IMG/VR virus record: IMGVR_UViG_3300042314_001187
Coordinates: 62,001 to 126,000 of that record
Length of the DNA: 64,000 nucleotides
Strand: one strand, 5' to 3'
Source: a virus
Shown here: positions 1 to 64,000 of the stretch, one piece after another
Numbering within the stretch: position 1 is the stretch's first letter
How the letters are laid out: each line of letters starts with the position of its first letter
The notes under the pieces: generated by a model
Told to the model about the DNA's origin: nothing
The model's database searches: none
Seen by the model: the letters and a program-made list of their open reading frames with translations, nothing else
Position numbers and translations under genes: made by a program

Positions 1-646
1 TCTGATAAATTTCAAAATTAACTCTTTCTTGAAATAAGAAGTTTAATTGTTTAGCACCAATTCTGGCTAAGTAAGAATCATTAGATAATTTACCATCACT
101 ACCTGTTGGGTCAGTAGATATTAATATTTCATACGGTGAATATAATGACGCTATGTAAGTTGCTGGTGTTACTGTATTATCTAAAACATATGGTAAAAAT
201 AATTTATTATTATTTTGTATGTCATTAACATTTATAACATATTGATAATTCCCTGTAAGTGGTATAAATTTGTTTTGTATTAATGGTGATGTTGGTAAAA
301 TATTTAAATATAAACCACCACTACTTAACACAGTACTTTGAAGTGGAGCGTAAGGTCCTTGATTTGGAATAATAGGTAACAATGGTCCGTTAAAACCAAT
401 AGTCTTATCAAAACCACCATCAGGCCCAAATTGATTTAAAGTATATAATTTATCAGCGAATGGGTCATTAGCAATTAAATCATTAGGGGAATCAACCACT
501 GCTGATTGATTCAAAATAATTTCATAATTTAGTGGACCTGCAGGTGGTGTATACACACCTGTCACACTGTATGTGGCTAAATTTTTAGCCATTAACGCAT
601 CTCTAAATGATGAAGATGAAGCAAATGATAGTGTACTATTCGGCAT
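1..646 (-). CDS. Large virion protein, N-terminal part (partial, runs off window)
   Basis: An uninterrupted reading frame starts at ATG 644-646 (MPNSTLSFASSSSFRDAL) and continues without a stop to base 1, giving about 215 residues. The sequence is rich in Pro, Asn, Ser and Leu, with hydrophobic beta-like stretches and no recognised catalytic motif. It follows the tape-measure candidate on the same strand. In T4 the genes after tape measure gp29 encode tail-tube/baseplate junction proteins gp48 and gp54, so a baseplate or tail-tip role is plausible but only positional. A TATTTAT element lies 20 nt upstream of the ATG, so it may have its own promoter. The family is not recognised. Confidence 0.75.
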   Translation of the reverse strand, partial: MPNSTLSFASSSSFRDALMAKNLATYSVTGVYTPPAGPLNYEIILNQSAVVDSPNDLIANDPFADKLYTLNQFGPDGGFDKTIGFNGPLLPIIPNQGPYAPLQSTVLSSGGLYLNILPTSPLIQNKFIPLTGNYQYVINVNDIQNNNKLFLPYVLDNTVTPATYIASLYSPYEILISTDPTGSDGKLSNDSYLARIGAKQLNFLFQERVNFEIYQ

Positions 647-665
647 TACTTATTTCTTTTATATT

Positions 666-672
666 ATAAATA
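666..672 (-). promoter_or_regulatory. Candidate late promoter element TATTTAT
   Basis: TATTTAT on the minus strand, 20 nt before the ATG of the partial virion gene. It belongs to a recurrent set found before first genes of transcription units on both strands; see the finding on the late promoter. Assignment is by recurrence, not experiment. Confidence 0.5.
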
Positions 673-681
673 GAATGTTTT

Positions 682-2586
682 TTATTTTCTTCCCATATAT
701 CCTTTAGCACCGTCATTAGTTTTAGCCGCGTGTATCGCATTTATAACCGCAGTACGAACTTTAGGGTCTTTTAACATAATTTCTAATTGTTTAACATCCA
801 TACCTGGAGGTGCATTAACATCTAATTTAAGAGTTATTTCACCGTTAATGTTATTAGTCTTACTTTCAACATCCAATATTTTCTCTAACTGTTGTTGACT
901 AATACCTGAACCAATAGAAACGTCTTTTAAAACATCAGTTGACGTTGTGGGATTTATTTTAGTTAATGTCGGTTCGGAAATTTCTTTTATGGTTTCTTTT
1001 TTTTTATTATCAATTAAATCAACATCAACTTTTTCAACTTTACCTGCGTACTCTACAAATTTATCTAAAATGGTAACAACCGCTTTAGCGTACTCATTTT
1101 TACCACCCATAATTTTTTCAGTCTCTTCAGTACCAAATTTTTTAACATCATCATATACTTTAGTAAGACCTTCACCAGTTTTTGTGGCAGCGTCCTTAAA
1201 TGCGTTTGCAACATCAGTCATAGAACCTTCACCTGTTGCTAATTTAGCTAAAGCTGTACTTATACCACCAACATTATCATCAAATCCTTTTCTGATACTC
1301 GATATATTTAACGCCTTATCGAATGTATTTGCAACACCCAAAACTAATTGATTTTCAGCTTCTAAAAATTTACCTGTTGTACTACTTGAAGCAATAGCTT
1401 TACCTGTTTTACCTCTTAATGCGTTTAAAGCATTAAGTTGTTCTTTTTCATAAGTATTTGACTCTCTTAACAACTCTTCAGTAGTCTTTGGTGTATTGGC
1501 TTCAAGTAATTCATTTAATTTGTTTTTATCACCACCAATATCCTGAAGAACTTTATTTAAGTCTTGCATTTGACCATTAACATTAATTTTCACTTCACCA
1601 TCTTTTAGTTGTGAAACATTAGTTAATAATTGTTTTTGTTCTTCAGAAATTCCTAAATCACTTGGGAATTGAATTTTCTGCATTTTAATCTCAGCCTCTT
1701 TCGCTGCTTTAGACATTTTAGATAACTCTCCTGTTGAAATACCCATTTCCTGAGCCAATTGTCTCATTTTTCGAATACTACCAGGTGCAATTCTAACATT
1801 ACCTTTAGCGTCTAACTCAGTCAAAGATTTACCCATTTCACCAAGTGACTTAGCAAATTGTTCAGGGTCATTCATTGACATATTCATCAATTTAAGTGGG
1901 TCTAACAATTCACTTTGGGTAACTCCTAATCTTTGGAATGCTGACGCCATTTTAATAGCACCTTCAGGGTCAAATGCTTTTTCAACAACACCCATTATCG
2001 TACCCATATCAACACGTAAAGTCGCAGTGGTTGCCGCCATTTTTGCTAAACCTTCAACACCACCTTGGAAATTATAGTCATCAAGTTTTCCCATATTTGA
2101 TAAAACTTGTTCGGTAACTTTTGATAAACTCACACCCATCTCACGAGCAGTGTTAAAAACACCATTCATTTCTTCACCAATGTTATACACACTGTAACCC
2201 GCATCAACAAACGCCTTTGTTAAAGTTGAAGTACTTTGACCTGCAACTTCAGCAGCTGCGAATAAATCGTCTTGATAATCAGTCGCTAATAATATGTTCC
2301 TACCTGTCGCTTCAATGAGTCCTTTGTGCATTTCTTCAATACTCTCAGCACTACCACCTAACTTAGCAACCTCAGAATACGCATCAGTCATCGCACGTTT
2401 TATCCCCTCAGCCGATTCACGACCGACACCCATTTGTTTCGCGAGTTTAGAATAAGATTCTTCCGCCGCAGTAACTTCTTTCATAATACTCCCAATTTTG
2501 GTATTACTATCTAAAATTTCTTGTACTTTTTTACTTTTACCGGCCAATCCTTCAGCCATACCGCCTACTGATTCTTCATCTTCCAT
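682..2586 (-). CDS. Probable tail tape measure protein
   Basis: 634 residues, close to T4 gp29 (590). Almost entirely predicted helical and rich in Ala, Lys, Glu, Met and Gly, with repeated amphipathic segments such as KAFVDAGYSVYNIGEEMNG and MASAFQRLGVTQSELLDPL, as in tape-measure proteins that fill the tail tube and set its length. No peptidase or lysozyme motif was seen. The C-terminus is Lys/Gly-rich and ends GAKGYMGRK. Genetic order supports the role: it directly follows the gp26-like gene and a small overlapping frame placed like the lambda G/T chaperones, which precede tape measures. A TATTTAT element lies 15 nt before the ATG. Confidence rests on composition, length and position rather than a diagnostic motif. 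Confidence 0.7.
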   Translation of the reverse strand: MEDEESVGGMAEGLAGKSKKVQEILDSNTKIGSIMKEVTAAEESYSKLAKQMGVGRESAEGIKRAMTDAYSEVAKLGGSAESIEEMHKGLIEATGRNILLATDYQDDLFAAAEVAGQSTSTLTKAFVDAGYSVYNIGEEMNGVFNTAREMGVSLSKVTEQVLSNMGKLDDYNFQGGVEGLAKMAATTATLRVDMGTIMGVVEKAFDPEGAIKMASAFQRLGVTQSELLDPLKLMNMSMNDPEQFAKSLGEMGKSLTELDAKGNVRIAPGSIRKMRQLAQEMGISTGELSKMSKAAKEAEIKMQKIQFPSDLGISEEQKQLLTNVSQLKDGEVKINVNGQMQDLNKVLQDIGGDKNKLNELLEANTPKTTEELLRESNTYEKEQLNALNALRGKTGKAIASSSTTGKFLEAENQLVLGVANTFDKALNISSIRKGFDDNVGGISTALAKLATGEGSMTDVANAFKDAATKTGEGLTKVYDDVKKFGTEETEKIMGGKNEYAKAVVTILDKFVEYAGKVEKVDVDLIDNKKKETIKEISEPTLTKINPTTSTDVLKDVSIGSGISQQQLEKILDVESKTNNINGEITLKLDVNAPPGMDVKQLEIMLKDPKVRTAVINAIHAAKTNDGAKGYMGRK

Positions 2587-2600
2587 AATTAATATGTTTT

Positions 2601-2607
2601 ATAAATA
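2601..2607 (-). promoter_or_regulatory. Candidate late promoter element TATTTAT
   Basis: TATTTAT on the minus strand, 15 nt before the tape-measure ATG and immediately downstream of an 11-bp hairpin, an arrangement like a terminator or attenuator followed by a fresh promoter. Confidence 0.5.
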
Positions 2608-2610
2608 AAT

Positions 2611-2641
2611 ACACCAAAGACGTAATTTAAGTCTTTGGTGT
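2611..2641 (-). terminator. Hairpin before tape measure gene (attenuator or processing site)
   Basis: Perfect 11-bp stem ACACCAAAGAC / GTCTTTGGTGT with a 9-nt loop, lying between the gp26/chaperone region and the tape measure. The stop codon of the small overlapping frame (2627-2629) sits in its loop. There is no T-run after the stem on the minus strand, so it may be a weak terminator or an mRNA processing/stability hairpin that separates expression of the two genes. Confidence 0.55.
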
Positions 2642-2809
2642 ATTATCTTCAATTATTCTATCTATGATATATTTTCGTATGTAAGTAGGGATTTTCAGGA
2701 ATTCGGAATATTGTGTCCTTAATATTTTTGACATTAAATAATATTCCTCTATTAAATGTTTTCCATAATCAGAAGAAAGGGCGAAAAAAGTCCACCCCAA
2801 AGGATACAT
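2627..2809 (-). CDS. Small tape-measure-chaperone-like frame overlapping the gp26 gene
   Basis: 60 codons in the +1 frame relative to the upstream gp26-like gene, overlapping its last 41 nt. The C-terminal half (YYLMSKILRTQY, LKIPTYIRKYIIDRIIED) is well formed and resembles the short aromatic/basic tails of phage tail assembly chaperones encoded just before tape measures (lambda T, Mu and P2 counterparts). It may be translated from its own ATG at 2809 (an AGGAG lies 15 nt upstream, a long spacing) or by +1 frameshifting at TTT TTT CGC, giving a fusion of about 299 residues. It is unlikely to be a shadow frame, because it extends 142 nt beyond the gp26 stop and fills the gap to the next gene. 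Confidence 0.6.
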   Translation of the reverse strand: MYPLGWTFFALSSDYGKHLIEEYYLMSKILRTQYSEFLKIPTYIRKYIIDRIIEDNTPKT

Positions 2810-3527
2810 TAAATGTAACCAATTCTCCTGACGGGGCGTATACTTGTCTTTTTAAATCCAATTGAGGAACATTTTCTCTTAATATTTTTCTAATATGTTT
2901 TGAATCCATAATAGGTAGTGTAGTAACAAATTGAGATATGTTTCCAAGGTCAGAGTTTCCTTCAATAGAAACAATCTCTTTCATTAAACGATGTGTAATA
3001 ATTGGTGCAGTAACCCCTTTTGGATATTTTTCAGATAACTTATCCAACTCAACTGATTCATAAAAAGTTATCGGTCTTAATTTAACCTCAACATTTGATT
3101 TTGGTAAGACAGTACTAAATGTACCATTTTCATCTGGTTTTAATTCACATTCTTTTAAAGCCAAAGTATCAATAATCTCAGTATGCTCAAACAATTTATT
3201 TGTTTTAGGGTCAACCAAATTAAGTTTATATTCAGGTCCGAAAGATGAATTTCGTAAAAATATTAAAACAGATTCAACATCACTTTCAATAAGTTCTTCA
3301 GGTCTTAAATCGTGTTCATATATTTTATTTCTTAATAATGAAATTACAATATTTTCTTTATTATCATTACTCATTAAATAGTTTTCGTCACTAGCCGTCA
3401 AATAACCAACTTTTAATGATGATTTTTTTGACTTATAAAAAATACCTTGTGTTGGTAATTTAATAACGTCGTGTGGTAAAGTTAAACCTTCGGTCGCTGC
3501 CTTTAAAGTATTTTCATCCATTTCCAT
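2769..3527 (-). CDS. 26: Baseplate hub subunit, T4 gp26-like
   Basis: 252 residues. The N-terminal LPTQGIFY pattern (about residues 24-31) followed by LKVGYLTASDENYLMS matches the T4 gp26 baseplate protein family, whose members start with a short Leu-Pro-Ser/Thr-x-Gly-x-x-Tyr motif. FLRNSSFGPEYKLNLV around residue 90-105 is a second family-like block. gp26 is part of the central baseplate hub under the tail tube. T4 gp26 is 208 residues, so this version is slightly longer. The gene ends in VDFFRPFF with TGA at 2769-2771, within the T-rich site where a +1 shift would enter the downstream frame. The ATG GAA ATG start lies at the edge of a 114-bp direct repeat shared with the next upstream gene. 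Confidence 0.75.
   Translation of the reverse strand: MEMDENTLKAATEGLTLPHDVIKLPTQGIFYKSKKSSLKVGYLTASDENYLMSNDNKENIVISLLRNKIYEHDLRPEELIESDVESVLIFLRNSSFGPEYKLNLVDPKTNKLFEHTEIIDTLALKECELKPDENGTFSTVLPKSNVEVKLRPITFYESVELDKLSEKYPKGVTAPIITHRLMKEIVSIEGNSDLGNISQFVTTLPIMDSKHIRKILRENVPQLDLKRQVYAPSGELVTFNVSFGVDFFRPFF
2781..2790 (-). other. Candidate +1 programmed frameshift site
   Basis: The gp26-like frame reads GAC TTT TTT CGC four codons before its stop. Slipping one base forward turns TTT C into TTC, the better match for a GAA-anticodon Phe-tRNA, and the next zero-frame codon CGC should be rare in this AT-rich genome. After the shift, translation continues as ALSSDYGK into the 60-codon frame. The slip geometry is seen in the sequence; use in vivo is inference. 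Confidence 0.4.
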
Positions 3528-3632
3528 ATTATGTCTTTTTTTTAAATATAATTCACATACTTTTTATATAAAGTATAAAACAAAAAAATCCACGCAAACC
3601 AAGTTACGTGGATTGAAATTATATTTGAATAA
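3519..3632. repeat. 114-bp direct repeat, copy A
   Basis: Nearly identical to 4269-4382, at an exact offset of 750 bp apart from a few substitutions in the T-rich part. It spans a start-codon context (ATGGAAATG on the minus strand), an A/T-rich leader and a complete terminator hairpin. The two copies flank the methyltransferase gene, suggesting that gene was inserted or duplicated as a cassette. Confidence 0.9.
3581..3614 (-). terminator. Rho-independent terminator after methyltransferase gene
   Basis: On the minus strand, AATCCACG and CGTGGATT form an 8-bp stem around a 12-nt loop, followed by a run of seven T. It terminates the methyltransferase transcript before the gp26-like gene. The same hairpin occurs at 4331-4364. 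Confidence 0.85.
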
Positions 3633-3650
3633 CTAAATGTATTAATTATT

Positions 3651-4277
3651 TTAAATTTTTTTGTGAACCGAATATTCGTTATACGAATTAATTAGAACTG
3701 TTTGATTATTTAAATGATTGTTAATTGAATTAATTACTCCCGGCCATGTAGTATCATCCATAATAATATAACCACCTTTCTTAACTAAAGGTAAGTAAAA
3801 TTGGATATCTTTAGTTACAAATTCTTCGTCGTGATTCCCGTCAATATGAAGAATATCAATAGATTCTTTTTCTATATTGGTATAGTAATCTTCTGATTTA
3901 CTTCTAACCAATGATATTGTGTTTTCTAAATTATTTTCACTTATAACTTTTGACAAACCATTATACAAATTGTCTAATACAATTTGCTCGTTAAATAAAA
4001 CCTCATAAGTATATTTTTGTATTTCTTTATCGGGTATTTCATTATATAATGTTTCCATTGAATATGGGTCAATACCAATTACTTTACCTTTAGTGATTTC
4101 TAATGCTTCTGCAAAGTACATTAACGAAGCTCCTTTTAAAACACCAATTTCAACACATAATTGAGCATTAGTTTCAATGATTAGGTTTTTAATAACAATC
4201 CCTTTAGTGTCATCACAACGTCCACCACCATCATATTGGTCCCGTATGATTAAATCATGTAAGTTTCTCATTTCCAT
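3651..4277 (-). CDS. SAM-dependent methyltransferase (Methyltransf_24/CmcI-like), inserted cassette
   Basis: 208 residues with a class I Rossmann methyltransferase layout: motif I CVEIGVLKGASLMYFA (about 42-57), acidic strand 2 VIGIDPYS, and ILHIDGNHDEEFVTKDI followed by GGYIIMDDTTW, typical of the Methyltransf_24/CmcI-like group that methylates sugars and small molecules. It resembles the tandem methyltransferases at 54275-55610 in the glycan cluster, so sugar O-methylation is the likeliest role. It is out of place between tube and hub genes and is bounded by 114-bp direct repeats each carrying a terminator, which makes it an independently transcribed moron-type insertion. The start ATG GAA ATG is the same as that of its downstream neighbour because the repeat includes it. 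Confidence 0.85.
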   Translation of the reverse strand: MEMRNLHDLIIRDQYDGGGRCDDTKGIVIKNLIIETNAQLCVEIGVLKGASLMYFAEALEITKGKVIGIDPYSMETLYNEIPDKEIQKYTYEVLFNEQIVLDNLYNGLSKVISENNLENTISLVRSKSEDYYTNIEKESIDILHIDGNHDEEFVTKDIQFYLPLVKKGGYIIMDDTTWPGVINSINNHLNNQTVLINSYNEYSVHKKI

Positions 4278-4382
4278 ATTATATCTTTTTTTTTAATATA
4301 ATTTACTTTTTTTTTATATAAAGTATATAACAAAAAAATCCACGCAAACCAAGTTACGTGGATTGAAATTATATTTGAATAA
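4269..4382. repeat. 114-bp direct repeat, copy B
   Basis: Second copy of the repeat at 3519-3632, with the same terminator hairpin, the same flanking AAATTATATTTGAATAA and the same ATGGAAATG start context. It lies between the tail tube gene and the methyltransferase. Confidence 0.9.
4331..4364 (-). terminator. Rho-independent terminator after tail tube gene
   Basis: Same 8-bp stem and T7 tail as the terminator at 3581-3614. It lies 24 nt past the tail tube stop codon and closes that transcript. Confidence 0.85.
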
Positions 4383-4387
4383 TTTAA

Positions 4388-4876
4388 TTAGTACACTAAT
4401 ATACAACGGTCAGGTCTCAATGTTGCATTAATCTCAGCAATACCATCAGTACTATAACCTAACGAACCAAAGTCAACACTTGATAACCAAGCACCTTCTA
4501 AAATCCATTTCTCAACAACAACACCTGTTGGGTCCAAAAGTTCTAAGTCGATATTTTTCTTATAACCTGCAGCATAACCCATACGTCCTGTTACTGATTC
4601 CGCACATAAACGAACCCATTCCATTAACGCTTGTGATGCCGAAGGTCCGATTGGGTCTCTAAATTTAACATTTATATCACCCCAGTTAAAACGACCCGCA
4701 ACCCAAGTTGAAGTATTTAAGAATTGAATCTCAGTTGCTCCAATAGTTAATTTAGGTCTAGCCGTACTTTCCACAAACCATTCGTTAATTCCTAATGTTG
4801 AAGGGAAACGTAAAATAAACCTGTTTTGTCTTTTAGGTTCATATGGTATCGGCATTTTCATTAATAAATCAGCCAT
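4388..4876 (-). CDS. 19: Tail tube protein, T4 gp19-like
   Basis: 162 residues, the usual gp19 size (T4: 163). The N-terminal half has the tube-protein pattern RFILRFPSTLGINEWFVEST followed by RPKLTIGATEIQFLNTSTWV. The second half has the conserved strand-loop elements FRDPIGPSASQALMEWV and IDLELLDPTGVVVEKWIL. Tube proteins stack as hexameric rings inside the sheath. It sits in the tail block between sheath and hub genes. It has its own terminator (4331-4364) and a TATTTAT element 38 nt upstream, fitting independent, high-level late expression. Confidence 0.88.
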   Translation of the reverse strand: MADLLMKMPIPYEPKRQNRFILRFPSTLGINEWFVESTARPKLTIGATEIQFLNTSTWVAGRFNWGDINVKFRDPIGPSASQALMEWVRLCAESVTGRMGYAAGYKKNIDLELLDPTGVVVEKWILEGAWLSSVDFGSLGYSTDGIAEINATLRPDRCILVY

Positions 4877-4913
4877 CTTATCTTATTTTTAATTTTTATG
4901 TTTATTTTTGTAT

Positions 4914-4920
4914 ATAAATA
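4914..4920 (-). promoter_or_regulatory. Candidate late promoter element TATTTAT (tail tube)
   Basis: CTATTTATATAC on the minus strand, 38 nt before the tail tube ATG. The rest of the 146-bp gap 4877-5022 is A/T-rich, with repeated CTAGT/CTAGTT-like words and no gene. Confidence 0.5.
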
Positions 4921-5022
4921 GTCTTTGAAATATTTTTCTATTGACTTTTATTTTTATTTTTTTTATAATTCTAGTAATCTAGTTATAAATATTCTAGTTA
5001 ATTATTTTAATATATTAATTTA

Positions 5023-5979
5023 TTATAAATAGCTTAATATTTTATTAATCATATAATTTTCTAGTAAAGACTCAGAGTCTGCCTCATTGTTAAGTCTAGT
5101 TATAACTATTTTTTTCATTCCACCTTCAGAAGTATCTTTCACAACAAAATGTATTTCAGGATAAACTCTTGAAAGTTCATCTTCTATGTGTTGAACCATA
5201 CTCCTAACATTACTTATGTCGTCATCTGAAAATCCTAATGAAACCGAACCATATTTACCACTATCAATTAATCGACCTACTTTATAATATACTTGGTCTA
5301 AAAAGTCTGATAATGCTAATTTCTTATTATGTTCCGGACTAGACGCTCCTTTACTTGAATCCAATTTAAACCTCTGACCGAATTCTTTTGATGATACAGG
5401 GTAGTAATCACCTTTTTCATCTAAATACACGTCAATCAATTGAGAATCGTCTAAATCACCTGTTTTATAGTAACCTCCAATTTCTTCGAAGTCCAAAACG
5501 TCTTTGATGTTACTAATCATTTCTTGTTTTTCTTCCGGTGTTAATGCGATGTTGATAAATAATTTAACACCTTTTTTAATTACCTTTGGACTATGACCTC
5601 TTGCCGTGATAATTGAAAATGGATTTGCATAAATTAATGTTTCTTTGAATTTCTCAAAACTTGGGGAAAATCTATTATTTTTAACCGCTTTAATAGTGTC
5701 CCTTAAAAACGTTTCTGGATGTGTAAAATCTCTAAACGGGTCTTCATCAAAACCTAATATAGTTGACCCTTCATATTCAAAAGGTTCTTTACCTATTAAA
5801 TGTCTATATTCCGCAAAATGGTCCGTTGGCATACCAACAGAGTTACCCTCTTCATCTTTAAGATAAATTTTAGTTGGCATTCCTAAAATATTATCATCCC
5901 AATCTAAAGCATATAATCTTAAATTTCTTTCTTCGGCAACCTCTTTTAATATTTTTTTAATTAAATTTCTATTACTCAT
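5023..5979 (-). CDS. HAD-like phosphatase-fold protein of the tail block
   Basis: 318 residues. LYALDWDDNILGMPT (about residues 22-36) supplies the DxD nucleophile motif of the haloacid dehalogenase superfamily, and FSIITARGHSPKVIKKG (about 121-137) looks like motif II (T) and nearby Lys. YYKTGDLDDSQLIDVYLDEKG may carry later acidic residues. The C-terminal 100 residues, including SVSLGFSDDDISNV, form a separate uncharacterised segment ending in a helical tail. Proteins of this type occur in T4-like genomes without a defined role; 5'-end or nucleotide phosphatase activity is possible. It lies between sheath and tube genes. A TATTTAT element ends only 4 nt before the ATG, implying a leaderless or very short leader transcript if it is a promoter. 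Confidence 0.65.
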   Translation of the reverse strand: MSNRNLIKKILKEVAEERNLRLYALDWDDNILGMPTKIYLKDEEGNSVGMPTDHFAEYRHLIGKEPFEYEGSTILGFDEDPFRDFTHPETFLRDTIKAVKNNRFSPSFEKFKETLIYANPFSIITARGHSPKVIKKGVKLFINIALTPEEKQEMISNIKDVLDFEEIGGYYKTGDLDDSQLIDVYLDEKGDYYPVSSKEFGQRFKLDSSKGASSPEHNKKLALSDFLDQVYYKVGRLIDSGKYGSVSLGFSDDDISNVRSMVQHIEDELSRVYPEIHFVVKDTSEGGMKKIVITRLNNEADSESLLENYMINKILSYL

Positions 5980-6000
5980 ACCTATAAATATTATGTTATA

Positions 6001-6030
6001 AAAAAAAGGGAGAACTAGTCTCCCTTTTTA
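6001..6030 (-). terminator. Rho-independent terminator after tail sheath gene
   Basis: On the minus strand, AAAAAGGGAGA and TCTCCCTTTTT flank a 5-nt loop, followed by more T. It starts about 16 nt after the sheath stop codon and precedes the HAD-like gene. Confidence 0.85.
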
Positions 6031-6045
6031 TTATAGAGTTGTTTG

Positions 6046-9000
6046 TTATATGTTTTCAAACGATGCTCCTGTCGGTGTAATGTAGAATGTGATATCAATG
6101 AACTCTAATGATTTAGTTGGTTTGATGAAAATCTTACCTGTCATTTGATTTCTATCTAAATCAGCAGTGTCTGACGATACAGTAACTCGGAAATCGTATA
6201 AACCTCTGTCTCTTCTAATTGAATCTAAGATAGGGTTAACCGCATTTAAGAAATCTTGTCTTACTTTTTGGTCGTTTTGTTCAAACAACAATCTCACTGA
6301 AACCGCTGAAATCAATTTACGAGCTTGTAATAACAATCTTCTTACGTTTATTCTGTCTAACGCTGATTCTCTAATTTGAAGAGTTTTGTTACCCCAAATT
6401 ACTGTACCCACGTCAGAGAATGTCGCGATTGGGTTAATTCTACCTTTATAAAGAGTATCTCTATCTTCTTGAGTCAATTTCTTACGAGCTTTAACCGCAT
6501 TTACGATACCTCTTGTGTAACCTGCCGCTGCGAACCAAGGGAACGCGATGTTATCTGTTAACGCTAAGTTTCTTGTTACCTCAGCAGTTGGTGGTAAATA
6601 AATTTGAGTATTATTAACACTATCTCTCGTTAATACCCAAGGGTAGTATGTTGCGGTGTAGTTAGAATCAATACCGGTTCCTTCTAAGTTATCTACCGCC
6701 TCTTGAGGGTAAATTAAATCATCAGGACTAAATGTTGGTGTAAACATTAGAGTATCAGGTGTTGTTGTGATATAGATTGAATCCGCTCTATCATTTTCAA
6801 TCATATCAATTGCGTACTCAACGATATCTGAATGGTTTATATAGTCAACACCAGGAGTTGCAAATACGTTAATATTAACCGCTTCAGGATTAGAAAAAGT
6901 TCTTTGACCTAATAAATAAGCGTAATAGTCAGTATTACCCCAATCTTGAGTGTTATCGTCAACAGTGATTTGTTTAAATGCTCCCCAACCTGTAGCTGTA
7001 GGGTATTTAACTGAAGGACAAGAGCCTTTTAAGTAACCATTTCTACCTAATGCAAATCTATCAGTATTTGTTCTTGAATCTCTATAGATATCCCATCCGT
7101 CAAAACCACCACCTACTACTAATGTGAATTTACGTGCGTAAAGTCTGTAGTAAGGGTTAGATTCATTTGATGGGTCAGAACTAAACTCAGCATTACCAGT
7201 AAAGAACTTAGTTGTTGCACTTGTGATTGCTGACATAACAAACTTGTTAGTTTGTGGGTCTAATACTTTTTCGTAGAATGTGTTATTAATCGTAATTGCT
7301 GACGCTCTGTTATCCATATGGTAACCTTTTGTTTTAGTATCCCAAATATTACCTGAAACTGCCGTACAAATATCTAACGGTAATTGTTTACCTTTATAAT
7401 TAACAAAATCAATATCGTAACCAACTGTATCTGAAAAACCTAAATATGTTCTTCTAACATTATCACCCGCAGTTTTGATAGTATCATCAGCACCTGATGA
7501 TAAACCAAATGGTGGGTTATAGATAACTTCACCAGGAAAGTCATATTTAGTTTTGAAAATTGGGAAAGGTGAACGTGCTCCGTTGTATGTTCTTGTATTA
7601 TATCCATCGAAACCACAAGGTAACGCATCTATTGGTGCCTCCTCGTTAACTTCAACCATAACATATCTCGAATTTAATTGGTATTCACCGTCAAGTGTAC
7701 CGATTTTTTTCGCGATATAGTTATTTTGATTTGGGTCCATCGAGCAGTTAGTGAATTTCTCAATAACTTGTGGTGCAGAATCGGTATCAAAATAATCTCT
7801 AACCATTACGTCAAATGTACCATTACCAAATGAGATATTCGCAATAGAAATTTTAATTTCCATATTAGCTGCGTAACCATCTGAAATTGTAGTGAACTTG
7901 AACAAGTTGTAAACTTTGTTACCTCTTAATTCTGAAACAACCCAAGGTGATTCAGGTGATTGATATTTCTCTAAATAGAAACCTATTGATGATGGGTCAC
8001 TACCTTGTCTAGCATTAGGTAAAGCCGTTAAATTAGGATTTAAACCTCTAATAAAACCTTTTCTCCAACCGTAATTTAATAAAGCTTGATATCTTTCCTC
8101 AACAAATAATGGAACTGATGTTCTATCTTTACTAAAGTTACTCATACCAAATAATTTAGTAACGTATTTAGCGTCAGAATTAGATAATGAAGTTTCAAAT
8201 GAATATTGAGTACCTGTTCTACCTGTTGCATTAACTAAGAATGTTAAGTAAGGGTTTTTAGTTACACCTGAATAAACACCTGACATATCTAAACTTACTT
8301 GAGTTAAACCAGATACTTCATAAACCGCACCATCATCATCACTATAATTAGCTAAACCTCTTGAACGTAAAGTTGTAACAACTAAATCGTCATAATCTTT
8401 ATACGATTCACCGTCATAATATACTAAATTACCAACAACTGTACCAGTGAAACAATTTGTAATTGTACCTGTGTTAATACTACCTATTGTACCTGTAGAT
8501 GCTGGATTACAAGGGTCATCATTTGTAACACATACTAACCAATTATTAGTTACTGTATTATCCTCAGATGTTAATGTATAAGTTAAACAAGTTGTAAAAT
8601 CATTTGAAGTATCACCACTTACTTGTGCTACCGCACCTATTTTAACATTTGACGTACAAGCACTGAATGATGATACTATTTGTGTTGGTGAAATTAATAA
8701 GTTATCAGGAAGATAAACAAATATTTCTTTTGTATTGTAATTAATGTTACCAACTGTTGAAGAAATTGCAACTATATCTAAAATTGCCGTTCCATCACCA
8801 CCGGCCACTGTTACAGTATCACCAACTTGATAACCTGTACCAGCAGAATAAACAGTTGCACCTGTTATTACACCACTATCAACACCAATATTAACTGTTA
8901 AACCAACACCATTACCTGTTGTTGTTGTTGCAACGTTAGTTGCGTTTGAATAAGTTGAACCTCCGTTGTTAATTTCAAGTGTAGTTACGTGACCGTTCAC

Positions 9001-9900
9001 ACTATAATTGTAGAAAGATGCACAGTTTGAAGCACTTGATGTTTGTGTTAAACCTGTTACATAAGTGTAGAAAGATGAACCTGTGTATTGACCACCACCG
9101 ATATTATCGAACATAGCGTAATACCAAGCATCATTTAATCTATCAGTATAATCAATTTCTTCTGAAATAAGATTTGTAACTTCAAATACATCAGTTCTTG
9201 CACTATAACCATTACTTGTGTTACCTGTATAATATTCATTAGGGACAGCACCAAAATAATAAATTGAACTACCTGATGTTGATGGTGTAACCATTGTATT
9301 AAACACTTGTGTCTTAATTTGACTCATCAACGTACTAACATCACCATTAAATTGTTCAAAAGGTAAATTTAATTTTGCGTTTAATTCAGGTGGGAATGGT
9401 GAAACATTTGTAATTGAAATACTTGATGTTCCATTAGTACAACCTGTGAAAGTCATTGTAAATGCTGAATTCAAATAATTAGTACATACTAACTCACAAT
9501 TAATTGTTTGAAGTGCACCCGGTTCACACATTGGTACTATCGTTGTTGGGTCAACATTCGCAACCGTTTTAATTGACCAAGAAGGACCTGCGTCATAACC
9601 CGAAAGACCTAAAATTCTAGTTACGAACAATTGATTTGATTGTTGTAAATAAGATTTAGCAATATATGCTGCTTCATATTTAGGAATTTGAGTGTTTACA
9701 AATTTCTCAGGTGAAGTTCCTCCAAAGAATGTTGAGAATTCGTCAAAGTTACGGATAAAGATAGGTTCAAAAGCGGGACCTTTCAAAGTCTCACCTACAA
9801 CACCTAATGTAGTTACCCCTACACTTTGAGCTACGAAACTCAAATCAACTTCAGAAGTATAAACACCTGGCGAAACGAATACTTTACTGTTTGTTGCCAT
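6046..9900 (-). CDS. 18: Contractile tail sheath protein, T4 gp18-like, with large insertions
   Basis: 1284 residues, about twice T4 gp18 (659). The N-terminus VFVSPGVYTSEVDLSF is the classic sheath start. The C-terminal part (about residues 1020-1284) has the conserved sheath core: NVFATPGVDY, AIDMIENDRADSIYITTTPD, FPWFAAAGYTRGIVNA, RINPIATFSDVGTVIWGNKT, and LLLQARKLISAVSVRLLFEQ. The central region carries inserted beta-rich domains with Thr/Asn/Gly-rich sequence. One contains YSAGTGYQVGDTVTVAGGDG (about 355-375), a short motif seen in phage surface domains. These insertions probably project from the sheath. The gene has a terminator and a TATTTAT element 38 nt upstream. Confidence 0.92.
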   Translation of the reverse strand: MATNSKVFVSPGVYTSEVDLSFVAQSVGVTTLGVVGETLKGPAFEPIFIRNFDEFSTFFGGTSPEKFVNTQIPKYEAAYIAKSYLQQSNQLFVTRILGLSGYDAGPSWSIKTVANVDPTTIVPMCEPGALQTINCELVCTNYLNSAFTMTFTGCTNGTSSISITNVSPFPPELNAKLNLPFEQFNGDVSTLMSQIKTQVFNTMVTPSTSGSSIYYFGAVPNEYYTGNTSNGYSARTDVFEVTNLISEEIDYTDRLNDAWYYAMFDNIGGGQYTGSSFYTYVTGLTQTSSASNCASFYNYSVNGHVTTLEINNGGSTYSNATNVATTTTGNGVGLTVNIGVDSGVITGATVYSAGTGYQVGDTVTVAGGDGTAILDIVAISSTVGNINYNTKEIFVYLPDNLLISPTQIVSSFSACTSNVKIGAVAQVSGDTSNDFTTCLTYTLTSEDNTVTNNWLVCVTNDDPCNPASTGTIGSINTGTITNCFTGTVVGNLVYYDGESYKDYDDLVVTTLRSRGLANYSDDDGAVYEVSGLTQVSLDMSGVYSGVTKNPYLTFLVNATGRTGTQYSFETSLSNSDAKYVTKLFGMSNFSKDRTSVPLFVEERYQALLNYGWRKGFIRGLNPNLTALPNARQGSDPSSIGFYLEKYQSPESPWVVSELRGNKVYNLFKFTTISDGYAANMEIKISIANISFGNGTFDVMVRDYFDTDSAPQVIEKFTNCSMDPNQNNYIAKKIGTLDGEYQLNSRYVMVEVNEEAPIDALPCGFDGYNTRTYNGARSPFPIFKTKYDFPGEVIYNPPFGLSSGADDTIKTAGDNVRRTYLGFSDTVGYDIDFVNYKGKQLPLDICTAVSGNIWDTKTKGYHMDNRASAITINNTFYEKVLDPQTNKFVMSAITSATTKFFTGNAEFSSDPSNESNPYYRLYARKFTLVVGGGFDGWDIYRDSRTNTDRFALGRNGYLKGSCPSVKYPTATGWGAFKQITVDDNTQDWGNTDYYAYLLGQRTFSNPEAVNINVFATPGVDYINHSDIVEYAIDMIENDRADSIYITTTPDTLMFTPTFSPDDLIYPQEAVDNLEGTGIDSNYTATYYPWVLTRDSVNNTQIYLPPTAEVTRNLALTDNIAFPWFAAAGYTRGIVNAVKARKKLTQEDRDTLYKGRINPIATFSDVGTVIWGNKTLQIRESALDRINVRRLLLQARKLISAVSVRLLFEQNDQKVRQDFLNAVNPILDSIRRDRGLYDFRVTVSSDTADLDRNQMTGKIFIKPTKSLEFIDITFYITPTGASFENI

Positions 9901-9937
9901 TATTTTTTGTTTTTTTCTAAAAAGATTTATTTATTTC

Positions 9938-9944
9938 ATAAATA
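9938..9944 (-). promoter_or_regulatory. Candidate late promoter element TATTTAT (sheath)
   Basis: AATATTTATG on the minus strand, 38 nt before the sheath ATG. It is one half of a divergent pair with the plus-strand element at 9982-9988. Confidence 0.55.
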
Positions 9945-9981
9945 TTCAGAAAAAAACCAAAATACTTTACTTTGATTGAAC

Positions 9982-9988
9982 TATTTAT
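9982..9988 (+). promoter_or_regulatory. Candidate late promoter element TATTTAT (RHH gene)
   Basis: CTATTTATATTTTAG on the plus strand, 36 nt before the ATG of the small ribbon-helix-helix gene and divergent from the sheath element. Confidence 0.5.
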
Positions 9989-10023
9989 ATTTTAGGTAGA
10001 ATATTTTCTTCCTTTTTTATACT

Positions 10024-10188
10024 ATGTCTGAAGATAATAAAAAAGTAAAAAATTTAAAAATTAGTGAAGAGGTTCACGAAATTTTGAAAAACTATTGTGA
10101 TAAAAGAGGTATAAAAATATACCGATTTTTAGAGAAATTAATTGTTGAAAAGTGTAAAGATAAAAAGGATATTTACGGTGAAAATTAA
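10024..10188 (+). CDS. Small ribbon-helix-helix-like protein (54 aa)
   Basis: ATG at 10024 opens 54 codons to TAA at 10186-10188. The sequence runs VKNLKISEEVHEILKNYCDK then RGIKIYRFLEKLIVEK. This is a basic N-terminal strand, a helix with an alternating hydrophobic pattern, a turn and a second helix: the CopG/Arc-type ribbon-helix-helix plan of small dimeric DNA-binding repressors. It is the only plus-strand gene between two minus-strand tail genes, overlaps the end of the next one by 4 nt, and has its own TATTTAT element. A regulatory role is likely; the target is unknown. No toxin partner is adjacent. Confidence 0.75.
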   Translation: MSEDNKKVKNLKISEEVHEILKNYCDKRGIKIYRFLEKLIVEKCKDKKDIYGEN

Positions 10189-11228
10189 AGTAACTCGTTG
10201 TTAAATTTAATCGTCGAATCAATTGTGTTATCTTTTTTTGTTACAACAATTCTCAATATATCACCATAGTTAATTTGAATTTCACTAACGTCATTTCCAT
10301 AATATTGGTTATTAATATAAACCTCAAAAGTGGTTACGTTAACCATATCACCTAAGTTTAAATTAACATTGTACTCAAATAATTGAGTTATTGTATTGTT
10401 ACCAACAACAAACAATACATTTAGTTCAGTACTGTTAGGATTAGTATTTGGTTTATTTTGTTTTCTTGATTTATTAGTGTCAACCTCATAAACTTGTAAT
10501 AAACGATTTATTGCTGGAGAAACTTCAAATTCATCCTCATCAATTAAAAACCCTAACATTGTAAAGTCATAACTTTGAACATAGTATCTTCTTTTTTCTA
10601 AATCATTAACAGACTCATCGTTTATACCCATATTTACAATCGGAATGTAATGTCCTTTAATATTTGCGTAGGCTTGTCTTGATGCGAATTTTTCTAATAC
10701 AATTTGATTAAACTTATTTAATTCCCTCATTCTGTTACACACAATCTTAACTTGATATTGTATATCAACAGGAACAGGTTGAGGTATTTTGTAAATATCC
10801 ATACCATTTCTTTGACCGTCCCAAGTTGGAACTTGAGCATAAAAGTATTGTCTTCTATTTGGAATGTTATATACGGTGGAAGGGTTAGTCCCAAATTTAA
10901 CTTCAGGAATTCTAACAACAGTTATAAATGGAGGTTCAACATTCTTATCGAGATTTTGGATATCCCAAGTTTCAACAAATTGAGACCAATTTTGTGTTGT
11001 TATTAAAATATCAACCATTGGGATTGTTTTACCTTCAATAACAGTTTTCAATTCATTTTTTACAAAATCTAAAAAACCTTTATCTAAATCGGCATGCAAT
11101 AATGATTTAGGGAGGTAAGTTCCATCCCTATTAATCTTTTCCAATAATTCATACCTTCTTGGTAATAAAGTTTTTTCTTCCGTTAATGGAAGATTCTTTT
11201 TAATATTATTTTTCTTTGGTAATGCCAT
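10185..11228 (-). CDS. Probable tail-terminator or neck-region virion protein
   Basis: 347 residues. The N-terminus is basic and Lys/Asn-rich, followed by mixed alpha/beta sequence, including KTIPMVDILITTQNWSQFVE and RRQYFYAQVPTWDGQRNGMD. About residues 240-265 are a polar Asn/Lys linker (TNKSRKQNKPNTNPNST), then an 80-residue beta-rich C-terminal domain with FEVYINNQYYGNDVS. It lies just upstream of the sheath gene, where T4-like phages carry connector and tail-completion genes (gp14/gp15 region), so a tail-sheath stabiliser or neck role is plausible. It follows its upstream partner by only 7 nt and has no element of its own, so the two are co-transcribed. Confidence 0.6.
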   Translation of the reverse strand: MALPKKNNIKKNLPLTEEKTLLPRRYELLEKINRDGTYLPKSLLHADLDKGFLDFVKNELKTVIEGKTIPMVDILITTQNWSQFVETWDIQNLDKNVEPPFITVVRIPEVKFGTNPSTVYNIPNRRQYFYAQVPTWDGQRNGMDIYKIPQPVPVDIQYQVKIVCNRMRELNKFNQIVLEKFASRQAYANIKGHYIPIVNMGINDESVNDLEKRRYYVQSYDFTMLGFLIDEDEFEVSPAINRLLQVYEVDTNKSRKQNKPNTNPNSTELNVLFVVGNNTITQLFEYNVNLNLGDMVNVTTFEVYINNQYYGNDVSEIQINYGDILRIVVTKKDNTIDSTIKFNNELL

Positions 11229-11235
11229 TTGTTAT

Positions 11236-11751
11236 TTATAACCCTCTAAATTCATTATTAGTAACAGGTGACGCCACAATACTACGATAGAATGGTTTGT
11301 AACCACCATAAGTATGTTTGTTGTCAGAAACAATCCTACCATCATTATTAACCGTGTAATATCTAACAACATCTTCAGTTTCGTAATATGCTATATAATC
11401 ACCAAAATCAATATCAATACCTAACTCATCTAAATGTTTTTGGTAAACACCTACTTTAATATTACCCGGTTCAAACTGCTCTATCTTAGAATTACCAATC
11501 ATTTTGTTCTCAGGTGCTAATACTTGAACATAACCTTTAAACTCGACAGGTGATAAAAATTTAATACCATCACTAACCGTTTCACCATAAACATCATCAG
11601 TTTTAGTTTTAATTCGGTCAATACGATATAATACTAGTGTAAAGTTCATATCACCGTGTAACCACTCTTCACCCATATTAATATCAAGGTTATAATCTTC
11701 ACCACCGAAGAATTTACCTAAACGATTTATTGGAATTCTATTGTTAGACAT
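11236..11751 (-). CDS. Probable head-tail connector protein, function unknown
   Basis: 171 residues from the ATG at 11751 (MSNNRIPINRLGKFFGG). An in-frame ATG at 11766 exists, but it would lie inside the TATTTAT element, so the shorter form is preferred. The sequence is beta-rich, with LVLYRIDRIKTKTDDVYGET, PVEFKGYVQVLAPENK and IDFGDYIAYYETEDVVRYYT. The small all-beta composition and its place at the head of the tail operon suggest a head-tail joining or neck component. The family is not identified. Confidence 0.6.
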   Translation of the reverse strand: MSNNRIPINRLGKFFGGEDYNLDINMGEEWLHGDMNFTLVLYRIDRIKTKTDDVYGETVSDGIKFLSPVEFKGYVQVLAPENKMIGNSKIEQFEPGNIKVGVYQKHLDELGIDIDFGDYIAYYETEDVVRYYTVNNDGRIVSDNKHTYGGYKPFYRSIVASPVTNNEFRGL

Positions 11752-11755
11752 ATTG

Positions 11756-11762
11756 ATAAATA
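11756..11762 (-). promoter_or_regulatory. Candidate late promoter element TATTTAT
   Basis: GATATTTATC on the minus strand, ending 4 nt before the ATG at 11751. It is the minus-strand half of a divergent pair with 11769-11775. Confidence 0.5.
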
Positions 11763-11768
11763 TCATAA

Positions 11769-11775
11769 TATTTAT
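11769..11775 (+). promoter_or_regulatory. Candidate late promoter element TATTTAT (helicase)
   Basis: AATATTTATTATTTTATAAC on the plus strand, 24 nt before the helicase TTG codon. It is separated by 6 bp from the oppositely oriented element at 11756-11762. Confidence 0.5.
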
Positions 11776-11798
11776 TATTTTATAACAAACAGATTGTT

Positions 11799-13556
11799 TT
11801 GGAAGATAAAATAATTACAATAGAACAGAAAGCGATAAAGTTACTTGAATCATACTCAGGAGCAAACAACTATATAATTAAGTTAAAAAATCAAAAAGAA
11901 AAAAATAAAAACTTTTACCCAACTAGGTCTCAATCAGATTATATTATCAATTATTCAGAAACACAACCAAAAGTTGCAAAAAAATGGGTTGAGTTAGACC
12001 CTTACTTTGCAAAAAAAATTGCTAACGATAATTTATTCACTGAAATTCCAAAAGAAATGTGGGTTGAGAAATTATTGGTTGAGAAAGATAAATCATATCA
12101 TGTTTGGGGTAAGTTTTTTGAAAGTGAAACTATTCGTGATTTGTGGTTACCAAAAGGTGCGTTATTAAAAACTCATAGAACTGAAGATATTAATGTTGAT
12201 TACACGAAGTATTCTCACCGACCCCCATTAGAACATCAGAAAATTGCAATCGAATCATTAGCGGGTTCTAAACGATACATATTAGCAGATGATATGGGGT
12301 TAGGTAAAACAACTTCAACAATTATAGCGGCGTTAGAAACAGATGCAAAAAAGATATTGATTATCTGTCCCGCAACTTTAAAGATAAATTGGCAAAGAGA
12401 AATTGAGAATTATTCTGACAGACCTGTGTACATTTGTGAAGGTAAGAATTTCTCAACGGAACACGATTTTGTGATTGTTAATTACGACATTATTAAAAAC
12501 TTTTACGACCTCAAAGATAAACAAAATTCATTAATTACCCAAAGTAATTTTGATTTAGTTATCATTGATGAGGCTCACTATATACAGAACGCCCAGGCAC
12601 AGAGAACAAAATTAATTAATAGTTTTGCAAAAGACATCAATCGAGTTTGGTTATTAACAGGAACGCCTATGACCTCAAGACCGATGAACTATTTTAATCT
12701 ATTAAATATAATCGAAAGTCCCGTGGCACAAAATTGGATGGCTTATGCTATTAGATACTGTCAAGGTTACCAATTTAATGCGGGAAAACGAAAAATTTGG
12801 AATGTGTCAGGGGCGTCTAATTTAGAAGAACTAAGAGACCGTACATCAAGACAGGTGTTGAGGAGATTGAAAGAGGATGTATTAGATTTACCTGATAAAA
12901 TCATAACCCCCGTTTATCTTAGATTAAAATCGAAAGAATACGAAACAGAAGTTGGGGAATACTATGATTGGTATGAAAATAAAAAAGAAGAGTCTAAATC
13001 ATTAACAATACAGTTTAGTAGGTTAATGAAAGTTAGACAGATAATTGCGGAAGAGAAAATAAAGCAAACAATAGAACTAGCCGAAAATATTATAGAACAA
13101 GGTAAGAAAGTTATTATTTTTACTAACTTTACTGATACTTTGAGAAAGATACACGAACACTTTGGTAAACAATCAGTTTATTTAGATGGTTCTTGTACTA
13201 AACCACAAAGACAATATGCTGTGGACCAATTCCAAGAGAACGAAAAAATCAAAGTGTTTGTTGGAAACTTGAAAGCTGCGGGTGTTGGAATTACTCTCAC
13301 CGCTGGTGAGGCTTGTATTATGAATGACTTATCATTCGTCCCTTCAGACCATTCACAAGCTGAAGACCGAGCGTATAGATACGGACAAAAGTCTAACGTA
13401 TCAGTTTATTACCCAATATTTGAAAACACTATTGAGGGTATAATTTACGATATGTTAACAAACAAGAAAAATATCTTTGAAACGGTAATGGGGGATAATA
13501 TTGAGAAAGGTGACATTGTAGAACAGATGATGAATCTCATAAATCAAAGGAGATAA
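11799..13556 (+). CDS. SNF2-family DNA helicase/translocase
   Basis: 585 residues. Superfamily 2 helicase motifs appear in order: Q-like RPPLEHQKIAIESLAGSKRY, motif I LADDMGLGKTTST (about 163), motif Ia IICPATLKINWQRE, motif II VIIDEAHYIQNAQAQRTK, motif III LLTGTPMTSRPMNYFNLL, motif IV KVIIFTNFTDTLRKIHEHF, motif V KAAGVGITLTAGEACIMND and motif VI QAEDRAYRYGQKSNVSVYY. The DEAH box, the LTGTP motif and the RAYRYGQ ending place it in the SNF2/SMARCAL1-like group, probably acting on branched DNA during phage replication or recombination (compare T4 UvsW, a different SF2 branch). The frame opens with TTG at 11799 and no in-frame ATG lies near, so a TTG start is likely. Confidence 0.9.
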   Translation: MEDKIITIEQKAIKLLESYSGANNYIIKLKNQKEKNKNFYPTRSQSDYIINYSETQPKVAKKWVELDPYFAKKIANDNLFTEIPKEMWVEKLLVEKDKSYHVWGKFFESETIRDLWLPKGALLKTHRTEDINVDYTKYSHRPPLEHQKIAIESLAGSKRYILADDMGLGKTTSTIIAALETDAKKILIICPATLKINWQREIENYSDRPVYICEGKNFSTEHDFVIVNYDIIKNFYDLKDKQNSLITQSNFDLVIIDEAHYIQNAQAQRTKLINSFAKDINRVWLLTGTPMTSRPMNYFNLLNIIESPVAQNWMAYAIRYCQGYQFNAGKRKIWNVSGASNLEELRDRTSRQVLRRLKEDVLDLPDKIITPVYLRLKSKEYETEVGEYYDWYENKKEESKSLTIQFSRLMKVRQIIAEEKIKQTIELAENIIEQGKKVIIFTNFTDTLRKIHEHFGKQSVYLDGSCTKPQRQYAVDQFQENEKIKVFVGNLKAAGVGITLTAGEACIMNDLSFVPSDHSQAEDRAYRYGQKSNVSVYYPIFENTIEGIIYDMLTNKKNIFETVMGDNIEKGDIVEQMMNLINQRR

Positions 13557-13571
13557 TTCAACCCTTCCGCT

Positions 13572-13578
13572 TATTTAT
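13572..13578 (+). promoter_or_regulatory. Candidate late promoter element TATTTAT (SOD fusion)
   Basis: CTTATTTATGTTATATAAAA on the plus strand, 20 nt before the ATG at 13598. It overlaps the in-frame ATG at 13577, which argues against that upstream start. Confidence 0.5.
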
Positions 13579-13597
13579 GTTATATAAAATAAGCGAT

Positions 13598-15136
13598 ATG
13601 AATGTAATCGAAAAAAAAGTTGAAATAATAAATAAACAACTAAATGAGATTGAAGTTAAGAAAAACAAAGAATTGTTCTTAACTGAAATGAAGAAAATTG
13701 GAATTGAAAAGTTACCATACTCCTATACTGCCTTAAAACAATTTATTGATGCGGAAACGATGTCATACCATTATAATAAACATTATAAAGGATATGTTGA
13801 GAAGTTAAATAAAGCGTTATCAAAAGGGAAATACGGTGATTTGGAACTTGAGGATATTATTAAAAATATTGGTAAGTACAATAAAACAATTAGAAACAAT
13901 GCCGGTGGTGCTTTTAACCACGCGTTGTTTTGGAAGATGTTAACACCAACCACACAAAAACCATCAGGTGAAGTTTACAAAAAAATTATATCACAATTTA
14001 AAACTTTAGCGAATTTTAAAACTAAATTTGAGGAAGTTGCTAAAGATGGGTTTGGTTCAGGATGGGTTTGGTTGGTTTTATCAAGTAATAAGACATTAAA
14101 AATTATAACGACACCAAATCAAGATAATCCATTAATGAATATCATTAAGAATGGGGGTTATCCTTTGTTAGGGCTTGATTTATGGGAACACGCCTATTAT
14201 TTAAAATACCGTAACAAAAGAGACGAGTATATTAAAAACTTTTGGAAGTGTGTGAATTGGGAATTTGTTAACCAACTTTACTCAATGAAAACTAATAAAA
14301 CGTTAACTGAAAGTGTTAGGATTAATCAATTAATTATGGAACAAAAATCTGAAAAATGTAGTCCTTCTATTACTGAAGAAATTAGAAAGGTTTTTAATTC
14401 AAACCCCACTGTAAAATACATCTACAAACAATCAATAGATAGAATTCTTAAAGAAGTATTTCCTGATAACTACTATGGAGTTAATGAATATGGTGAAGGT
14501 GAAATGTCAGGTATTTATGACTTAGAAAATCAAGGTAGGTCCGTTATTAATAAATTAAACACTAATTACAGTTGTTTCTGTGTGTTATTAAACGATATTA
14601 ATACAGTTCTAAAAAAGAAAGGTATTAGTCCAATTTATTTAATTGGTAAATCAAAAACAGAACAAAATAATGCAACAGATAAATTTGTTAGTATCATTGA
14701 TAAATTTAAAGAAAGAATATTCAACACTGAATCATCAACATTTTTAAATTTAATGTCAATCTTAAACCAAACTAATAAGTGGGGTGATGTTAGAGAAGAT
14801 TTGGTGGTTAAAAAATTAAAACCAATTTTTGGTGAAAAAAATGTTACTAAGGTAGGTCAATTAGGTAGTCGTGAAGATATGATTGGTGGTATTGATTGTG
14901 AAATAATTATTGACGGAGTAAACAACACCGCACAAATCAAACCATTTACTTACACAAAAAATATCAACGGTTTTGTTACTGTTTTTGGTTCTGGTAATGT
15001 TAAAAAATATAATACCGACTTATTAATTTTTGCGAACAGTAAAGAACAGATTTTAGTTTTTAAAAATAGTGATTCTAAAATTGTTAATGGAACTTTTGTT
15101 TTTCCTGAAAACAATTTAATTTACACAGTAGATTGA
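13598..15136 (+). CDS. Manganese-type superoxide dismutase fused to a nuclease-like C-terminal domain
   Basis: 512 residues from MNVIEKK; an in-frame ATG at 13577 lies within the putative promoter. The first ~210 residues are a full Fe/Mn superoxide dismutase: LPYSYTALKQFIDAETMSYH (first His ligand), NNAGGAFNHALFW (second His), FGSGWVWLVL, and GLDLWEHAYYLKYRNKR (Asp and third His). All four metal ligands are present. The GG in NNAGG and the Gln in PNQDNPL are features of manganese rather than iron enzymes. After a linker (LTESVRINQLIMEQ) come ~260 further residues. These include GDVREDLVVKKLKPIF, GGIDCEIIIDG and AQIKPF, an E...D...QxK arrangement like PD-(D/E)XK nucleases. SOD proteins are normally about 200 residues, so this fusion is unusual. 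It lies between helicase and neck genes. Confidence 0.9.
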   Translation: MNVIEKKVEIINKQLNEIEVKKNKELFLTEMKKIGIEKLPYSYTALKQFIDAETMSYHYNKHYKGYVEKLNKALSKGKYGDLELEDIIKNIGKYNKTIRNNAGGAFNHALFWKMLTPTTQKPSGEVYKKIISQFKTLANFKTKFEEVAKDGFGSGWVWLVLSSNKTLKIITTPNQDNPLMNIIKNGGYPLLGLDLWEHAYYLKYRNKRDEYIKNFWKCVNWEFVNQLYSMKTNKTLTESVRINQLIMEQKSEKCSPSITEEIRKVFNSNPTVKYIYKQSIDRILKEVFPDNYYGVNEYGEGEMSGIYDLENQGRSVINKLNTNYSCFCVLLNDINTVLKKKGISPIYLIGKSKTEQNNATDKFVSIIDKFKERIFNTESSTFLNLMSILNQTNKWGDVREDLVVKKLKPIFGEKNVTKVGQLGSREDMIGGIDCEIIIDGVNNTAQIKPFTYTKNINGFVTVFGSGNVKKYNTDLLIFANSKEQILVFKNSDSKIVNGTFVFPENNLIYTVD

Positions 15137-15143
15137 TATTTAT
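15137..15143 (+). promoter_or_regulatory. Candidate late promoter element TATTTAT (neck protein)
   Basis: GATATTTATATAG on the plus strand, 22 nt before the gp13-like ATG at 15159, just after the SOD-fusion stop codon. Confidence 0.5.
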
Positions 15144-15158
15144 ATAGAAAACACTATC

Positions 15159-16286
15159 ATGGCAGTAATTTCAGAACCACATAGAAGTGAGTTATATCGT
15201 AAAGTTAGGCACTTACTTGGAGCACCATTACGTTCAGTCGAATTAGATGATGAACAAATGGACACTCTTTTAGAATTCTCTATTGATGATTATTCGGAGC
15301 AAATCCAAAATTGGTTAACAGAATCACAATGGACTTCCTTAAATAATTTGAACTTAGATACTCAATCGTTATCTAAAGCGTTTGTTACTAAAAGTATTGA
15401 TTATGAAACAAGATATACGTACGCATATTCTAAGATAGTTGGTTTACAAGCCGGTGGTGATTGGGTATTGAAAAAAGATTATATTGAATTACAAAGAAAT
15501 CAACAAATATACGAAATTCCGGCTAATAGAGAAATTAATGAAATTTTGTGGTTTTCACCAGCAGAATTAAATAACGCAATGTTTGACCCTTGGTCTTTCG
15601 GTGCTTTAGGTGCCGGTGGTGGACTTGGTGGTGGGGGTGGTCTCGCTCAAATGGGTAATACAGGTGGTAGTTTCTTATTAATGCCGGCATTCGATATGTT
15701 ATTGAGAATGCAAGAGATTAATATACAAAGAAGGATTATAACAGGTGAATTAACTTATAAGATAACCGCATTACCTGATGGTAAAAAAGCATTACATTTA
15801 ATGAATACACCGGGTGGTAAATTTGACTTTGGTAATTCCACAATGATGAGAGGTAAAGTTTGGTATCATTATTATGATGCGGGTCCTGATGATAGAGACA
15901 AGTGTTTAAAAGATAATCCTGATATAATCAAATTACCGTCAGACGTACCTTTCGATAAAATGAATTGGACAGATTTAAATCAACCAGCACAAGTTTGGGT
16001 TAGACGTTGGTTTGTTGCGTCTTGTAAAGAAACTTTATCAAAAGTTAGAGGTAAATATAGTGGTAACTTAAAAACACCTGATTCTGAATTAACTATGGAT
16101 TATCAAACTTTAGCAACTGAAGGTAAAGATGAAAAAACTAAATTAATTGAAGAGTTAACGGGTGCTGAAGGTAAATTAACAAGATTAAAACCTGATAAAG
16201 TTATGGAACGTGAAGCTTTACTAGCTGAAAATTTAAATAAACATTTAAAATTTAGAGCGATGCCGAGAGGTATCTATGTTATTTAA
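15159..16286 (+). CDS. 13: Neck protein, T4 gp13-like
   Basis: 375 residues. The N-terminal pattern (RKVRHLLGAPLRSVELDDEQ, then MDTLLEFSIDDYSEQIQNW) and the strand QQIYEIPANREINEILWFS match the plan of T4-like gp13 neck proteins: an N-terminal helix pair with an acidic 'LDDEQ' turn, then a beta segment ending in a Pro-containing YxIP strand. A Gly-rich loop (GALGAGGGLGGGGGLAQMG, about 149-167) is inserted. The C-terminal half has VWVRRWFVASCKETLSKVRG, typical of the connector-side helix. gp13 seals the filled head and joins it to the tail. T4 gp13 is 309 residues. A TATTTAT element lies upstream. Confidence 0.7.
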   Translation: MAVISEPHRSELYRKVRHLLGAPLRSVELDDEQMDTLLEFSIDDYSEQIQNWLTESQWTSLNNLNLDTQSLSKAFVTKSIDYETRYTYAYSKIVGLQAGGDWVLKKDYIELQRNQQIYEIPANREINEILWFSPAELNNAMFDPWSFGALGAGGGLGGGGGLAQMGNTGGSFLLMPAFDMLLRMQEINIQRRIITGELTYKITALPDGKKALHLMNTPGGKFDFGNSTMMRGKVWYHYYDAGPDDRDKCLKDNPDIIKLPSDVPFDKMNWTDLNQPAQVWVRRWFVASCKETLSKVRGKYSGNLKTPDSELTMDYQTLATEGKDEKTKLIEELTGAEGKLTRLKPDKVMEREALLAENLNKHLKFRAMPRGIYVI

Positions 16287-16287
16287 T

Positions 16288-16632
16288 ATGGAACATCCAA
16301 GAAATACTGACAAAAAACGAATTAGTGAAAAATATTATTTAAGAGGGATTGGTAATCCTATTAGCCGAATTGTTAGAGATGAGGTTTATAAAACTGATGG
16401 TGAATATTTTATAGTTGTTAAAGATGTTGAAAATTGTCGATTACAACTTGATTCAAACACTACTAATCATATCAGAATTAAAGCGTTATCGAGAATATTA
16501 GTATCACCATTAGTTGGTAGTATTGATGAAGAATACGACGAAATATTAATGGAAATAGGTTCTTGTGTTGAGTTCTTACATATTGAGGGGACTTGGTATA
16601 TTGTGTCGTCTGACGGATTGAAACTGAACTAG
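16288..16632 (+). CDS. Small protein of unknown function after neck gene
   Basis: 114 residues from ATG 16288 (MEHPRNTDKKRISEKYYL), one base after the gp13-like stop; an alternative ATG at 16276 would overlap that gene by 11 nt. The sequence is mixed alpha/beta and charged, with RGIGNPISRIVRDEVYKTDG, YFIVVKDVENCRL and HIEGTWYIVSSDG. No recognised domain. It is probably co-transcribed with the neck gene as a virion or assembly component, and is followed by a strong bidirectional terminator. Confidence 0.6.
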   Translation: MEHPRNTDKKRISEKYYLRGIGNPISRIVRDEVYKTDGEYFIVVKDVENCRLQLDSNTTNHIRIKALSRILVSPLVGSIDEEYDEILMEIGSCVEFLHIEGTWYIVSSDGLKLN

Positions 16633-16637
16633 TTAAG

Positions 16638-16669
16638 TTCACAGAGGGAAATTGACTTCCCTCTGTGAA
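16638..16669. terminator. Bidirectional terminator hairpin between convergent genes
   Basis: Perfect 13-bp stem TTCACAGAGGGAA / TTCCCTCTGTGAA with a 6-nt loop, exactly between the plus-strand small gene stop (16632) and the minus-strand DNA polymerase stop (16671). It lacks long T-runs, but its symmetry and position fit termination for both strands. Confidence 0.75.
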
Positions 16670-16670
16670 A

Positions 16671-19613
16671 TTATACAAACACCTCATAACCATCACTAGC
16701 CAAATCATAAATGTAATCAGGACTAACATTAATGTTATTCCAAAATTCAACTTCTTTCTCAGTAATTGTTAATAAATCCTCAACAGTGTCTTGGTCTTCA
16801 GGTTTAAACGGTTGACCATTAGTTAACTGACATTGGTCAGTAGTAAAGAAACCTCTATCTTCAGGGTCAGTAACTAATAAGTTTTTTCTAACATCTTCAT
16901 TAAAAACAATCAATAACGGTTCGATACGTTTATTAAATGTTGTTATAGCTCTCGGAACATTATATTCACCTAACATATCAGGGTTATTCTCGATATCTGA
17001 TGTGTTTAGTATGTAACAATTTAACTTAACCGCCGACTCCATAGTATCACCGTTTGCGAATCTATAAGCAACATCCGTAGGGACACCTGTGTTAGCTTCT
17101 TTATTATTCGCGTCACTACGAACCCAGTTATCTTCAGACCAAGATTTTTCCCAACCATTTTTAAGTAGAAATTTTTCCATTTCTTTATAACTTTCATTAT
17201 TTGTGTTAAACAAATCAAGTTGTTCTTGTTTCCAACCATTTTTTGGTTTGTTAACTTTTTGAACATCACCGTGAGACGGACGAATACCATTGTTAACATA
17301 ATAGATAACATCACCTAACTGAGTGTTCATATTATGTTTAATTGCCAATTCCATATGTGCCATTCTTGACATTGACCCACCTGATTTAGTCTTTTGTGTT
17401 GTTCTTGTTAAATAATCTTTAATTGATAATTTAACTTTTGCTCGTTGGGCAATTTGCATCAACGGGATTTCTTGGTTAAATATTTTAGTTACGTATTCAT
17501 AATACCACTCAACAAATTCTTTACCTTGACCTTCTAACAAATGGTTAACCCCCTTGTCTAAGAATTTCTCAATATACAATGGTAACTTTTTAGATTTGAT
17601 AGTATTACCTGTTAATTTAACTTTCCCTTTGTGTTCCATAGTTGCGTAGTTCTTTCTTGCTAAGTTGATACAAGATTTCCAAGTTCCATCACAGTCAAGA
17701 CCCATAGCACCTCTCATAAACAAATCATTAAACTCAGCAACATCAGCGTCATACCCTGTGTATTCTTTACCTTCTTTAACTAACCAATTCAGACCTTTAC
17801 CAACATATTTTCTATCGTCAACACCACCTTCAGGTAATGAGAAGTTCATACCATCGGTATCACATACAAGTGGAGTGTAACCACGTTTTCTAAAGAACAA
17901 CAACATTTGTCTTAGGTATTGTCTACCGGTACAAGTAATCTTCTCACCTTTATCCATATCCCCCCAAGCGAATACTTGTGGTGCGGATAACGCACCGAAT
18001 AGGGAGTTGATGAAAATCTTAATCGGTAATTGTTTACGGTCAAATTTAAGTGATGTCTTTTTATCCTTACTTTCCCATTCTTTCGCCAAGTTTTTATACA
18101 TAATACGAGAGTTACGGAAATATGCTAACATTCCTTTCATCGCACCTGTAACGTCACACTCAGGGAACACATCGTGAACCAACTGAATTGATGGATATAG
18201 AGACGAGTAATCGAGTTTTAGTACGTCTTTCGAATAACCAACCATTAAGAGACGAGAAAGTCCTCCTACGAAGTCCCTTTTCTCTTGTTTCTTGGGGATT
18301 GCTAATTTGTGTTTATAAGACCACGCTAACATAATCATCTTCCATAATGTTGCGGTTCCCATTGTTGATACACGTTCATAAGTTGTTGGAACTAAGGATG
18401 CTAATAGAAACGTTCCTTGGTTGAATTCCTCATCCACCAATAACGTTTCCTCAAGGTCATCGTCAAGATAACGCTCAACTAAATCATCACCTGTTGTTTT
18501 AATGTAAACATCAGGATGACGTTCACAAACCTCATCAATCTTTTCACTAAACCCAACTTTTTTATAGTTACCGTTCTCAACATTTAACCAATATTCTTCT
18601 TTCTTCGCATAGAAAGGTCCGATATCTAAGTGGTCGATATATACACGGTCTTTAGCTTCAGCATCAATATATTTGGTAATATACTTCAAACCCGCAGATT
18701 TAATACCTGAATTGATTGCTTGAGCTCTACGAACAGAGTGGATGATATCAATAACATTATATCCCCACATACCAACTTGGTTGTATCTCTCAACCTCATT
18801 CGCTAACTTTAATAAGTTCTCAGATTGTTTAATTGAGTGTTTAGGGTTTAATGTCTTACAGATTCTTTTAATATCAATATTAAGAGCTTTACATCTTTCG
18901 AATATCCAAAACCAATCGAAGTTTGCTGAGTTATACCCACCAATAATACTTGGTTTAAGTTCATCAATAATATTGAAGAATTCCACAAGACCTCTACGTT
19001 CTGAATCATCATCAGGACATTCGATTACTTTCTTGAATCCTTTATTGGTTTTTATTCCAATCATAAAGATACGACCGTCTTTAGGTTCTAATGCGGTCGT
19101 CTCTAAGTCGAATCCAAACCTCGTAAGGTCATTGTATTCTTCGAATCCTTTAAATAATCTTTTTTCTCGTGAAATTAAGTATTGTTCTACCGGTGGTAGA
19201 ATCATAATTCTATCTTTTGATTTTTCACCCCAAGGTTCTAATCCACCTTCTTTGAAGAATTGAATTAATGAACGGTAACCTTTTAAAGATTTAACCAAAT
19301 ACTTTAATCCTTCTTCTAATCTTTCATTGGGGGTTCCATCTTCATTCTCAGTTCTTAAACGCTCAATGATGATGTTATGTTTTGACATACCGGCTTTTTG
19401 TTCGTGTTTAGAGGAGTTATAAAAATTTAATCCTCTTAAATCTCCAACCCACGCAAATGCGGTAAACGTATCTTTTTTGATTTCTTTTCCTTTCCCAGGA
19501 ATCTCTTTGATTTTGTAAACACAATCACCCGCATAGTCAAATTCTATAGCGACGATATGTTCTTCAGGGTCATTCCCTTCTAGGAATGATTTGATTTCTT
19601 CTTCACTAATCAT
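16671..19613 (-). CDS. 43: Family B DNA polymerase, T4 gp43-like
   Basis: 980 residues from MISEEEIKSFLEG. The frame is open 13 codons further to 19652, but that region is the structured leader. The exonuclease domain has FGFDLETTALEPKDGRIFMIG (Exo I, D-x-E), GGYNSANFDWFWIFE (Exo II) and YNQVGMWGYNVIDIIHSV nearby. Polymerase motifs are A LKLDYSSLYPSIQ, B KIFINSLFGALSAPQ and C LVCDTDGMNFSLPEGG (DTD). Length and motif order match T4 gp43 (898), the replicative polymerase with proofreading. It ends 2 nt from a bidirectional terminator. Its leader contains an 18-bp perfect inverted repeat whose downstream arm contains the start codon. That suggests autoregulated translation, as known for T4 gp43, though by a different structure. 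Confidence 0.95.
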   Translation of the reverse strand: MISEEEIKSFLEGNDPEEHIVAIEFDYAGDCVYKIKEIPGKGKEIKKDTFTAFAWVGDLRGLNFYNSSKHEQKAGMSKHNIIIERLRTENEDGTPNERLEEGLKYLVKSLKGYRSLIQFFKEGGLEPWGEKSKDRIMILPPVEQYLISREKRLFKGFEEYNDLTRFGFDLETTALEPKDGRIFMIGIKTNKGFKKVIECPDDDSERRGLVEFFNIIDELKPSIIGGYNSANFDWFWIFERCKALNIDIKRICKTLNPKHSIKQSENLLKLANEVERYNQVGMWGYNVIDIIHSVRRAQAINSGIKSAGLKYITKYIDAEAKDRVYIDHLDIGPFYAKKEEYWLNVENGNYKKVGFSEKIDEVCERHPDVYIKTTGDDLVERYLDDDLEETLLVDEEFNQGTFLLASLVPTTYERVSTMGTATLWKMIMLAWSYKHKLAIPKKQEKRDFVGGLSRLLMVGYSKDVLKLDYSSLYPSIQLVHDVFPECDVTGAMKGMLAYFRNSRIMYKNLAKEWESKDKKTSLKFDRKQLPIKIFINSLFGALSAPQVFAWGDMDKGEKITCTGRQYLRQMLLFFRKRGYTPLVCDTDGMNFSLPEGGVDDRKYVGKGLNWLVKEGKEYTGYDADVAEFNDLFMRGAMGLDCDGTWKSCINLARKNYATMEHKGKVKLTGNTIKSKKLPLYIEKFLDKGVNHLLEGQGKEFVEWYYEYVTKIFNQEIPLMQIAQRAKVKLSIKDYLTRTTQKTKSGGSMSRMAHMELAIKHNMNTQLGDVIYYVNNGIRPSHGDVQKVNKPKNGWKQEQLDLFNTNNESYKEMEKFLLKNGWEKSWSEDNWVRSDANNKEANTGVPTDVAYRFANGDTMESAVKLNCYILNTSDIENNPDMLGEYNVPRAITTFNKRIEPLLIVFNEDVRKNLLVTDPEDRGFFTTDQCQLTNGQPFKPEDQDTVEDLLTITEKEVEFWNNINVSPDYIYDLASDGYEVFV

Positions 19614-19687
19614 ATACTTTATTTTAAATGGTCCATTAGCTGTCGTAACCAAACGACATTTACCTTACTAAATAAAGTATATGATTA
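19607..19687 (-). promoter_or_regulatory. Nested hairpin in DNA polymerase leader, hides start codon
   Basis: Arms 19607-19624 and 19670-19687 are a perfect 18-bp inverted repeat (AAATAAAGTATATGATTA and complement). In the minus-strand mRNA the 3' arm contains the polymerase ATG (19611-19613). The 45-nt loop contains a second hairpin, TGTCGT-TTGGTT-ACGACA. A closed stem would block translation, so this is a candidate translational operator. Confidence 0.6.
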
Positions 19688-19700
19688 AAATGGGTCATTG

Positions 19701-19895
19701 TCAATTTCTTCTTAGGTTAAAAGATGTGTATATTTTTAAATCATTTTCTTGATATGTGTTTAATAGTAAACTCATAATATTTTTAAATTCGTCAATATTA
19801 AACATTTTACTTTCATTAATATTATCAACCCATATATTTTCATCTAACGACAATAAAAATTTTTGGTCTATATTTCTTTGTATTTTTTTAAACAT
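19701..19895 (-). CDS. Small hypothetical protein upstream of DNA polymerase
   Basis: 64 residues (MFKKIQRNIDQKFLLSLDEN...), charged and helical, with no recognised motif. It begins 7 nt after the end of the 231-residue virion protein gene on the same strand and ends just before the polymerase leader hairpin. It may be a short co-transcribed gene; its position is its main support. Confidence 0.45.
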   Translation of the reverse strand: MFKKIQRNIDQKFLLSLDENIWVDNINESKMFNIDEFKNIMSLLLNTYQENDLKIYTSFNLRRN

Positions 19896-19902
19896 AATTT
19901 TT

Positions 19903-20598
19903 TTATTTATAAACGATTATTTCTACAGGTGTGTTATTTAGGTTATTTGATACAAGACCTGAACCTGGGTCTAAAATATACATAACACCAGCTAATATTT
20001 GTCTATCAATAGTTGTTAATATGTTAGGTATTGTTGGTGAAAAATCATAAGGTATTGTTGGTTGAGCATTTATGAAACTCCTATCAGGTAAAAAACCACC
20101 TGTTGGTAAGTCCGGATAAAAAACAACCACACCGTTTAACACACCAAATCCCGGATATTCCACAATAACATCAAAACCTAATGTGTTTTCTAAAACATTA
20201 ACAATCATATCACCTTGTGATGTGATTTGAGAACTAACCCAAGTCGTTGGGAAAAAATAATCAGTATAGGTTGAACCTGTAACTTTAAATACACAACCTG
20301 TTGTGTTGATAACTCCTGACAACACTTGTGCGATATTTGAAAAATTATCACCTGATGTGTAAGAATTTATAGTATAAATCTCGTTTAATACTAAACCACC
20401 ATATAAATTGGGGTCAGTACTTCCTGTAAATGTTTGAGGACCTGTTTGTGTTAATAACGCTCTCCATTTTGTTATTGGTTGTAAATTATTTTGTGTTGAT
20501 TTATAAGTCTCACCTAAATAGTATACAGGTATATAAGTACCGGCACTATAACTTTCTAATAAAGGTAATTCGTTAATTGTTTTCCCTGTTAAACTCAT
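19903..20598 (-). CDS. Probable tail fibre or baseplate-attached virion protein
   Basis: 231 residues. The N-terminus TGKTINELPLLESYSAGTYI then PVYYLGETYKSTQ follows the frequent phage fibre pattern of a Leu-Pro-containing strand followed by Gly-x-Thr-x-Lys. The remainder is Thr/Gly/Tyr/Pro-rich beta-type sequence (TQTGPQTFTGSTDPNLYGG, GCVFKVTGSTYTDYFFPTTW). No enzyme motif. It is the first of several adhesion-type genes, with a TATTTAT element 18 nt upstream, and is probably exposed on the tail. Confidence 0.6.
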   Translation of the reverse strand: MSLTGKTINELPLLESYSAGTYIPVYYLGETYKSTQNNLQPITKWRALLTQTGPQTFTGSTDPNLYGGLVLNEIYTINSYTSGDNFSNIAQVLSGVINTTGCVFKVTGSTYTDYFFPTTWVSSQITSQGDMIVNVLENTLGFDVIVEYPGFGVLNGVVVFYPDLPTGGFLPDRSFINAQPTIPYDFSPTIPNILTTIDRQILAGVMYILDPGSGLVSNNLNNTPVEIIVYK

Positions 20599-20615
20599 TT
20601 GTTCTATTTTTTTAT

Positions 20616-20622
20616 ATAAATA
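20616..20622 (-). promoter_or_regulatory. Candidate late promoter element TATTTAT
   Basis: AATATTTATATAAAAAAATA on the minus strand, 18 nt before the ATG of the 231-residue virion protein. Confidence 0.5.
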
Positions 20623-20634
20623 TTATTTTAATTT

Positions 20635-21276
20635 TTAAAATGTTAAATATTGATTTTCACCAACCTCAAAATAAGTGTCAGGGTCTATTAAAACCGGATT
20701 ATCAAATACTTGTTGAGTTGGTGTTGATGAAGGTGTTGGTGTTGGTGTAGGTGTTCTTGTTGGTGTTGTTGTTGGTGTTACACTAATTGTTGGTGTTGGT
20801 GTTGTTTGAGGACCACAACTAGGACAAGGTGTTGTTGTTGTTGTTGTAACATAAGGACCATTAACACAACAAGGGAATTCAGACACATAACAACTTTCGT
20901 ATGTTAAATCGTTAGCAATAAATGATTCCTGAACGTAAACATTTAGTTTTTCACGTATTGGTAATATTAAAACACCCTCATCACTTCTTAATAGAAATTG
21001 ACCTTCATATTTACCAACACGGTTAGTGTCAGTTGAAGTTAACTGATAGTATATATAATATTCAGGTTCCGCATTAGGGTCTATAAATGTTTTCTCAACA
21101 AATCCTCCTGGTTTAGAACTTATTTTAGGTATTCCCGTATCAACATCCACCATAGAAAAAAAGATTGCCGATAATTCTATTGTTTTCATAAAATTATCAA
21201 AATCACTTCTTCCGTTATTAACGACTTGTAACTTTAATAAAGGTAATGTTGCATTTTTTTTTATAAAAAAATCCAT
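20635..21276 (-). CDS. Small tail protein with Thr-Pro linker
   Basis: 213 residues. The first ~110 residues are a beta-rich domain (LPLLKLQVVNNGRSDFDNFM, IFFSMVDVDTGIPKI, YYIYYQLTSTDTNRVGKYEG), similar in plan to N-terminal domains of baseplate upper proteins that dock fibres. A short Cys-containing stretch (SCYVSEFPCCVNG) leads into a Thr-Pro repeat (TPTPTISVTPTTTPTRTP), then a short C-terminal tail. The linker is the same type as in the giant adhesin at 26772-38159, so the two probably belong to the same fibre assembly. It has its own TATTTAT element. Confidence 0.6.
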   Translation of the reverse strand: MDFFIKKNATLPLLKLQVVNNGRSDFDNFMKTIELSAIFFSMVDVDTGIPKISSKPGGFVEKTFIDPNAEPEYYIYYQLTSTDTNRVGKYEGQFLLRSDEGVLILPIREKLNVYVQESFIANDLTYESCYVSEFPCCVNGPYVTTTTTTPCPSCGPQTTPTPTISVTPTTTPTRTPTPTPTPSSTPTQQVFDNPVLIDPDTYFEVGENQYLTF

Positions 21277-21291
21277 CTACTATTTTTAATT

Positions 21292-21298
21292 ATAAATA
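21292..21298 (-). promoter_or_regulatory. Candidate late promoter element TATTTAT
   Basis: CTATTTATAATTAAAAATAG on the minus strand, 16 nt before the ATG at 21276, and just downstream of the terminator closing the glycosyltransferase cluster. Confidence 0.5.
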
Positions 21299-21308
21299 GT
21301 TTGATATT

Positions 21309-21340
21309 AAAAAAACAAAAGAGGTATTACTACCTCTTTT
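21309..21340 (-). terminator. Rho-independent terminator closing the glycosyltransferase cluster
   Basis: On the minus strand, AAAAGAGGTA / TACCTCTTTT form a 10-bp stem with a 4-nt loop, followed by a T-run. The upstream arm overlaps the last bases of the 571-residue glycosyltransferase gene. Confidence 0.88.
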
Positions 21341-23054
21341 AACTTTCTTTTCTTAAATCTCTACTGTAATGGTCGAATCTGTTATGTTCGGTTGGTGTTA
21401 ATAACAACAAACCAAAATTTAAATTACCTTTCTTTAGCTCCTGATACATAAAACTCATCCAAGTTTGTTCATATGGGTGAGCCCAAGTTGTATTTAAAAA
21501 CATTTTTTTACTTCCTGATTTTGAGACTAATTGAGGCCAATTACAATAATAAATGTCACCTGTAACATATGGTACACCATCTAATGATTTAACATTTTCA
21601 TACCTCACTTTAGGAGCGTTAGGGTCAGTACCTTGTTCTGGTAACTTAGGGTATTCAGGCCAATACTCATCTCTAACAACTTGAGGTACATTATACCAAG
21701 ACCATTGAACTGAATTATCTCCAAAAAACTCACTGAAATTTAATTTTAAAAAATCAAAATTTTCGTTCTTAGATATTTTAATTGATTTCTCATATAGGTT
21801 ATCAACCATACGATTAAACCCGTTTCTACACACTTCACCTTTTTTAGGGTAGAAGAACATATCATCTTCAAAAAAGAACATATATTCTAAATCAGATTTT
21901 TCAAAATGTTCGGCAATCCATTGTCTACCACCACAGATTCCTAAATTATCTTTTTTAATGTGTTCAAAACCATATTTAGAACACAACTCACTATAAATAG
22001 GTGTTGTTGTTAAATCAGTTGAGTTATCTAATAATATTTTTCTTGGTTTGTCAATAAAATCTTTATCATACTCTAACATAGAATCAATTAATGTTTGTAA
22101 TTGATTTGGACTATTAAATCCGATAACGTATAAACCAACCTTATCATTAACTACAGTTTGATATGTAATTGGTGATATTGAAGGTGTTACACTATTTGAT
22201 AAGTTAGAAATTACTTGAACTGTTTGTTTTAATTCTAAATTATCATTCTTTAGATTTTCAAAAAACGTACCTATTAAACCATTTTTTTCAATTTCAAAAA
22301 AGCTTGTTAATTCAGGGTGTTTATACAATAGAATTGAAAATAAACTTTCTTCAGTACCCATCAAATCATTATTTAATGTTTCATTTAATAATGAATAATA
22401 AACACCATTGATATTTGATATTGTGTCTTTATGACCACCGAAAAAACCACCTCTACCAACTATCTCAACTTTGTTCCCTGCGTATTTGTTAATTTCAGAA
22501 TAATTAAATCCGTGAATTTCTGTTTCAGCGTCATACGGAAACGCAACAAATGTGAATTTTTTTAAATACTTAGGTAATTTTTCTAATACTTTATCGTGAG
22601 TAAAATATCCAGGATGAACTGTATTAGTGATACCGGCATCTAACCAAAATAAATAATCAGAATTAAATTTATCCATAATTCTGGCGTCATTAAGTAAAAA
22701 CATTTTACTCATCACCAATGGATTATATAACTCTAATTTGGATTGTGTAGAATCTTTTAACCAACTTACTTGATTAGACCACTCAGGGTTATTTCTTATT
22801 TTTTGTATTTTATCGTAATAATCATTGTTTTTAAACCAATCTGTGTTACGTAAAATAAATTGAGTGTTACTATTTTCTCTGTTTTTATTGACAAACTGTT
22901 GAAGGTTCTCATCACCAAAAATGATTAAGTTAACATCAATCTTTAATAAATCAGATAGTTTATCTAAATAATGTTTATAGTTACGAGACCAATCATTATT
23001 TAAATGTTCTCTACCAATATCCCATAAACCTGTAACGATTGTTAGTTTTTCCAT
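21339..23054 (-). CDS. Two-domain glycosyltransferase (HtrL/YibB-type plus GT-A)
   Basis: 571 residues. The N-terminal half (TIVTGLWDIGRE, KMFLLNDARIMDKFNSDYLF, WLDAGITNTVHPGYF, GRGGFFGGHKDTI) follows the HtrL/YibB family. The C-terminal half from about residue 305 (VGLYVIGFNSPNQLQTLIDS, LGICGGRQWIAEHFEKSD, YMFFFEDDMFFY) is a GT-A type transferase with an acidic EDD metal-binding motif. Two sugar transfers by one polypeptide are likely. It is the last gene of a five-gene cluster lying directly downstream of the fibre genes on the same strand and ending in a strong terminator. Confidence 0.8.
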   Translation of the reverse strand: MEKLTIVTGLWDIGREHLNNDWSRNYKHYLDKLSDLLKIDVNLIIFGDENLQQFVNKNRENSNTQFILRNTDWFKNNDYYDKIQKIRNNPEWSNQVSWLKDSTQSKLELYNPLVMSKMFLLNDARIMDKFNSDYLFWLDAGITNTVHPGYFTHDKVLEKLPKYLKKFTFVAFPYDAETEIHGFNYSEINKYAGNKVEIVGRGGFFGGHKDTISNINGVYYSLLNETLNNDLMGTEESLFSILLYKHPELTSFFEIEKNGLIGTFFENLKNDNLELKQTVQVISNLSNSVTPSISPITYQTVVNDKVGLYVIGFNSPNQLQTLIDSMLEYDKDFIDKPRKILLDNSTDLTTTPIYSELCSKYGFEHIKKDNLGICGGRQWIAEHFEKSDLEYMFFFEDDMFFYPKKGEVCRNGFNRMVDNLYEKSIKISKNENFDFLKLNFSEFFGDNSVQWSWYNVPQVVRDEYWPEYPKLPEQGTDPNAPKVRYENVKSLDGVPYVTGDIYYCNWPQLVSKSGSKKMFLNTTWAHPYEQTWMSFMYQELKKGNLNFGLLLLTPTEHNRFDHYSRDLRKES

Positions 23055-23055
23055 A

Positions 23056-23940
23056 TTAATTTAATTCTTCTAAAATTTTATAAAAACTTTTATTAATTTT
23101 TAAGTGTTCATCCATCACAAGACCGGCAATTCTTTCATCTTCATGCCACCAAGTGTCAAACTCATAACTTAAAAATAAGTCAGGATGATTTCTAAACATT
23201 AATGTCATAATATCTTCTTCGTGATATAGGTAATTATCCGATTCGGTTACCTCATTAACATACTTTTCAAATAATTCTAACACATTAACCCATAACTCTT
23301 TTTTACCACCAAAAAAACCACCAATTACGTGTCTACTTCTATCATAACCATTAATAAAATGTTTTGGGTTAACAGTACCCGACCAATAATTCCTGTCGTT
23401 TTCTTTACTAACAATAGTGAATTTATCTTCACTTTTAGATATTAAATTACTTAAAAAGTTATTATTAAACAAATCACTTGAATAATATTGACTATTATGA
23501 ATTCCTGTTTTTGATAAATGTTTATTAGGTATTAATCCACAATGAGATAAACCGGCATCAAACCAAAAATAATGGTCATATGACATGTCCTCGTTTTTAA
23601 ACCATATAAATTTCATATATTGGATTTCGATACATCTATCACTACCATTTTTATCACACGCATCATAGTTTTTGTATTTTTTAAATAATTCTAAAAAATA
23701 ATGATTTTCTAAATCGTATGTTACTAATTTTAATTTATCCCTATCTACGTTGTTTTCAACATAGAAAAAAGTTTCTAATCCTTCAATTTCTCGTTCCGAC
23801 GTGTAACAAATGAAATCGGCATCAGACATTTTTAATAATGATAATAAACTCCATCTATAATGGCCACCTCTACTTGGTCTACCACCAAATTTAGTTCTAA
23901 ATAAATCACTATAAATTGATGTTATAATTTTAACTGACAT
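23056..23940 (-). CDS. HtrL/YibB-like glycosyltransferase
   Basis: 294 residues. KIITSIYSDLFRTKFGGRPS opens a nucleotide-sugar-binding fold; HYFWFDAGLSHCGLIP and RHVIGGFFGGKKELWVNV correspond to the WLDAG and GGFFGG blocks in the N-terminal half of the neighbour at 21339-23054, so the two are related. It overlaps the upstream GT25-type gene by 11 nt and precedes the next by 1 nt, a tight operon. The sugar and acceptor cannot be read from the sequence. Confidence 0.75.
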   Translation of the reverse strand: MSVKIITSIYSDLFRTKFGGRPSRGGHYRWSLLSLLKMSDADFICYTSEREIEGLETFFYVENNVDRDKLKLVTYDLENHYFLELFKKYKNYDACDKNGSDRCIEIQYMKFIWFKNEDMSYDHYFWFDAGLSHCGLIPNKHLSKTGIHNSQYYSSDLFNNNFLSNLISKSEDKFTIVSKENDRNYWSGTVNPKHFINGYDRSRHVIGGFFGGKKELWVNVLELFEKYVNEVTESDNYLYHEEDIMTLMFRNHPDLFLSYEFDTWWHEDERIAGLVMDEHLKINKSFYKILEELN

Positions 23941-24664
23941 AATTAAATTCTTTATGTATATTATTCTTTTTTATTTGTTGATTAGATTCGTAATTTAAAA
24001 ATTCTGAATCTATTTTATATGGGGAATATAAGTTCCAATTGTATGTTTGTAGATAAAAATTACTATAATTACCTTGGGTAACATCTGAGAAATCACTTTT
24101 TTGAGGGGCTATTGGTAATATTGGGCAATAACTTTGTTTGATTGGTAATACTTTAAGATAAATATACTCATCAATTGGGTAATAACCATGTAAATTTTCA
24201 GTTATAATTCCCTTAACATTCTCATATATTGATTTATGATATACAATCATATTTGTCGCATAAACACCCCTATGTATTTCTTCTTTTGGTGGATAATTAG
24301 TAATATCTATTAACATTTTATCTTTCACACTAATTTCAACAGGTCGATTATGTGTTGGGGATAAATTTAGAATCCCAAATTCGGTATTTTCTAAAACAAC
24401 ATTTAATTGTTTTATAAATGATTTAGCGTTAGGTAAAAATGAGCAATCATCTTCAATTACCATAACGTATTCATAATCTCTTTCAATCGCTAAATCAATA
24501 ATGGCAACATGAGATAATGTACATCCTACATGACACCCTGTGTCAATCGCTTTAAATAATTCATAGTCCCACCCAATGTACGACATTTCCTGTTTAATAT
24601 GTTCTAATCTATCGGTTCTTTTTTCTAAGTTTAGGACAAATTTTGGTATTTCATTTAAGTTCAT
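23930..24664 (-). CDS. GT25-family glycosyltransferase
   Basis: 244 residues. FVLNLEKRTDRLEHIKQEM is the typical GT25 start (V-N-L-x-x-R-x-x-R). GCTLSHVAIIDLAIERDYEY and VMVIEDDCSFLPNAKSF provide the conserved S-H and metal-binding EDD blocks. GT25 enzymes transfer galactose or glucose in LPS synthesis and, in eukaryotes, to collagen hydroxylysine. Here it sits in the fibre-proximal cluster. It overlaps the following gene by 11 nt. Confidence 0.85.
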   Translation of the reverse strand: MNLNEIPKFVLNLEKRTDRLEHIKQEMSYIGWDYELFKAIDTGCHVGCTLSHVAIIDLAIERDYEYVMVIEDDCSFLPNAKSFIKQLNVVLENTEFGILNLSPTHNRPVEISVKDKMLIDITNYPPKEEIHRGVYATNMIVYHKSIYENVKGIITENLHGYYPIDEYIYLKVLPIKQSYCPILPIAPQKSDFSDVTQGNYSNFYLQTYNWNLYSPYKIDSEFLNYESNQQIKKNNIHKEFNYVS

Positions 24665-24677
24665 ATTATGTGTGTTT

Positions 24678-25457
24678 TTATATTATTAACCAATTATCAG
24701 GATAAAGGTCGTCTGTTATGTATGAACTATAAGACGGACCAAACCATTTACGGGGGGAGATAACGATATTTTCTTTTTTATTTAACCAAGCACCCCACCA
24801 ACTAAAACTACTATTAGCAATTACATTGTTATCACAAAATGACATTAAGTATAATTCTTCATAATCTTCTAAACCTTCAATATAAATTTTATTTTTAATG
24901 AAGTCAAAGTTGGTTTTACAAAATTCAATATCATCTGAAAATATAAGATATGTCGAATCCTCACCAATAATATTATAAGATTCTTCATAAAAATCAAAAG
25001 ATAAAACAGGGTGGTAATTATTTAAATGAAGATAATCACCTCTTCGAATATGAACTGAACAAGTTTTAGTTTTTAAAATATCATTATATTTAATTAACAA
25101 TTTTTCTTTAATTTCGTTATTACACTCGAAAATCTCTAATATTTTTTCTCGGTTTTTCTTAAAATATTTATCACTTTGGAAATATCCTGATAATTTAATG
25201 TTTCTATCAAAATTAGGTAATTCACAATAATGAAAATGTGGAACATTATATACATCATAATGTATTTTGTTATATGATAATTTTATTCTTTGGAAGATAT
25301 TGTTAACATATTTGGATATCGGGTGATGATTATTATAAAGTTCCGTAATATCAACAATAAAATCAGAATTTTCATCTAATGATTTTGAATATCCTGTTGC
25401 TATTTGAAACATTGTGTTACCTAGACCTCCAAATATTTTTGATGCTATAACATTCAC
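24678..25457 (-). CDS. GT11-family fucosyltransferase-like enzyme
   Basis: 259 residues with the GT11 signature set: GGLGNTMFQIATGYSKSLD near the N-terminus, CSVHIRRGDYLHLNNYHPVL (HxRRGDY, GDP-fucose-binding region), and NSSFSWWGAWLNKKENIVIS near the C-terminus. GT11 members are mainly alpha-1,2-fucosyltransferases. Length is slightly below the usual ~290. It lies between the GT25 and GlcNAc-transferase-like genes, so a terminal fucose on the cluster's glycan is the natural inference. GDP-fucose would have to come from the host, as no synthesis genes are seen here. Confidence 0.88.
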   Translation of the reverse strand: MNVIASKIFGGLGNTMFQIATGYSKSLDENSDFIVDITELYNNHHPISKYVNNIFQRIKLSYNKIHYDVYNVPHFHYCELPNFDRNIKLSGYFQSDKYFKKNREKILEIFECNNEIKEKLLIKYNDILKTKTCSVHIRRGDYLHLNNYHPVLSFDFYEESYNIIGEDSTYLIFSDDIEFCKTNFDFIKNKIYIEGLEDYEELYLMSFCDNNVIANSSFSWWGAWLNKKENIVISPRKWFGPSYSSYITDDLYPDNWLII

Positions 25458-25471
25458 TTTATTTAATATTT

Positions 25472-26719
25472 TTATAAACTACCTGTTAATCTATCACCCC
25501 ATCCTTTAGATGTCGAGTACGGCCAAACAACCCAATACTTTGGTTTATGTGTTGTTTGAAATTCTCTCCATACTTTACAATATCCGTCAGGGTCATTTTT
25601 CATACGATTAATTTCGTTAATATCAGCATCTTGTCTATGAATTGTTTCATCATTTTCATCGTGGAAAGCAACTACCCAAAATTCATAATCTGTTTCAGGT
25701 ACTGAGTCATAACCAACATCAATACAATGTTTAAATATTGTAGCAAAACTATCTTCCCATTCCTCTTCGGTTTCAAATATAAATGGATTTGGTGGGTAGT
25801 TTTTATCTAACGTGTATTGTTGAACCGCACGTCTTGAAAATCTTAAACCTGAGTAAATTTCATATTCTTTAAGTGTTCTCTCAGTACCAAAACCGTAAAT
25901 ACCAAAATCAACATCAGATAATTCGCCATCCATACCAAACAATTTTCTGTTTTTACTATGTGACACATTATTTCTCATTACCCATTCTTTATCATCATCC
26001 CATTGTTTTGTTCTACCTTTTCTTGTGTATTCGTGCCAAATCAATGTTTTATGTGGGTGGAACAAATCATATCCGTGAGTATAAGCTCTAGCGGCGATTG
26101 AAATCTCTTCTCCGTGAAAATAAAATTCAGGGTCGTGTTGTACCTCAGTACTAAATTGACCTACAGTAAAGGCAAAGTGAGCTGAGTAAAATCTTGATGT
26201 TACAGGTTCTTTTAATTGTTCCCAACCTGGTATTGTTTCAGGTAAAAAGAATACCGCACCTTCGGGGATAAAACGGTCAAACACCATTCTCCAAGGTTCT
26301 TTAATTCTTTCAGCCGGGTCATTTTCAGGGTTAAATGATGATACATACCCCGTTAATAAAGGTTTTTTAAATCCTTTTTTCTGTAATTGTTTAACCATTT
26401 TAATAAATTCATCATCCCAATTTTTTTCAAATCTCATATGTGAATCTATCTGAAGTGTGTATTCCTCACCACCATATAATTGTTGTACTTGATTTCTAGC
26501 CCAACAAACACCTTTAGATTCGTTATATAAAACATCTAATATTCTAAATTTTTTATCTTTTCTAAATTCATTTAAGGTATCAAAACCATCTTCAGGGTGG
26601 TATTGTCTACAAACACCAATTCTAAGATTGTTAGGTTTTTTAGCATTCTCAATCATGCTTTTAATTGTGTTCTCCAATTCAGGGTCTCTATACGATGCAA
26701 TTTGCACAAAAATTTTCAT
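25472..26719 (-). CDS. GlcNAc-transferase-like glycosyltransferase (Skp1 GnT type)
   Basis: 415 residues. MKIFVQIASYRDPELENTIK, GVCWARNQVQQLYGGEEYTL, then QIDSHMRFEKNWD (DSH metal-binding motif) and FYFHGEEISIAARAYTHGYD match the 'Glycosyltransferase (GlcNAc)' family that includes the Dictyostelium Skp1 hydroxyproline GlcNAc-transferase. This family acts on proteins in its characterised member, which matters because the upstream gene encodes a 3795-residue Thr/Pro-rich protein. It is first in the five-gene cluster. A TATTTAT element lies 37 nt upstream. Confidence 0.85.
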   Translation of the reverse strand: MKIFVQIASYRDPELENTIKSMIENAKKPNNLRIGVCRQYHPEDGFDTLNEFRKDKKFRILDVLYNESKGVCWARNQVQQLYGGEEYTLQIDSHMRFEKNWDDEFIKMVKQLQKKGFKKPLLTGYVSSFNPENDPAERIKEPWRMVFDRFIPEGAVFFLPETIPGWEQLKEPVTSRFYSAHFAFTVGQFSTEVQHDPEFYFHGEEISIAARAYTHGYDLFHPHKTLIWHEYTRKGRTKQWDDDKEWVMRNNVSHSKNRKLFGMDGELSDVDFGIYGFGTERTLKEYEIYSGLRFSRRAVQQYTLDKNYPPNPFIFETEEEWEDSFATIFKHCIDVGYDSVPETDYEFWVVAFHDENDETIHRQDADINEINRMKNDPDGYCKVWREFQTTHKPKYWVVWPYSTSKGWGDRLTGSL

Positions 26720-26755
26720 ACTTCATTTTTTTTTAAAAAATAAGTTTATTATTAT

Positions 26756-26762
26756 ATAAATA
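26756..26762 (-). promoter_or_regulatory. Candidate late promoter element TATTTAT (glycosyltransferase cluster)
   Basis: TTTATTTATATAATAATAAA on the minus strand, 37 nt before the first glycosyltransferase of the cluster, in the short gap after the giant adhesin. Confidence 0.5.
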
Positions 26763-26771
26763 AAGATTTAA

Positions 26772-29700
26772 TTATAAACCAAATCTATCTTTTTGACTGT
26801 TAAAATTAGACAATACCTCATCGGAAGTTAACGCTCTATTATATATTCTAAATATTGACATATAACCTTGATAGTGGAAGTTAGAATTGTCACCTGTAAA
26901 ACAACCAATATCAAGTGGTAAGTTATAGTCTTGTATTAATAATGACAAGTTTAAATCATATCCTGAATCAACACCGTTAATATATGTGTAGAAACCTGTT
27001 GATGTCCATACACCAACAACTTGATTCCATTGGTTTAATGTTGTTGTTCCTGTACTTGTGTATGTGCCAAAACCAATTCCAGGTGCATTTGCTCCCAACA
27101 TCCATAAGTGACCTGTTGGGTCAATTCTCATTCTTATCCCATCATTACTACCTTTACTGAAAATTTCTCGATTGGCAAATAATGTTGGTTTCAACCAAAC
27201 CTCAACTGATACTGTGTTAGTAATTGCTGATAATGTTGATGTGTTAGGAATTGCGAATTTTTGATTACTACCATTAAAACTAAAATTACCCATTTTATCT
27301 GATGAAAAAACCGTTGCGGCATTTGTTGGTACTAATGATTGGTAAAATGTTGAGTTATTATTATTATCCGTAATATCGTTCCACGCAGTTCCCAAACTAG
27401 GCCAAGATAAATCAGAACCAGCATCTAACCATACTACAAGACCCGACACTTCAATTGGGTATTGAGGTTCTGAACTAATCATAATATATGGTCCACTTGA
27501 TAAATCAACCCATTGATTAAATGGTCCACTGATTGGTTGTGTAGGCGATGAACTCTCTAAATAAGAATATAAAGTACCTGAACCTAACACAGATGAATTA
27601 TACCAATTTGTTGTTGGGGTATCATACCAAACATAAGAAACTGTTGAAGTATAATTATTATTAGGTACTTCATAATATCTTCTACCATTCCAAACACCAG
27701 GTGATTCTGACATTGTGAAGATATTATCTTCGGTAAATGAATCATACCATGTCCATCTCCAAGGATTGGGAATTGTAAATGAGGGGCAAGGTTCAAATCC
27801 ACATTGATATTGAATAAATGGCGGTACAGGTAGTACTGTTACCTGACTTTTTAAATTAAAATATATCACACCATTAGCTAAGCTAGAAACTGAATATGTG
27901 TAATATTGGTTATCACATCTTGATGTATAATCACCTGATAAATATCCGACACCCCATTTGATTCCTGGAAAATAGACATCAATAGTAACACCTACACCAA
28001 CTGTTATAGAATTTAAGACTGTGTATGTCGTACCGGTAGCGTCAACTACTGAAGATAAAGTAACCCAAGGTCCGTTATTAACACGATATACCATACTTGT
28101 TGAGGTAACTATGTCACAATTGGCGTATAAAGGTAAATCAGTTTGTGCTAATATTTGAACTGTAATTGAGTTACTACAGTTTTGACAATCAACAAATGTT
28201 GTAGAACCACTTTGATATAACATTGGTCCTATGTAAGGGCTATTTATCGGGTTTTCTTGTATTGTTCTATAACATAAACCATTATTATCTTTAACAACCG
28301 TATTGCTTGGTAATGATTCAGGTAATACCATAACATAACTATTGGCTAAACAACTTATTTGTAATGGTTCGGTTATTTGTTCAATTATTGGTTCTGTAAC
28401 AATGTTTTCGGTCTCACTTAAACTTAATGGACCTGATGGTAATGTATAATTTCTATATTTAAAAAATTGAAATGCTGGTAAATATAATCCTATTTTGGTA
28501 AAAACGGAATTTCCTAATAATAATGTGCTTTTTTTACTACTTGATATATTCCTAATTTGGTTCATAACAAGTAATAATTGGTTTATACTTTGTGCAACAC
28601 AACTAGTATTGTTAATGTCAGTCCAAGTATTAGTTGTTGGATTCCAAAAATAAGTTGATTGTGTTGCTCCTGTTGTTACAATTAAACGACCATTAACACT
28701 AGGTGTTGGTGCTAATGATATGTTGTTAATTGGTGGTAAATAAGTAAAACCTGTTATTGGTCCAAATATTGTTGATAGTGATGTTGTACAAAAAGTTGGT
28801 GTGGTCCAAGATTCATAATAATTTAACGGTCTATACCACTTATAATTAACTAATCTAAGTTTAGTTCTGGAAAATTTGGAACTATTACTACCAAAAAATT
28901 GGTAATAAGAAGTTAATGAGTTAACATCTGTAGTCCAACCATTATATCTATAATCTAAATTTTGAAGATACTTTTGTAAAAATTCATTTCTGTTAATGGC
29001 GATGTTCTCATCAACGTCAGTCCAATTACTATCACAATCAAAACATTCAAGGTCTGAGGTAGTAATCTGAAAGAAACTGTCATCTAAAAAGTTTATATCA
29101 ATATTTGGTATACTGACCATATATGATGGGTCATTACAGGTTGAAGGTAAAACACAATTTGACTCAGGATAAACACGATTTAAACTACAACAAGGTACAA
29201 CACAATATAATGAAGAACAAGATATTTCATAAACATAACCACTCATAGAACATAGACGAGGTACTGGTGTTTTTGTTGGTGTTTGAGTTAGCGTTTTTGT
29301 TGGTGTTTGTGTTCTTGTAGGTGTTTTTGTTACACTTGGTGTATTTGTTGCGGTTTTTGTCACACTTGGCGTTTGTGTAGGTGTTTTTGTCACACTTGGG
29401 GTTTGTGTTCTTGTAGGTGTTTTTGTTGGGGTTTGTGTTCTTGTCTGTGTTGGTGTTTGTGTCGGACAAGGATTTGTTTGTAAACAGATACCGCATTGTT
29501 CACCAATTGGGTCATAAGCGGGTTGTGCACCATTCCATATTTTATTTGCAACACCTGTCGTTGATTCAAAAATTTGATAACATTGTCCTAATGTATCTTT
29601 AACTACATAAGTAAAATACGGGAATTGACTTGGTGTGTAAATTGTTGGTAGTAACATTTTGTGAAGAGTTACCAAATCACAACAACTAATAACGTTGAAT

Positions 29701-32700
29701 AATGTGTATGGTGTTGTTGGGGTTTGTGTTTGAGTTCTAGTTGGCGTTTGTGTTCTTGTGTTTGTTGGTGTTTGGGTTCTAGTTGGGGTTTTTGTTTGTG
29801 TTCTTGTTATTGTGTTTGTTGGGGTTTTTGTTACACTTGGGGTTTGTGTTCTTGTAGGTGTTTTTGTTGGGGTTGGTGTTTGAGTTCTTGTTATTGTGTT
29901 AGTTGGTGTAACCGTTCTTGTTGGTGTTTGAGTTCTTGTTATTGTGTTTGTTGGGGTTTTTGTTACACTTGGGGTTTGAGTTCTTGTTATTGTATTTGTT
30001 GGTGTAACCGTTCTTGTTGGGGTTTGAGTTCTTGTTATTGTATTTGTTGGGGTTTGAGTTCTTGTTATTGTATTTGTTGGTGTTGGGGTTTTAGTTGGTG
30101 TTTGTGTTGGTGTTTGTGTTGGTGTTAATGTTGGACAAACATTTGATGGTACACATAATGTACAAGGGTCAGGAGCCCAAGGTAGATTTTGTGTTGGTGT
30201 GGCGTTATTCCATATCTTATTTGGTGTGCCAGTTGACACTCCAAGTATTTTATAACAAAGACCATCGGTTGCAATAACTGACCAAGTTATTGTTAAAAAT
30301 TGTTGGTTGTCATAATATGGTGTGTAAATTGTTGGTAATGACATTAAATGTAATGATGAATTACAACAACTTTGAATTTGAAATAATGAATATGGGGTTG
30401 TTGGTGTTTGGGTTTGGGTTCTTGTTGGTGTTTGGGTTTGGGTTCTTGTTGGTGTTTGGGTTCGGGTTTGAGTTCTTGTTGGTGTTTGGGTTTTAGTTGT
30501 GGTATTTGTAGGTGTTGTGGTATTTGTAGGTGTTGGTGTTGGTGTCGGACAAACACCTAATGTTGACTGAGTAATATAATAAATACCCCCCTCAACAGTC
30601 CATAAAAAAGGAGTGTTATTTATTGGGTATTGTGGTGTTCCGATACCACCTGTAAGAACTGAATAGGTTTCACCACCGTTTAATAATGAGGAGAAAAACC
30701 ATTCCTCCGCACCTGGTGAGAGGTAAACATACCCTATTAAAATTGAATTTGAGTCATAAATTGGATAATAAGGGTAACCATTAAAAAATCCTAAAGAACT
30801 TACGTTAGAAGTCCAAGTTACAAAACCTGTTGAAACTGTGAAACAAATTAATGGTGGTTGTGTAATTGTTGGAGTTTGTGTTCTTGTTATTGTGTTTGTT
30901 GGGGTTTGTGTTCTTGTTGGAGTTTGTGTTTGTGTTCTTGTTATTGTGTTTGTTGGGGTTTGTGTTCTTGTTGGAGTTTGGGTACGAGTATTTGTTGGGG
31001 TTTGAGTTCTTGTTGGTGTATTTGTTGGGGTTTGAGTTCTTGTATTTGTTGGGGTTTGAGTTCTTGTAATTGTATTAGTTGGTGTAACCGTTCTTGTTGG
31101 TGTGTTAGTTGGTGTTGAAGTATTTGTTGGCGTTTGAGTTCTTGTAATTGTATTTGTTGGCGTTTGAGTCCTTGTAATTGTATTTGTTGGAGTTTGAGTT
31201 CTTGTAATTGTATTTGTTGGTGTTTGAGTTCTTGTAATGGTATTAGTTGGTGTTGGGGTTTGAGTTGGGGTTTGAGATGGTAGGATAGTATAATCACAAA
31301 TACATATAATGATACCTAAAATATTACCACCCCCATTTATACCAAAATCTTGAATATATAATTCCCAAGTACCATTTGCGTTAGCAGCTGAGGTTCCGAT
31401 AAATGTTGTTAAACTATTACCATTTTGAGTTGCGGTATAATCAGGTAAACCTGAGGTGTTCCACGCAATTGATTTATACACGTAAGTGTCGTTAGTGTAA
31501 GTACCTGAACTATAACCATCCCATAATGTTGGTGAATAGTCAGTTAAAATTGTATTAACATTATTAACAGGTTGGATTGATGTTCCTTGTCTACCTGTTA
31601 ACAAAGCGGTGTTACCGTTTGGTGATTTTAAAATCATTGCGACATCACTAGAGTCTGCGTGTGAGTAACCACTAATTCTAACTTCAATTCTAGTTACAGG
31701 TGAATCTAAACCAGATACGTTAAACGTTATTGGGTAAGGTGAGGCGTTACCTAAAGACGGTATTATTATACCTGAAGGTGTATTTGTGGCGTTAAAACAA
31801 TGACATTCTATTGGTGGTGTTGGTGATGGTGTTGATGTATTTGTTGGAGTTTTAGTTCTTGTAATTGTATTTGTTGGCGTTTGTGTTCTTGTAATTGTGT
31901 TTGTTGGCGTTTGTGTTCTTGTGTTAGTTGGTGTTTGGGTCCTTGTTATTGTATTGGTTGGTGTAACTGTTCTTGTTATTGTGTTTGTTGGTGTGACTGT
32001 TCTTGTTGGTGTGACTGTTCTTGTTGGGGTATTGGTTGGTGTTTGAGTTCTTGTCGGGGTATTTGTGTTAGTAGGTGTTTTTGTCCTTGTTATTGTATTT
32101 GTTGGTGTGACTGTTCTTGTTGGGGTATTGGTTGGTGTTTGAGTTCTTGTCGGGGTATTTGTGTTAGTAGGTGTTTTTGTCCTTGTTATTGTATTTGTTG
32201 GTGTTTGTGTTTGTGTTATAGTGTTAGTTGGTGTTTGTGTTCTTGTTGGTGTTTGTGTTCTAGTTGGTGTTATAGTTCTAGTTGGTGTGACAGTTCTAGT
32301 TGGTGTATTTGTAACAGTGTTAGTAGGTGTTGATGTTACTGTTGAGGTAACAGTGTTAGTAGGTGTTGATGTTACTGTTGGTGTTGGAGTTGGTGTTGGA
32401 CACGGATTGAAAGTGTTACATTGAATACAAGGGTTGGTGTTAATACCCTCATACACTTGACCGTAGTTACCATTCCAAAATTTGTTAGGGGGTAATGGTG
32501 AAGTTATTAATTCATTAACAACAAAACACTGACCGGTTGTGTCAACAACTGAATATGAGTAACTATTACCACCAGGAGGTCCTATGATAGGTTGAAATAT
32601 AGTTGGTAACGACATATAGTAAGTAACCGGAGATGAAAAACAACAACTTGAAACTTTAAAGATTGAATAAGGTGTTGTTGGAGTTTGTGTTTGGGTTTTA

Positions 32701-35700
32701 GTTTGTGTAGGTGTATTAGTTGAAGTTTGTGTTCTTGTATTTGTTGGGGTTTGTGTTCTTGTATTTGTTGGGGTTTGTGTTCTTGTATTTGTTGGGGTTT
32801 GTGTTTGTGTTCTTGTATTTGTTGGGGTTTGTGTTTGTGTTCTTGTGTTTGTTGGGGTTTGTGTGTTAGTGTTTGTTGGGGTTTGAGTAATAGTATTTGT
32901 TGGTGTACTAGTGTTAGTTTTAGTTATAGTATTAGTTGGGGTTTTTGTATTAGTAGGTGTTTGTGTGATAGTATTTGTTGGTGTACTAGTATTAGTTATA
33001 GTATTTGTTGGCGTTACAGTTTTAGTTGGTGTTTGTGTTCTTGTGTTAGTCGGTGTTTGTGTTCTTGTGTTAGTCGGTGTTTGTGTTTGTGTTCTTGTGT
33101 TTGTTGGGGTTTGGGTTTGTGTTCTTGTGTTTGTTGGGGTTTGGGTTTGAGTTGTGGTATTAGTTGGGGTATTAGTTTGTGTGTTAGTTTGTGTTTGAGT
33201 GTTAGTTGGAGTTGATGTTTGGGTAGGGGTTGACGTTGGTTCAATACAAGGTATTTTACTAAAACATCCGCTGGAAATGTCATATGTGAATGTTCCAACG
33301 CACTGATTATTAGGACAGTTTAAACCTGTGATTGTTGATTGTGGGAAATTTCTTTGAGCTAATAAAACACCACCAACATTTATGAAACCAAAATTGGTGT
33401 TACTAATCATAGTACCTCCAGAATAAGCGTACATAGTAATGTTTAACGCTCCTGTAGTGAATGATGTTAACCAATTTGCTTTAGAGGTTAATTGTATTGA
33501 TGATAGTGTGGGGTATGCTGTTTTTAAAGAAGTAACGCTAACATAAATTGACTCAGAACCTTGTGAGTTAGTATTATCACCACCCCAAAATAAATATGGA
33601 CCACCATAAATACCTGAAGGTTGAGAACCTGTAACACAATAACCTAAAGGACCTTGGGTTAATGGGTTTATTAATGTTGTCTCAGTATTTAAACCAAAAC
33701 CTGACCCCGGAGGGAAATTATAAACCAAAACAATATAATCAGCTCCTGGATAACAAGCATTTGTTGGGGTTGGGGTTTGTGTCGTTGTAGGTGTTGGTGT
33801 GTTTGTTTGAGTTCTTGTGTTAGTTGGGGTTTGTGTTGGTGTGTTTGTTTGAGTTCTTGTGTTAGTCGGTGTTTGGGTTATTGTATTAGTTGGGGTAACT
33901 GTTTTTGTTGGGGTAACTGTTTTTGTTGGTGTTTGTGTTCTTGTATTAGTAGGTGTTTGTGTAATAGTGTTAGTAGGAGTTTGTGTTTGTGTTATTGTAT
34001 TAGTAGGTGTTTGAGTAATGGTTTTTGTTGGGGTTTGTGTAATTGTATTTGTTGGTGTTTGTGTTCTTGTTGGTGTTTGTGTAATTGTGTTAGTTGGTGT
34101 TTGTGTACGAGTATTTGTTGGCGTATTAGTGTTAGTTGGGGTTTGAGTTCTTGTTTGTGTTTGTGTTGAAGTAATTGTGTTTGTTGGTGTGGAAGTTTTG
34201 GTTGGTGTTTGAGTGTTAGTATTTGTTGGGGTTTGTGTAATTGTGTTTGTTGGTGTAACTGTGTTTGTTGGTGTAACTGTGTTAGTCGGTGTTTGTGTGA
34301 TTGTGTTTGTTGGGGTTTGTGTGATTGTGTTTGTTGGTGTTTGTGTTCTAGTATTTGTTGGTGTTTGTGTTCTAGTATTTGTTGGTGTTTGAGTAATAGT
34401 ATTTGTTGGTGTTTGAGTTCTAGTATTTGTTGGTGTTTGAGTTCTAGTATTTGTTGGTGTAACAGTTCTTGTCGGTGTATTTGTTGGGGTTATCGTATTT
34501 GTTGGGGTTATCGTATTTGTTGGTGTTTGGGTTTGAGTTGAGGCGGGTGTTGCACCTGGACTTTTGGTTGGTGTTTGGGTAACATTTGAAGTTCTTGTTA
34601 CCGTTGACGTATTTGTGTTGGTTGGTGTGTTTGTTGGAGTCTGAGTTTGAGTGTTAGTTGGTGTTTGAGTAATTGTTTGAGTTTGTGTAATTGTGTTGGT
34701 TGGTGTCTGTGTAATTGTGTTGGTTGGTGTCTGTGTTCTAGTATTTGTTGGAGTCTGTGTTCTAGTATTTGTTGGAGTCTGTGTCTGAGTTTTGGTTGGT
34801 GTCTGTGTAATTGTGTTGGTTGGAGTCTGTGTTCTAGTATTTGTTGGTGTAACAGTGTTAGTTGGAGTTTGTGTTCTTGTCTGTGTTTGGGTTTTAGTTT
34901 GTGTAGGTGTCTGAGTGATAGTATTTGTTGGGGTTTGGGTAATGGTATTTGTTGGGGTTTGGGTAATAGTGTTAGTTGGTGTTGATGTGTTAGTTTGTGT
35001 TACAGTGTTAGTTGGTGTTTGTGTTATTGTGTTTGTTGGTGTTTGGGTGTTAGTTGGTGTTGATGTGATAGTATTTGTTGGTGTGACTGTTTTGGTTGGT
35101 GTTGATGTGTTAGTTGATGTTTGTGTACGAGTGTTAGTCGGTGTTTGTGTACGAGTGTTAGTCGGTGTTACAGTTTTGGTTGGTGTTTGAGTGATAGTAT
35201 TTGTGGGAGTGTTAGTTTGTGTGTTAGTTTGTGTGTTAGTTGGTGTGTTAGTTGGGGTTTGTGTTTGAGTATTAGTTGGGGTTTGTGTTTGAGTATTAGT
35301 TGGTGTTTTAGTATTTGTTGGTGTTGGTGTTGGTGTGGAACAAATACCAATGTTGGAGGATAACATAGAATTACCGTCAAATGAACCTGTCCAATTATGT
35401 AAAGAATTACTTACCGGATATTCACTATCTAAATTTAAAATACTGAATATTATCCCACTACCAATTGATTCTGAATATTTCCAAATTTGTAATGTAGGGT
35501 CAAACCAAACATAACCAATAACGGTAAATGAATCTATAATACCATAGTAAGGTTTACCATAGATAAAACCTCCGGCAGTTGTATTGTACAGAATTTGACC
35601 TGATGTTATGTTATTTGTGTATCTAAAACAAATTAATGGTGGCAATGTTGGGGTTGGAGTCTGTGTTCTAGTATTTGTTGGTGTTTGTGTTCTTGTGTTA

Positions 35701-38159
35701 GTTGGTGTTTGTGTTTGGGTTTTAGTGTTAGTTGGGGTTTGGGTTGGTGTTTTAGTGTTAGTCGGTGTTTTAGTGTTAGTCGGTGTTTGTGTTCTTGTTG
35801 GTGTAGGTGTTGCGGTAGGACAAGGGTGAACTAAAATACAATTCACACATCCGTTACCCGTGTCAACGTATACGTCGTTATAATTACCATTCCAAAATAA
35901 GTCAGGTGTTTCACCACCAGGACCTGATGATATGATTTTATAACAAAATCCATTAGTATCTGAAACAACAAATGATGAAAAACTTGGGAAAAAAGTTGGT
36001 GTGAAACTAATTGGTAATTCCATAAACCCTGTTGTATTATTACAACAACTTTCAACGATAAATAAATCATATGGTGTTGTTGGTGTTGGTGTTTGAGTTG
36101 TGGTTGGGGTGTTTGTTGTGGTATTTGTTGGTGTTTGGGTTATAGTATTTGTTGGTGTTTGTGTTTGAGTTCTTGTGTTAGTTGGTGTTATGGTTACTGT
36201 GGGTGTTTGTGTTTTTGTTGGCGTATTTGTTGGGGTTTGTGTTCTTGTTTGTGTTCTTGTTATTGTATTTGTTGGGGTTTGAGTTCTTGTATTTGTTGGG
36301 GTTTGAGTTCTTGTCTGTGTTTGTGTTATTGTGTTTGTTGGTGTACTCGTATTAGTATTTGTTGGGGTTTGAGTTCTTGTCTGTGTTTGAGTGTTTGTTT
36401 GTGTGATAGTATTAGTTGGAGTTTGAGTAATAGTGTTAGTTGGGGTCTGTGTGTTAGTATTAGTTGGGGTCTGTGTGTTAGTCGGTGTCTGTGTGTTAGT
36501 ATTTGTTGGGGTTTGTGTGATAGTATTAGTAGGTGTTTGTGTTTGAGTTATAGTATTAGTTGGTGTTTGTGTCTTTGTTTGAGTTATAGTATTAGTTGGT
36601 GTTTGTGTTTTTGTAGGTGTTTGTGTACGAGTATTAGTTGGTGTTTGTGTACGAGTATTTGTTGGTGTTTGTGTTATTGTGTTTGTTGGTGTTTGTGTAC
36701 GAGTATTTGTTGGTGTTTGTGTTTGTGTTTTTGTTGGAGTTTGTGTTCTTGTATTAGTTGGTGTGTTGGTTGATGTTATTGTGTTTGTTGGTGTTTGTGT
36801 TGATGTTATTGTGTTTGTTGGTGTTTGTGTTCTTGTATTTGTTGGTGTTTGTGTTCTAGTATTTGTCGGGGTTTGTGTTTGAGTTATAGTATTAGTTGGC
36901 GTTTGTGTTTGTGTTCTTGTGTTAGTAGGTGTAATAGTATTTGTTGGTGTATTTGTGTTGGTTGGTGTGTTAGTAGGGGTTTCAGTATTAGTTGGAGTTT
37001 GTGTGTTAGTGTTAGTTGGAGTTTGTGTTTTGGTTTGTGTGTTAGTATTTGTTGGTGTTTGAGTTCTTGTGTTAGTCGGTGTTTGAGTTCTTGTGTTAGT
37101 CGGTGTTTGTGTTCTTGTTATTGTATTTGTTGGTGTAACAGTTTGTGTTATAGTTTGCGTTGGTGTTTCGGTAACAGTTGGGGTTACAGTTTGAGTTGGT
37201 GTTTCGGTAACAGTTGGCGTTTGAGTTGGTGTTTCGGTAACAGTTGGTGTTTGAGTTGGTGTTTCGGTAACAGTTGGTGTTTGAGTATTAGTGTTTGTAG
37301 GTGTTTGAGTTGGTGTTTCGGTATTTGTTGGAGTCACCGTCGGGGTGACAGTATTAGTGGTGGTAACTGTCGGGGTTGGGGTTGGGGTTAAACACAAATA
37401 AGATGGGTTTTCAATTTGACAATCATAACAATTAGTTGATTGACCCATAAATTGGTGTTGGAATATTATCGGTGAGGTTGTACTCCCAATATATTGAGCA
37501 CATCCTTCAAAGTTTGTATTTGAAATAAAATAAGTACCATTTAATGGTGAGTACGACCCAGGAATGTTTGATATTCTAAATTCATAAGATGAATCACAAC
37601 AACTTCTAAAGTTACCAATAACTGGTGGTAAAGTAGGTGTGACTGTTGGTGTTGGAGTTGACGTTGGGTATGGTTCAGGGCATCCGTTGACATCACAACC
37701 AAATTTAGGTGTTAAAATATACACAGGTGACTCAACGACAACATCATAACCACAATAATATAATGTGGTATCCCCGTCAATATCAGTAATTAATGTATTA
37801 CCATCACATAAAGTTATTTGAAATGGTAATGGGTCATTCGTTGGGTTAATAATTGTGTAACACTTACACTTATTAGGTGTTGGGGTTACTGTTGGTGTGA
37901 CCGTATTAGTAGGTGTTGGGGTTGGTGTTGGTTCACAAGATAAGTATAAGAATTCTTCACAACCTGTTGAATCGGTAACAATAACTAAGACTTCAGATAA
38001 CGGTTCACCTTCAATAGGTTCAAACGCGGGTATCTCCAATACAGGGGGGACCGAAACGACACCTGTTAAGACAACTTCACAGTATGTTCTAGTTAAATCA
38101 CAGATTGTTATGTCGTAAGGTGAATGACCTGTTAAACTTGTTATATATATTACACTCAT
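26772..38159 (-). CDS. Giant Thr/Pro/Asn-repeat adhesin with Cys-rich, P-type and LamG domains
   Basis: 3795 residues. The N-terminus (~85 residues) is a small beta domain probably docking to the virion. Then long runs of TPTNT/TQTPT/TRTQTP repeats alternate with globular islands. A Cys-rich module (CC near the start, GxCY in the middle, W..., C..C..CP at the end) occurs at about residues 690-780, 1830-1920, 2590-2677 and 2816-2900, with divergent copies near 180-256 and in the C-terminal region. A second module (ICF..., GYPYY, IGYVW..., GSG..YS) occurs near 840-940 and 2440-2538, plus a C-terminal relative. A proprotein-convertase P-like domain ([20 protein letters not shown] ... [11 protein letters not shown]) covers about 2118-2292. 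The last ~230 residues are a LamG/concanavalin-like domain ending [15 protein letters not shown]. Likely an extended, multivalent receptor-binding fibre. The coding strand has almost no G in the repeats. Confidence 0.9.
29265..29460 (-). repeat. Thr-Pro repeat block 7 of giant adhesin
   Basis: Short, more Lys/Val-rich variant ([10 protein letters not shown]) linking the last Cys-rich module to the C-terminal region, about residues 2900-2965. Confidence 0.85.
29720..30130 (-). repeat. Thr-Pro repeat block 6 of giant adhesin
   Basis: Repeats of the [13 protein letters not shown] type with TPTRTVTPT variants, about residues 2677-2813, between two Cys-rich modules. Confidence 0.9.
30850..31280 (-). 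repeat. Thr-Pro repeat block 5 of giant adhesin
   Basis: [10 protein letters not shown] units repeated head to tail, about residues 2294-2437. It follows the P-like domain and is among the most regular stretches of the gene. Confidence 0.9.
31810..32400 (-). repeat. Thr-Pro repeat block 4 of giant adhesin
   Basis: About residues 1920-2117, just before the P-like domain. A segment around [19 protein letters not shown] is duplicated almost exactly (near 32030-32090 and 32110-32180). Confidence 0.9.
32675..33240 (-). repeat. Thr-Pro repeat block 3 of giant adhesin
   Basis: About residues 1640-1828; [11 protein letters not shown] and [12 protein letters not shown] units. The flanking islands are a Cys-containing beta domain and a Cys-rich module. 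Confidence 0.9.
33770..35330 (-). repeat. Thr-Pro repeat block 2 of giant adhesin (longest)
   Basis: About 520 residues of 5-12-residue Thr-rich units ([23 protein letters not shown]), about residues 944-1463. It has one break ([17 protein letters not shown]) near 34555-34600. The plus strand here is almost only G and T. Confidence 0.92.
36090..37390 (-). repeat. Thr-Pro repeat block 1 of giant adhesin
   Basis: About residues 257-690. It begins with [12 protein letters not shown] units, including a perfect run of [10 protein letters not shown] copies, then shifts to TPTNTRTQ units. The unit composition differs from later blocks, indicating independent expansion. Confidence 0.92.
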
Positions 38160-38166
38160 TTAAAAA

Positions 38167-38173
38167 ATAAATA
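38167..38173 (-). promoter_or_regulatory. Candidate late promoter element TATTTAT (giant adhesin)
   Basis: GGTATTTATTTTTTAA on the minus strand, ending 7 nt before the adhesin ATG. Confidence 0.45.
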
Positions 38174-38240
38174 CCTAAAAAGTTGATATTTTAACATTTT
38201 TATTATTAAAATAATAAGTTTTTTTTAAAATTCTTAAATA

Positions 38241-39407
38241 TTAAAAATCAACACAATTAACACTGTTAAACATTTCACATATTGTGTTTTGTAAAAATGT
38301 TGTAATTTGATTATTAGGTATTATTGTCGACGGTAACGATGGGTTATATTTTGATAATAATATCATACCAATAAATCCATTTTCACCTATGACTGTTACG
38401 GTCGAATCTAATTGATTTGGATTTGATACGCTACCTCTATTATCGGAAACACTAGAAATGACTGTATTCCAATCGGTTGATTCAACAGTAAACCAAACAT
38501 ATTCGATTGATGGGCAAGGTGTTTGTCCTGATAAAAATATAGGGTTAACACCGATATTACTATAACGATACCAACTACCAGTGATGTTATTACAACTATA
38601 AGTTCCTTCGGTTAATGTAACCTCACGAGTAATAGTGTATGGTCCATAAGTTGGGTCATTACCTGAAATAATCGACGGTAAACCAATTTCCGATATTGAA
38701 TGTGGACTAATGGTTGTACCTAAATTAATTAATGTTATTTGAGGCCAAATATTTGGTTTACTAATTAAAAAATCAGTACCAACAGTTCCATAGACTTTTG
38801 GAAATGGGTTACTAAATAAAATGGTATTACCGACATTAAACATTGATAATCCTCCTGTACTAATAAACGTTGAGCTAGGTAAGTATGAATAAGTATAATA
38901 ATTAGTAATTGATGAATATGATAAAAATGAATGTGTATTCCACCAATTATTATATTTTTGAAAACAAGATAACGGTGTTAATGTTGGAGTTGGGGTTTTA
39001 GTTAATGTTGGAGTTGGGGTTTTAGTTAATGTTGGGGTTACTGTTGGAGTTACTGTTGATGTTGGTGTTGGAGAAATTAAACAAGGGTTGGGTGTTATAG
39101 TTGGAGTTGGAGTTTTAGTAGGGGTTTTAGTTACTGTAGGTGTAATTGTTTTAGTTGGCGTTTGTGTTGGTGTTGGTCTAACAACGTTCATAAAATTAGG
39201 ACATTTTGAATTATCAACTAATATTGTGTACGTTCCAAATACATCACGAGGGGGTATTAAAGTTGAGGGGTCAAACGTATATGGTAATATAATTTGACCG
39301 AATTCTTTATTTAAATTTATAGTGACATTATCATTGTCGGGTTTAAATAATATATTAGCTGACTCACCGTCATAATTAACACTTGATATTACTATTGTAT
39401 TACTCAT
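38241..39407 (-). CDS. Fibre protein with Thr-Pro linker, short relative of the giant adhesin
   Basis: 388 residues. The N-terminal ~75 residues (IVISSVNYDGESANILFKP ... FGTYTILVDNSKCPNF) are related to the N-terminus of the peptidase-bearing protein encoded next to it, suggesting a shared virion-docking domain. A Thr-Pro linker ([14 protein letters not shown]) spans about residues 78-145. The C-terminal ~240 residues form a Ser/Tyr/Asn-rich beta domain with scattered Cys and no identified family. The gene lies 4 nt after its upstream neighbour and 82 nt before the giant adhesin gene. Confidence 0.7.
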   Translation of the reverse strand: MSNTIVISSVNYDGESANILFKPDNDNVTINLNKEFGQIILPYTFDPSTLIPPRDVFGTYTILVDNSKCPNFMNVVRPTPTQTPTKTITPTVTKTPTKTPTPTITPNPCLISPTPTSTVTPTVTPTLTKTPTPTLTKTPTPTLTPLSCFQKYNNWWNTHSFLSYSSITNYYTYSYLPSSTFISTGGLSMFNVGNTILFSNPFPKVYGTVGTDFLISKPNIWPQITLINLGTTISPHSISEIGLPSIISGNDPTYGPYTITREVTLTEGTYSCNNITGSWYRYSNIGVNPIFLSGQTPCPSIEYVWFTVESTDWNTVISSVSDNRGSVSNPNQLDSTVTVIGENGFIGMILLSKYNPSLPSTIIPNNQITTFLQNTICEMFNSVNCVDF

Positions 39408-39411
39408 CTAA

Positions 39412-40800
39412 TTAAAAATTATTTTCGATTGCTAAACAAACTTCACCATTCATTGATATTAATCTTGACATATCATTGAATGAGATAAATGCGTGTCCTT
39501 GTTTACCCCAAGTTTGTCCCCAGCTATTTTTTATTCTAAAAAGTTTTTTTTCTTTATCAACACCATTTATTAAATATGCGTGTCCTCCGACAATACCACC
39601 TGTCACTCTAATTAACCCGTTTGAGTTAGGGTAAAACATTCCTGAATACCAATAAGTACCAACAACTACAGGGCCTAATTCAAACACTGAATTAATTAAC
39701 GTGTTTAAGTCGTAACCCCAATAGTATGATTTAATTACGTTTTTAGATTGTAAATATTTTGCACCTGCTCTAACTGATGTACCTGCATAATTTTCTCCCG
39801 GCCATTCATCAATTTTTTGAGCTTCGTTATAGATTGTAACAGGTGAAATTATTGGTGGAGTACCTTCGTGACCTACAGGACCATCTTCAACCCAATGAGC
39901 CCAAGAATAACCAACACAATGAGGTAAATTACGTTGATTACCCCACCAACCATCTGAGTCCCAATACTTAAATTGATAAACAGGTGTTTTTGATGGTGTT
40001 GGCGTAACTAATACCGGTTTAGATTTTGTTGGTGTTCTTGTTGGTGTTCTTGTTGGTGTTGGTGTTGGTAATATTGGTCTACTTTTACTTGGTGTTGGTG
40101 TTATTTTATATTTATTAACAATAGGTCTAGCACGAACAATACTAAGTAGATAATCATAGTTATCCTTAATTAGGTAATTTTTATCTCTAATATCAGGGAT
40201 ATACATTCTACCTAATAGTGAAACATCCGGCTTAATTTCTAACGGTGGTTCTAATTCTTGTGTGTTATTAATTACATATGTAAAATCATTAATAGCACAA
40301 CTGTCTGTAGAACAATCAGGACAATCAGGATTGAACATTATAAATGGGTTCTTCAATAAACTAAAATTGTGTTTAACTTCAGGTGCGGATAGGGGTGATG
40401 TGTAAAATCTAAATTGAGATATTGCACCTTCAAAAGAACCTGCAAAATATTTGTTAATTAATATATTAGTATTTAAACCACTAAATGTGGTTGGACTTAA
40501 ATCCATATCTGAAAAATTCTCAGGGTCTTGAGTATACCTTTGAAATAAATCATATTCAACGGTTGTTGCCGTTATTGTTTGAGGTGAGGGTATAGGGTTA
40601 GATGATGAAATGGTAAAGTCACAAGTGAAATTATAAGCTGAAAAAAATAATTCATACTTACCAAAAAAATAATCAGTTGTATAATTGTAAGGAACAACTT
40701 GTATTCCAACATTTATTGTACCGCCTGTTTCTGGGTAAAATGTAATTTCGGCAGTTTCACCACTATAATTTCTAGTTCCTATAACTACTGTTGATGCCAT
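39412..40800 (-). CDS. Tail-associated papain-like (C1) cysteine peptidase
   Basis: 462 residues. N-terminal docking domain (VVIGTRNYSGETAEITFYP), then a LamG-type fragment (FAGSFEGAISQFRFYTSPLS) and a Thr-Pro/Lys linker. From about residue 280 there is a papain-fold peptidase. GNQRNLPHCVGYSWAHW has the oxyanion Gln six residues before the catalytic Cys (~296), the same spacing as papain Gln19-Cys25. GGHAYLINGVD supplies the catalytic His (~406) and RIKNSWGQTWGKQGHAFIS the Asn (~425). All catalytic residues are present. There is no signal peptide, which fits delivery on the virion. Likely roles are cleaving host surface proteins during adsorption or processing neighbouring fibres. A TATTTAT element lies 13 nt upstream. 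Confidence 0.9.
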   Translation of the reverse strand: MASTVVIGTRNYSGETAEITFYPETGGTINVGIQVVPYNYTTDYFFGKYELFFSAYNFTCDFTISSSNPIPSPQTITATTVEYDLFQRYTQDPENFSDMDLSPTTFSGLNTNILINKYFAGSFEGAISQFRFYTSPLSAPEVKHNFSLLKNPFIMFNPDCPDCSTDSCAINDFTYVINNTQELEPPLEIKPDVSLLGRMYIPDIRDKNYLIKDNYDYLLSIVRARPIVNKYKITPTPSKSRPILPTPTPTRTPTRTPTKSKPVLVTPTPSKTPVYQFKYWDSDGWWGNQRNLPHCVGYSWAHWVEDGPVGHEGTPPIISPVTIYNEAQKIDEWPGENYAGTSVRAGAKYLQSKNVIKSYYWGYDLNTLINSVFELGPVVVGTYWYSGMFYPNSNGLIRVTGGIVGGHAYLINGVDKEKKLFRIKNSWGQTWGKQGHAFISFNDMSRLISMNGEVCLAIENNF

Positions 40801-40812
40801 TACTTTTTAATT

Positions 40813-40819
40813 ATAAATA
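40813..40819 (-). promoter_or_regulatory. Candidate late promoter element TATTTAT (peptidase)
   Basis: CATATTTATAATTAAAAAG on the minus strand, 13 nt before the ATG of the peptidase-bearing protein. Confidence 0.5.
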
Positions 40820-40822
40820 TGT

Positions 40823-43800
40823 TTATAAACCATAATTAGATTTACTACTATTATAGTTTTGGGTTACTTCAGATGAATTGATTCCCCTGTTATAAACATT
40901 AAATCCTCCAAATCTAAACGTTGATGCGGGTCCTTGACCTATACCGCCAGGTGTTGTAACCAAGTTAGTTGACGTTGGATATCCTAAGTAATAATACATA
41001 TTTAAACCATTACTGTTATATGGTGTTTCTCTATTCACTGTGTAAGTACCAACTGATGAACCGTTAACGTACGCTGTTAATGTTGTTCCATTATATGTCC
41101 AACCGACATAGTACCAATTATTTAATGGGTATATACTAGGTGAAGTAATCAGTGCGGTTCCGTTTATAACATATGGCCAAATTGCAAATAAGAAATTACC
41201 ACTTGAATTTCGTTGTATTTGAGCATCAAACCAAGATGAATCAGGTGTTGTAGTTCCTTGTTCACATAATAAAATACCATTAGTTATTGGGTAAACCCAC
41301 ATAAATAATGACATTACTTCACCTGTGTTAACAGGTGATAGATACGCATTAAGACCTCCGGTTCTTATATATTCGGTTGTTGAACCTTCAATAGTTAAAT
41401 AATTAGGACTTCCACTACTATAAGTAATAGTTCCTGTTATAACACCATTAGAGTTACCTTCCAAATCAGTTATAACAGACCCCGACCCATTATAAGATAA
41501 CGTATTTTGAATATCCCAATCTAAAATTAATCCACTTTGTGTTATTCCTAATGTTGAACTTGGTGTTATTGTATTAGTTGGTGTTGGGGTATTTGTTGAG
41601 GTTATTGTATTAGTCGGAGTTGGTGTTGGTGTTTCGGTATTTGTTGGTGTAATTGTGTTAGTTGGTGTAATTGTGTTAGTTGGTGTAATTGTGTTAGTTG
41701 GTGTAATTGTGTTAGTTGGTGTTGGTGTTGGTGTTTCAGTATTTGTTGGGGTTATTGTATTTGTAGGTGTTATTGTATTTGTAGGTGTTGGTGTTGGTGT
41801 TTCAGTATTTGTTGGGGTGATGGTTTGAGTATTAGTATTAGTTGGTGTTATTGTCTGAGTCGGTGTTTTAGTTTGAGTAACTGTATTTGTTGGGGTTTGA
41901 GTATTAGTTGGTGTTTGAGTATTTGTTGGGGTTTGAGTATTAGTTGGTGTTGGTGTTGGTGTTGCAAATATTGGTGGGTTAGCGTTAATGTTACAACATT
42001 TAGATAGTGTTGGGTTTGTTGCATCAACAGAGGTAAATGTTGTTATACCATTCAAGTTATTATAATCATCGGGTAAACTAACAAGTGTTGTTCCCGTAGT
42101 TTGACCTGAGTTAATTGTTACACCCGTGATTATTTCAATTGGGTTACCTGTTTTAACATCTAATATGTGTTTAAAATCAACAGTTAAATCTTCGTTAAGT
42201 ATTGATGATGATGTTAACGTGTAAGTAATTTTTATTGAACCCGGTAAAATTTCAGAAGTCAAAACAACATTAATTAACACACCACCAACAATGTCACAAA
42301 CAGGTACTTGTTTTGGGATTAGATGTTCTCTTAAACCTTGAGTTCCCCCACCCCAAGAAATATTAAATGGTACACCAACTTGTTTTTCTTTTTCAGTTGG
42401 TAAAGCTCTTGGTATTAATTCTTCAATATTCTCAAACGTTTGAAACAATTTACCATTTATGTAAATTTTTAAACGACCATTTCGATATTTTTTATTAATT
42501 AACCATTTTTCATTTAACTTAACTAAATCAATTGTTTTAGCTGGTGTAGCACCTTCGTGGTTATAAAATGGGGTTATTAATATCTGTGAATTATTCGCTA
42601 ACGATTCTAAATATAATTTTTCGGTAATATCGTCTAATCCACCTCTATATTTTAAATCACAATCATCCAACCAAGTATAACGTTCCCATACAGCATTAAA
42701 TTGAAACCAATGTTCTTCTTCTAACCACGCGGGGTTTTCAATTTGACATCTAGGGTAAATTGGTAAAGTACAATGTTCGTCAACTGTGTATCCTGTGGTG
42801 TACGTAATCCCTGTTGTGGTACAAGACCCGCTAGTTTCACAATCACCGGTAATTCTTAATATTCTAACACAAATACTTGGATTTTTTGGGTCACCCGAAA
42901 GTTTAAATGATAACGCATTTGACATTGAGTCATCTAATGGGTTACTTTCACAAGTACTCTGTATTGATGAGGTTGTACCTGTTCCACAACTATGTGTTTT
43001 ACATTCCCATCCACAACTTTCATATTCTTCAGGTGGACAACCACATCCTGAACAATTACCACCATTAGTTTTTGTATCACAACCACATACATTACATCCG
43101 TAATTTTTATGTGAGTCGTGTTTACCATCATTTGACCTTGGAGGGTAAACATAAATACAGTCACTATTAGTTACACCTGTATTACAACAAGCACAAGTCT
43201 CAAGACTAACTAAAGGTTTTGTGATTCTAGTATAACCTGTTAATGAACTTGGTGAACCATCAGCGTGATGGTAATATTTGTTTTCGGCTCTTGCTCCAAA
43301 ATAGAAAAATGTGTCTTTGTTGTTTGGGTAAATTTCGTTTAATGTGGTTTCACCCGGACCAGGTGAGTATTCATCAACCAATCTTGGCTTCAATAGCATT
43401 TCAACTGACCATCCCTTATTCATTCTTTCAGGAAAAATATCATAATCGTACCCAAATAATTTATAGAAACCTTGATAAAAACCACCATATAATTCGTGAT
43501 ATCTACCAATATACGGACTGTTTTTACTTACAACTTCATATAAAATATTGTCTTCAAAACCTGAAAATCTAAAATTAGGTGTATTGGTATACCCTGTAAC
43601 TTGAAACATTTTGAATCGTCTATCAAAAATTAAACGATTGAACTTATCTGAATCATTAACTAAACCATTTGTAAATGTTATTGTTTGTGCGGTCATACCG
43701 GTAACTAAACCGTTATCAGTTCCTGTTAAACCAATATCACAAGATGTTTTTGCTGTGAAACAACTTAAATCCTCTGAATCATTTATTTTAAAATTTTGAG

Positions 43801-44044
43801 ATACAAAAACGTTATTAAAATTATAGTTTTTATATGATAATACTAAATTTTGGGCGGTTAATGTATTATTGATATCAAAATATATTGGTAATCTATTACC
43901 GTATGTTTGAGCGATTAAATAAGGTGAATACACAACTTCTTGATTGAAGTCTCTCTCATCTGATGATAAAGACATATCGTATGAGTCCAAACTAAGTTTT
44001 AAACCCACACTTGAATTTTGATATTGATAAATATTTTGACTCAC
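40823..44044 (-). CDS. LamG-type fibre protein with Cys-rich insertion and Thr-Pro linker
   Basis: 1073 residues, GTG start (44042-44044). The N-terminal ~600 residues contain a concanavalin/LamG-like domain (NKGWSVEMLLKPRLVDEYSP ... WFQFNAVWERYTW ... GRLKIYINGKLFQTFENIEE). It is interrupted at about 280-430 by an extremely Cys-rich insertion (CNVCGCDTKTNGGNCSGCGC, ESCGWECKTHSCG), probably disulfide- or metal-stabilised. A beta domain follows (~610-710), then a Thr-Pro-Asn repeat linker (~715-835). A second LamG-like domain (SGLILDWDIQNTLSYNGSG ... ITNGILLCEQGTT) ends SSEVTQNYNSSKSNYGL, like the giant adhesin's C-terminus. Predicted glycan- or protein-binding fibre. A TATTTAT element lies 14 nt upstream. 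Confidence 0.82.
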   Translation of the reverse strand: MSQNIYQYQNSSVGLKLSLDSYDMSLSSDERDFNQEVVYSPYLIAQTYGNRLPIYFDINNTLTAQNLVLSYKNYNFNNVFVSQNFKINDSEDLSCFTAKTSCDIGLTGTDNGLVTGMTAQTITFTNGLVNDSDKFNRLIFDRRFKMFQVTGYTNTPNFRFSGFEDNILYEVVSKNSPYIGRYHELYGGFYQGFYKLFGYDYDIFPERMNKGWSVEMLLKPRLVDEYSPGPGETTLNEIYPNNKDTFFYFGARAENKYYHHADGSPSSLTGYTRITKPLVSLETCACCNTGVTNSDCIYVYPPRSNDGKHDSHKNYGCNVCGCDTKTNGGNCSGCGCPPEEYESCGWECKTHSCGTGTTSSIQSTCESNPLDDSMSNALSFKLSGDPKNPSICVRILRITGDCETSGSCTTTGITYTTGYTVDEHCTLPIYPRCQIENPAWLEEEHWFQFNAVWERYTWLDDCDLKYRGGLDDITEKLYLESLANNSQILITPFYNHEGATPAKTIDLVKLNEKWLINKKYRNGRLKIYINGKLFQTFENIEELIPRALPTEKEKQVGVPFNISWGGGTQGLREHLIPKQVPVCDIVGGVLINVVLTSEILPGSIKITYTLTSSSILNEDLTVDFKHILDVKTGNPIEIITGVTINSGQTTGTTLVSLPDDYNNLNGITTFTSVDATNPTLSKCCNINANPPIFATPTPTPTNTQTPTNTQTPTNTQTPTNTVTQTKTPTQTITPTNTNTQTITPTNTETPTPTPTNTITPTNTITPTNTETPTPTPTNTITPTNTITPTNTITPTNTITPTNTETPTPTPTNTITSTNTPTPTNTITPSSTLGITQSGLILDWDIQNTLSYNGSGSVITDLEGNSNGVITGTITYSSGSPNYLTIEGSTTEYIRTGGLNAYLSPVNTGEVMSLFMWVYPITNGILLCEQGTTTPDSSWFDAQIQRNSSGNFLFAIWPYVINGTALITSPSIYPLNNWYYVGWTYNGTTLTAYVNGSSVGTYTVNRETPYNSNGLNMYYYLGYPTSTNLVTTPGGIGQGPASTFRFGGFNVYNRGINSSEVTQNYNSSKSNYGL
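41570..41965 (-). repeat. Thr-Pro-Asn repeat linker of the LamG protein
   Basis: Head-to-tail [10 protein letters not shown] units, including a run of four near-identical TNTITP copies around 41640-41715 and a duplicated TNTETPTPTP segment. Same repeat vocabulary as the giant adhesin. Confidence 0.9.
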
Positions 44045-44057
44045 AATCTTTTTTATG

Positions 44058-44064
44058 ATAAATA
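44058..44064 (-). promoter_or_regulatory. Candidate late promoter element TATTTAT (LamG protein)
   Basis: GTATTTATCATAAAAAAG on the minus strand, 14 nt before the GTG start at 44044. It is the minus half of a divergent pair with 44078-44084. Confidence 0.55.
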
Positions 44065-44077
44065 CTCTATATCGTGG

Positions 44078-44084
44078 TATTTAT
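44078..44084 (+). promoter_or_regulatory. Candidate late promoter element TATTTAT
   Basis: GGTATTTATTAATAAAAAAG on the plus strand, 15 nt before ATG 44099. Its position inside the longer open frame (from 44018) shows that the upstream ATG is not the real start. Confidence 0.55.
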
Positions 44085-44098
44085 TAATAAAAAAGAAG

Positions 44099-44929
44099 AT
44101 GATTAAGTATAATACTGGATATTTTGGTAATAATTGTTACTTCTATTTAAAGGAGGGAAGTGAGAATATTACACTATATTATTCAACAGGTGAGACTTTA
44201 AATGAATCTAAAAAAGATTTTGAAAAACAATCTTTTAAAAAGAACGATGCTAAAAAAGTTGTTGACTCTTTAAGAAAAATTTTAAAAAGTAAAAAGAAAT
44301 ATAGCAAAAGTGATATTAAAAAAGAATTAACTAAAAAACCATCAGGTGAAATTGATGAATTAGTTGATTCTGATGGTACTATGTTATCATCTAGAATACC
44401 TAATTTAAATCAAACATTAACTCCTCATAAAACTATGGACCAAACGATTGCTATGACTAGACAAGCGGGTAATCCTGTGTTACGAGGTTATCGTGTTTAT
44501 TATGGTGAAAGTGTTGAAGATAGTGATAATGTTATGTCAGAAGTTGATTACTCAGACGCGTTTGGATATGAGGAAACTGAAGATATGGATTATAAAAACA
44601 CCGTAAAAACTTTGAAAAAGATGGGTGTTGAAAATGCTGAGGAAAGGGCTAAACAATTTGGTAAATTACCTAAAATTAAAAGAAAAGGTAATTTCCTAAA
44701 ACAACGTTTAGTTGAGAAAGACCAACTTGATGAAGAACAAAGACAGAAAATGGTTAAAATGGTTGAAGATATCTTAACTAAAAAAAATAAATCGGATTCT
44801 GATGTTATCTCAAAATCAAATCCGGTTAGTAAAATATTAGCAAAAAATTTACAAACCATTAAAAAAATTGCCGACAAAGAAGGTATTAGTGTTAGTGAAT
44901 TAATTAAAATTTTAAAATCTAATGAATAA
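44099..44929 (+). CDS. Charged protein of unknown function, first gene of plus-strand unit
   Basis: 276 residues from MIKYNTGYFGNNCYFYLKEG. The frame is open back to 44018, but the TATTTAT element and the divergent layout favour 44099. The N-terminal ~50 residues look like a small beta domain; the rest is Lys/Glu/Asp-rich and helical, ending in KNLQTIKKIADKEGISVSEL, which resembles a short helix-turn-helix-like tail. A scaffold, core or virion-internal role would fit the composition, but nothing is diagnostic. It overlaps the next gene by 8 nt. Confidence 0.6.
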   Translation: MIKYNTGYFGNNCYFYLKEGSENITLYYSTGETLNESKKDFEKQSFKKNDAKKVVDSLRKILKSKKKYSKSDIKKELTKKPSGEIDELVDSDGTMLSSRIPNLNQTLTPHKTMDQTIAMTRQAGNPVLRGYRVYYGESVEDSDNVMSEVDYSDAFGYEETEDMDYKNTVKTLKKMGVENAEERAKQFGKLPKIKRKGNFLKQRLVEKDQLDEEQRQKMVKMVEDILTKKNKSDSDVISKSNPVSKILAKNLQTIKKIADKEGISVSELIKILKSNE

Positions 44930-45392
44930 AGATTTATACGGAAATACTGTTAATTTACCTGAAGACGTTCTTAAATATTTAGATGAATGTTTTAACTCGG
45001 CTATTGGGGCTGACGATTCAACTGAAGGTTTTAGACGAAATAAAGAATTGAGGGATAAAGGTAATATTTCTTACCAACAATTAAAAAGAATGAAGAATTG
45101 GTTTGATAACTTTAATGGACATCAAAATGATTTACCTTTTATTTTAAATGGTGGTGATTATGTGAAAAATTGGGTTAACAATACTTTAACATCTATGAGA
45201 GGTGACGTTCATCGTTCTAAAGAAATTAAATCAATAGGGTTGGATAACCAATTTATTGCTCCTCACGAAAAAAACAACGTTGTTAATCAAAATAGACCAA
45301 GTAAAGACCATCACTCAAATCTTGAAAAATATGATTTAGCCGTAACAGAAAGTTTACGTAGAATAAACGATTTAATAAAAAAAATAATTTAA
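44922..45392 (+). CDS. Hypothetical protein, 156 aa
   Basis: Starts MNKDLYGNTVNLPEDVLKYL and overlaps the preceding gene by 8 nt. Predicted helical and charged, with SYQQLKRMKNWFDNFNGHQN and a C-terminus VTESLRRINDLIKKII. Phage proteins with an N-terminal 'L P x x V x x Y L' start and an RMK-WFD-N segment occur near T4-like structural genes without a known role. No catalytic motif seen. Probably translated as part of a five-gene unit. Confidence 0.55.
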   Translation: MNKDLYGNTVNLPEDVLKYLDECFNSAIGADDSTEGFRRNKELRDKGNISYQQLKRMKNWFDNFNGHQNDLPFILNGGDYVKNWVNNTLTSMRGDVHRSKEIKSIGLDNQFIAPHEKNNVVNQNRPSKDHHSNLEKYDLAVTESLRRINDLIKKII

Positions 45393-45393
45393 T

Positions 45394-45690
45394 ATGCCAT
45401 CAAACGAACCATTAAATTTTGAACAACCTAAAAATAGATTGTCAGAAATTGCAGAAACAGAAAGAAAAAGATTAATCCCTAAAAATGATTATAACCAAAC
45501 AGGTAACTTATATTCGGCAGTTAATCCTGATGCGTTAGCTGATGGTGATGCTAGAGGTAGAGGTACAGGTGGTGATTTAGATGTTCATAATGAATCGGCA
45601 GGTACTTTACTTGACATTGTTGAACGTAAAAATGAAATAAAATTAAACTTTTATAAATCTGTATCACCATATACAACACCAAGTGCGTAA
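45394..45690 (+). CDS. Hypothetical protein, 98 aa
   Basis: Starts one base after the preceding stop and ends with TAA overlapping the next ATG (TAATG), indicating coupled translation. Contains FEQPKNRLSEIAETERKRLI and a Gly/Asp-rich stretch ADGDARGRGTGGDLDVHNE, the rest helical. No recognised family. Confidence 0.5.
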   Translation: MPSNEPLNFEQPKNRLSEIAETERKRLIPKNDYNQTGNLYSAVNPDALADGDARGRGTGGDLDVHNESAGTLLDIVERKNEIKLNFYKSVSPYTTPSA

Positions 45691-46097
45691 TGAAACTTTA
45701 CAATACATTTAAATCTCTTATTTTAGAAGTGGCGTCAGTTGACTCGATAGTTGATGCTATTAAGAAAAGAAAGAAGATAGTGATTTACTATGATGGTGAT
45801 GAACCTGGTGGTCGAGGATTACGTGAGATTGAACCTGTTTGTTTTGGATATAGTAAGGCTGATAACCCAATATTAAGGGCTTGGGATTATGAAGGTGCTT
45901 CACATACAGGATACAAAGGAGAACAACCATTACCGGGATGGAGAATTTTTAGAATTGATAAGATACTTTCATTTAAACCAACGGGTGAGGATTTTAATGA
46001 AATGAGACCTGGTTATAACCCTAGAGGTGATAAAAGTATGACGAGAGTTATAATTAACGCAATTTTTGATAATAACCCTAATAATGAAAATGTTTAA
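45690..46097 (+). CDS. Single-domain WYL-like protein
   Basis: 135 residues. Residues ~27-105 follow the WYL ligand-sensing domain plan: KKIVIYYDGDEPGG (strand), LREIEPVCFGYSKADNPILR (the 'R-x-I-x-P' and following strand), AWDYEGASHTGYKG, and GWRIFRIDKILSFKPTGEDF (the R-x-F-R-x-D-K-I block). WYL domains normally sit behind a helix-turn-helix or in defence regulators; here the domain stands alone, preceded only by a short helix (LYNTFKSLILEVAS). It is coupled to its upstream gene by a TAATG overlap. It may bind nucleic acid or a nucleotide signal. Confidence 0.6.
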   Translation: MKLYNTFKSLILEVASVDSIVDAIKKRKKIVIYYDGDEPGGRGLREIEPVCFGYSKADNPILRAWDYEGASHTGYKGEQPLPGWRIFRIDKILSFKPTGEDFNEMRPGYNPRGDKSMTRVIINAIFDNNPNNENV

Positions 46098-46107
46098 TTT
46101 TTAAAAT

Positions 46108-46755
46108 ATGACAAATGAAAATGATTTAATGATGAAGTTGGTTAACGCCAAAAAAATTATGAATAAACATAATGAGATTGGTCGTGGTGGTTTACCAACA
46201 ACAATTAATGAAACACCAAGAGTTGATACTTACAATCAACCTAATGCGACTTATAATATCCCACAGGAATATATGAATGAGTCAATGACTATGGGACATA
46301 TACAAAATGATGATATTGATTACCCATTGTTATCTGAGAGTGCGATGAACGAAAAAAACTTAACTAAAACATATTCACCAGCACCTAGTGAAAGAATTAT
46401 GTCATCAAAATTACCTGATGCAATTAAACAATTAATGATTGAACATCCAATACATCAACCTGACAATCCATTATCAGGTGGGGCTCAAATTTCAAATGAA
46501 TTGGTTGAGAAAGCGTCTCGTTTAATGGGTACAAATGCTAAAGGAGAACAACAACCACAACGAAGACCCGTTCAGGAACAATATACCCAACCTACAGGTG
46601 ATTTAAAAACAATGATTAGAGAGGCGGTTAGAGAAGTATTATCTGAAAATGGTTTAATTACCGAATCAGTTTCCAAGGCTAACGATGTCTTCACATTTAG
46701 AGTTGGTTCTCACGTATTTGAAGGTAAGGTAACCAAAATTAAAAAAGTAAAATAA
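46108..46755 (+). CDS. Hypothetical protein, 215 aa, last gene before terminator
   Basis: Asn/Met/Gln-rich, apparently disordered over residues 1-150 (NETPRVDTYNQPNATYNIP, SAPAPSER-like stretches, PQRRPVQEQY). It is followed by an amphipathic helix (DLKTMIREAVREVLSENGLI) and a compact basic beta C-terminus (FRVGSHVFEGKVTKIKK). Such a disordered body with a helical tail is typical of scaffolding or internal virion proteins, but the family is not known. It is closed by the terminator at 46764. Confidence 0.5.
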   Translation: MTNENDLMMKLVNAKKIMNKHNEIGRGGLPTTINETPRVDTYNQPNATYNIPQEYMNESMTMGHIQNDDIDYPLLSESAMNEKNLTKTYSPAPSERIMSSKLPDAIKQLMIEHPIHQPDNPLSGGAQISNELVEKASRLMGTNAKGEQQPQRRPVQEQYTQPTGDLKTMIREAVREVLSENGLITESVSKANDVFTFRVGSHVFEGKVTKIKKVK

Positions 46756-46763
46756 CTTAACAA

Positions 46764-46790
46764 CCCTCACTGAAAAGTGAGGGTTTTTTT
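46764..46790 (+). terminator. Rho-independent terminator
   Basis: CCCTCAC / GTGAGGG 7-bp stem, loop TGAAAA, then seven T. It cleanly separates the small-gene unit from the glycan cluster. The following ~60 bp to 46852 are A/T-rich and must hold the next promoter, but no TATTTAT element is present there. Confidence 0.92.
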
Positions 46791-46851
46791 ATGTGATATC
46801 TTTATTCTAACAAATTTAATGATTATTATTTTGGATAATTAAATTAAATTT

Positions 46852-48069
46852 ATGAAAGAAAAAATTAAGGTATTAGTTCTCCCATCCGATACAACAGGTG
46901 TTGGTAAATTCCGTTCAGTTGACCCTCACACGTTTTTGCAAGATATGTATGGTGAAGATTTTCACGTTGATATTGATTATAACCCAAAAATTAATGATTT
47001 AAACTATTGGAAAAATTATCAAATAGTTCACGTTCACAGAAATATCGGGCATGATTATGATTCATCGCCTTTGATAATTAAAAATTTACAATCAATGGGG
47101 ATTGTTGTTATCGTTGATATCGACGACTATTGGTTACCAACAAAAGAACACCCAATACATAGTATTATATTAGCTAATAAATTACACGAAAAAATAGTAG
47201 CTAACTTAAAAGTTGCTGATTATGTGACAACCACAACAATAGTGTTTGCTGAAGAAATTAAAAAATTTAACAAAAACGTAGTTGTTTTCCCTAACGCTAT
47301 TAACCCTAAAGAACCACAGTTCAATGAACCAACACCTAAATCAGATAGAATTAGAATTGGTTGGTTAGGTGGTTCTTCACATCTACACGATTTAAAATTA
47401 TTAGATGGTATGGTTAATAAAAACGCATCTCTTAAAGACGACGTTCAATACGTTATTTGTGGATTTGATACACGAGGAACTGTGACTGAACTTAATAGAG
47501 AAACAGGAGAGCAAAAACAAAGACCGATTAAACCTGAAGAAACCGTTTGGGTTCAATATGAGAAAATTTTTACAAACAACTATAAAATAATTGACGAGGA
47601 ATACTTAAAATTTTTAAATACCTTCAAGGAGGGTGATTATGAAAATTTTCAAGATTTACCGTATCGACGTGTTTGGACTTTACCTGTTAATACATATGCT
47701 ATTAATTATTCTAAATTTGACATATCTTTAGCACCTATTAAAAATCACATCTTTAATAGAATGAAGTCACAACTTAAAGTTATTGAAGCGGGATTTTATA
47801 AAAAAGCTTTAATAGCTTCTAATGTTGGTCCATACACAATTGACTTGAAACATTCATTAAATAATGGTAACTTTGTTGATGGAAATGCTTTATTAGTGAA
47901 TGAACATAATAACCATAGTGATTGGGCTAAGTTTACAAAAAAATTAGTTCAAAACCCTAACTTAATTGAGGATATGGGTAATCGTTTGTATGAAACGGTG
48001 AAAGATACATATGATTTAAATAAAGTGACTAAGGATAGGGCGGAATTTTACAAATCGTTAATTAAATAA
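46852..48069 (+). CDS. GT-B glycosyltransferase (GT4-like)
   Basis: 405 residues with the two-Rossmann GT-B plan. N-terminal: KVLVLPSDTTGVGKFRSVDP and IVHVHRNIGHDYDSSPLI, then VVIVDIDDYWLPTKEHP. C-terminal: IRIGWLGGSSHLHDLKLLDG, the donor-binding start, and LKVIEAGFYKKALIASNVGP, which gives the ExG... acceptor-side glutamate block. This sequence type is frequent in T4-like marine phages and is probably used to glycosylate virion or surface components. First gene after the terminator; 2 nt separate it from the exonuclease gene. Confidence 0.82.
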   Translation: MKEKIKVLVLPSDTTGVGKFRSVDPHTFLQDMYGEDFHVDIDYNPKINDLNYWKNYQIVHVHRNIGHDYDSSPLIIKNLQSMGIVVIVDIDDYWLPTKEHPIHSIILANKLHEKIVANLKVADYVTTTTIVFAEEIKKFNKNVVVFPNAINPKEPQFNEPTPKSDRIRIGWLGGSSHLHDLKLLDGMVNKNASLKDDVQYVICGFDTRGTVTELNRETGEQKQRPIKPEETVWVQYEKIFTNNYKIIDEEYLKFLNTFKEGDYENFQDLPYRRVWTLPVNTYAINYSKFDISLAPIKNHIFNRMKSQLKVIEAGFYKKALIASNVGPYTIDLKHSLNNGNFVDGNALLVNEHNNHSDWAKFTKKLVQNPNLIEDMGNRLYETVKDTYDLNKVTKDRAEFYKSLIK

Positions 48070-48071
48070 AA

Positions 48072-48803
48072 ATGATAAAAATACCTTTAACAAAAATTTT
48101 ATTTCTTGACATTGAGACTGTTGGGATTGAAAAAGATTATGATACTTGTCTTGAAAAAAGACCTGAATTGGCAAATCAATTTATGAAGTATTACGATTGG
48201 TTTCAGAAAAGATTTCCTGAAGACCATATTAATCCTCCAAACAATATTGATGAACGAACTAAAAGGATTAATGAGGTTTTTAGTAGAAGAACCGCATTAG
48301 TTCCTGAGTTTGCAAAAATTGTTTGTGTAAATGTTCAGTTTGTTACTGACAATGGTGATGTTAAATCACAATCATTTTCGGGGGATGATGAAAAAGAATT
48401 ATTACGTAATTGTAAAAAAGTGTTAGATAAATGTTATAAATTGGATTTTCACATTTGTGGTCACAATCTAAAGAATTTTGATATTCCAATGTTGGCTAAA
48501 CGAATGATAATCAATGGGATAGCACCTTCATCAATGTTACCGTCATATGATACTAAACCTTGGGAGGTTAAGGCCATTGATACTAAGGATGTTTGGCAAT
48601 ATGGTGCTTATAGTGCGATAGGTTCGTTAGATTTACTTTGTACTTCATTAGGTGTTCCTTCACCAAAAGAAGGTGAGATTACGGGTGATAAAGTACACAC
48701 GGCATATTGGAATGATGGTAAATTAAAAGAAATCACCGAATACTGTGAACGTGATGTTAGAGTATTAATTGATATAATTATAAAATTAAAAGAATTAGAA
48801 TAG
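48072..48803 (+). CDS. 3'-5' exonuclease of the DnaQ/PolB-like fold
   Basis: 243 residues. ILFLDIETVGIEKDYDTCLE (Exo I, D-x-E), HICGHNLKNFDIPMLAKRM (Exo II, N..xFD), AIDTKDVWQYGAYSAIGSLD and ITEYCERDVRVLIDIIIKL (Exo III, Y...D) give a complete DEDDy set. It resembles the stand-alone 'predicted 3'-5' exonuclease related to PolB' proteins. It may act in DNA repair, recombination or end trimming. The stop TAG overlaps the GTG start of the dUTPase gene. Confidence 0.88.
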   Translation: MIKIPLTKILFLDIETVGIEKDYDTCLEKRPELANQFMKYYDWFQKRFPEDHINPPNNIDERTKRINEVFSRRTALVPEFAKIVCVNVQFVTDNGDVKSQSFSGDDEKELLRNCKKVLDKCYKLDFHICGHNLKNFDIPMLAKRMIINGIAPSSMLPSYDTKPWEVKAIDTKDVWQYGAYSAIGSLDLLCTSLGVPSPKEGEITGDKVHTAYWNDGKLKEITEYCERDVRVLIDIIIKLKELE

Positions 48804-49408
48804 TGGATTTTAACGGAAATTTAAATAGTTTTTTATCTGATGATGAAATTAAAAAATTATTAGGGAATGAATTTAGTGATTCTGAAGAATTAGATATTAA
48901 TTCTGAGTTATCTAAAATGGGTGTTGATTTAAAAGAACTTGAAACAAGTTTTAATAATTATCAACCTAAACTCGAACTTGGATATACGGTTTCACATACT
49001 GATGCGGTAGAACCTAAATACAATTACGACAGTGATTCTGGTTTTGATTTACACTCAACAACTGATTTGGAAATTCCGGCATTTGGTAGAGTATTAGTAC
49101 CAACGGGTTTGTCTTTTGACATTAAAGACGGTTATGAAATACAAGTTAGGTCAAAAAGTGGATTGGCCCTTAAACAAGGGTTAATGGTTTTAAATTCACC
49201 AGGAACGGTTGATAATGGATATGTTGGAGAAGTTCAAGTAATTGTATTTAACACAAATAATTACACAGTAACAATACCTAAAGGGATGAAAGTAGGTCAA
49301 GCAGTTTTATGTCCTGTTGTTAATGGGAAATGGGTTAATTTAGTTAAGAAAACAAAAATAAACGAAAAAGAACGAGGAGAAAATGGATTCGGTTCAACGG
49401 GTATCTAA
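48803..49408 (+). CDS. dut: dUTPase (deoxyuridine triphosphatase) with N-terminal extension
   Basis: 201 residues, GTG start at 48803 overlapping the preceding stop. The trimeric dUTPase core spans about residues 75-201: motif 1 YDSDSGFDLHST, motif 2 IQVRSKSGLALKQG, motif 3 LNSPGTVDNGYVGEVQVIVF, motif 4 PKGMKVGQAVLCPV, and C-terminal motif 5 KERGENGFGSTGI. All catalytic elements are present, so dUTP to dUMP conversion is expected, limiting uracil incorporation. The first ~70 residues (FNGNLNSFLSDDEIKKLLGN...) are acidic and helical, and not part of the family core. Confidence 0.93.
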   Translation: MDFNGNLNSFLSDDEIKKLLGNEFSDSEELDINSELSKMGVDLKELETSFNNYQPKLELGYTVSHTDAVEPKYNYDSDSGFDLHSTTDLEIPAFGRVLVPTGLSFDIKDGYEIQVRSKSGLALKQGLMVLNSPGTVDNGYVGEVQVIVFNTNNYTVTIPKGMKVGQAVLCPVVNGKWVNLVKKTKINEKERGENGFGSTGI

Positions 49409-49547
49409 ACCAACCGAAACTGAAATTATAGATATTCATCAACTTAAAGATTTGGCAACCCCTTTTTATTTTGAAATGTCAAAAAATTTTAATACAATTT
49501 TAAGTGAGATAAATGATGAAAATAATAAACTATTTAATATAAATTAA
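49383..49547 (+). CDS. Small hypothetical protein (54 aa) overlapping the dUTPase gene end
   Basis: ATG at 49383 opens 54 codons to TAA 49545-49547, overlapping dUTPase by 26 nt in another frame. The protein starts MDSVQRVSKPTETEIIDIHQ and continues LKDLATPFYFEMSKNFNTIL. It is acidic and helical, with no family. It fills the gap to the next gene almost exactly, and an A/G-rich GAACGAGGAGAAA precedes its ATG, so translation is likely. Confidence 0.55.
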   Translation: MDSVQRVSKPTETEIIDIHQLKDLATPFYFEMSKNFNTILSEINDENNKLFNIN

Positions 49548-49551
49548 ACAT

Positions 49552-50184
49552 ATGTCAAACGGGATTTATAAAATAACCGAAGATTTTGAAAAAGACCTTT
49601 CCGACTACACGGGAGCACCTTATGTTGTTACAGTTGATAATCAAAGTAACGCCTTGTTTTTATCGTTAATGTATGAAAAAGTAAAAGGTCTTGAAATTGA
49701 AATACCTTGTCGTACTTATCCTTCAGTTCCTTGTGAGATAATTCACGCTGGTGGTAAGGTTAAATTTAAACAAGTTGAAGGTAAAACATTAAAGGGTTCG
49801 TATCAATTAAGTCCTACAAAAGTTTGGGATTCGGCATTATCCTTTACCCATAATATGTATAAACCAAATACCCATATGTGTATTTCATTCACGGGTCCAT
49901 ATAAACACTTTAAATTATCAAAGGGTGGTGCAATACTAACTGATGATTATGACGCTTATTTGTGGTTTAAACGGGCTAGATATAGTGGGAGAAGAGAATG
50001 TTCTTATCACGATGACCATTTTGACATGATTGGTTGGAATTTTTATATGATGCCTGAGTTAGCGGCCAGAGGAGTTTTACTTATGAAACAATTTTACAAC
50101 TTTGATGGTACACCTAAACATAATGAGGATTTGGAATTACCATATCCGGATTTGTCTAAATTTAAAATATACATTGGTGAATAA
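49552..50184 (+). CDS. Half-length DegT/DnrJ/EryC1-like aminotransferase
   Basis: 210 residues; family members are usually ~370. It retains the N-terminal PLP-fold part: FEKDLSDYTGAPYVVTVDNQ, SNALFLSLMYEKV, and IPCRTYPSVPCEIIHAGGKV (typical DegT 'P..t...t..ai...Ga' block), then FTGPYKHFKLSKGGAILTDD, where the Lys in the HFKLSKGGA block corresponds to the PLP-binding lysine. It ends soon after RARYSGRRECSYHDDHFDMI, lacking the C-terminal domain. It may be a compact variant or a degenerate enzyme for amino-sugar synthesis. It overlaps the next gene by 8 nt. Confidence 0.8.
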   Translation: MSNGIYKITEDFEKDLSDYTGAPYVVTVDNQSNALFLSLMYEKVKGLEIEIPCRTYPSVPCEIIHAGGKVKFKQVEGKTLKGSYQLSPTKVWDSALSFTHNMYKPNTHMCISFTGPYKHFKLSKGGAILTDDYDAYLWFKRARYSGRRECSYHDDHFDMIGWNFYMMPELAARGVLLMKQFYNFDGTPKHNEDLELPYPDLSKFKIYIGE

Positions 50185-50887
50185 ACATATTTGTGTATTT
50201 ATATGTTACAATAATTTTGAACATATAGTTGAGTGTTTTGAATCGGTAAAAAATTTACCTTTGGACTTTTTTATCGTTGAGAATTTCTCAGAAAACTCAG
50301 ATAAGATTGAATCGTATTTTAAAAAACAAAACCTTATAGGGCACATTCGTTTTGAAAAAAATATCACCAACAACTCAGTTGATATTATTAAAAAAGATTA
50401 TGAGAATTTGTTTGAAACCTACGAATATATAACATTTTCTGATTGTGATTTACTTGTTACAAATTCTAAACTATTATTAGATGAAATTTATTTAATTTTG
50501 GATTATGAAGATGTTGGTGTTTGTGCGTCCTCATTATGTTTGGATAACTTACCGAATGTTCCAGGTTCTAATGGTTGGATTCCAGCACCAATATCAATAC
50601 ACGAAGATTATATAAACACAAACACCGGTGTTCATTTTATAACAATTAAGCAAAAAAATTATAAAATAATAAAAAACATAAAATTTTTAGATTCATTAAT
50701 GTGTTCAGAAATGAGAAGTAAAGATTTAAAATGGGTTGCAACAAAAAAAAATAACGTTAAACACTTAACTTGGGATTTATATCAGGTTGATAATGAGTAT
50801 CATAACTTTAAATTAAATCGGGCTCATAATTTGTGGACACATAATGAAGTGTCAGAATATATTGTTTTAACATATAAAAATAAATAA
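50177..50887 (+). CDS. Glycosyltransferase-like protein (GT-A type)
   Basis: 236 residues from GTG 50177 (MNKHICVFICYNNFEHIVEC), overlapping the aminotransferase stop; the frame is open to 50102, but that part lies inside the previous gene. FFIVENFSENSDKIESYF and YEYITFSDCDLLVTNSKLLL give a GT-A plan with an acidic D-C-D metal-binding motif. GVCASSLCLDNLPNVPGSNG and KDLKWVATKKNNVKHLTWD follow. Part of the second glycan cluster; sugar unknown. Confidence 0.75.
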   Translation: MNKHICVFICYNNFEHIVECFESVKNLPLDFFIVENFSENSDKIESYFKKQNLIGHIRFEKNITNNSVDIIKKDYENLFETYEYITFSDCDLLVTNSKLLLDEIYLILDYEDVGVCASSLCLDNLPNVPGSNGWIPAPISIHEDYINTNTGVHFITIKQKNYKIIKNIKFLDSLMCSEMRSKDLKWVATKKNNVKHLTWDLYQVDNEYHNFKLNRAHNLWTHNEVSEYIVLTYKNK

Positions 50888-50893
50888 AATATA

Positions 50894-50932
50894 ATGAATA
50901 CTGAATTTTTTATCGAAAACGGATTTGTTTAA
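50894..50932 (+). pseudogene. Duplicated, broken start of the PhyH dioxygenase gene
   Basis: The first 33 nt are identical to the start of the gene at 52118 (MNTEFFIENGF), then a base change and altered A-run lead to TAA. Weaker similarity continues to about 50942. It flanks the 374-residue glycosyltransferase gene on its other side, marking a cassette insertion boundary. Confidence 0.85.
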
Positions 50933-50942
50933 ATTTAAAATA
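50894..50942. repeat. Direct repeat of dioxygenase gene start, copy 1
   Basis: 33 identical bases plus ~15 similar bases, matching 52118-52166. The two copies bracket the glycosyltransferase gene 50944-52068. Confidence 0.85.
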
Positions 50943-50943
50943 T

Positions 50944-52068
50944 ATGAAAATGAGTAAAAATTATAGAGGATTAATTGTTGATATTTTATTCCCAAACAGA
51001 TATTCTATATGGAGGAACGTAGAAATAAAAAATTTTATTCAAGAATATGATGTTGACATTTTAGTTAGTAAAGTAAACAGTTACGCGGGTATTACCTTCG
51101 ATTTTGATTGGGAATTTATTAACTCAGATGGCTTATTGCAAGATTATAATATTCTTATTTTTGATAATAAATATAACTTTATAAATATGTGGAACTCAAA
51201 TCTGGATGGTACTCAGTATAATACAAATAATGGTTTTTCATATTTGATAACGAAAAAAAATGTTTTTGATTTGAGTTCTTATGATTTTATTTATCATATA
51301 TTTTTGATGTGTTATGACCGTTTTAATCAAGTGTTTAATTATGATATAAATAAACAATTTATTCATTTATATCCAGGTGGGGGATTTTTTGGTGACGTTA
51401 CTCGATTACCTAATGACGTTAATTTAATTTCAACACATCCAGTAACAACTAAAAAAATAGAATTAAATAACCATACTAATTTTATTAATGCTTGGACTGC
51501 CCCATTAATGGGTAAAAATGAAAAATTTGTCAAATCTAAAAATAGGGATAACCGAGACTTCACTGTTTGTTTTTCAAGTATGGGTCCGGCGAATGAAAAG
51601 GGTTTAACTGAGTACCATTTATTATCTTCAGAATATTCATCATTATATCCTAATGATAATGTTAGATTTATCACTATAGGTAATAACAACTCAACTTATG
51701 GTCCAATGGATTATATTTCTCTGCTTGATTTTTATGAGAAAAATGTTGATATTTATATTAATTTATCAACAAAAGAAGCATTTAATGGGTGGCCATTAGG
51801 TTTAGATTCGGTAATTAGAGGGTGTGTGTTAATAACTACTGACCCTGATAATATAAAAAACGAATATAAACCATTAACTGATGATGAATTTTACATAGTA
51901 AATGATTATAAAGATTCAATACCTATTATAAAATTATTATTTGAAGATGTTGAAATCTTAAACAAGAAATCAAATCAATGTCAAGATTATTTTAAAGACT
52001 ATTTTGATTACGATAATAATCAAGAAAAAATTTTTAATTTCATAAACAATAAAATGTTACACCGGTAA
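50944..52068 (+). CDS. GT-B-like glycosyltransferase on an inserted cassette
   Basis: 374 residues (the second ATG at 50950 is also possible). The N-terminal half is variable (YRGLIVDILFPNRYSIWRNV). The C-terminal half resembles GT-B donor-binding domains: FTVCFSSMGPANEKGLTEYH, NDNVRFITIGNNNSTYGPMD, VDIYINLSTKEAFNGWPLGL and DSVIRGCVLITTDPDNI, in which E-A-F-N-G-x-P-x-x-x-x-E/D follows the GT4 pattern. It is framed by direct copies of the next gene's start (50894 and 52118), implying recent insertion. Confidence 0.72.
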   Translation: MKMSKNYRGLIVDILFPNRYSIWRNVEIKNFIQEYDVDILVSKVNSYAGITFDFDWEFINSDGLLQDYNILIFDNKYNFINMWNSNLDGTQYNTNNGFSYLITKKNVFDLSSYDFIYHIFLMCYDRFNQVFNYDINKQFIHLYPGGGFFGDVTRLPNDVNLISTHPVTTKKIELNNHTNFINAWTAPLMGKNEKFVKSKNRDNRDFTVCFSSMGPANEKGLTEYHLLSSEYSSLYPNDNVRFITIGNNNSTYGPMDYISLLDFYEKNVDIYINLSTKEAFNGWPLGLDSVIRGCVLITTDPDNIKNEYKPLTDDEFYIVNDYKDSIPIIKLLFEDVEILNKKSNQCQDYFKDYFDYDNNQEKIFNFINNKMLHR

Positions 52069-52087
52069 TGTTGTTTTAATATAAAGG

Positions 52088-52117
52088 AATAAATAAATAA
52101 ATAAATAAATAAATAAA
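52088..52117 (+). repeat. AATA tetranucleotide tract before dioxygenase start
   Basis: Seven perfect AATA units (52088-52115) plus AA, lying between an AAAGGA ribosome-binding-like site (52083-52088) and the ATG at 52118. Repeat number would set the distance between them, so slippage could change expression. Confidence 0.85.
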
Positions 52118-52166
52118 ATGAATACTGAATTTTTTATCGAAAACGGATTTTTTAAATTAAAAAATA
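52118..52166. repeat. Direct repeat of dioxygenase gene start, copy 2
   Basis: Intact copy matching 50894-50942, with 33 identical leading bases, part of the functional PhyH gene. Confidence 0.85.
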
Positions 52167-52984
52167 TTTCAAAAGAATTATGCGAAGAGTCTTTAAGTAT
52201 TATTAAAAATAATAGGATTTTCGGACCTAATTTATTTTTAGATGAGTCTGAGTTTAATAACCAAACAGTTAGATGGGGGACAAATCCAAAACCTGGTAGG
52301 AATTTAACTGAGAAATTAAATATTGACTTAATTATTGATGAAATAAAAGATGAAATAACTGAAGTTTTAGGTGACGGTTTTGAAATGATGTTTCCTAAAG
52401 TTATTTGTGGTGTACCTGAATCGTGGTTACCTGAATATGTTAAAGAAGAAATACATATGAATGCAATCCCTAATTTAGGTGCTTTTATAAAACCTGAATA
52501 TAGAGATATAACCTATTTTCACGGTATTGATTACCATCAAGACATTATAGATTATAAAGATAGAGTTACTGATTTTATCACACTTTATGTTTATTTAGAT
52601 GATGTTAGTGAAAATGACGCACCATTATACATTTTACCTAAAACCCATATCCAAGGATGTCACACATTTCCACACGATTTAACATCGGAAGATAATAAAA
52701 GTTACATATATAATGGGACTCAAATAACTGAAGAATTGGTTTTAACAGGTGATGTAGGTACGTGTTATTTTTGGCATTCGTGTTTATTACATGGGACACA
52801 ACCAACTAAAAATAGTAAAGAAAGAATATCGTTACGTTTTTTAATTTCTAGAAAAAGGAGTTTGATTGATTTATGTAATGACAAAATAAATGGTGACTTA
52901 AAATTAACCGTAACTAGAATTGATGTTGATGAAAATCATGTTCCAATAATTAAGGGTAATATACTAAGAAATAAAACTAATTAA
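52118..52984 (+). CDS. Phytanoyl-CoA dioxygenase (PhyH) family 2-oxoglutarate/Fe(II) enzyme
   Basis: 288 residues. FHGIDYHQDIIDYKDRVTDF supplies the H-x-D metal motif. TLYVYLDDVSENDAPLYILP then KTHIQGCHTFPHDLT is the usual PhyH core. GDVGTCYFWHSCLLHGTQPT contains the distal His, with NSKERISLRFLISRKRS carrying the Arg for 2-oxoglutarate. All core residues of the double-stranded beta-helix are present. In glycan clusters such enzymes hydroxylate sugars or lipids; the substrate here is unknown. The start codon is preceded by the AATA tract, and a broken copy of the start lies at 50894. Confidence 0.88.
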   Translation: MNTEFFIENGFFKLKNISKELCEESLSIIKNNRIFGPNLFLDESEFNNQTVRWGTNPKPGRNLTEKLNIDLIIDEIKDEITEVLGDGFEMMFPKVICGVPESWLPEYVKEEIHMNAIPNLGAFIKPEYRDITYFHGIDYHQDIIDYKDRVTDFITLYVYLDDVSENDAPLYILPKTHIQGCHTFPHDLTSEDNKSYIYNGTQITEELVLTGDVGTCYFWHSCLLHGTQPTKNSKERISLRFLISRKRSLIDLCNDKINGDLKLTVTRIDVDENHVPIIKGNILRNKTN

Positions 52985-52986
52985 TT

Positions 52987-53547
52987 ATGTTTATTAAAGA
53001 TGTGGAATCAATTGGGTTTAAGAACGTTGGTAAAAATGTTCTAATCTCAGACAAATCAACTATTTATAATGCTAAAAATATTGAAATTGGCGATAACGTT
53101 AGGATTGATGATTTTTGTGTTATTAGTGCAGGTGAAGGTGGTATTAAATTAGGAAACAACATCCATATTGCGGTGTTTTGTTCGATAATTGGTAATGGGG
53201 GTGTCATTATGAATGATTTTTCAGGTCTATCATCCAGAGTTTCGATTTATAGTTCGACCGACGATTATAGTGGTAATTATTTGACAAACCCAACTATAGA
53301 TAAAAAATTTACTAATGTGATATCAGGTGATGTGTATATTGGTAAACATGTAATTATTGGGTCAGGTACAATAGTATTACCTAATGTTAAAATAAATGAT
53401 TATAGTTCTGTGGGTGCTTTATCTTTAATTAATAAAGATGTTGATGAATTAAAAATTGTTGCTGGTGTTCCCGCAAAAGAAATTAAAAATAGAAATAAAA
53501 ACCTGATAAAATTAGAAAATGATTTTTTAAATTATATTAAAAAATAA
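52987..53547 (+). CDS. Hexapeptide-repeat (left-handed beta-helix) acyltransferase
   Basis: 186 residues. Imperfect [LIV]-x(4)-G hexapeptide turns run through NIEIGDNVRIDDFCVISAG, GIKLGNNIHIAVFCSIIGNG, GDVYIGKHVIIGSGTIVLPN and VKINDYSSVGALSLINKDVD, ending in VAGVPAKEIKNRNK, the usual acetyltransferase finish. Proteins of this type O- or N-acetylate sugars. Two nt after the dioxygenase stop, so co-translated within the glycan cluster. Confidence 0.88.
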   Translation: MFIKDVESIGFKNVGKNVLISDKSTIYNAKNIEIGDNVRIDDFCVISAGEGGIKLGNNIHIAVFCSIIGNGGVIMNDFSGLSSRVSIYSSTDDYSGNYLTNPTIDKKFTNVISGDVYIGKHVIIGSGTIVLPNVKINDYSSVGALSLINKDVDELKIVAGVPAKEIKNRNKNLIKLENDFLNYIKK

Positions 53548-53551
53548 AAAT

Positions 53552-54256
53552 ATGAAATTAGCTATCAACATACCAACCTATTATAGAAGTGATGGAAAAT
53601 CAATATCATTTTTAAAAACAGCGTTAGATTCGGTGTTTAATCAAACACACCAAGATTTTAAAATATATTTAATTGGTGATAAATATGAAAATGAACCTGA
53701 ACTTATTGATTTGGTTTCAACTTACGATTCAGATAGATTATTTTTTAAAAACTTACCATATGCAAAAGAAAGAGATAAATACATTGATAATAAATGGGCA
53801 TTATGGTCATATGGGGGTATAAACGCAACTAATATTGGGGTTGAGGCAGCATTAAACGATGGTTATGAATACATTTGTCATTTAGACCACGATGATTGGT
53901 GGTTATCAAATCATTTATTTGAGATTAATAAATGTATTGAAGAAACAAATGCTGATTGGATTTGTACTAAATCAACGTATGAACATTCGTATTTACCAAA
54001 CATTGAAAGTTCTGAACTATATCACGAATTTCTCCCCAAAAATGCGGGATTAATACATTCTTCAGTTTGTATGAATTTTAAAACAATACCTCTTAGATAT
54101 CGTGATTTATTTGAATTAAATAACTTTGTTGGGTTACCAGCTGATGCGGATTTATGGGAAAGATGTCGAATGGTGATACAATCGTCAAATTTAAAGAGTA
54201 TCTTTATTAATAAATTAACATGTCGACATGATGAAGAGGGGTATCATAAACCTTAA
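53552..54256 (+). CDS. GT2-family glycosyltransferase
   Basis: 234 residues. LAINIPTYYRSDGKSISFLK, ALDSVFNQTHQDFKIYLIGD and GGINATNIGVEAALNDGYEY then ICHLDHDDWWLSNHLFEINK, with the D-x-D-D metal motif, define a GT2 inverting glycosyltransferase. Short for the family, lacking a membrane anchor, hence soluble. Four nt after the acyltransferase gene. Followed by an A-rich AAAAT spacer before the methyltransferase pair. Confidence 0.86.
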   Translation: MKLAINIPTYYRSDGKSISFLKTALDSVFNQTHQDFKIYLIGDKYENEPELIDLVSTYDSDRLFFKNLPYAKERDKYIDNKWALWSYGGINATNIGVEAALNDGYEYICHLDHDDWWLSNHLFEINKCIEETNADWICTKSTYEHSYLPNIESSELYHEFLPKNAGLIHSSVCMNFKTIPLRYRDLFELNNFVGLPADADLWERCRMVIQSSNLKSIFINKLTCRHDEEGYHKP

Positions 54257-54274
54257 ATAAAAATAAAAATAAAA

Positions 54275-54934
54275 ATGATGAATAAAACATTAAACGAACT
54301 TGAGTTTCAAATTACTGAAGAATCAATAAATAATTTAAACGAGATTATCTCAACAATGGACGGTAAAACATTCCATAACCATTATCATATTTTATATGAC
54401 ATCTGTAATTCAATTGAACATGATGATGTAACATACTTTGAAATTGGTGCGTATGGTGGTGGTTCGGCATCATTAATGTCAAGTAACCCTAAAGTTAAAA
54501 AGTCATATAGTTTAGATATTGGTGTTCCAATTAATAAACAAATACCAATAAATAATGTTAATAGATTTAAACATAATGATTGTGTGTATGAATATATTGA
54601 AGGTGACTCGACCAATAATGAAATTGTTAAATTAGTGAGTGAAAAGGTAAATAATGTCGATATTTTATTTATTGATGGTGACCATAGTAGAAATGCGGTA
54701 ATTAATGATTTTAATAATTATGAAAAAATTGTTAAAAAAAATGGTTACATTGTTTTTGATGATTATATGGATGAAGTGTATAGTCCAGAAGTTTTTGGTG
54801 CGGTTAATGACATTGTTAGAGGATTAAATCCCGATGAATATAAGATAATAGGTAGTATTCAATATGATTTAATACAAAAAACAAATTGTCCTTATTTAAA
54901 AAGTAGTAATGAATTTATAATTCAAAAAATATAA
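54275..54934 (+). CDS. Methyltransferase (Methyltransf_24-like), tandem copy 1
   Basis: 219 residues. YFEIGAYGGGSASLMSSNPK is motif I, SYSLDIGVPINK strand 2, VDILFIDGDHSRNAVINDFN the D-G-D-H block, and NGYIVFDDYMDEVYSPEVFG the end of the fold. Closely related to the next gene: long identical stretches at both ends, divergence in the middle. The start ATGATGAATAAAAC leaves the first or second ATG open. It probably methylates sugar hydroxyls of the cluster's glycan. Confidence 0.86.
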   Translation: MMNKTLNELEFQITEESINNLNEIISTMDGKTFHNHYHILYDICNSIEHDDVTYFEIGAYGGGSASLMSSNPKVKKSYSLDIGVPINKQIPINNVNRFKHNDCVYEYIEGDSTNNEIVKLVSEKVNNVDILFIDGDHSRNAVINDFNNYEKIVKKNGYIVFDDYMDEVYSPEVFGAVNDIVRGLNPDEYKIIGSIQYDLIQKTNCPYLKSSNEFIIQKI

Positions 54935-54950
54935 TAACCCTTAAATAAAA

Positions 54951-55610
54951 ATGATGAATAAAACATTAAACGAACTTGAGTTTCAAATTACTGAAGAATC
55001 AATAAATATATTAAATAATATTGTTAATAATATTGGAGCTCACCAACTACATAATCATAACCATATATTATATGACATCTGTAATTCAATTGAACATGAT
55101 GATGTAACATACTTTGAAATTGGTTCATATGCAGGTGCTTCGGCGTCATTAATGTCAAGTAACCCTAAAGTTAAAAAGTCGTATAGTTTAGATAACGGAG
55201 ACTCAATCAATAAAGAAGTCCCAATAAATAATGTTAATAGATTTAAACATAATGATTGTGTTTATGAACATATTGAAGGGGATTCGGCAAATGATGAAAT
55301 TGTTAAATTAGTTAATGAGAAGGTAAATAATGTTGATATCTTATATATTGACGGAGACCATAGTGAGAGTTACGTTATTAATGATTTTAATAATTATGAA
55401 AAAATTGTTAAAAAAAATGGTTATATTGTTTTTGATGATTATATGGATAATGTGTATTGTCCTCAAGTCTTCGGGGCGGTTAATGATATTGTTAGAAATT
55501 TAAATCCAAATGAATATAAAATAATAGGTAGTATTCAATATGATTTAATACAAAAAACAAATTGTCCTTATTTAAAAAGTAGTAATTTATTTATAATTAA
55601 AAAAATATGA
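54951..55610 (+). CDS. Methyltransferase (Methyltransf_24-like), tandem copy 2
   Basis: 219 residues, same length as copy 1 with the same motifs (YFEIGSYAGASASLMSSNPK, ILYIDGDHSESYVINDFN, NGYIVFDDYMDNVY). The two genes arose by duplication with a period of 676 bp. Differences cluster around residues 28-45 and 78-90, regions near the substrate pocket, hinting at different acceptors. The stop overlaps the next gene start (ATGATAA). Confidence 0.86.
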   Translation: MMNKTLNELEFQITEESINILNNIVNNIGAHQLHNHNHILYDICNSIEHDDVTYFEIGSYAGASASLMSSNPKVKKSYSLDNGDSINKEVPINNVNRFKHNDCVYEHIEGDSANDEIVKLVNEKVNNVDILYIDGDHSESYVINDFNNYEKIVKKNGYIVFDDYMDNVYCPQVFGAVNDIVRNLNPNEYKIIGSIQYDLIQKTNCPYLKSSNLFIIKKI

Positions 55611-57121
55611 TAACTGTTATATATTCAACTCACAAAGACTCTGAGTATAATAAAAAATTTAAAAAACATATTTTAGAATCTATCGGTGTTAAAAATCCTC
55701 AGATTTTAGAAGTCGAAAATCGAAATGAATATTCATTGTCGACAGTTTATAATTTAGGGTTAGAAATCTCGGAAAATAATATTATCGTTTGTTGTCATAA
55801 TGACATTAAACTTGAGAAAAATTGGGGAAAAAGATTATTAGAGGATTTCAATAGTAATCCCGATTATGGGATTATTGGTAAGGCGGGTAGTTGTTATTTT
55901 CCTGAGTCAGGTGTTTATTGGGAAAGGATGAATCAAACAATGGTCGGTCAAGTTTATCATCACCCTGATGGGTCTAAAAAATGGTTAAGTAAATACTCTC
56001 CAAAATTACCATTTTTAATTCCAGTAGTAACTATTGATGGTTTATTTATATCGTTTGATAAAACAAAAATTAAACATCAATTCGATGAATCAATTGGTAG
56101 ATTTCATTTCTACGACCATTTATTTTGTTTACCAAATTATTTGTCAGGTGTTAAAATTGGTGTCACATCGTCCTTTGAAATAACACATCAATCAGTCGGT
56201 CAACCAAATCAAGAATTTTTTCAATCAAAAGAATTATTCCTTAAAAAATATGGTAAAAACCTACCCTTAGAATTAAAACCTGAAACTATTTTCGTACCAA
56301 CAATTAATGAAAAACCATTAAAAAATATTGGTAAAATGGCGGTTATTATACCAACAAAAGGTAAAGTTGATATGTTACTTAATTGTGTTAATTCTTTTTA
56401 TCAGTATTGTAATTCTGACTTATTTGATATCTACATTGCTGACACAGGGTCAACTAACGAAGAAAAAGATTGGATTAGAAATAATATTTTAAATATGGGT
56501 AACATCAAATTACTTGAGTTTGATTATTATAATTTTGCCAAAATTAATAATGAAGTGGTTAAAAATCATATTGGTGATGAATATGAGTTTTTATTGTTTT
56601 GTAACAACGATATCAAATTATTAAATAATGTTGTTTATGGTATGTTAAAAACGTTTAAAGAAAAACTTAAAACCGGTACAATTGGTTGTCGATTACATTT
56701 TGAGGATAATACAGTACAACACGACGGTGTAAGAATATTTTTCAATCAAAAAAATAATAGCTTAGGTTTAACACATTATGGGTTAGGTAATTATTTTAAT
56801 TACACAATTAGTAATAAAAACGGTATCGGGTCAACAGGTGCATTATTGGGTGTTAGAAGAAAATCATTTATAAATGCCGGAATGTTTAATGAAGATTATA
56901 ATAATTGTTTTGAAGACGTTGAATTAAATTTAAAATTAATAATTTTAGGTTTTGAAAATGTTTTTGACGGTTCTTTAGTTGCATATCATTACGAAAGTCA
57001 GACAAGAAAAGAATTAAGTAATCATAATGAAACTATGGGTAAAGACTTAAATAATACGTTATTACCTTTTATTTATAAAAACAATAAATATTTTAAACAA
57101 TTTATTGACGTTGTACAATAA
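55607..57121 (+). CDS. Two-domain GT2 glycosyltransferase
   Basis: 504 residues. The N-terminal half (VIYSTHKDSEYNKKFKKHIL, NNIIVCCHNDIKLEKNWGKR, PVVTIDGLFISFDKTKIKHQ, IGRFHFYDHLFCLPNYLSG) resembles the GT2_5 group. The C-terminal half from about 245 (MAVIIPTKGKVDMLLNCVNS, YEFLLFCNNDIKLLNNVVYG, GSTGALLGVRRKSFINAGMF, NCFEDVELNLKLIILGFENV) is a WbbL-like rhamnosyl-type transferase with N-D-I and E-D-V-E-L motifs. Two successive transfers by one enzyme are likely. Last gene of the main glycan run. Confidence 0.87.
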   Translation: MITVIYSTHKDSEYNKKFKKHILESIGVKNPQILEVENRNEYSLSTVYNLGLEISENNIIVCCHNDIKLEKNWGKRLLEDFNSNPDYGIIGKAGSCYFPESGVYWERMNQTMVGQVYHHPDGSKKWLSKYSPKLPFLIPVVTIDGLFISFDKTKIKHQFDESIGRFHFYDHLFCLPNYLSGVKIGVTSSFEITHQSVGQPNQEFFQSKELFLKKYGKNLPLELKPETIFVPTINEKPLKNIGKMAVIIPTKGKVDMLLNCVNSFYQYCNSDLFDIYIADTGSTNEEKDWIRNNILNMGNIKLLEFDYYNFAKINNEVVKNHIGDEYEFLLFCNNDIKLLNNVVYGMLKTFKEKLKTGTIGCRLHFEDNTVQHDGVRIFFNQKNNSLGLTHYGLGNYFNYTISNKNGIGSTGALLGVRRKSFINAGMFNEDYNNCFEDVELNLKLIILGFENVFDGSLVAYHYESQTRKELSNHNETMGKDLNNTLLPFIYKNNKYFKQFIDVVQ

Positions 57122-57179
57122 TAAATAAGAATCAAAAATTGATGAATTTAAATAGTTATTGTATTTTTAATATATTAAC

Positions 57180-57186
57180 TATTTAT
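57180..57186 (+). promoter_or_regulatory. Candidate late promoter element TATTTAT (phoH)
   Basis: CTATTTATTGTTATAAAAA on the plus strand, 20 nt before the PhoH ATG. An AATAGTTA/TAACTATT inverted pair surrounds the 5' side. Confidence 0.5.
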
Positions 57187-57205
57187 TGTTATAAAAAAAA
57201 ATTAT

Positions 57206-57979
57206 ATGGGTAGAGGTAGAAAACCAATTACAACCCCAACATCTGAGGTTGAGAAATTACCAACAAAAGTTTTAGTAGTTGATAAAAAAGAATTTGATAC
57301 TGCTAAACTTTTAGACCACATCAGTGTGAGAGTCCAATGTAAAAACGAGACTCAAAAAAAATTAATCAAAACTATTAAGGAAAAAGAAATTACAATCGTC
57401 TCAGGTTTACCTGGAACGGGTAAGACTTTCTTAGCGTGTGCTGAAGCTCTTAAAATGGTTAAAAATCACGAATTTAAACAAATCATTTTAGTTAAGTCAG
57501 TAACACAATTAAAAGGTGAAGAAACAGGTTTCTTACCCGGTGATATTAAAGAAAAGTTAGAACCATTTATGATTTCATTTATTGATAACTTTGAGAAAAT
57601 TGTTGGTGAAGAAATTACTAATAAGTTAAGGGAATCCGGTATTATAAAAATACAACCATTAGCTTTTATTAGGGGACGTTCAATTGATAATTCAATTATC
57701 ATTGCGGATGAGTGTCAAAATATAACATTAGAAAATATGAAGACATTACTAACTAGAATTGGTGATAATTCTAAAATGGTAATTCTTGGTGATACAAAAC
57801 AAAAAGACATCAGAAATAAAAAAGAATCTTCATTAGAAATTGTCTATAAAATGTTTGAAGACGAGTCTGAGTTTGGTTGTGTTTCATTAAATAATCCTGA
57901 TGAAATTGTAAGAAACAAGATTATAAAAATCATCGAACAAAAATTCGACGATTACGAAGAAAATAAAGGTAAATTATAA
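57206..57979 (+). CDS. phoH: PhoH-like ATPase
   Basis: 257 residues. VRVQCKNETQKKLIKTIKEK, Walker A IVSGLPGTGKTFLACAEALK, GFLPGDIKEKLEPFMISFID, RGRSIDNSIIIADECQN (Walker B, D-E-C-Q-N) and MVILGDTKQKDIRNKK are all characteristic of PhoH. PhoH is a common phage-encoded ATPase related to SF1 helicases, probably acting in RNA metabolism. Its length matches phage versions. The Lys/Arg-rich start (MGRGRKPITTP) is a short extra N-terminus. It starts a new unit with its own TATTTAT element. Confidence 0.93.
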   Translation: MGRGRKPITTPTSEVEKLPTKVLVVDKKEFDTAKLLDHISVRVQCKNETQKKLIKTIKEKEITIVSGLPGTGKTFLACAEALKMVKNHEFKQIILVKSVTQLKGEETGFLPGDIKEKLEPFMISFIDNFEKIVGEEITNKLRESGIIKIQPLAFIRGRSIDNSIIIADECQNITLENMKTLLTRIGDNSKMVILGDTKQKDIRNKKESSLEIVYKMFEDESEFGCVSLNNPDEIVRNKIIKIIEQKFDDYEENKGKL

Positions 57980-58018
57980 TATTGTTTACAAATTTAATAT
58001 TCTAAATATATTGGTATT

Positions 58019-58636
58019 ATGGAAAAGCCAAAATTTAGAATCGGATTTGATATTAATGGTGTTTTAAGAAATACCATTGGTAAAATAGAACAAACCTATG
58101 AGAAATATTATTTATCAAAAACCGACGGTATTGACGATGATGAAAGTTTCGAATATGAAATGAATTTACCGGTAACTTCGTTAGAGTTAAAAGAACATTT
58201 TAAATTTAAAAACGATGAAGAACTTTATTCTTTTTTGTATGAAGAATTTGCTATGGAAATTTTTGGACATGCACAATCTACTGAATATTCAACATTTAAT
58301 GATTTACACAATTTATATTTAACATATCGGGACAATAATGATTTAGTTATTGTTTCTGATGAAATTGGTAAATCAAAACCGGCAACACTATTTTTCCTAT
58401 CTAAGTTTATTTGTCAGATTGAAAAAATAAAATTCTATAGTAATATAACAATAAATTCAATGTGGGATGAGATAGATGTTTTACTTACGTCTAATCCTAT
58501 ATTATTATTAGATAAACCTTCAGATAAGATTGTGGTTAAGTATGAGACAGAATATAACAAAAATGTTGATTGTGAACATACCGTTAAAACATTAAACGAG
58601 TTTGATGATAAATTAAAACAACTATTAAAATGTTAA
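58019..58636 (+). CDS. HAD-like protein (nucleotidase-type)
   Basis: 205 residues. RIGFDINGVLRNTIGKIEQT near the N-terminus carries a HAD-like D-x-N-G-x-L motif in which the usual second Asp is Asn. DNNDLVIVSDEIGKSKPATL corresponds to motif II/III (S, K), and SNPILLLDKPSDKIVVKYET to the last acidic loop. The altered motif I suggests modified or lost phosphatase activity. It overlaps the next gene by 7 nt and may act on nucleotides. Confidence 0.6.
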   Translation: MEKPKFRIGFDINGVLRNTIGKIEQTYEKYYLSKTDGIDDDESFEYEMNLPVTSLELKEHFKFKNDEELYSFLYEEFAMEIFGHAQSTEYSTFNDLHNLYLTYRDNNDLVIVSDEIGKSKPATLFFLSKFICQIEKIKFYSNITINSMWDEIDVLLTSNPILLLDKPSDKIVVKYETEYNKNVDCEHTVKTLNEFDDKLKQLLKC

Positions 58637-58890
58637 AAGTATTAAATGAACATTATTATTTAGATGTTGACAGATTGGAAGAATGTGTTAACATTGAAAA
58701 ATCATCGTCAACAGGTGAAACACAAGTTAACTTAGTTAAATATGAAATGTATAAAACTATGGTTGAAATTCTTGTGACAGAAAGTGATGAGGTTGACGAA
58801 ACATTAGGAGCTAAAAGTTCTGAATTATCTATCCCTTTTAAACTCGCGTTTAATACGCTAATAAATAAAAAAATAATAAATAAGTACTAG
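58630..58890 (+). CDS. Hypothetical protein, 86 aa
   Basis: Starts inside the previous gene's end (ATG overlapping TGT TAA), strong coupling. MLKVLNEHYYLDVDRLEECV, SSSTGETQVNLVKYEMYKTM and SIPFKLAFNTLINKKIINKY suggest a small alpha/beta protein. No known domain. Confidence 0.55.
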   Translation: MLKVLNEHYYLDVDRLEECVNIEKSSSTGETQVNLVKYEMYKTMVEILVTESDEVDETLGAKSSELSIPFKLAFNTLINKKIINKY

Positions 58891-58891
58891 T

Positions 58892-59953
58892 ATGAATCAA
58901 GAACAAATTTCAAAGGTCGAACAATCTATTGAAAACTTAAAAAACAAAACATCTAAAATTTATTTTATTGTACAAGACACTAAAGGAAATGCTAAAGCAT
59001 CTGTTGAGTACATATATAATTTTGCTTTAGCATTACAAGAAAATGATTACAACCCCGTTATTTTACACGAAAAATCGGATTATTTAGGTGTATCATCTTG
59101 GTTAGGTAATAAGTATGAATCATTACCTCATCAACCAATTGAAGGTGGTACTTTACAAGTCGCACCTGATGATTTCATTGTGGTTCCTGAATTATTTGGT
59201 TTTGTTATGGAACAAATTAAACAATTACCATGCGGTAAAATTGTATTATCACAAGCGTATGATAATATCTTAGAAACTTTAAAACCAGGTGAGACTTGGG
59301 CTCAATTTGGGTTTTTAAAATGTATTACTACGTCAGAAGAACAAAAAGAATACATTCAACAAATTATGAAAAATGTTTCTTTTGATATTTTAAAACCATT
59401 TATTTCTGATGAATTTAAACCTAATTCATTACCGGCAAAACCAATTGTATCGGTTCATTCTAGAGACCAAAGAGATACTGTTAATTTAATTAAAACATTT
59501 TATGTTAAATATCCACAATATAGATGGATAACATTACGAGATTTAAGAGGTTTATCTAAAGATGAATTTGCTGAGAAATTAAGTGAAGGGTTTGTTTCTG
59601 TTTGGATTGATGAAACAAGTTCATATGGCACATATCCACTAGAATCATTGAAGTCAAATGTTCCTGTAATTGGTTTAGTACCTAATATATTACCATCGTG
59701 GATTAATGAAAATAACGGTATTTGGGTTAACAATAAAACACATTTAGTTGATGTAATTGCTGACCATTTACAAAATTGGTTAGAAGACAACATTAGTGAT
59801 GAATTATTCACTAATATGAATGAAACAGTTAATTCTTTACAATCTAAAGAAGATTTTAATAAACAATCGGTTTCTTTATTTGATGAATATTTTTCTATTA
59901 GATTAAAATCATTTGAAGACCAAATCTCTAAACTACAAACAATAGAAGAATAA
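58892..59953 (+). CDS. GT-B-like glycosyltransferase
   Basis: 353 residues. The N-terminal half (KIYFIVQDTKGNAKASVEYI, ALQENDYNPVILHEKSDYLG, DFIVVPELFGFVMEQIKQLP) forms an acceptor-side Rossmann-like domain. The C-terminal half (KPIVSVHSRDQRDTVNLIKT, VSVWIDETSSYGTYPLESLK, NVPVIGLVPNILPSWINENN) contains the E-x-x-x-x-N-V-P-V-I-G pattern of GT4 donor sites. Two to three bases separate it from both neighbours, so it is in the same operon as the next GT2 and the sigma factor. Confidence 0.72.
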   Translation: MNQEQISKVEQSIENLKNKTSKIYFIVQDTKGNAKASVEYIYNFALALQENDYNPVILHEKSDYLGVSSWLGNKYESLPHQPIEGGTLQVAPDDFIVVPELFGFVMEQIKQLPCGKIVLSQAYDNILETLKPGETWAQFGFLKCITTSEEQKEYIQQIMKNVSFDILKPFISDEFKPNSLPAKPIVSVHSRDQRDTVNLIKTFYVKYPQYRWITLRDLRGLSKDEFAEKLSEGFVSVWIDETSSYGTYPLESLKSNVPVIGLVPNILPSWINENNGIWVNNKTHLVDVIADHLQNWLEDNISDELFTNMNETVNSLQSKEDFNKQSVSLFDEYFSIRLKSFEDQISKLQTIEE

Positions 59954-59954
59954 T

Positions 59955-60758
59955 ATGGAAAAATTTGATGTATCAGTAATCTTACCTATTAAATCGTCAA
60001 AAAATCTTAATTTTGATGAATACTTTAATAAGGCAATTCAATCAATTAAAAATCAAAAATTAGGAATCAATGAATTGATTATAGTTCATACAAATGAAAC
60101 GTCATTAGTTGAATATTTAAACTCATTTGATTTTGGTGATATTAAAGTTGAGAAAGTAGAATGGACTAAAGAACCCAATTACGCATCACAAATTAACTAC
60201 GGTGCTCGTTCAGCAAATTCTAAATGGGTTTCTTTATTCGAATTTGATGATGAGTATTCATCAATTTGGTTTAAAAATGTTGCAAAATATGTTGAATCAT
60301 ATCCTGAGTATGATGCGTTTTTACCAATAGTTGTTGATACTACAGATAAAGAAATATTTGCGGGGTTTACAAATGAGGCAACATTTGCAGCTAACTTCAG
60401 TAGTGAAATGGGAGTATTAACTAACGAAACGTTACAGTCATATCAGAACTTTCAACCATCAGGTATTGTTATTAAAAAAGATAAATTTCTTGATTTTGGT
60501 TTAATTAAACCTTCAATCAAATTAACGTTTGGTTATGAATTTTTCTTACGTATGACATATAACTCAGTTAAAATTATGTCAATTCCAAGAATAGGATACA
60601 AACACACAAATTTACGTGAGGGGTCTATCTTTTGGAATTACAAAAATGGTGAGAATGTGTTAACTGATGATGAGGTTAGTTTTTGGGTTGATTCGGCTAA
60701 GAAAGAATATTTCTTCATTAATGACAGAGCCATAAAATATGAACCCCAAGAAATTTAA
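59955..60758 (+). CDS. GT2-family glycosyltransferase
   Basis: 267 residues. FDVSVILPIKSSKNLNFDEY, AIQSIKNQKLGINELIIVHT, PNYASQINYGARSANSKWVS and LFEFDDEYSSIWFKNVAKYV (E-F-D-D metal-binding motif) mark a GT2 transferase. The C-terminal half, with GFTNEATFAANFSSEMGV and FGYEFFLRMTYNSVKIMSIP, is the acceptor part. Its stop overlaps the sigma factor start (TAATG), tying glycan and late-expression genes into one unit. Confidence 0.82.
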   Translation: MEKFDVSVILPIKSSKNLNFDEYFNKAIQSIKNQKLGINELIIVHTNETSLVEYLNSFDFGDIKVEKVEWTKEPNYASQINYGARSANSKWVSLFEFDDEYSSIWFKNVAKYVESYPEYDAFLPIVVDTTDKEIFAGFTNEATFAANFSSEMGVLTNETLQSYQNFQPSGIVIKKDKFLDFGLIKPSIKLTFGYEFFLRMTYNSVKIMSIPRIGYKHTNLREGSIFWNYKNGENVLTDDEVSFWVDSAKKEYFFINDRAIKYEPQEI

Positions 60759-61504
60759 TGAGTACTAATGAAGTAGTAAATGAAACAAGTACGGAGTTAA
60801 AAAAGAAAGGTAGAAAACCAACACAAGAAAATTATTTTGATGTTAGAGAGGAGTTAGCGGTTATAAATTATTTAACCGCTTCTTCATTTGAAGAAAAGAA
60901 TAAAATTTACAATGACTTTTTACGTAAACCTTTAGATAAGATGATATCTTCAATTATTCGAAGATATAAATTATATAGAAAAGATATGGATTTCTATGAA
61001 ATACATATAGACACACACTCCTTTTTAATGACCAAAATAGATAAGTTCAAACCTTCAAAAGAAAAGAAGGCATATTCTTATTTTGGAACTATCTGTAAAA
61101 ATTATTTGATGGGTCAAATAATTAAAGACCAAAAAGAGACTAATCGAAAAATTTCATATGAAGATATATCGTATGATTTAGAAAATAGTAATGATTTTGC
61201 GTATCATATTGAAAGTGATGTGATTGATGCCACAACAATAATAAATCAATTTTTAATTGAGTTAGACGAATTTTTAAAGTCACCTAATTTATCTGAAAAT
61301 GAAATTAAATTAGGACACGCACTATATGATTTATTTGATAATTATAATGAAGTTTTTATCGGTAATGATAACAATAAATTTAATAAAAATATTGTGTTAC
61401 TATCGTTAAGAGAGATGACAAATTTATCAACAAAAGAAATAAGAAGTTCTATGAAAAAGTTCAAGAACATATATTATTGCTTAATACAGAAAATGGTTAA
61501 ATAA
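60758..61504 (+). CDS. 55: Late-transcription sigma factor, T4 gp55-like
   Basis: 248 residues. RKPLDKMISSIIRRYKLYRK, HIDTHSFLMTKIDKFKPSKE, KKAYSYFGTICKNYLMGQII and KETNRKISYEDISYD follow the gp55 late sigma layout, which keeps sigma region 2 core and -10 recognition elements but lacks most of regions 1, 3 and 4. T4 gp55 is 185 residues, so this one has extra N- and C-terminal parts. In T4 it directs RNA polymerase to late promoters with only a -10 type element. That fits the recurrent TATTTAT elements in this window. Confidence 0.85.
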   Translation: MSTNEVVNETSTELKKKGRKPTQENYFDVREELAVINYLTASSFEEKNKIYNDFLRKPLDKMISSIIRRYKLYRKDMDFYEIHIDTHSFLMTKIDKFKPSKEKKAYSYFGTICKNYLMGQIIKDQKETNRKISYEDISYDLENSNDFAYHIESDVIDATTIINQFLIELDEFLKSPNLSENEIKLGHALYDLFDNYNEVFIGNDNNKFNKNIVLLSLREMTNLSTKEIRSSMKKFKNIYYCLIQKMVK

Positions 61505-61505
61505 G

Positions 61506-61512
61506 TATTTAT
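61506..61512 (+). promoter_or_regulatory. Candidate late promoter element TATTTAT
   Basis: GTATTTATGTTATT on the plus strand, 6 nt before ATG 61519, overlapping the end of the sigma factor gene region. Confidence 0.45.
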
Positions 61513-61518
61513 GTTATT

Positions 61519-61896
61519 ATGGGAAGACCGGCAAAAAAAGAAATTAATTTAACTAAAGAATCTATCTTATCGTTAATGCAAGAAATCTACAATGAACTTG
61601 TGGAACAAAGAAATACTGCAATCAGAATACAAAATAAAATGTTGTCCTTAATGAAGGAGGTTGAGGATATGACTTTGATTGGTCCTATTATTGAAAAACA
61701 ACAAAAAATCATAAATGAATGTGTCGAGAAAAAACTTTCTCTATCTAAATTACAATCAAGTATTTGGGAAAAAACTAATACAACAACAAACAATGACAAT
61801 TTTACACTATCAGATATTGATTTAGATGATGATGTTATTAAAAGTTTGATTGATAAAGATACTGACACATCAAAGGGTTCTTATAAATTAAAATAA
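61519..61896 (+). CDS. Small coiled-coil protein after the sigma factor gene
   Basis: 125 residues. Residues ~12-90 form a long amphipathic helix or coiled coil (SILSLMQEIYNELVEQRNTA, IRIQNKMLSLMKEVED, IEKQQKIINECVEKKLSLSK), ending in an acidic tail (FTLSDIDLDDDVIKSLIDKD). The place directly after gp55 and the acidic hydrophobic tail would fit a late-transcription cofactor such as T4 gp33 (112 residues), but sequence alone does not show this. It may equally be a structural chaperone. One nt before the next gene. Confidence 0.5.
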   Translation: MGRPAKKEINLTKESILSLMQEIYNELVEQRNTAIRIQNKMLSLMKEVEDMTLIGPIIEKQQKIINECVEKKLSLSKLQSSIWEKTNTTTNNDNFTLSDIDLDDDVIKSLIDKDTDTSKGSYKLK

Positions 61897-61897
61897 T

Positions 61898-63829
61898 ATG
61901 GGGTTAGATTTAGATAGTAGTTATAAAGAAGTTAAAGATAAAATTAATTCGGCTAAAGCGTATACTGATTTAAAAAGTCAATATGATTCCTTAAAGAAAA
62001 GTGCGGGTAATTCATTTGATGAACGTAAAGATTTAGCGGAACAAAAAATCAATGATTTAAAGGCGAATGCTAAAAAGTATCAAAAAGAATTAAAAAATCA
62101 ATTCGAACAATTGCTTGATATTAAAAAAGTTCTTTCGGGTAAAGGTGGTAGTACCACAAAATATTTAAAAAGACTTTTAATGAGGACTCTACGTAAAGTG
62201 GAGCCAAAAATTGCTAACATATTAATGGCGGAATGTTTATCGGTTGTTGGTTGTGACCAACAACAAGCGTTCTCACCACAAGTGTTATATATTAAAGTTA
62301 GTTCAATTGACTTAGGTAAATTATTAAGAAAAGATTATCAAACAAGTCCGGGTAAAGCGTTGTATGAAAAACAACCATTAAGTGCAACACAATCGTATCC
62401 ATATCCAATGAATAAACAATTATACCAACGTATCCAAAGTAACGACCCATATTCAACAGATAATGGGGGTTCATTATATATGGGTAGGTCAGGTCAACCA
62501 TTATTTGACATTGAGTATACTGAAGTAAATGATTTGGGTGAAACAGGTAGTTTTTATAAAGTAACTTTACAACAAAGGGTTACGTTGAACCGTTTAAATA
62601 ATGTCGGAGAATTTATTCAAGATTATTATAAAACAATTAAAGTTGTTGATTTTAATTCAACATTAGCGTGGATTTTAGAATGTTTGTTAGGTGCAATCTC
62701 AATTCAAGGGGATGTTGGTCTTAAACAAGTTGAAGATGTTAGTAAAGTAATGGCTATAATTCAAAGAATCTTAGGTATCTGTTTTGACAATAGAAAAACT
62801 ATTGATGTTAGTGGTGTTGCTAAATTATCTGAAATTGACGATACTGATAATTCATTTTACGAATTAAATAGTATGGATTTACGTAAGATAGAAGAAAGAG
62901 TTAGTAATATTAAGAATGGTGTAGTTAAATTTGTAACCTGTAATAATGTTGCATTACCATTAGATACTAATACAATCTTTGAAGCGTTAGATAATATCAC
63001 ATTTATTGAGGATGAGGATAAACAAATTGATGCTGCGGATAAACTGACTGACGATATTGTAAATAACCCTGATTGGAATGGGTTTGCTCTTGACGGTAGT
63101 TTAAAAGCCGAATTAGATTTGAACTTCATAAAAAATATGATAATGGGATTGGCAATATCTTTATTCTCACCCAAAATTTTATTACCGTTAGCCGTAATGT
63201 TAAAAGCGTTAGGTAACACAATTTTAGAATCAATTAAATCTTTTTCAGATTTTGTTAAAAGATTTTCCACATTTTTTAAAAATGTTGTATCTAAAATTGC
63301 CGGAATTTTTATTAAAGAATTATTTAAAGAAATTAAAAAAGATATTCGTAATTTAATACAATCAATTTTAGTTGATTTAGCAAAAGAAAAAGCATCTAAA
63401 AAAATTACTCTAATTTTAAAATTGATTCAGTTATTAATAACTATTGGTCAGTTTATTAGTGATTGGAGAGAATGTAAAAGTGTGGTTGATGAAATATTAT
63501 GGTTACTCAAGATAGCCACTTCGTCTTGGGGAGGGTTATCCGCACAAAATGATATTCCATTACCACTATTGTTTGCCGCCCAATTATTAGATGGGTTCTC
63601 AGAAACTAGAGCATTTATTAATACAATTCAGGAGTTACAAAAAGTGGGTATACCAACTGGCCCTATGCCGGATGGTAGTCCTAATTTAACAGTGTTGAGT
63701 ATGTATTCGTCAATAAAAGGACAAGGTTCTGAAATGTCAAACTCAAAAATACAAGTGGCGATACCACCATTAACGATGACACCGGCTGGATTTACAATAC
63801 CTTCGGCAGGGTATGGACTTTCAATGTAA
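61898..63829 (+). CDS. Large probable virion (baseplate) protein
   Basis: 643 residues. N-terminal ~70 residues are a Lys/Glu-rich coiled coil (DLKSQYDSLKKSAGNSFDER, KKYQKELKNQFEQLLDIKKV). A mixed domain follows (LMAECLSVVGCDQQQAFSPQ, SGQPLFDIEYTEVNDLGETG). Around 405-560 are long hydrophobic helices (NMIMGLAISLFSPKILLPLA, FVKRFSTFFKNVVSKIAGIF, LILKLIQLLITIGQFISDW). The C-terminus is Pro/Gly/Ser-rich (PAGFTIPSAGYGLSM). The hydrophobic helical region suggests a membrane-interacting or tail-needle/tape-type virion protein. No family recognised. It is followed by the partial gene at 63838. Confidence 0.6.
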   Translation: MGLDLDSSYKEVKDKINSAKAYTDLKSQYDSLKKSAGNSFDERKDLAEQKINDLKANAKKYQKELKNQFEQLLDIKKVLSGKGGSTTKYLKRLLMRTLRKVEPKIANILMAECLSVVGCDQQQAFSPQVLYIKVSSIDLGKLLRKDYQTSPGKALYEKQPLSATQSYPYPMNKQLYQRIQSNDPYSTDNGGSLYMGRSGQPLFDIEYTEVNDLGETGSFYKVTLQQRVTLNRLNNVGEFIQDYYKTIKVVDFNSTLAWILECLLGAISIQGDVGLKQVEDVSKVMAIIQRILGICFDNRKTIDVSGVAKLSEIDDTDNSFYELNSMDLRKIEERVSNIKNGVVKFVTCNNVALPLDTNTIFEALDNITFIEDEDKQIDAADKLTDDIVNNPDWNGFALDGSLKAELDLNFIKNMIMGLAISLFSPKILLPLAVMLKALGNTILESIKSFSDFVKRFSTFFKNVVSKIAGIFIKELFKEIKKDIRNLIQSILVDLAKEKASKKITLILKLIQLLITIGQFISDWRECKSVVDEILWLLKIATSSWGGLSAQNDIPLPLLFAAQLLDGFSETRAFINTIQELQKVGIPTGPMPDGSPNLTVLSMYSSIKGQGSEMSNSKIQVAIPPLTMTPAGFTIPSAGYGLSM

Positions 63830-63837
63830 ACAAAATT

Positions 63838-64000
63838 ATGACTAAAGAAGATGTTGCAAAAAAAACAATTGATGTTATAAATAACCCCTCAAATTCGTCT
63901 AATAGTGATTTACAAATGGCTATGGATGTAATTCAAAAAGATTTTGAAACAGTTAAAAATGATATTATAAAATTAACTTATCATTTGGATAGTTTAGAAG
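63838..64000 (+). CDS. Hypothetical protein, N-terminal part (partial, runs off window)
   Basis: ATG at 63838 opens a frame without stop to the window end (54 codons): MTKEDVAKKTIDVINNPSNS then a helical acidic segment (DLQMAMDVIQKDFETVKNDI). It begins 8 nt after the previous stop and is probably co-transcribed with it. Confidence 0.55.
   Translation, partial: MTKEDVAKKTIDVINNPSNSSNSDLQMAMDVIQKDFETVKNDIIKLTYHLDSLE

Follow-up and report, generated by a model that had tools for sequence, protein, structure and literature searches.

The locus described here raises the question of why a phage should encode a superoxide dismutase (SOD) and a nuclease-like domain in one reading frame, and where their product would act. 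The gene lies in a 64,000-nt stretch of viral DNA (the window; positions 62,001-126,000 of the IMG/VR record IMGVR_UViG_3300042314_001187), and its two-domain assignment, an SOD followed by a PD-(D/E)XK-like domain, is near certain. From the pattern and conservation of its putative processing sites, we consider it probable that a large T4-like myovirus makes the product as a polyprotein destined for its head, ordered leader, SOD, nuclease, which would be packaged, cut in the prohead and ejected in the manner of the T4 internal proteins.

The longest frame, 13577-15136 on the plus strand, encodes 519 amino acids, and residues are numbered here from its start at 13577. Met8 is kept in 77 of 82 homologs, making a start at 13598 likelier than one at 13577, in agreement with the preliminary description of the locus, which had taken 13598-15136 as one gene. 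An assembly or frameshift artefact joining two genes was excluded, since the same frame recurs without a stop in dozens of independent phage contigs, from near-identical ones through those 57-68% identical to more distant ones, and both domains are under purifying selection (dN/dS against close relatives 0.02-0.04 for the SOD and 0.07-0.09 for the nuclease). Host contamination was excluded by the phage neighbours found at all loci and by one GTDB genome scan, in which relatives of the nuclease domain were absent. The features of the gene and its surroundings are as follows, all on the plus strand.

11799-13556, plus strand: SNF2-type helicase (PHROG_62), the conserved upstream neighbour
13598-15136, plus strand: reading frame of the proposed SOD-nuclease polyprotein, 512 aa from Met8
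13598-13687, plus strand: N-terminal helical leader, residues 8-37, ending in [LIV]-x-E37; putative signal for capsid targeting, with the first of the proposed cleavage sites
13703-14284, plus strand: Mn-type SOD domain, residues 43-236 (PF00081/PF02777), with invariant ligands
14285-14341, plus strand: variable linker, residues 237-255, with two [ILVM]-x-E sites, proposed prohead-protease sites
14309-14311 and 14339-14341, plus strand: linker Glu sites E245 and E255
14342-14734, plus strand: helical N-terminal part of the predicted nuclease product, residues 256-386, with conserved GRSVxNxxNTNYxxFC (alignment and model)
14735-15133, plus strand: PD-(D/E)XK-like nuclease core, residues 387-519 (AF2, Foldseek and invariant residues)
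14795-14797, 14894-14896, 14933-14935 and 14939-14941, plus strand: nuclease residues E407, D440, Q453 and K455
15159-16286, plus strand: head-tail adaptor (PHROG_211, E 1e-10), 22 nt past the stop, the conserved downstream neighbour
16276-16632, plus strand: conserved 118-aa protein of the same operon-like block

Both Pfam domains of the Fe/Mn SOD family, the alpha-hairpin and the C-terminal domain, were found well above the cut-off in residues 43-233 (Sod_Fe_N, 5.5e-22; Sod_Fe_C, 3.6e-38). The His-His-Asp-His ligands H65, H115, D201 and H205 are invariant in all 99 unique complete SOD-bearing homologs, as is the second-shell Q182 of the C-terminal domain. This Gln, in NQDNP, and the Gly in NNAGG, two motifs present as first quoted, mark the manganese type, and the best PDB matches by sequence, 6gsc and 5a9g, are Mn-type SODs. 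The enzyme is of Mn type by sequence, a class that does not by itself settle the metal actually used. A full set of metal ligands, and residues that point to manganese rather than iron, had both been claimed in the preliminary description and hold across the homologs; its SOD span needs trimming, the domain being real but some 35 residues before it and 20 after it belonging to the leader and the linker.

The preliminary description had also seen an E...D...QxK arrangement typical of nucleases in the C-terminal ~260 residues, and had proposed that this part be compared with sensitive profiles and modelled. The residues concerned, E407, D440, Q453 and K455, proved invariant in 98 of 98 homologs, SOD-less ones among them, and stand in the order expected of a PD-(D/E)XK nuclease in its QxK variant. 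Profile comparison was fruitless: residues 259-519 matched no Pfam, NCBIfam or PHROG family, Pfam and PHROG giving scattered matches only, each in one or two of 22 members, and a search of the PDB by sequence gave no usable match. A PADLOC match of one member to SduA (0.0098) was taken as noise. An AlphaFold model of the ~264-residue C-terminal part, built on a 52-sequence alignment, reached a pLDDT of 92.8 and a pTM of 0.86, and Foldseek against the PDB placed I-Ssp6803I first (6e-4, prob 1.00), followed by archaeal Hjc, with target TM-scores of 0.39-0.45 that are modest because the core has a helical domain ahead of it and because the second helix of the alpha-beta-beta-beta-alpha-beta core is unseen in the model. 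E407 is predicted to lie on a long helix, D440 just ahead of a strand and Q453-x-K455 within the next strand, and a PD(D/E)XK protein and a Holliday junction resolvase appear among the weaker matches of the full-length model to viral models. The nuclease arrangement is borne out by the residues, the fold matches being modest and one core helix unseen, and on the predicted structure the domain can with confidence be described as PD-(D/E)XK-like; we infer that it is catalytically active.

The SOD is bracketed by conserved glutamates (a slash marks the putative cut in what follows). E37 is present in 94 of 99 homologs, always with L, I or V at -2, and is followed by Met (67/94) or Ala at P1', the frequent Met speaking against a cut there. 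In the linker, E245 occurs in 99/99 and E255 in 98/99 SOD-bearing homologs. Wherever the Glu is present, the residue at -2 is I, L, V or M, and the residue that follows is mostly S, T or N for E245 and mostly G, Q, S or A for E255. Within residues 237-260 these two alone exceed 95% conservation, the mean frequency of the top residue being 0.56. The full-length AF2 model has a low-confidence helix at residues 5-40 and pLDDT below 50 at residues 33-56 and 239-258. Because [IL]-x-E is short and common, the argument for processing is built on conservation and position; of the other Glu residues conserved above 95% (60, 92, 204, 317 and 407), none has both a hydrophobic P3 and a small P1'. Proteins lacking the SOD retain a leader, or part of one, and an [IL]SE/[SG] site ahead of the nuclease in 16 of 16 cases. 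By motif pattern and conservation, the protein has the [LI]-x-E sites behind an N-terminal leader that characterize T4-type internal head proteins, and the glutamates flanking the SOD read as the motif of the T4 prohead protease gp21, and a gp21-type protease would cut there.

Consistent with this proposal, six of nine long relatives encode gp21 (PF03420), and the same six encode gp23 (PF07068); the record from which the window derives ends within gp23, and a near-identical relative encodes both. The major capsid proteins of these relatives carry FLINE/AT (five) or HLINE/AT (one) about 60 residues from the start, and [FH]LINE/AT resembles FLTE65/A of T4 gp23 at a similar distance, a correspondence of INE with LTE made by inspection, as the automatic alignment with gp23 did not place one under the other. 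T4 gp21 trims 65 residues off gp23 and 10 off gp24 (PMC9958956), where the T4 sequences read LTE/A and LRE/S, and Alt is cleaved at ITE-6 and LTE-619 (PMC5694885). The T4 core proteins (IP, Alt) have short targeting leaders and are packaged, cleaved and ejected alongside the DNA (PMC7411985, PMC9958956), and a nuclease targeted to T4 heads by artificial means is accepted by them (PMC3012670). Directly after the major capsid gene of relatives lie genes (L164:4601-5278 / L182:11595-12272, and L182:12525-12950) whose leaders end in VISE/Q and HISE/A, the second keeping [IL]-x-E-[AS] in all six relatives compared; they are candidates for further head-processed proteins. The SOD-nuclease gene itself lies outside the gp20-gp23 cluster, which counts against a head polyprotein; its place in a conserved block, 22 nt ahead of a head-tail adaptor, counts in favour.

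The order of genes around it, (gp347-, gp176-), helicase+, [SOD]nuclease+, adaptor+, 118-aa+, polB- (signs give the strand), did not vary among the loci of the first three scans, to the extent that the contigs cover it. Relatives occur in at least 598 IMG/VR stretches (one protein scan). Four scans together gave 116 unique complete proteins; 99 of them have the SOD and 17 lack it within the same conserved gene order, the SOD behaving as an optional cassette. Mapped onto the nuclease-domain tree, its presence takes two changes, one of them recent and nested among SOD-bearing relatives (L141); two losses are the best reading. The SODs of the phages group together in a single clade (SH-aLRT 100) close to those of Bacteroidota, pointing to a single capture. 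The host is likely one of the Bacteroidota. A separate SOD gene taking the place of the fused one was sought and rejected, the long SOD-less relatives, whose records reach 272-318 kb, having no SOD elsewhere in them. A search of 50,697 phage records yielded no match to the nuclease domain. The fusion is conserved and widespread in large T4-like uncultured phages and, as far as we searched, undescribed: the preliminary description knew of no established SOD-nuclease fusion, and our search of the open-access literature returned nothing relevant on one in phages.

In the mechanism we propose, the helical leader of ~30 residues would carry the polyprotein into the prohead core, where a gp21-type prohead protease would release the leader by cutting after E37 and part the SOD from the nuclease by cutting after E245 and/or E255. 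The head would then hold a ~208-residue Mn-type SOD and a ~264-residue PD-(D/E)XK nuclease. As with T4 IPI and Alt, both would probably leave the head together with the DNA when a cell is infected; the nuclease would work on DNA inside the new host, and the SOD would clear superoxide from the surroundings of the early phage enzymes and of the genome, whether packaged or entering. That the head polyprotein yields an SOD and a nuclease of a new family, both injected, with the SOD countering superoxide at the entering genome, we advance more tentatively than packaging and processing, as a possibility somewhat short of even. The head-targeting and processing signature, which had escaped the preliminary description, makes its suggestion of an injected effector likelier.

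Three other readings were weighed. The protein may be packaged and processed, and its SOD may guard the free virion against damage to the packaged DNA by sunlight or superoxide, with the nuclease carried along separately. Processing, and the evidence for it, would be as for the head polyprotein set out above, the role of the SOD being what sets the two apart; the reading has a precedent in the particles of giant eukaryotic viruses, where SOD is noted among the virion proteins in a review (PMC9405923), but leaves the pairing with a nuclease unexplained, and we regard it as unlikely. We think it equally improbable that the product stays uncleaved as a bifunctional enzyme of the infected cell, the SOD serving as dimer or tetramer scaffold and as radical protection while the nuclease processes DNA in replication or packaging. 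Purifying selection on both domains, the fully conserved order of helicase, SOD/nuclease and adaptor, and the resolvases among the PDB folds matched would all suit such an enzyme; however, the protease-type Glu sites that flank the SOD, with a linker of low pLDDT, would be left without a role, and two lineages cleanly lack the SOD while retaining nuclease, leader and site. Since the sites are conserved on both sides of the SOD and the nuclease is kept without it, a single working fusion enzyme is less likely, and with it the earlier idea of one enzyme that shields DNA while processing it. Least likely of the three, a catalytically dead PD-(D/E)XK-like domain, or a DNA-binding or structural head protein, would accord with the weak Foldseek matches, the core helix absent from the model and the lack of a family match, but not with four residues that are invariant although the homologous domains are only ~44-63% identical to this one.

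A further point against the head polyprotein is that a phage with a packaged nuclease must somehow spare its own genome (by modification, structure specificity or metal control); we found no such means. Of six relatives checked, five have a thymidylate-synthase-family gene, and that family includes base-modifying relatives; queuosine-type DNA modification (QueC) was not found in six relatives. In two genomes the thymidylate-synthase-family matches (G002:C1:5332-7607 and G004:C1:48722-50707) fall into separated pieces in different open frames, which suggests an inserted element, intron or intein.

Elsewhere in the window, a 3795-aa protein (26772-38159, minus strand) consists largely of Thr-Pro-rich repeats (TPTNTxTQTPT) interspersed with short Cys-containing segments, has a lectin-like C-terminal segment and a strong strand composition skew, and is probably a giant tail or fibre protein; the protein beside it (39412-40800, minus strand) has a cysteine protease domain of the papain type (PF00112, E 6e-6). 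The 1284-aa tail sheath protein (6046-9900, minus strand) has sheath domains only at its C-terminal residues 999-1275, behind a long N-terminal part. In a glycosyltransferase-rich block, two adjacent and very similar 219-aa methyltransferases (PF13578; 54275-55610, plus strand) are a recent tandem duplication.

What the locus offers is a proposed link between an antioxidant enzyme and the phage particle; to our knowledge, there is as yet no demonstrated case of a bacteriophage virion delivering an antioxidant enzyme. Should the proposal hold, large phages bring SOD into the cell along with a nuclease from an unnamed family, and this would suggest that superoxide is a genuine danger, or a weapon of the host, as infection begins. 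The two lineages that have the nuclease without the SOD in the same gene order are natural controls, and invariant [IL]-x-E sites in variable linkers may offer a way to spot head-packaged proteins in uncultured phages.

Compared with known systems, the SOD is most like the Mn-SODs of Bacteroidota (for example Chitinophagaceae; PDB 6gsc and 5a9g), with which it shares the fold (by sequence), the ligands and the Mn-type Gln at ~44-56% identity, whereas the phage SOD is embedded in a 512-aa protein and falls in a clade of its own with a single origin. The stand-alone phage SODs of the Pseudomonas phage MIJ3/PA5oct group and Vibrio phage 2.275.O likewise come from large phages, but are single-domain proteins of ~180-190 aa, 27-30% identical, without leader or nuclease; several further SOD matches in the phage collection seem to be bacterial DNA within the phage records and were left out of the phage SODs. 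A full-length homolog of 501 aa from an uncultured Caudovirales phage, UniProt A0A6J5L953 (53% identity in the Foldseek alignment), is named only for its SOD ('superoxide dismutase'). I-Ssp6803I and archaeal Hjc resemble the nuclease in predicted core fold and in the order E...D...QxK, with the Glu on a long helix, the Asp before and the QxK within central strands; no likeness to them was found at the sequence level, the second core helix is unseen here, and the phage domain has in addition a helical N-terminal domain with conserved NTNYxxFC and a C-terminal beta extension. As to the T4 internal proteins, inspection revealed no evident likeness of the SOD-nuclease leader to the T4 targeting sequence, nor was any recognized between the cargo here and that of the IPs or Alt, and in our proposal one precursor would give rise to two different enzymes. 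Conversely, IPI, IPII, IPIII and Alt share an N-terminal leader that ends in [IL]-x-E and occur with gp21 and gp23 in the same phages, and Alt, like the proposed polyprotein, has more than one cut site.

Follow-up and report, generated by a model that had tools for sequence, protein, structure and literature searches.

What does a phage gain from a protein of 3795 residues, much of it Thr on every second position, whose gene is followed directly by a set of glycosyltransferases? The question is raised by the window analysed here, a 64,000-nucleotide stretch covering positions 62001–126000 of the 131,650-bp IMG/VR record IMGVR_UViG_3300042314_001187. A preliminary description of this DNA had proposed O-glycan decoration of mucin-like phage fibres, and the idea is now supported strongly, though short of proof, by a conserved gene order, a GT27-like predicted fold and the glycoproteins reported for the cultured Xanthomonas jumbo phage XacN1. 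We consider it quite probable that this phage carries an island for mucin-type O-glycosylation of its own tail fibres, in which the glycan cassette can be swapped. The record is assigned to a myovirus by its tail sheath and DNA polymerase families. The sheath finds its best isolate matches (~31–33% identity across a third to half of its length) in an unannotated metagenomic phage of 484 kb, a Microcystis phage, and phages of Flavobacterium.

Fibre and transferase genes in one run

The features of the window that enter the argument are as follows.

20635–21276 (-): 213-aa protein, conserved N-terminal part and Thr/Pro tail; adjoins the island in relatives too
21316–21341 (-): intrinsic-terminator-like hairpin, overlapping the stop codon of the tandem enzyme
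21339–23054 (-): tandem glycosyltransferase with two GT-A domains, conserved far bookend (HtrL_YibB, 1.3e-15)
23056–23940 (-): YibB-like single-domain glycosyltransferase, variable cassette (likeness to the tandem enzyme)
23930–24664 (-): GT25 glycosyltransferase-like enzyme, variable cassette (PF01755, 1.4e-15)
24678–25457 (-): GT11 fucosyltransferase-like enzyme, variable cassette (PF01531, 1.1e-22)
25472–26719 (-): GT60 (PF11397) glycosyltransferase, proposed glycan-starting polypeptide HexNAc-transferase (profile match and model)
26772–38159 (-): 3795-aa putative fibre, ten alternating-Thr (TXTX) blocks with Cys-containing globular modules between them
38241–39407 (-): 388-aa protein with a Thr/Pro tract
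39412–40800 (-): 462-aa protein, short TPTPSKT tract and C-terminal papain-like C1 peptidase domain
40823–44044 (-): 1073-aa fibre-like protein whose gene opens the run; a Thr/Pro linker joins its conserved N-terminal region to a C-terminal concanavalin A-like LamG_3 domain
52118–52984 (+): PhyH-type dioxygenase (PF05721, 3.5e-9; HxD...H motif seen by eye)

From 44044 down to 21339, all genes lie on the minus strand with intergenic gaps of -11 to 81 bp, and the five glycosyltransferases that the preliminary description had noted come directly after the 3795-aa gene on that strand. The stem of the terminator-like hairpin is kept with altered sequence in two related loci (L007 and L010), and the hairpin was not seen at several others. 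The 3795-aa fibre gene and the gene at 40823–44044 are each preceded by a promoter-like motif, [GC]TATTTAT, at distances of 15 and 21 nt, respectively. The window holds 20 copies of this motif; eight are found no more than 45 nt ahead of a gene start, compared with an expectation of 1.7%, and none is that close ahead of these transferase genes. The small gaps, the terminator-like hairpin at the end of the run and the placement of the promoter-like motif suggest that the fibre and transferase genes are probably cotranscribed.

Shorter Thr/Pro-rich relatives of the 3795-aa protein are encoded at 38241–39407, 40823–44044, and 20635–21276. The product of 39412–40800 carries a short tract only, together with its C1 peptidase. 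The cluster itself was correctly recognized by the preliminary description, but its limits were too narrow, the unit stretching from 20635 to 44044. The protein of 40823–44044 has a LamG_3 match (PF13385, 2.7e-9) and 163 TP residues. Neither its N-terminal part nor that of the 20635–21276 protein is matched in isolate phages, which leaves no annotated 'tail fibre' homologue to name.

Alternating threonine in the giant protein

The ten Thr/Pro-rich blocks of the 3795-aa protein comprise 2045 residues, including 912 Thr, and Thr holds a strict phase within them. Another Thr follows at lag 2 after 94.6% of Thr residues and at lag 1 after 2.1%, and the phase is still 91.8% at lag 12. The corresponding lag-2 figure for 27 dereplicated relatives, counted over 7,345 Thr, is 87%. 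The residues between Thr are Pro, Gln, Asn, Arg, Ile, Lys, Val, and Ser, with acidic and aromatic residues almost absent. Thr codons (ACA/ACT/ACC/ACG) occur in the same proportions inside the blocks (527/236/125/24) and outside them (111/51/27/10), and the alternation is therefore kept at the protein level and not by DNA slippage. This points to selection rather than nucleotide slippage as the source of the Thr-on-every-second-residue pattern. In addition, a twin IMG/VR record (L016; 173,656 bp) carries the 13.2 kb from the GT60 gene through the 3795-aa fibre gene without a single difference, making a single faulty assembly an unlikely source of the open reading frame. The C-terminal region of the protein resembles a LamG-type module by eye.

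The composition of the blocks (45% Thr, 13.5% Pro, 2.5% Ser) resembles that of the Trypanosoma cruzi mucins, the substrate of a characterised GT60 enzyme, which contain 46–54% Thr and ~1% Ser (PMC3769586). No matching account of Thr-rich or mucin-like phage fibres was found in the literature searched.

The GT60 enzyme as candidate initiator

The preliminary description had recognized a GlcNAc-transferase-like enzyme beside the GT11 and GT25 enzymes, and the profile searches bear out all three. The first matches PF11397 at E 5.3e-70, with 237 bits against a curated cut-off of 21. Its metal motif D92-S93-H94 (DXH) is invariant across 27 divergent sequences, as are HGEE 202–205 and H229. An AlphaFold model built from the 27-sequence alignment reached a pLDDT of 80.6. 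In VIA-align, the top 29 entries for this model are all polypeptide GalNAc-transferases (Z 17.2–20.2, 262–287 residues aligned), followed by LARGE1 and RmlT at Z 16.4. The model thus predicts a GT-A fold common to the phage enzyme and the GT27 polypeptide GalNAc-transferases. These animal enzymes, which start mucin O-glycans on Thr/Ser, are the closest solved folds (Z 17–20) and have the DXH motif in common with the phage enzyme, but no sequence similarity to PDB chains is detectable: phmmer with the protein and hmmsearch with the profile returned chance matches only against PDB sequences, with no GT27 similarity. No match to the GT27 lectin domain was seen in the phage enzyme, the alignments spanning residues 1 to ~304.

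A route through hydroxyproline is very unlikely. It would have a 2-oxoglutarate dioxygenase hydroxylate the Pro of the repeats and the GT60 enzyme add GlcNAc, as in the Skp1 pathway; the Skp1 hydroxyproline GlcNAc-transferase does belong to GT60, and Pro makes up 13.5% of the blocks. The strict phase is held by Thr and not by Pro. The dioxygenase to which the preliminary description pointed is present, but it is PhyH-type and not a prolyl 4-hydroxylase, it is the only one found in the window, and it belongs to a separate sugar cluster on the opposite strand (50102–57121, +) with GT2 enzymes, a hexapeptide acyltransferase, and two CmcI-like methyltransferases. The prolyl 4-hydroxylase family PF13640 was unmatched in all 15 records searched (this one and 14 related, possibly incomplete), with control genomes positive. 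The hydroxyproline and collagen strand of the earlier proposal is thus not supported. Hydroxyproline is also unnecessary: the mucin O-glycans of T. cruzi (PMC3769586) and Dictyostelium (PMC3188802) are begun on Thr itself by characterised GT60 enzymes, and direct addition to Thr is the simpler route.

The tandem enzyme and its neighbours

The tandem glycosyltransferase combines an HtrL_YibB domain (residues 2–266) with a GnT-I/POMGnT1-like domain (residues 300–560). The model of domain 1 is closest to the histo-blood-group GT6 enzymes (Z ~13.5), and that of domain 2 to B4GALNT1, POMGnT1, and GnT-I (Z ~15). The cassette enzyme at 23056–23940 has no Pfam match and shares 25% identity over 144 aa with the tandem enzyme (E 1e-5); the GT11 enzyme had no match in a sequence search of the PDB.

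Glycosylation of phage DNA by these enzymes is highly improbable. A weak PHROG match (6e-4) links the tandem enzyme to an HMC alpha-glucosyltransferase, but both of its domains model as GT-A, whereas the T4 DNA glucosyltransferases are GT-B. Moreover, no thymidylate-synthase-type enzyme was found in the record or its 173-kb twin, either of which may be incomplete; PF00303 was matched in four of eight relatives.

A conserved bracket around a variable cassette

The order of the island is conserved in metagenomic relatives. Searches of IMG/VR found 386 GT60 relatives, on metagenome contigs that appear to be largely freshwater, and 80 of these were examined as loci. A TP-rich gene immediately precedes GT60 in 69 of 79 loci, compared with 60 TP-rich genes among 508 other ORFs of these loci (p 1.5e-42, taken over all loci, which are related, so that independence is overstated). 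After dereplication to one locus per 90% cluster, the proportion is 22 of 27. None of 272 cassette ORFs is TP-rich. Several loci whose upstream gene is not TP-rich still carried short TPTPTP tracts on a closer look. Wherever both enzymes are present, GT60, cassette, and tandem glycosyltransferase follow in the same order (74 of 74 loci), with cassettes of 1–13 genes and all 271 cassette ORFs on one strand. In four further loci with 10 kb of flank, the tandem enzyme is not clearly present. Among 35 contigs chosen for TP repeats, many of them fragments, PF11397 occurs in 13, and 12 of these 13 carry the family of the tandem enzyme, which is absent from every GT60-less contig in that set.

The cassette encodes varied sugar chemistry. 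Among 149 representatives, Pfam recognized GT10, GT25, GT34, GT2, GT11, GT7, and xylosyl- and PLOD-type transferases, along with FkbM, CmcI, and other methyltransferases, carbamoyltransferase, DegT aminotransferase, and nucleotidyltransferase families. Loci whose GT60 enzymes are 95–99% identical share on average 20% of their cassette families, falling to 3% at 90–95% identity, where 158 of 174 locus pairs have no cassette family in common. By these comparisons of sequence, the cassette in the middle is swapped much faster than the ends of the island change, as in bacterial surface-glycan loci.

Some observations would suit remodelling of the host surface polysaccharide, for serotype conversion or superinfection exclusion: fixed ends around a variable cassette recall O-antigen loci, the cassette families overlap with those of O-antigen and capsule loci, and Foldseek interleaved the teichoic-acid enzymes RmlT and TarS with the GalNAc-transferases among its matches to the GT60 model. 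The preliminary description had held this reading as its alternative, but it fits poorly and we judge it quite unlikely. Hydropathy predicted a membrane segment in none of 171 cassette protein clusters, giving no candidate for a GtrABC-type integral membrane flippase or bactoprenol glycosyltransferase. The cluster is also co-directional with the fibre genes, with the terminator-like hairpin behind its last enzyme, and polypeptide GalNAc-transferases come first in VIA-align.

Isolate phages, bacteria, and distant relatives

Among 50,697 phage records, GT60 occurs only in XacN1, CM1, and RAS14, and the same three alone hold a full-length tandem glycosyltransferase. Both XacN1 and RAS14 retain the whole bracket, which encloses a carbamoyltransferase gene (so annotated in XacN1), and a protein of 3.1–3.3 thousand residues ending in SPTPTPT tracts is encoded near it; metagenomic relatives of XacN1 have the same GT60/tandem bracket. 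The XacN1 homologues are 47% (GT60) and 41% (tandem enzyme) identical to those of the window. XacN1 differs in having short SPTPTPT tracts instead of thousand-residue arrays, and its TP-bearing gene (3313 aa) is on the opposite strand, past the island's far end. Tail fibres of XacN1 were not seen by electron microscopy (PMC5852040).

Could the enzymes act on another structural protein, such as the capsid or tail tube, with the fibres as mere neighbours? Mycobacteriophage transferases are thought to glycosylate their own virion proteins, and known phage virion glycosylation falls on capsid and tail tube (Freeman et al. 2023, as summarised in PMC12619734). Proteomics of XacN1 detected at least two glycoproteins, whose names are absent from the main text (PMC5852040), leaving room for such targets. 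We nevertheless consider this reading unlikely, given that GT60 directly follows a TP-rich gene in 69 of the 79 loci, that alternating Thr is the kind of acceptor expected for GT60, and that no capsid gene was identified within the island.

The pairing of GT60 with Thr-rich proteins extends to more distant cases. Directly upstream of a GT60 gene 39% identical to that of the window (L305/L306) is a gene whose product alternates globular modules with TPTPTPTP linkers. Three bacterial homologues (L358, L361, L356) are preceded by genes with PTHTNAPTKTPSP, PTPTPTP, and PSRGSD repeats, the PTHTNAPTKTPSP repeats being those upstream of the homologue in L358. At ~30 of 35 bacterial GT60 homologues, there is no Ser/Thr/Pro-rich neighbour. 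Conversely, TP repeats are not always paired with GT60: a related phage (G013/G014/G028; DNA polymerase 52% identical) encodes in its baseplate operon a fibre of >4,200 residues, nearly all TP, and has no GT60 island at the syntenic place, with weakly similar sugar genes elsewhere. Another enzyme, or none, may take the role of GT60 for that fibre. In G028 the fibre gene adjoins baseplate genes (gp6/gp25-like by eye), which supports a tail location for such proteins.

Proposed mechanism and comparison with known systems

We infer the fibre acceptor, the identity of the sugar, the timing, and the virion location as follows. The soluble GT60 enzyme, which shares a gene run with the fibres, would be produced during late expression and would add HexNAc directly to Thr in the TXTX blocks, the sugar most likely being alpha-GlcNAc donated by cytoplasmic UDP-GlcNAc. 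The cassette enzymes (GT11, GT25, and YibB-like) and the tandem glycosyltransferase would then extend or cap the glycan. Dense sugars on alternate residues might turn the blocks into long, stiff stalks that resist proteases and separate the globular receptor-binding modules, and the outer glycan of the virion would become a changeable surface.

Among the closest known systems are eukaryotic ones. TcOGNT-2 of T. cruzi and Gnt2 of Dictyostelium belong to the same Pfam/CAZy family as the lead enzyme of the phage; in these systems, as in the one proposed here, acceptors are Thr/Pro-rich and Ser-poor and further transferases extend the glycan. TcOGNT-2 and Gnt2 are Golgi membrane-bound, whereas the phage enzyme is soluble, encoded beside its proposed acceptor, and accompanied by a swapping cassette. 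Bacterial flagellin-glycosylation and O-antigen islands also keep their ends conserved while the glycosyltransferases, methyltransferases, and sugar-nucleotide enzymes in between are exchanged quickly; the phage island shares this layout but has phage fibres as the proposed acceptor and no flippase, polymerase, or other membrane protein. The targets described for mycobacteriophages are capsid and tail tube subunits, at their C-termini (Freeman et al. 2023, via PMC12619734), in contrast to the Thr-repeat fibres, GT60 starter, and variable cassette proposed here. Phage virion glycosylation is thus already known, while the literature searched holds no description of a starter enzyme, a repeat substrate, and a cassette together.

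On balance, we favour the broader view that complete mucin-type O-glycosylation systems are encoded by a widespread group of freshwater phages and, more remotely, by certain jumbo phages and bacteria. In these systems a GT27-like polypeptide HexNAc-transferase would be paired with alternating-Thr fibres of thousands of residues, and a serotype-like swappable cassette would vary the fibre glycan among near-identical phages. If so, phages would have mucins of their own, with a starter enzyme of the animal mucin-initiating fold, a repeat substrate, and a glycan-switching cassette. The system would offer a concrete test of why many metagenomic phages carry glycosyltransferases, and would open a route to Thr-linked glycans in bacteria that is soluble and cytoplasmic. 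It would also bear on the origin of the GT27/GT60 mucin enzymes, and would suggest that variation in glycans adds a layer to phage-host recognition, next to the protein receptor-binding domains.

Sugar-modification genes, possible virion genes and a candidate promoter motif in the window

50102-57121 (+), second sugar-modification cluster, from family matches
46852-48069 (+), additional glycosyltransferase (phrog_7162, 2e-43)
39412-40800 (-), fibre-like protein that has a papain-like C1 peptidase domain (PF00112, phrog_16701) as well as a short Thr/Pro tract
6046-9900 (-), tail sheath, from sheath-family matches
673, 2612, 4921, 21299, 38174, 44065 (-), [GC]TATTTAT ahead of gene starts
57179, 61505 (+), [GC]TATTTAT ahead of gene starts

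The second cluster encodes GT2-like enzymes, a PhyH dioxygenase, a hexapeptide acyltransferase, two CmcI/Methyltransf_24 enzymes and a tandem GT2 protein, and the additional glycosyltransferase lies outside both this cluster and the fibre island. The peptidase-domain protein could be a virion-borne protease. The tail sheath (1284 aa) is far above the usual length, and its family matches fall mainly in the C-terminal part. The motif [GC]TATTTAT occurs 20 times in the window, eight of them 14-45 nt upstream of gene starts (1.7% expected), and is a candidate phage promoter.

Related fibres and bacterial homologues

The related phage G028 carries a Thr/Pro fibre of >4,200 aa within its baseplate operon, followed by a second Thr/Pro-rich ORF (83582-99690; locus L328 and neighbours). 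Both ORFs may belong to a single gene that is either naturally split or was broken during assembly.

Among bacterial homologues of the GT60 glycosyltransferase, those at L358 1-1234, L361 6136-7617 and L356 1-4787 are immediately preceded by Ser/Thr/Pro repeat genes, an arrangement suggesting possible bacterial mucin-like glycoprotein pairs. On bacterial contigs L344, L345 and L339, one or two GT60 genes adjoin a tandem YibB-like enzyme, with no Thr/Pro neighbours beside them. These genes may be phage remnants, or the module may exist here in a cellular form.
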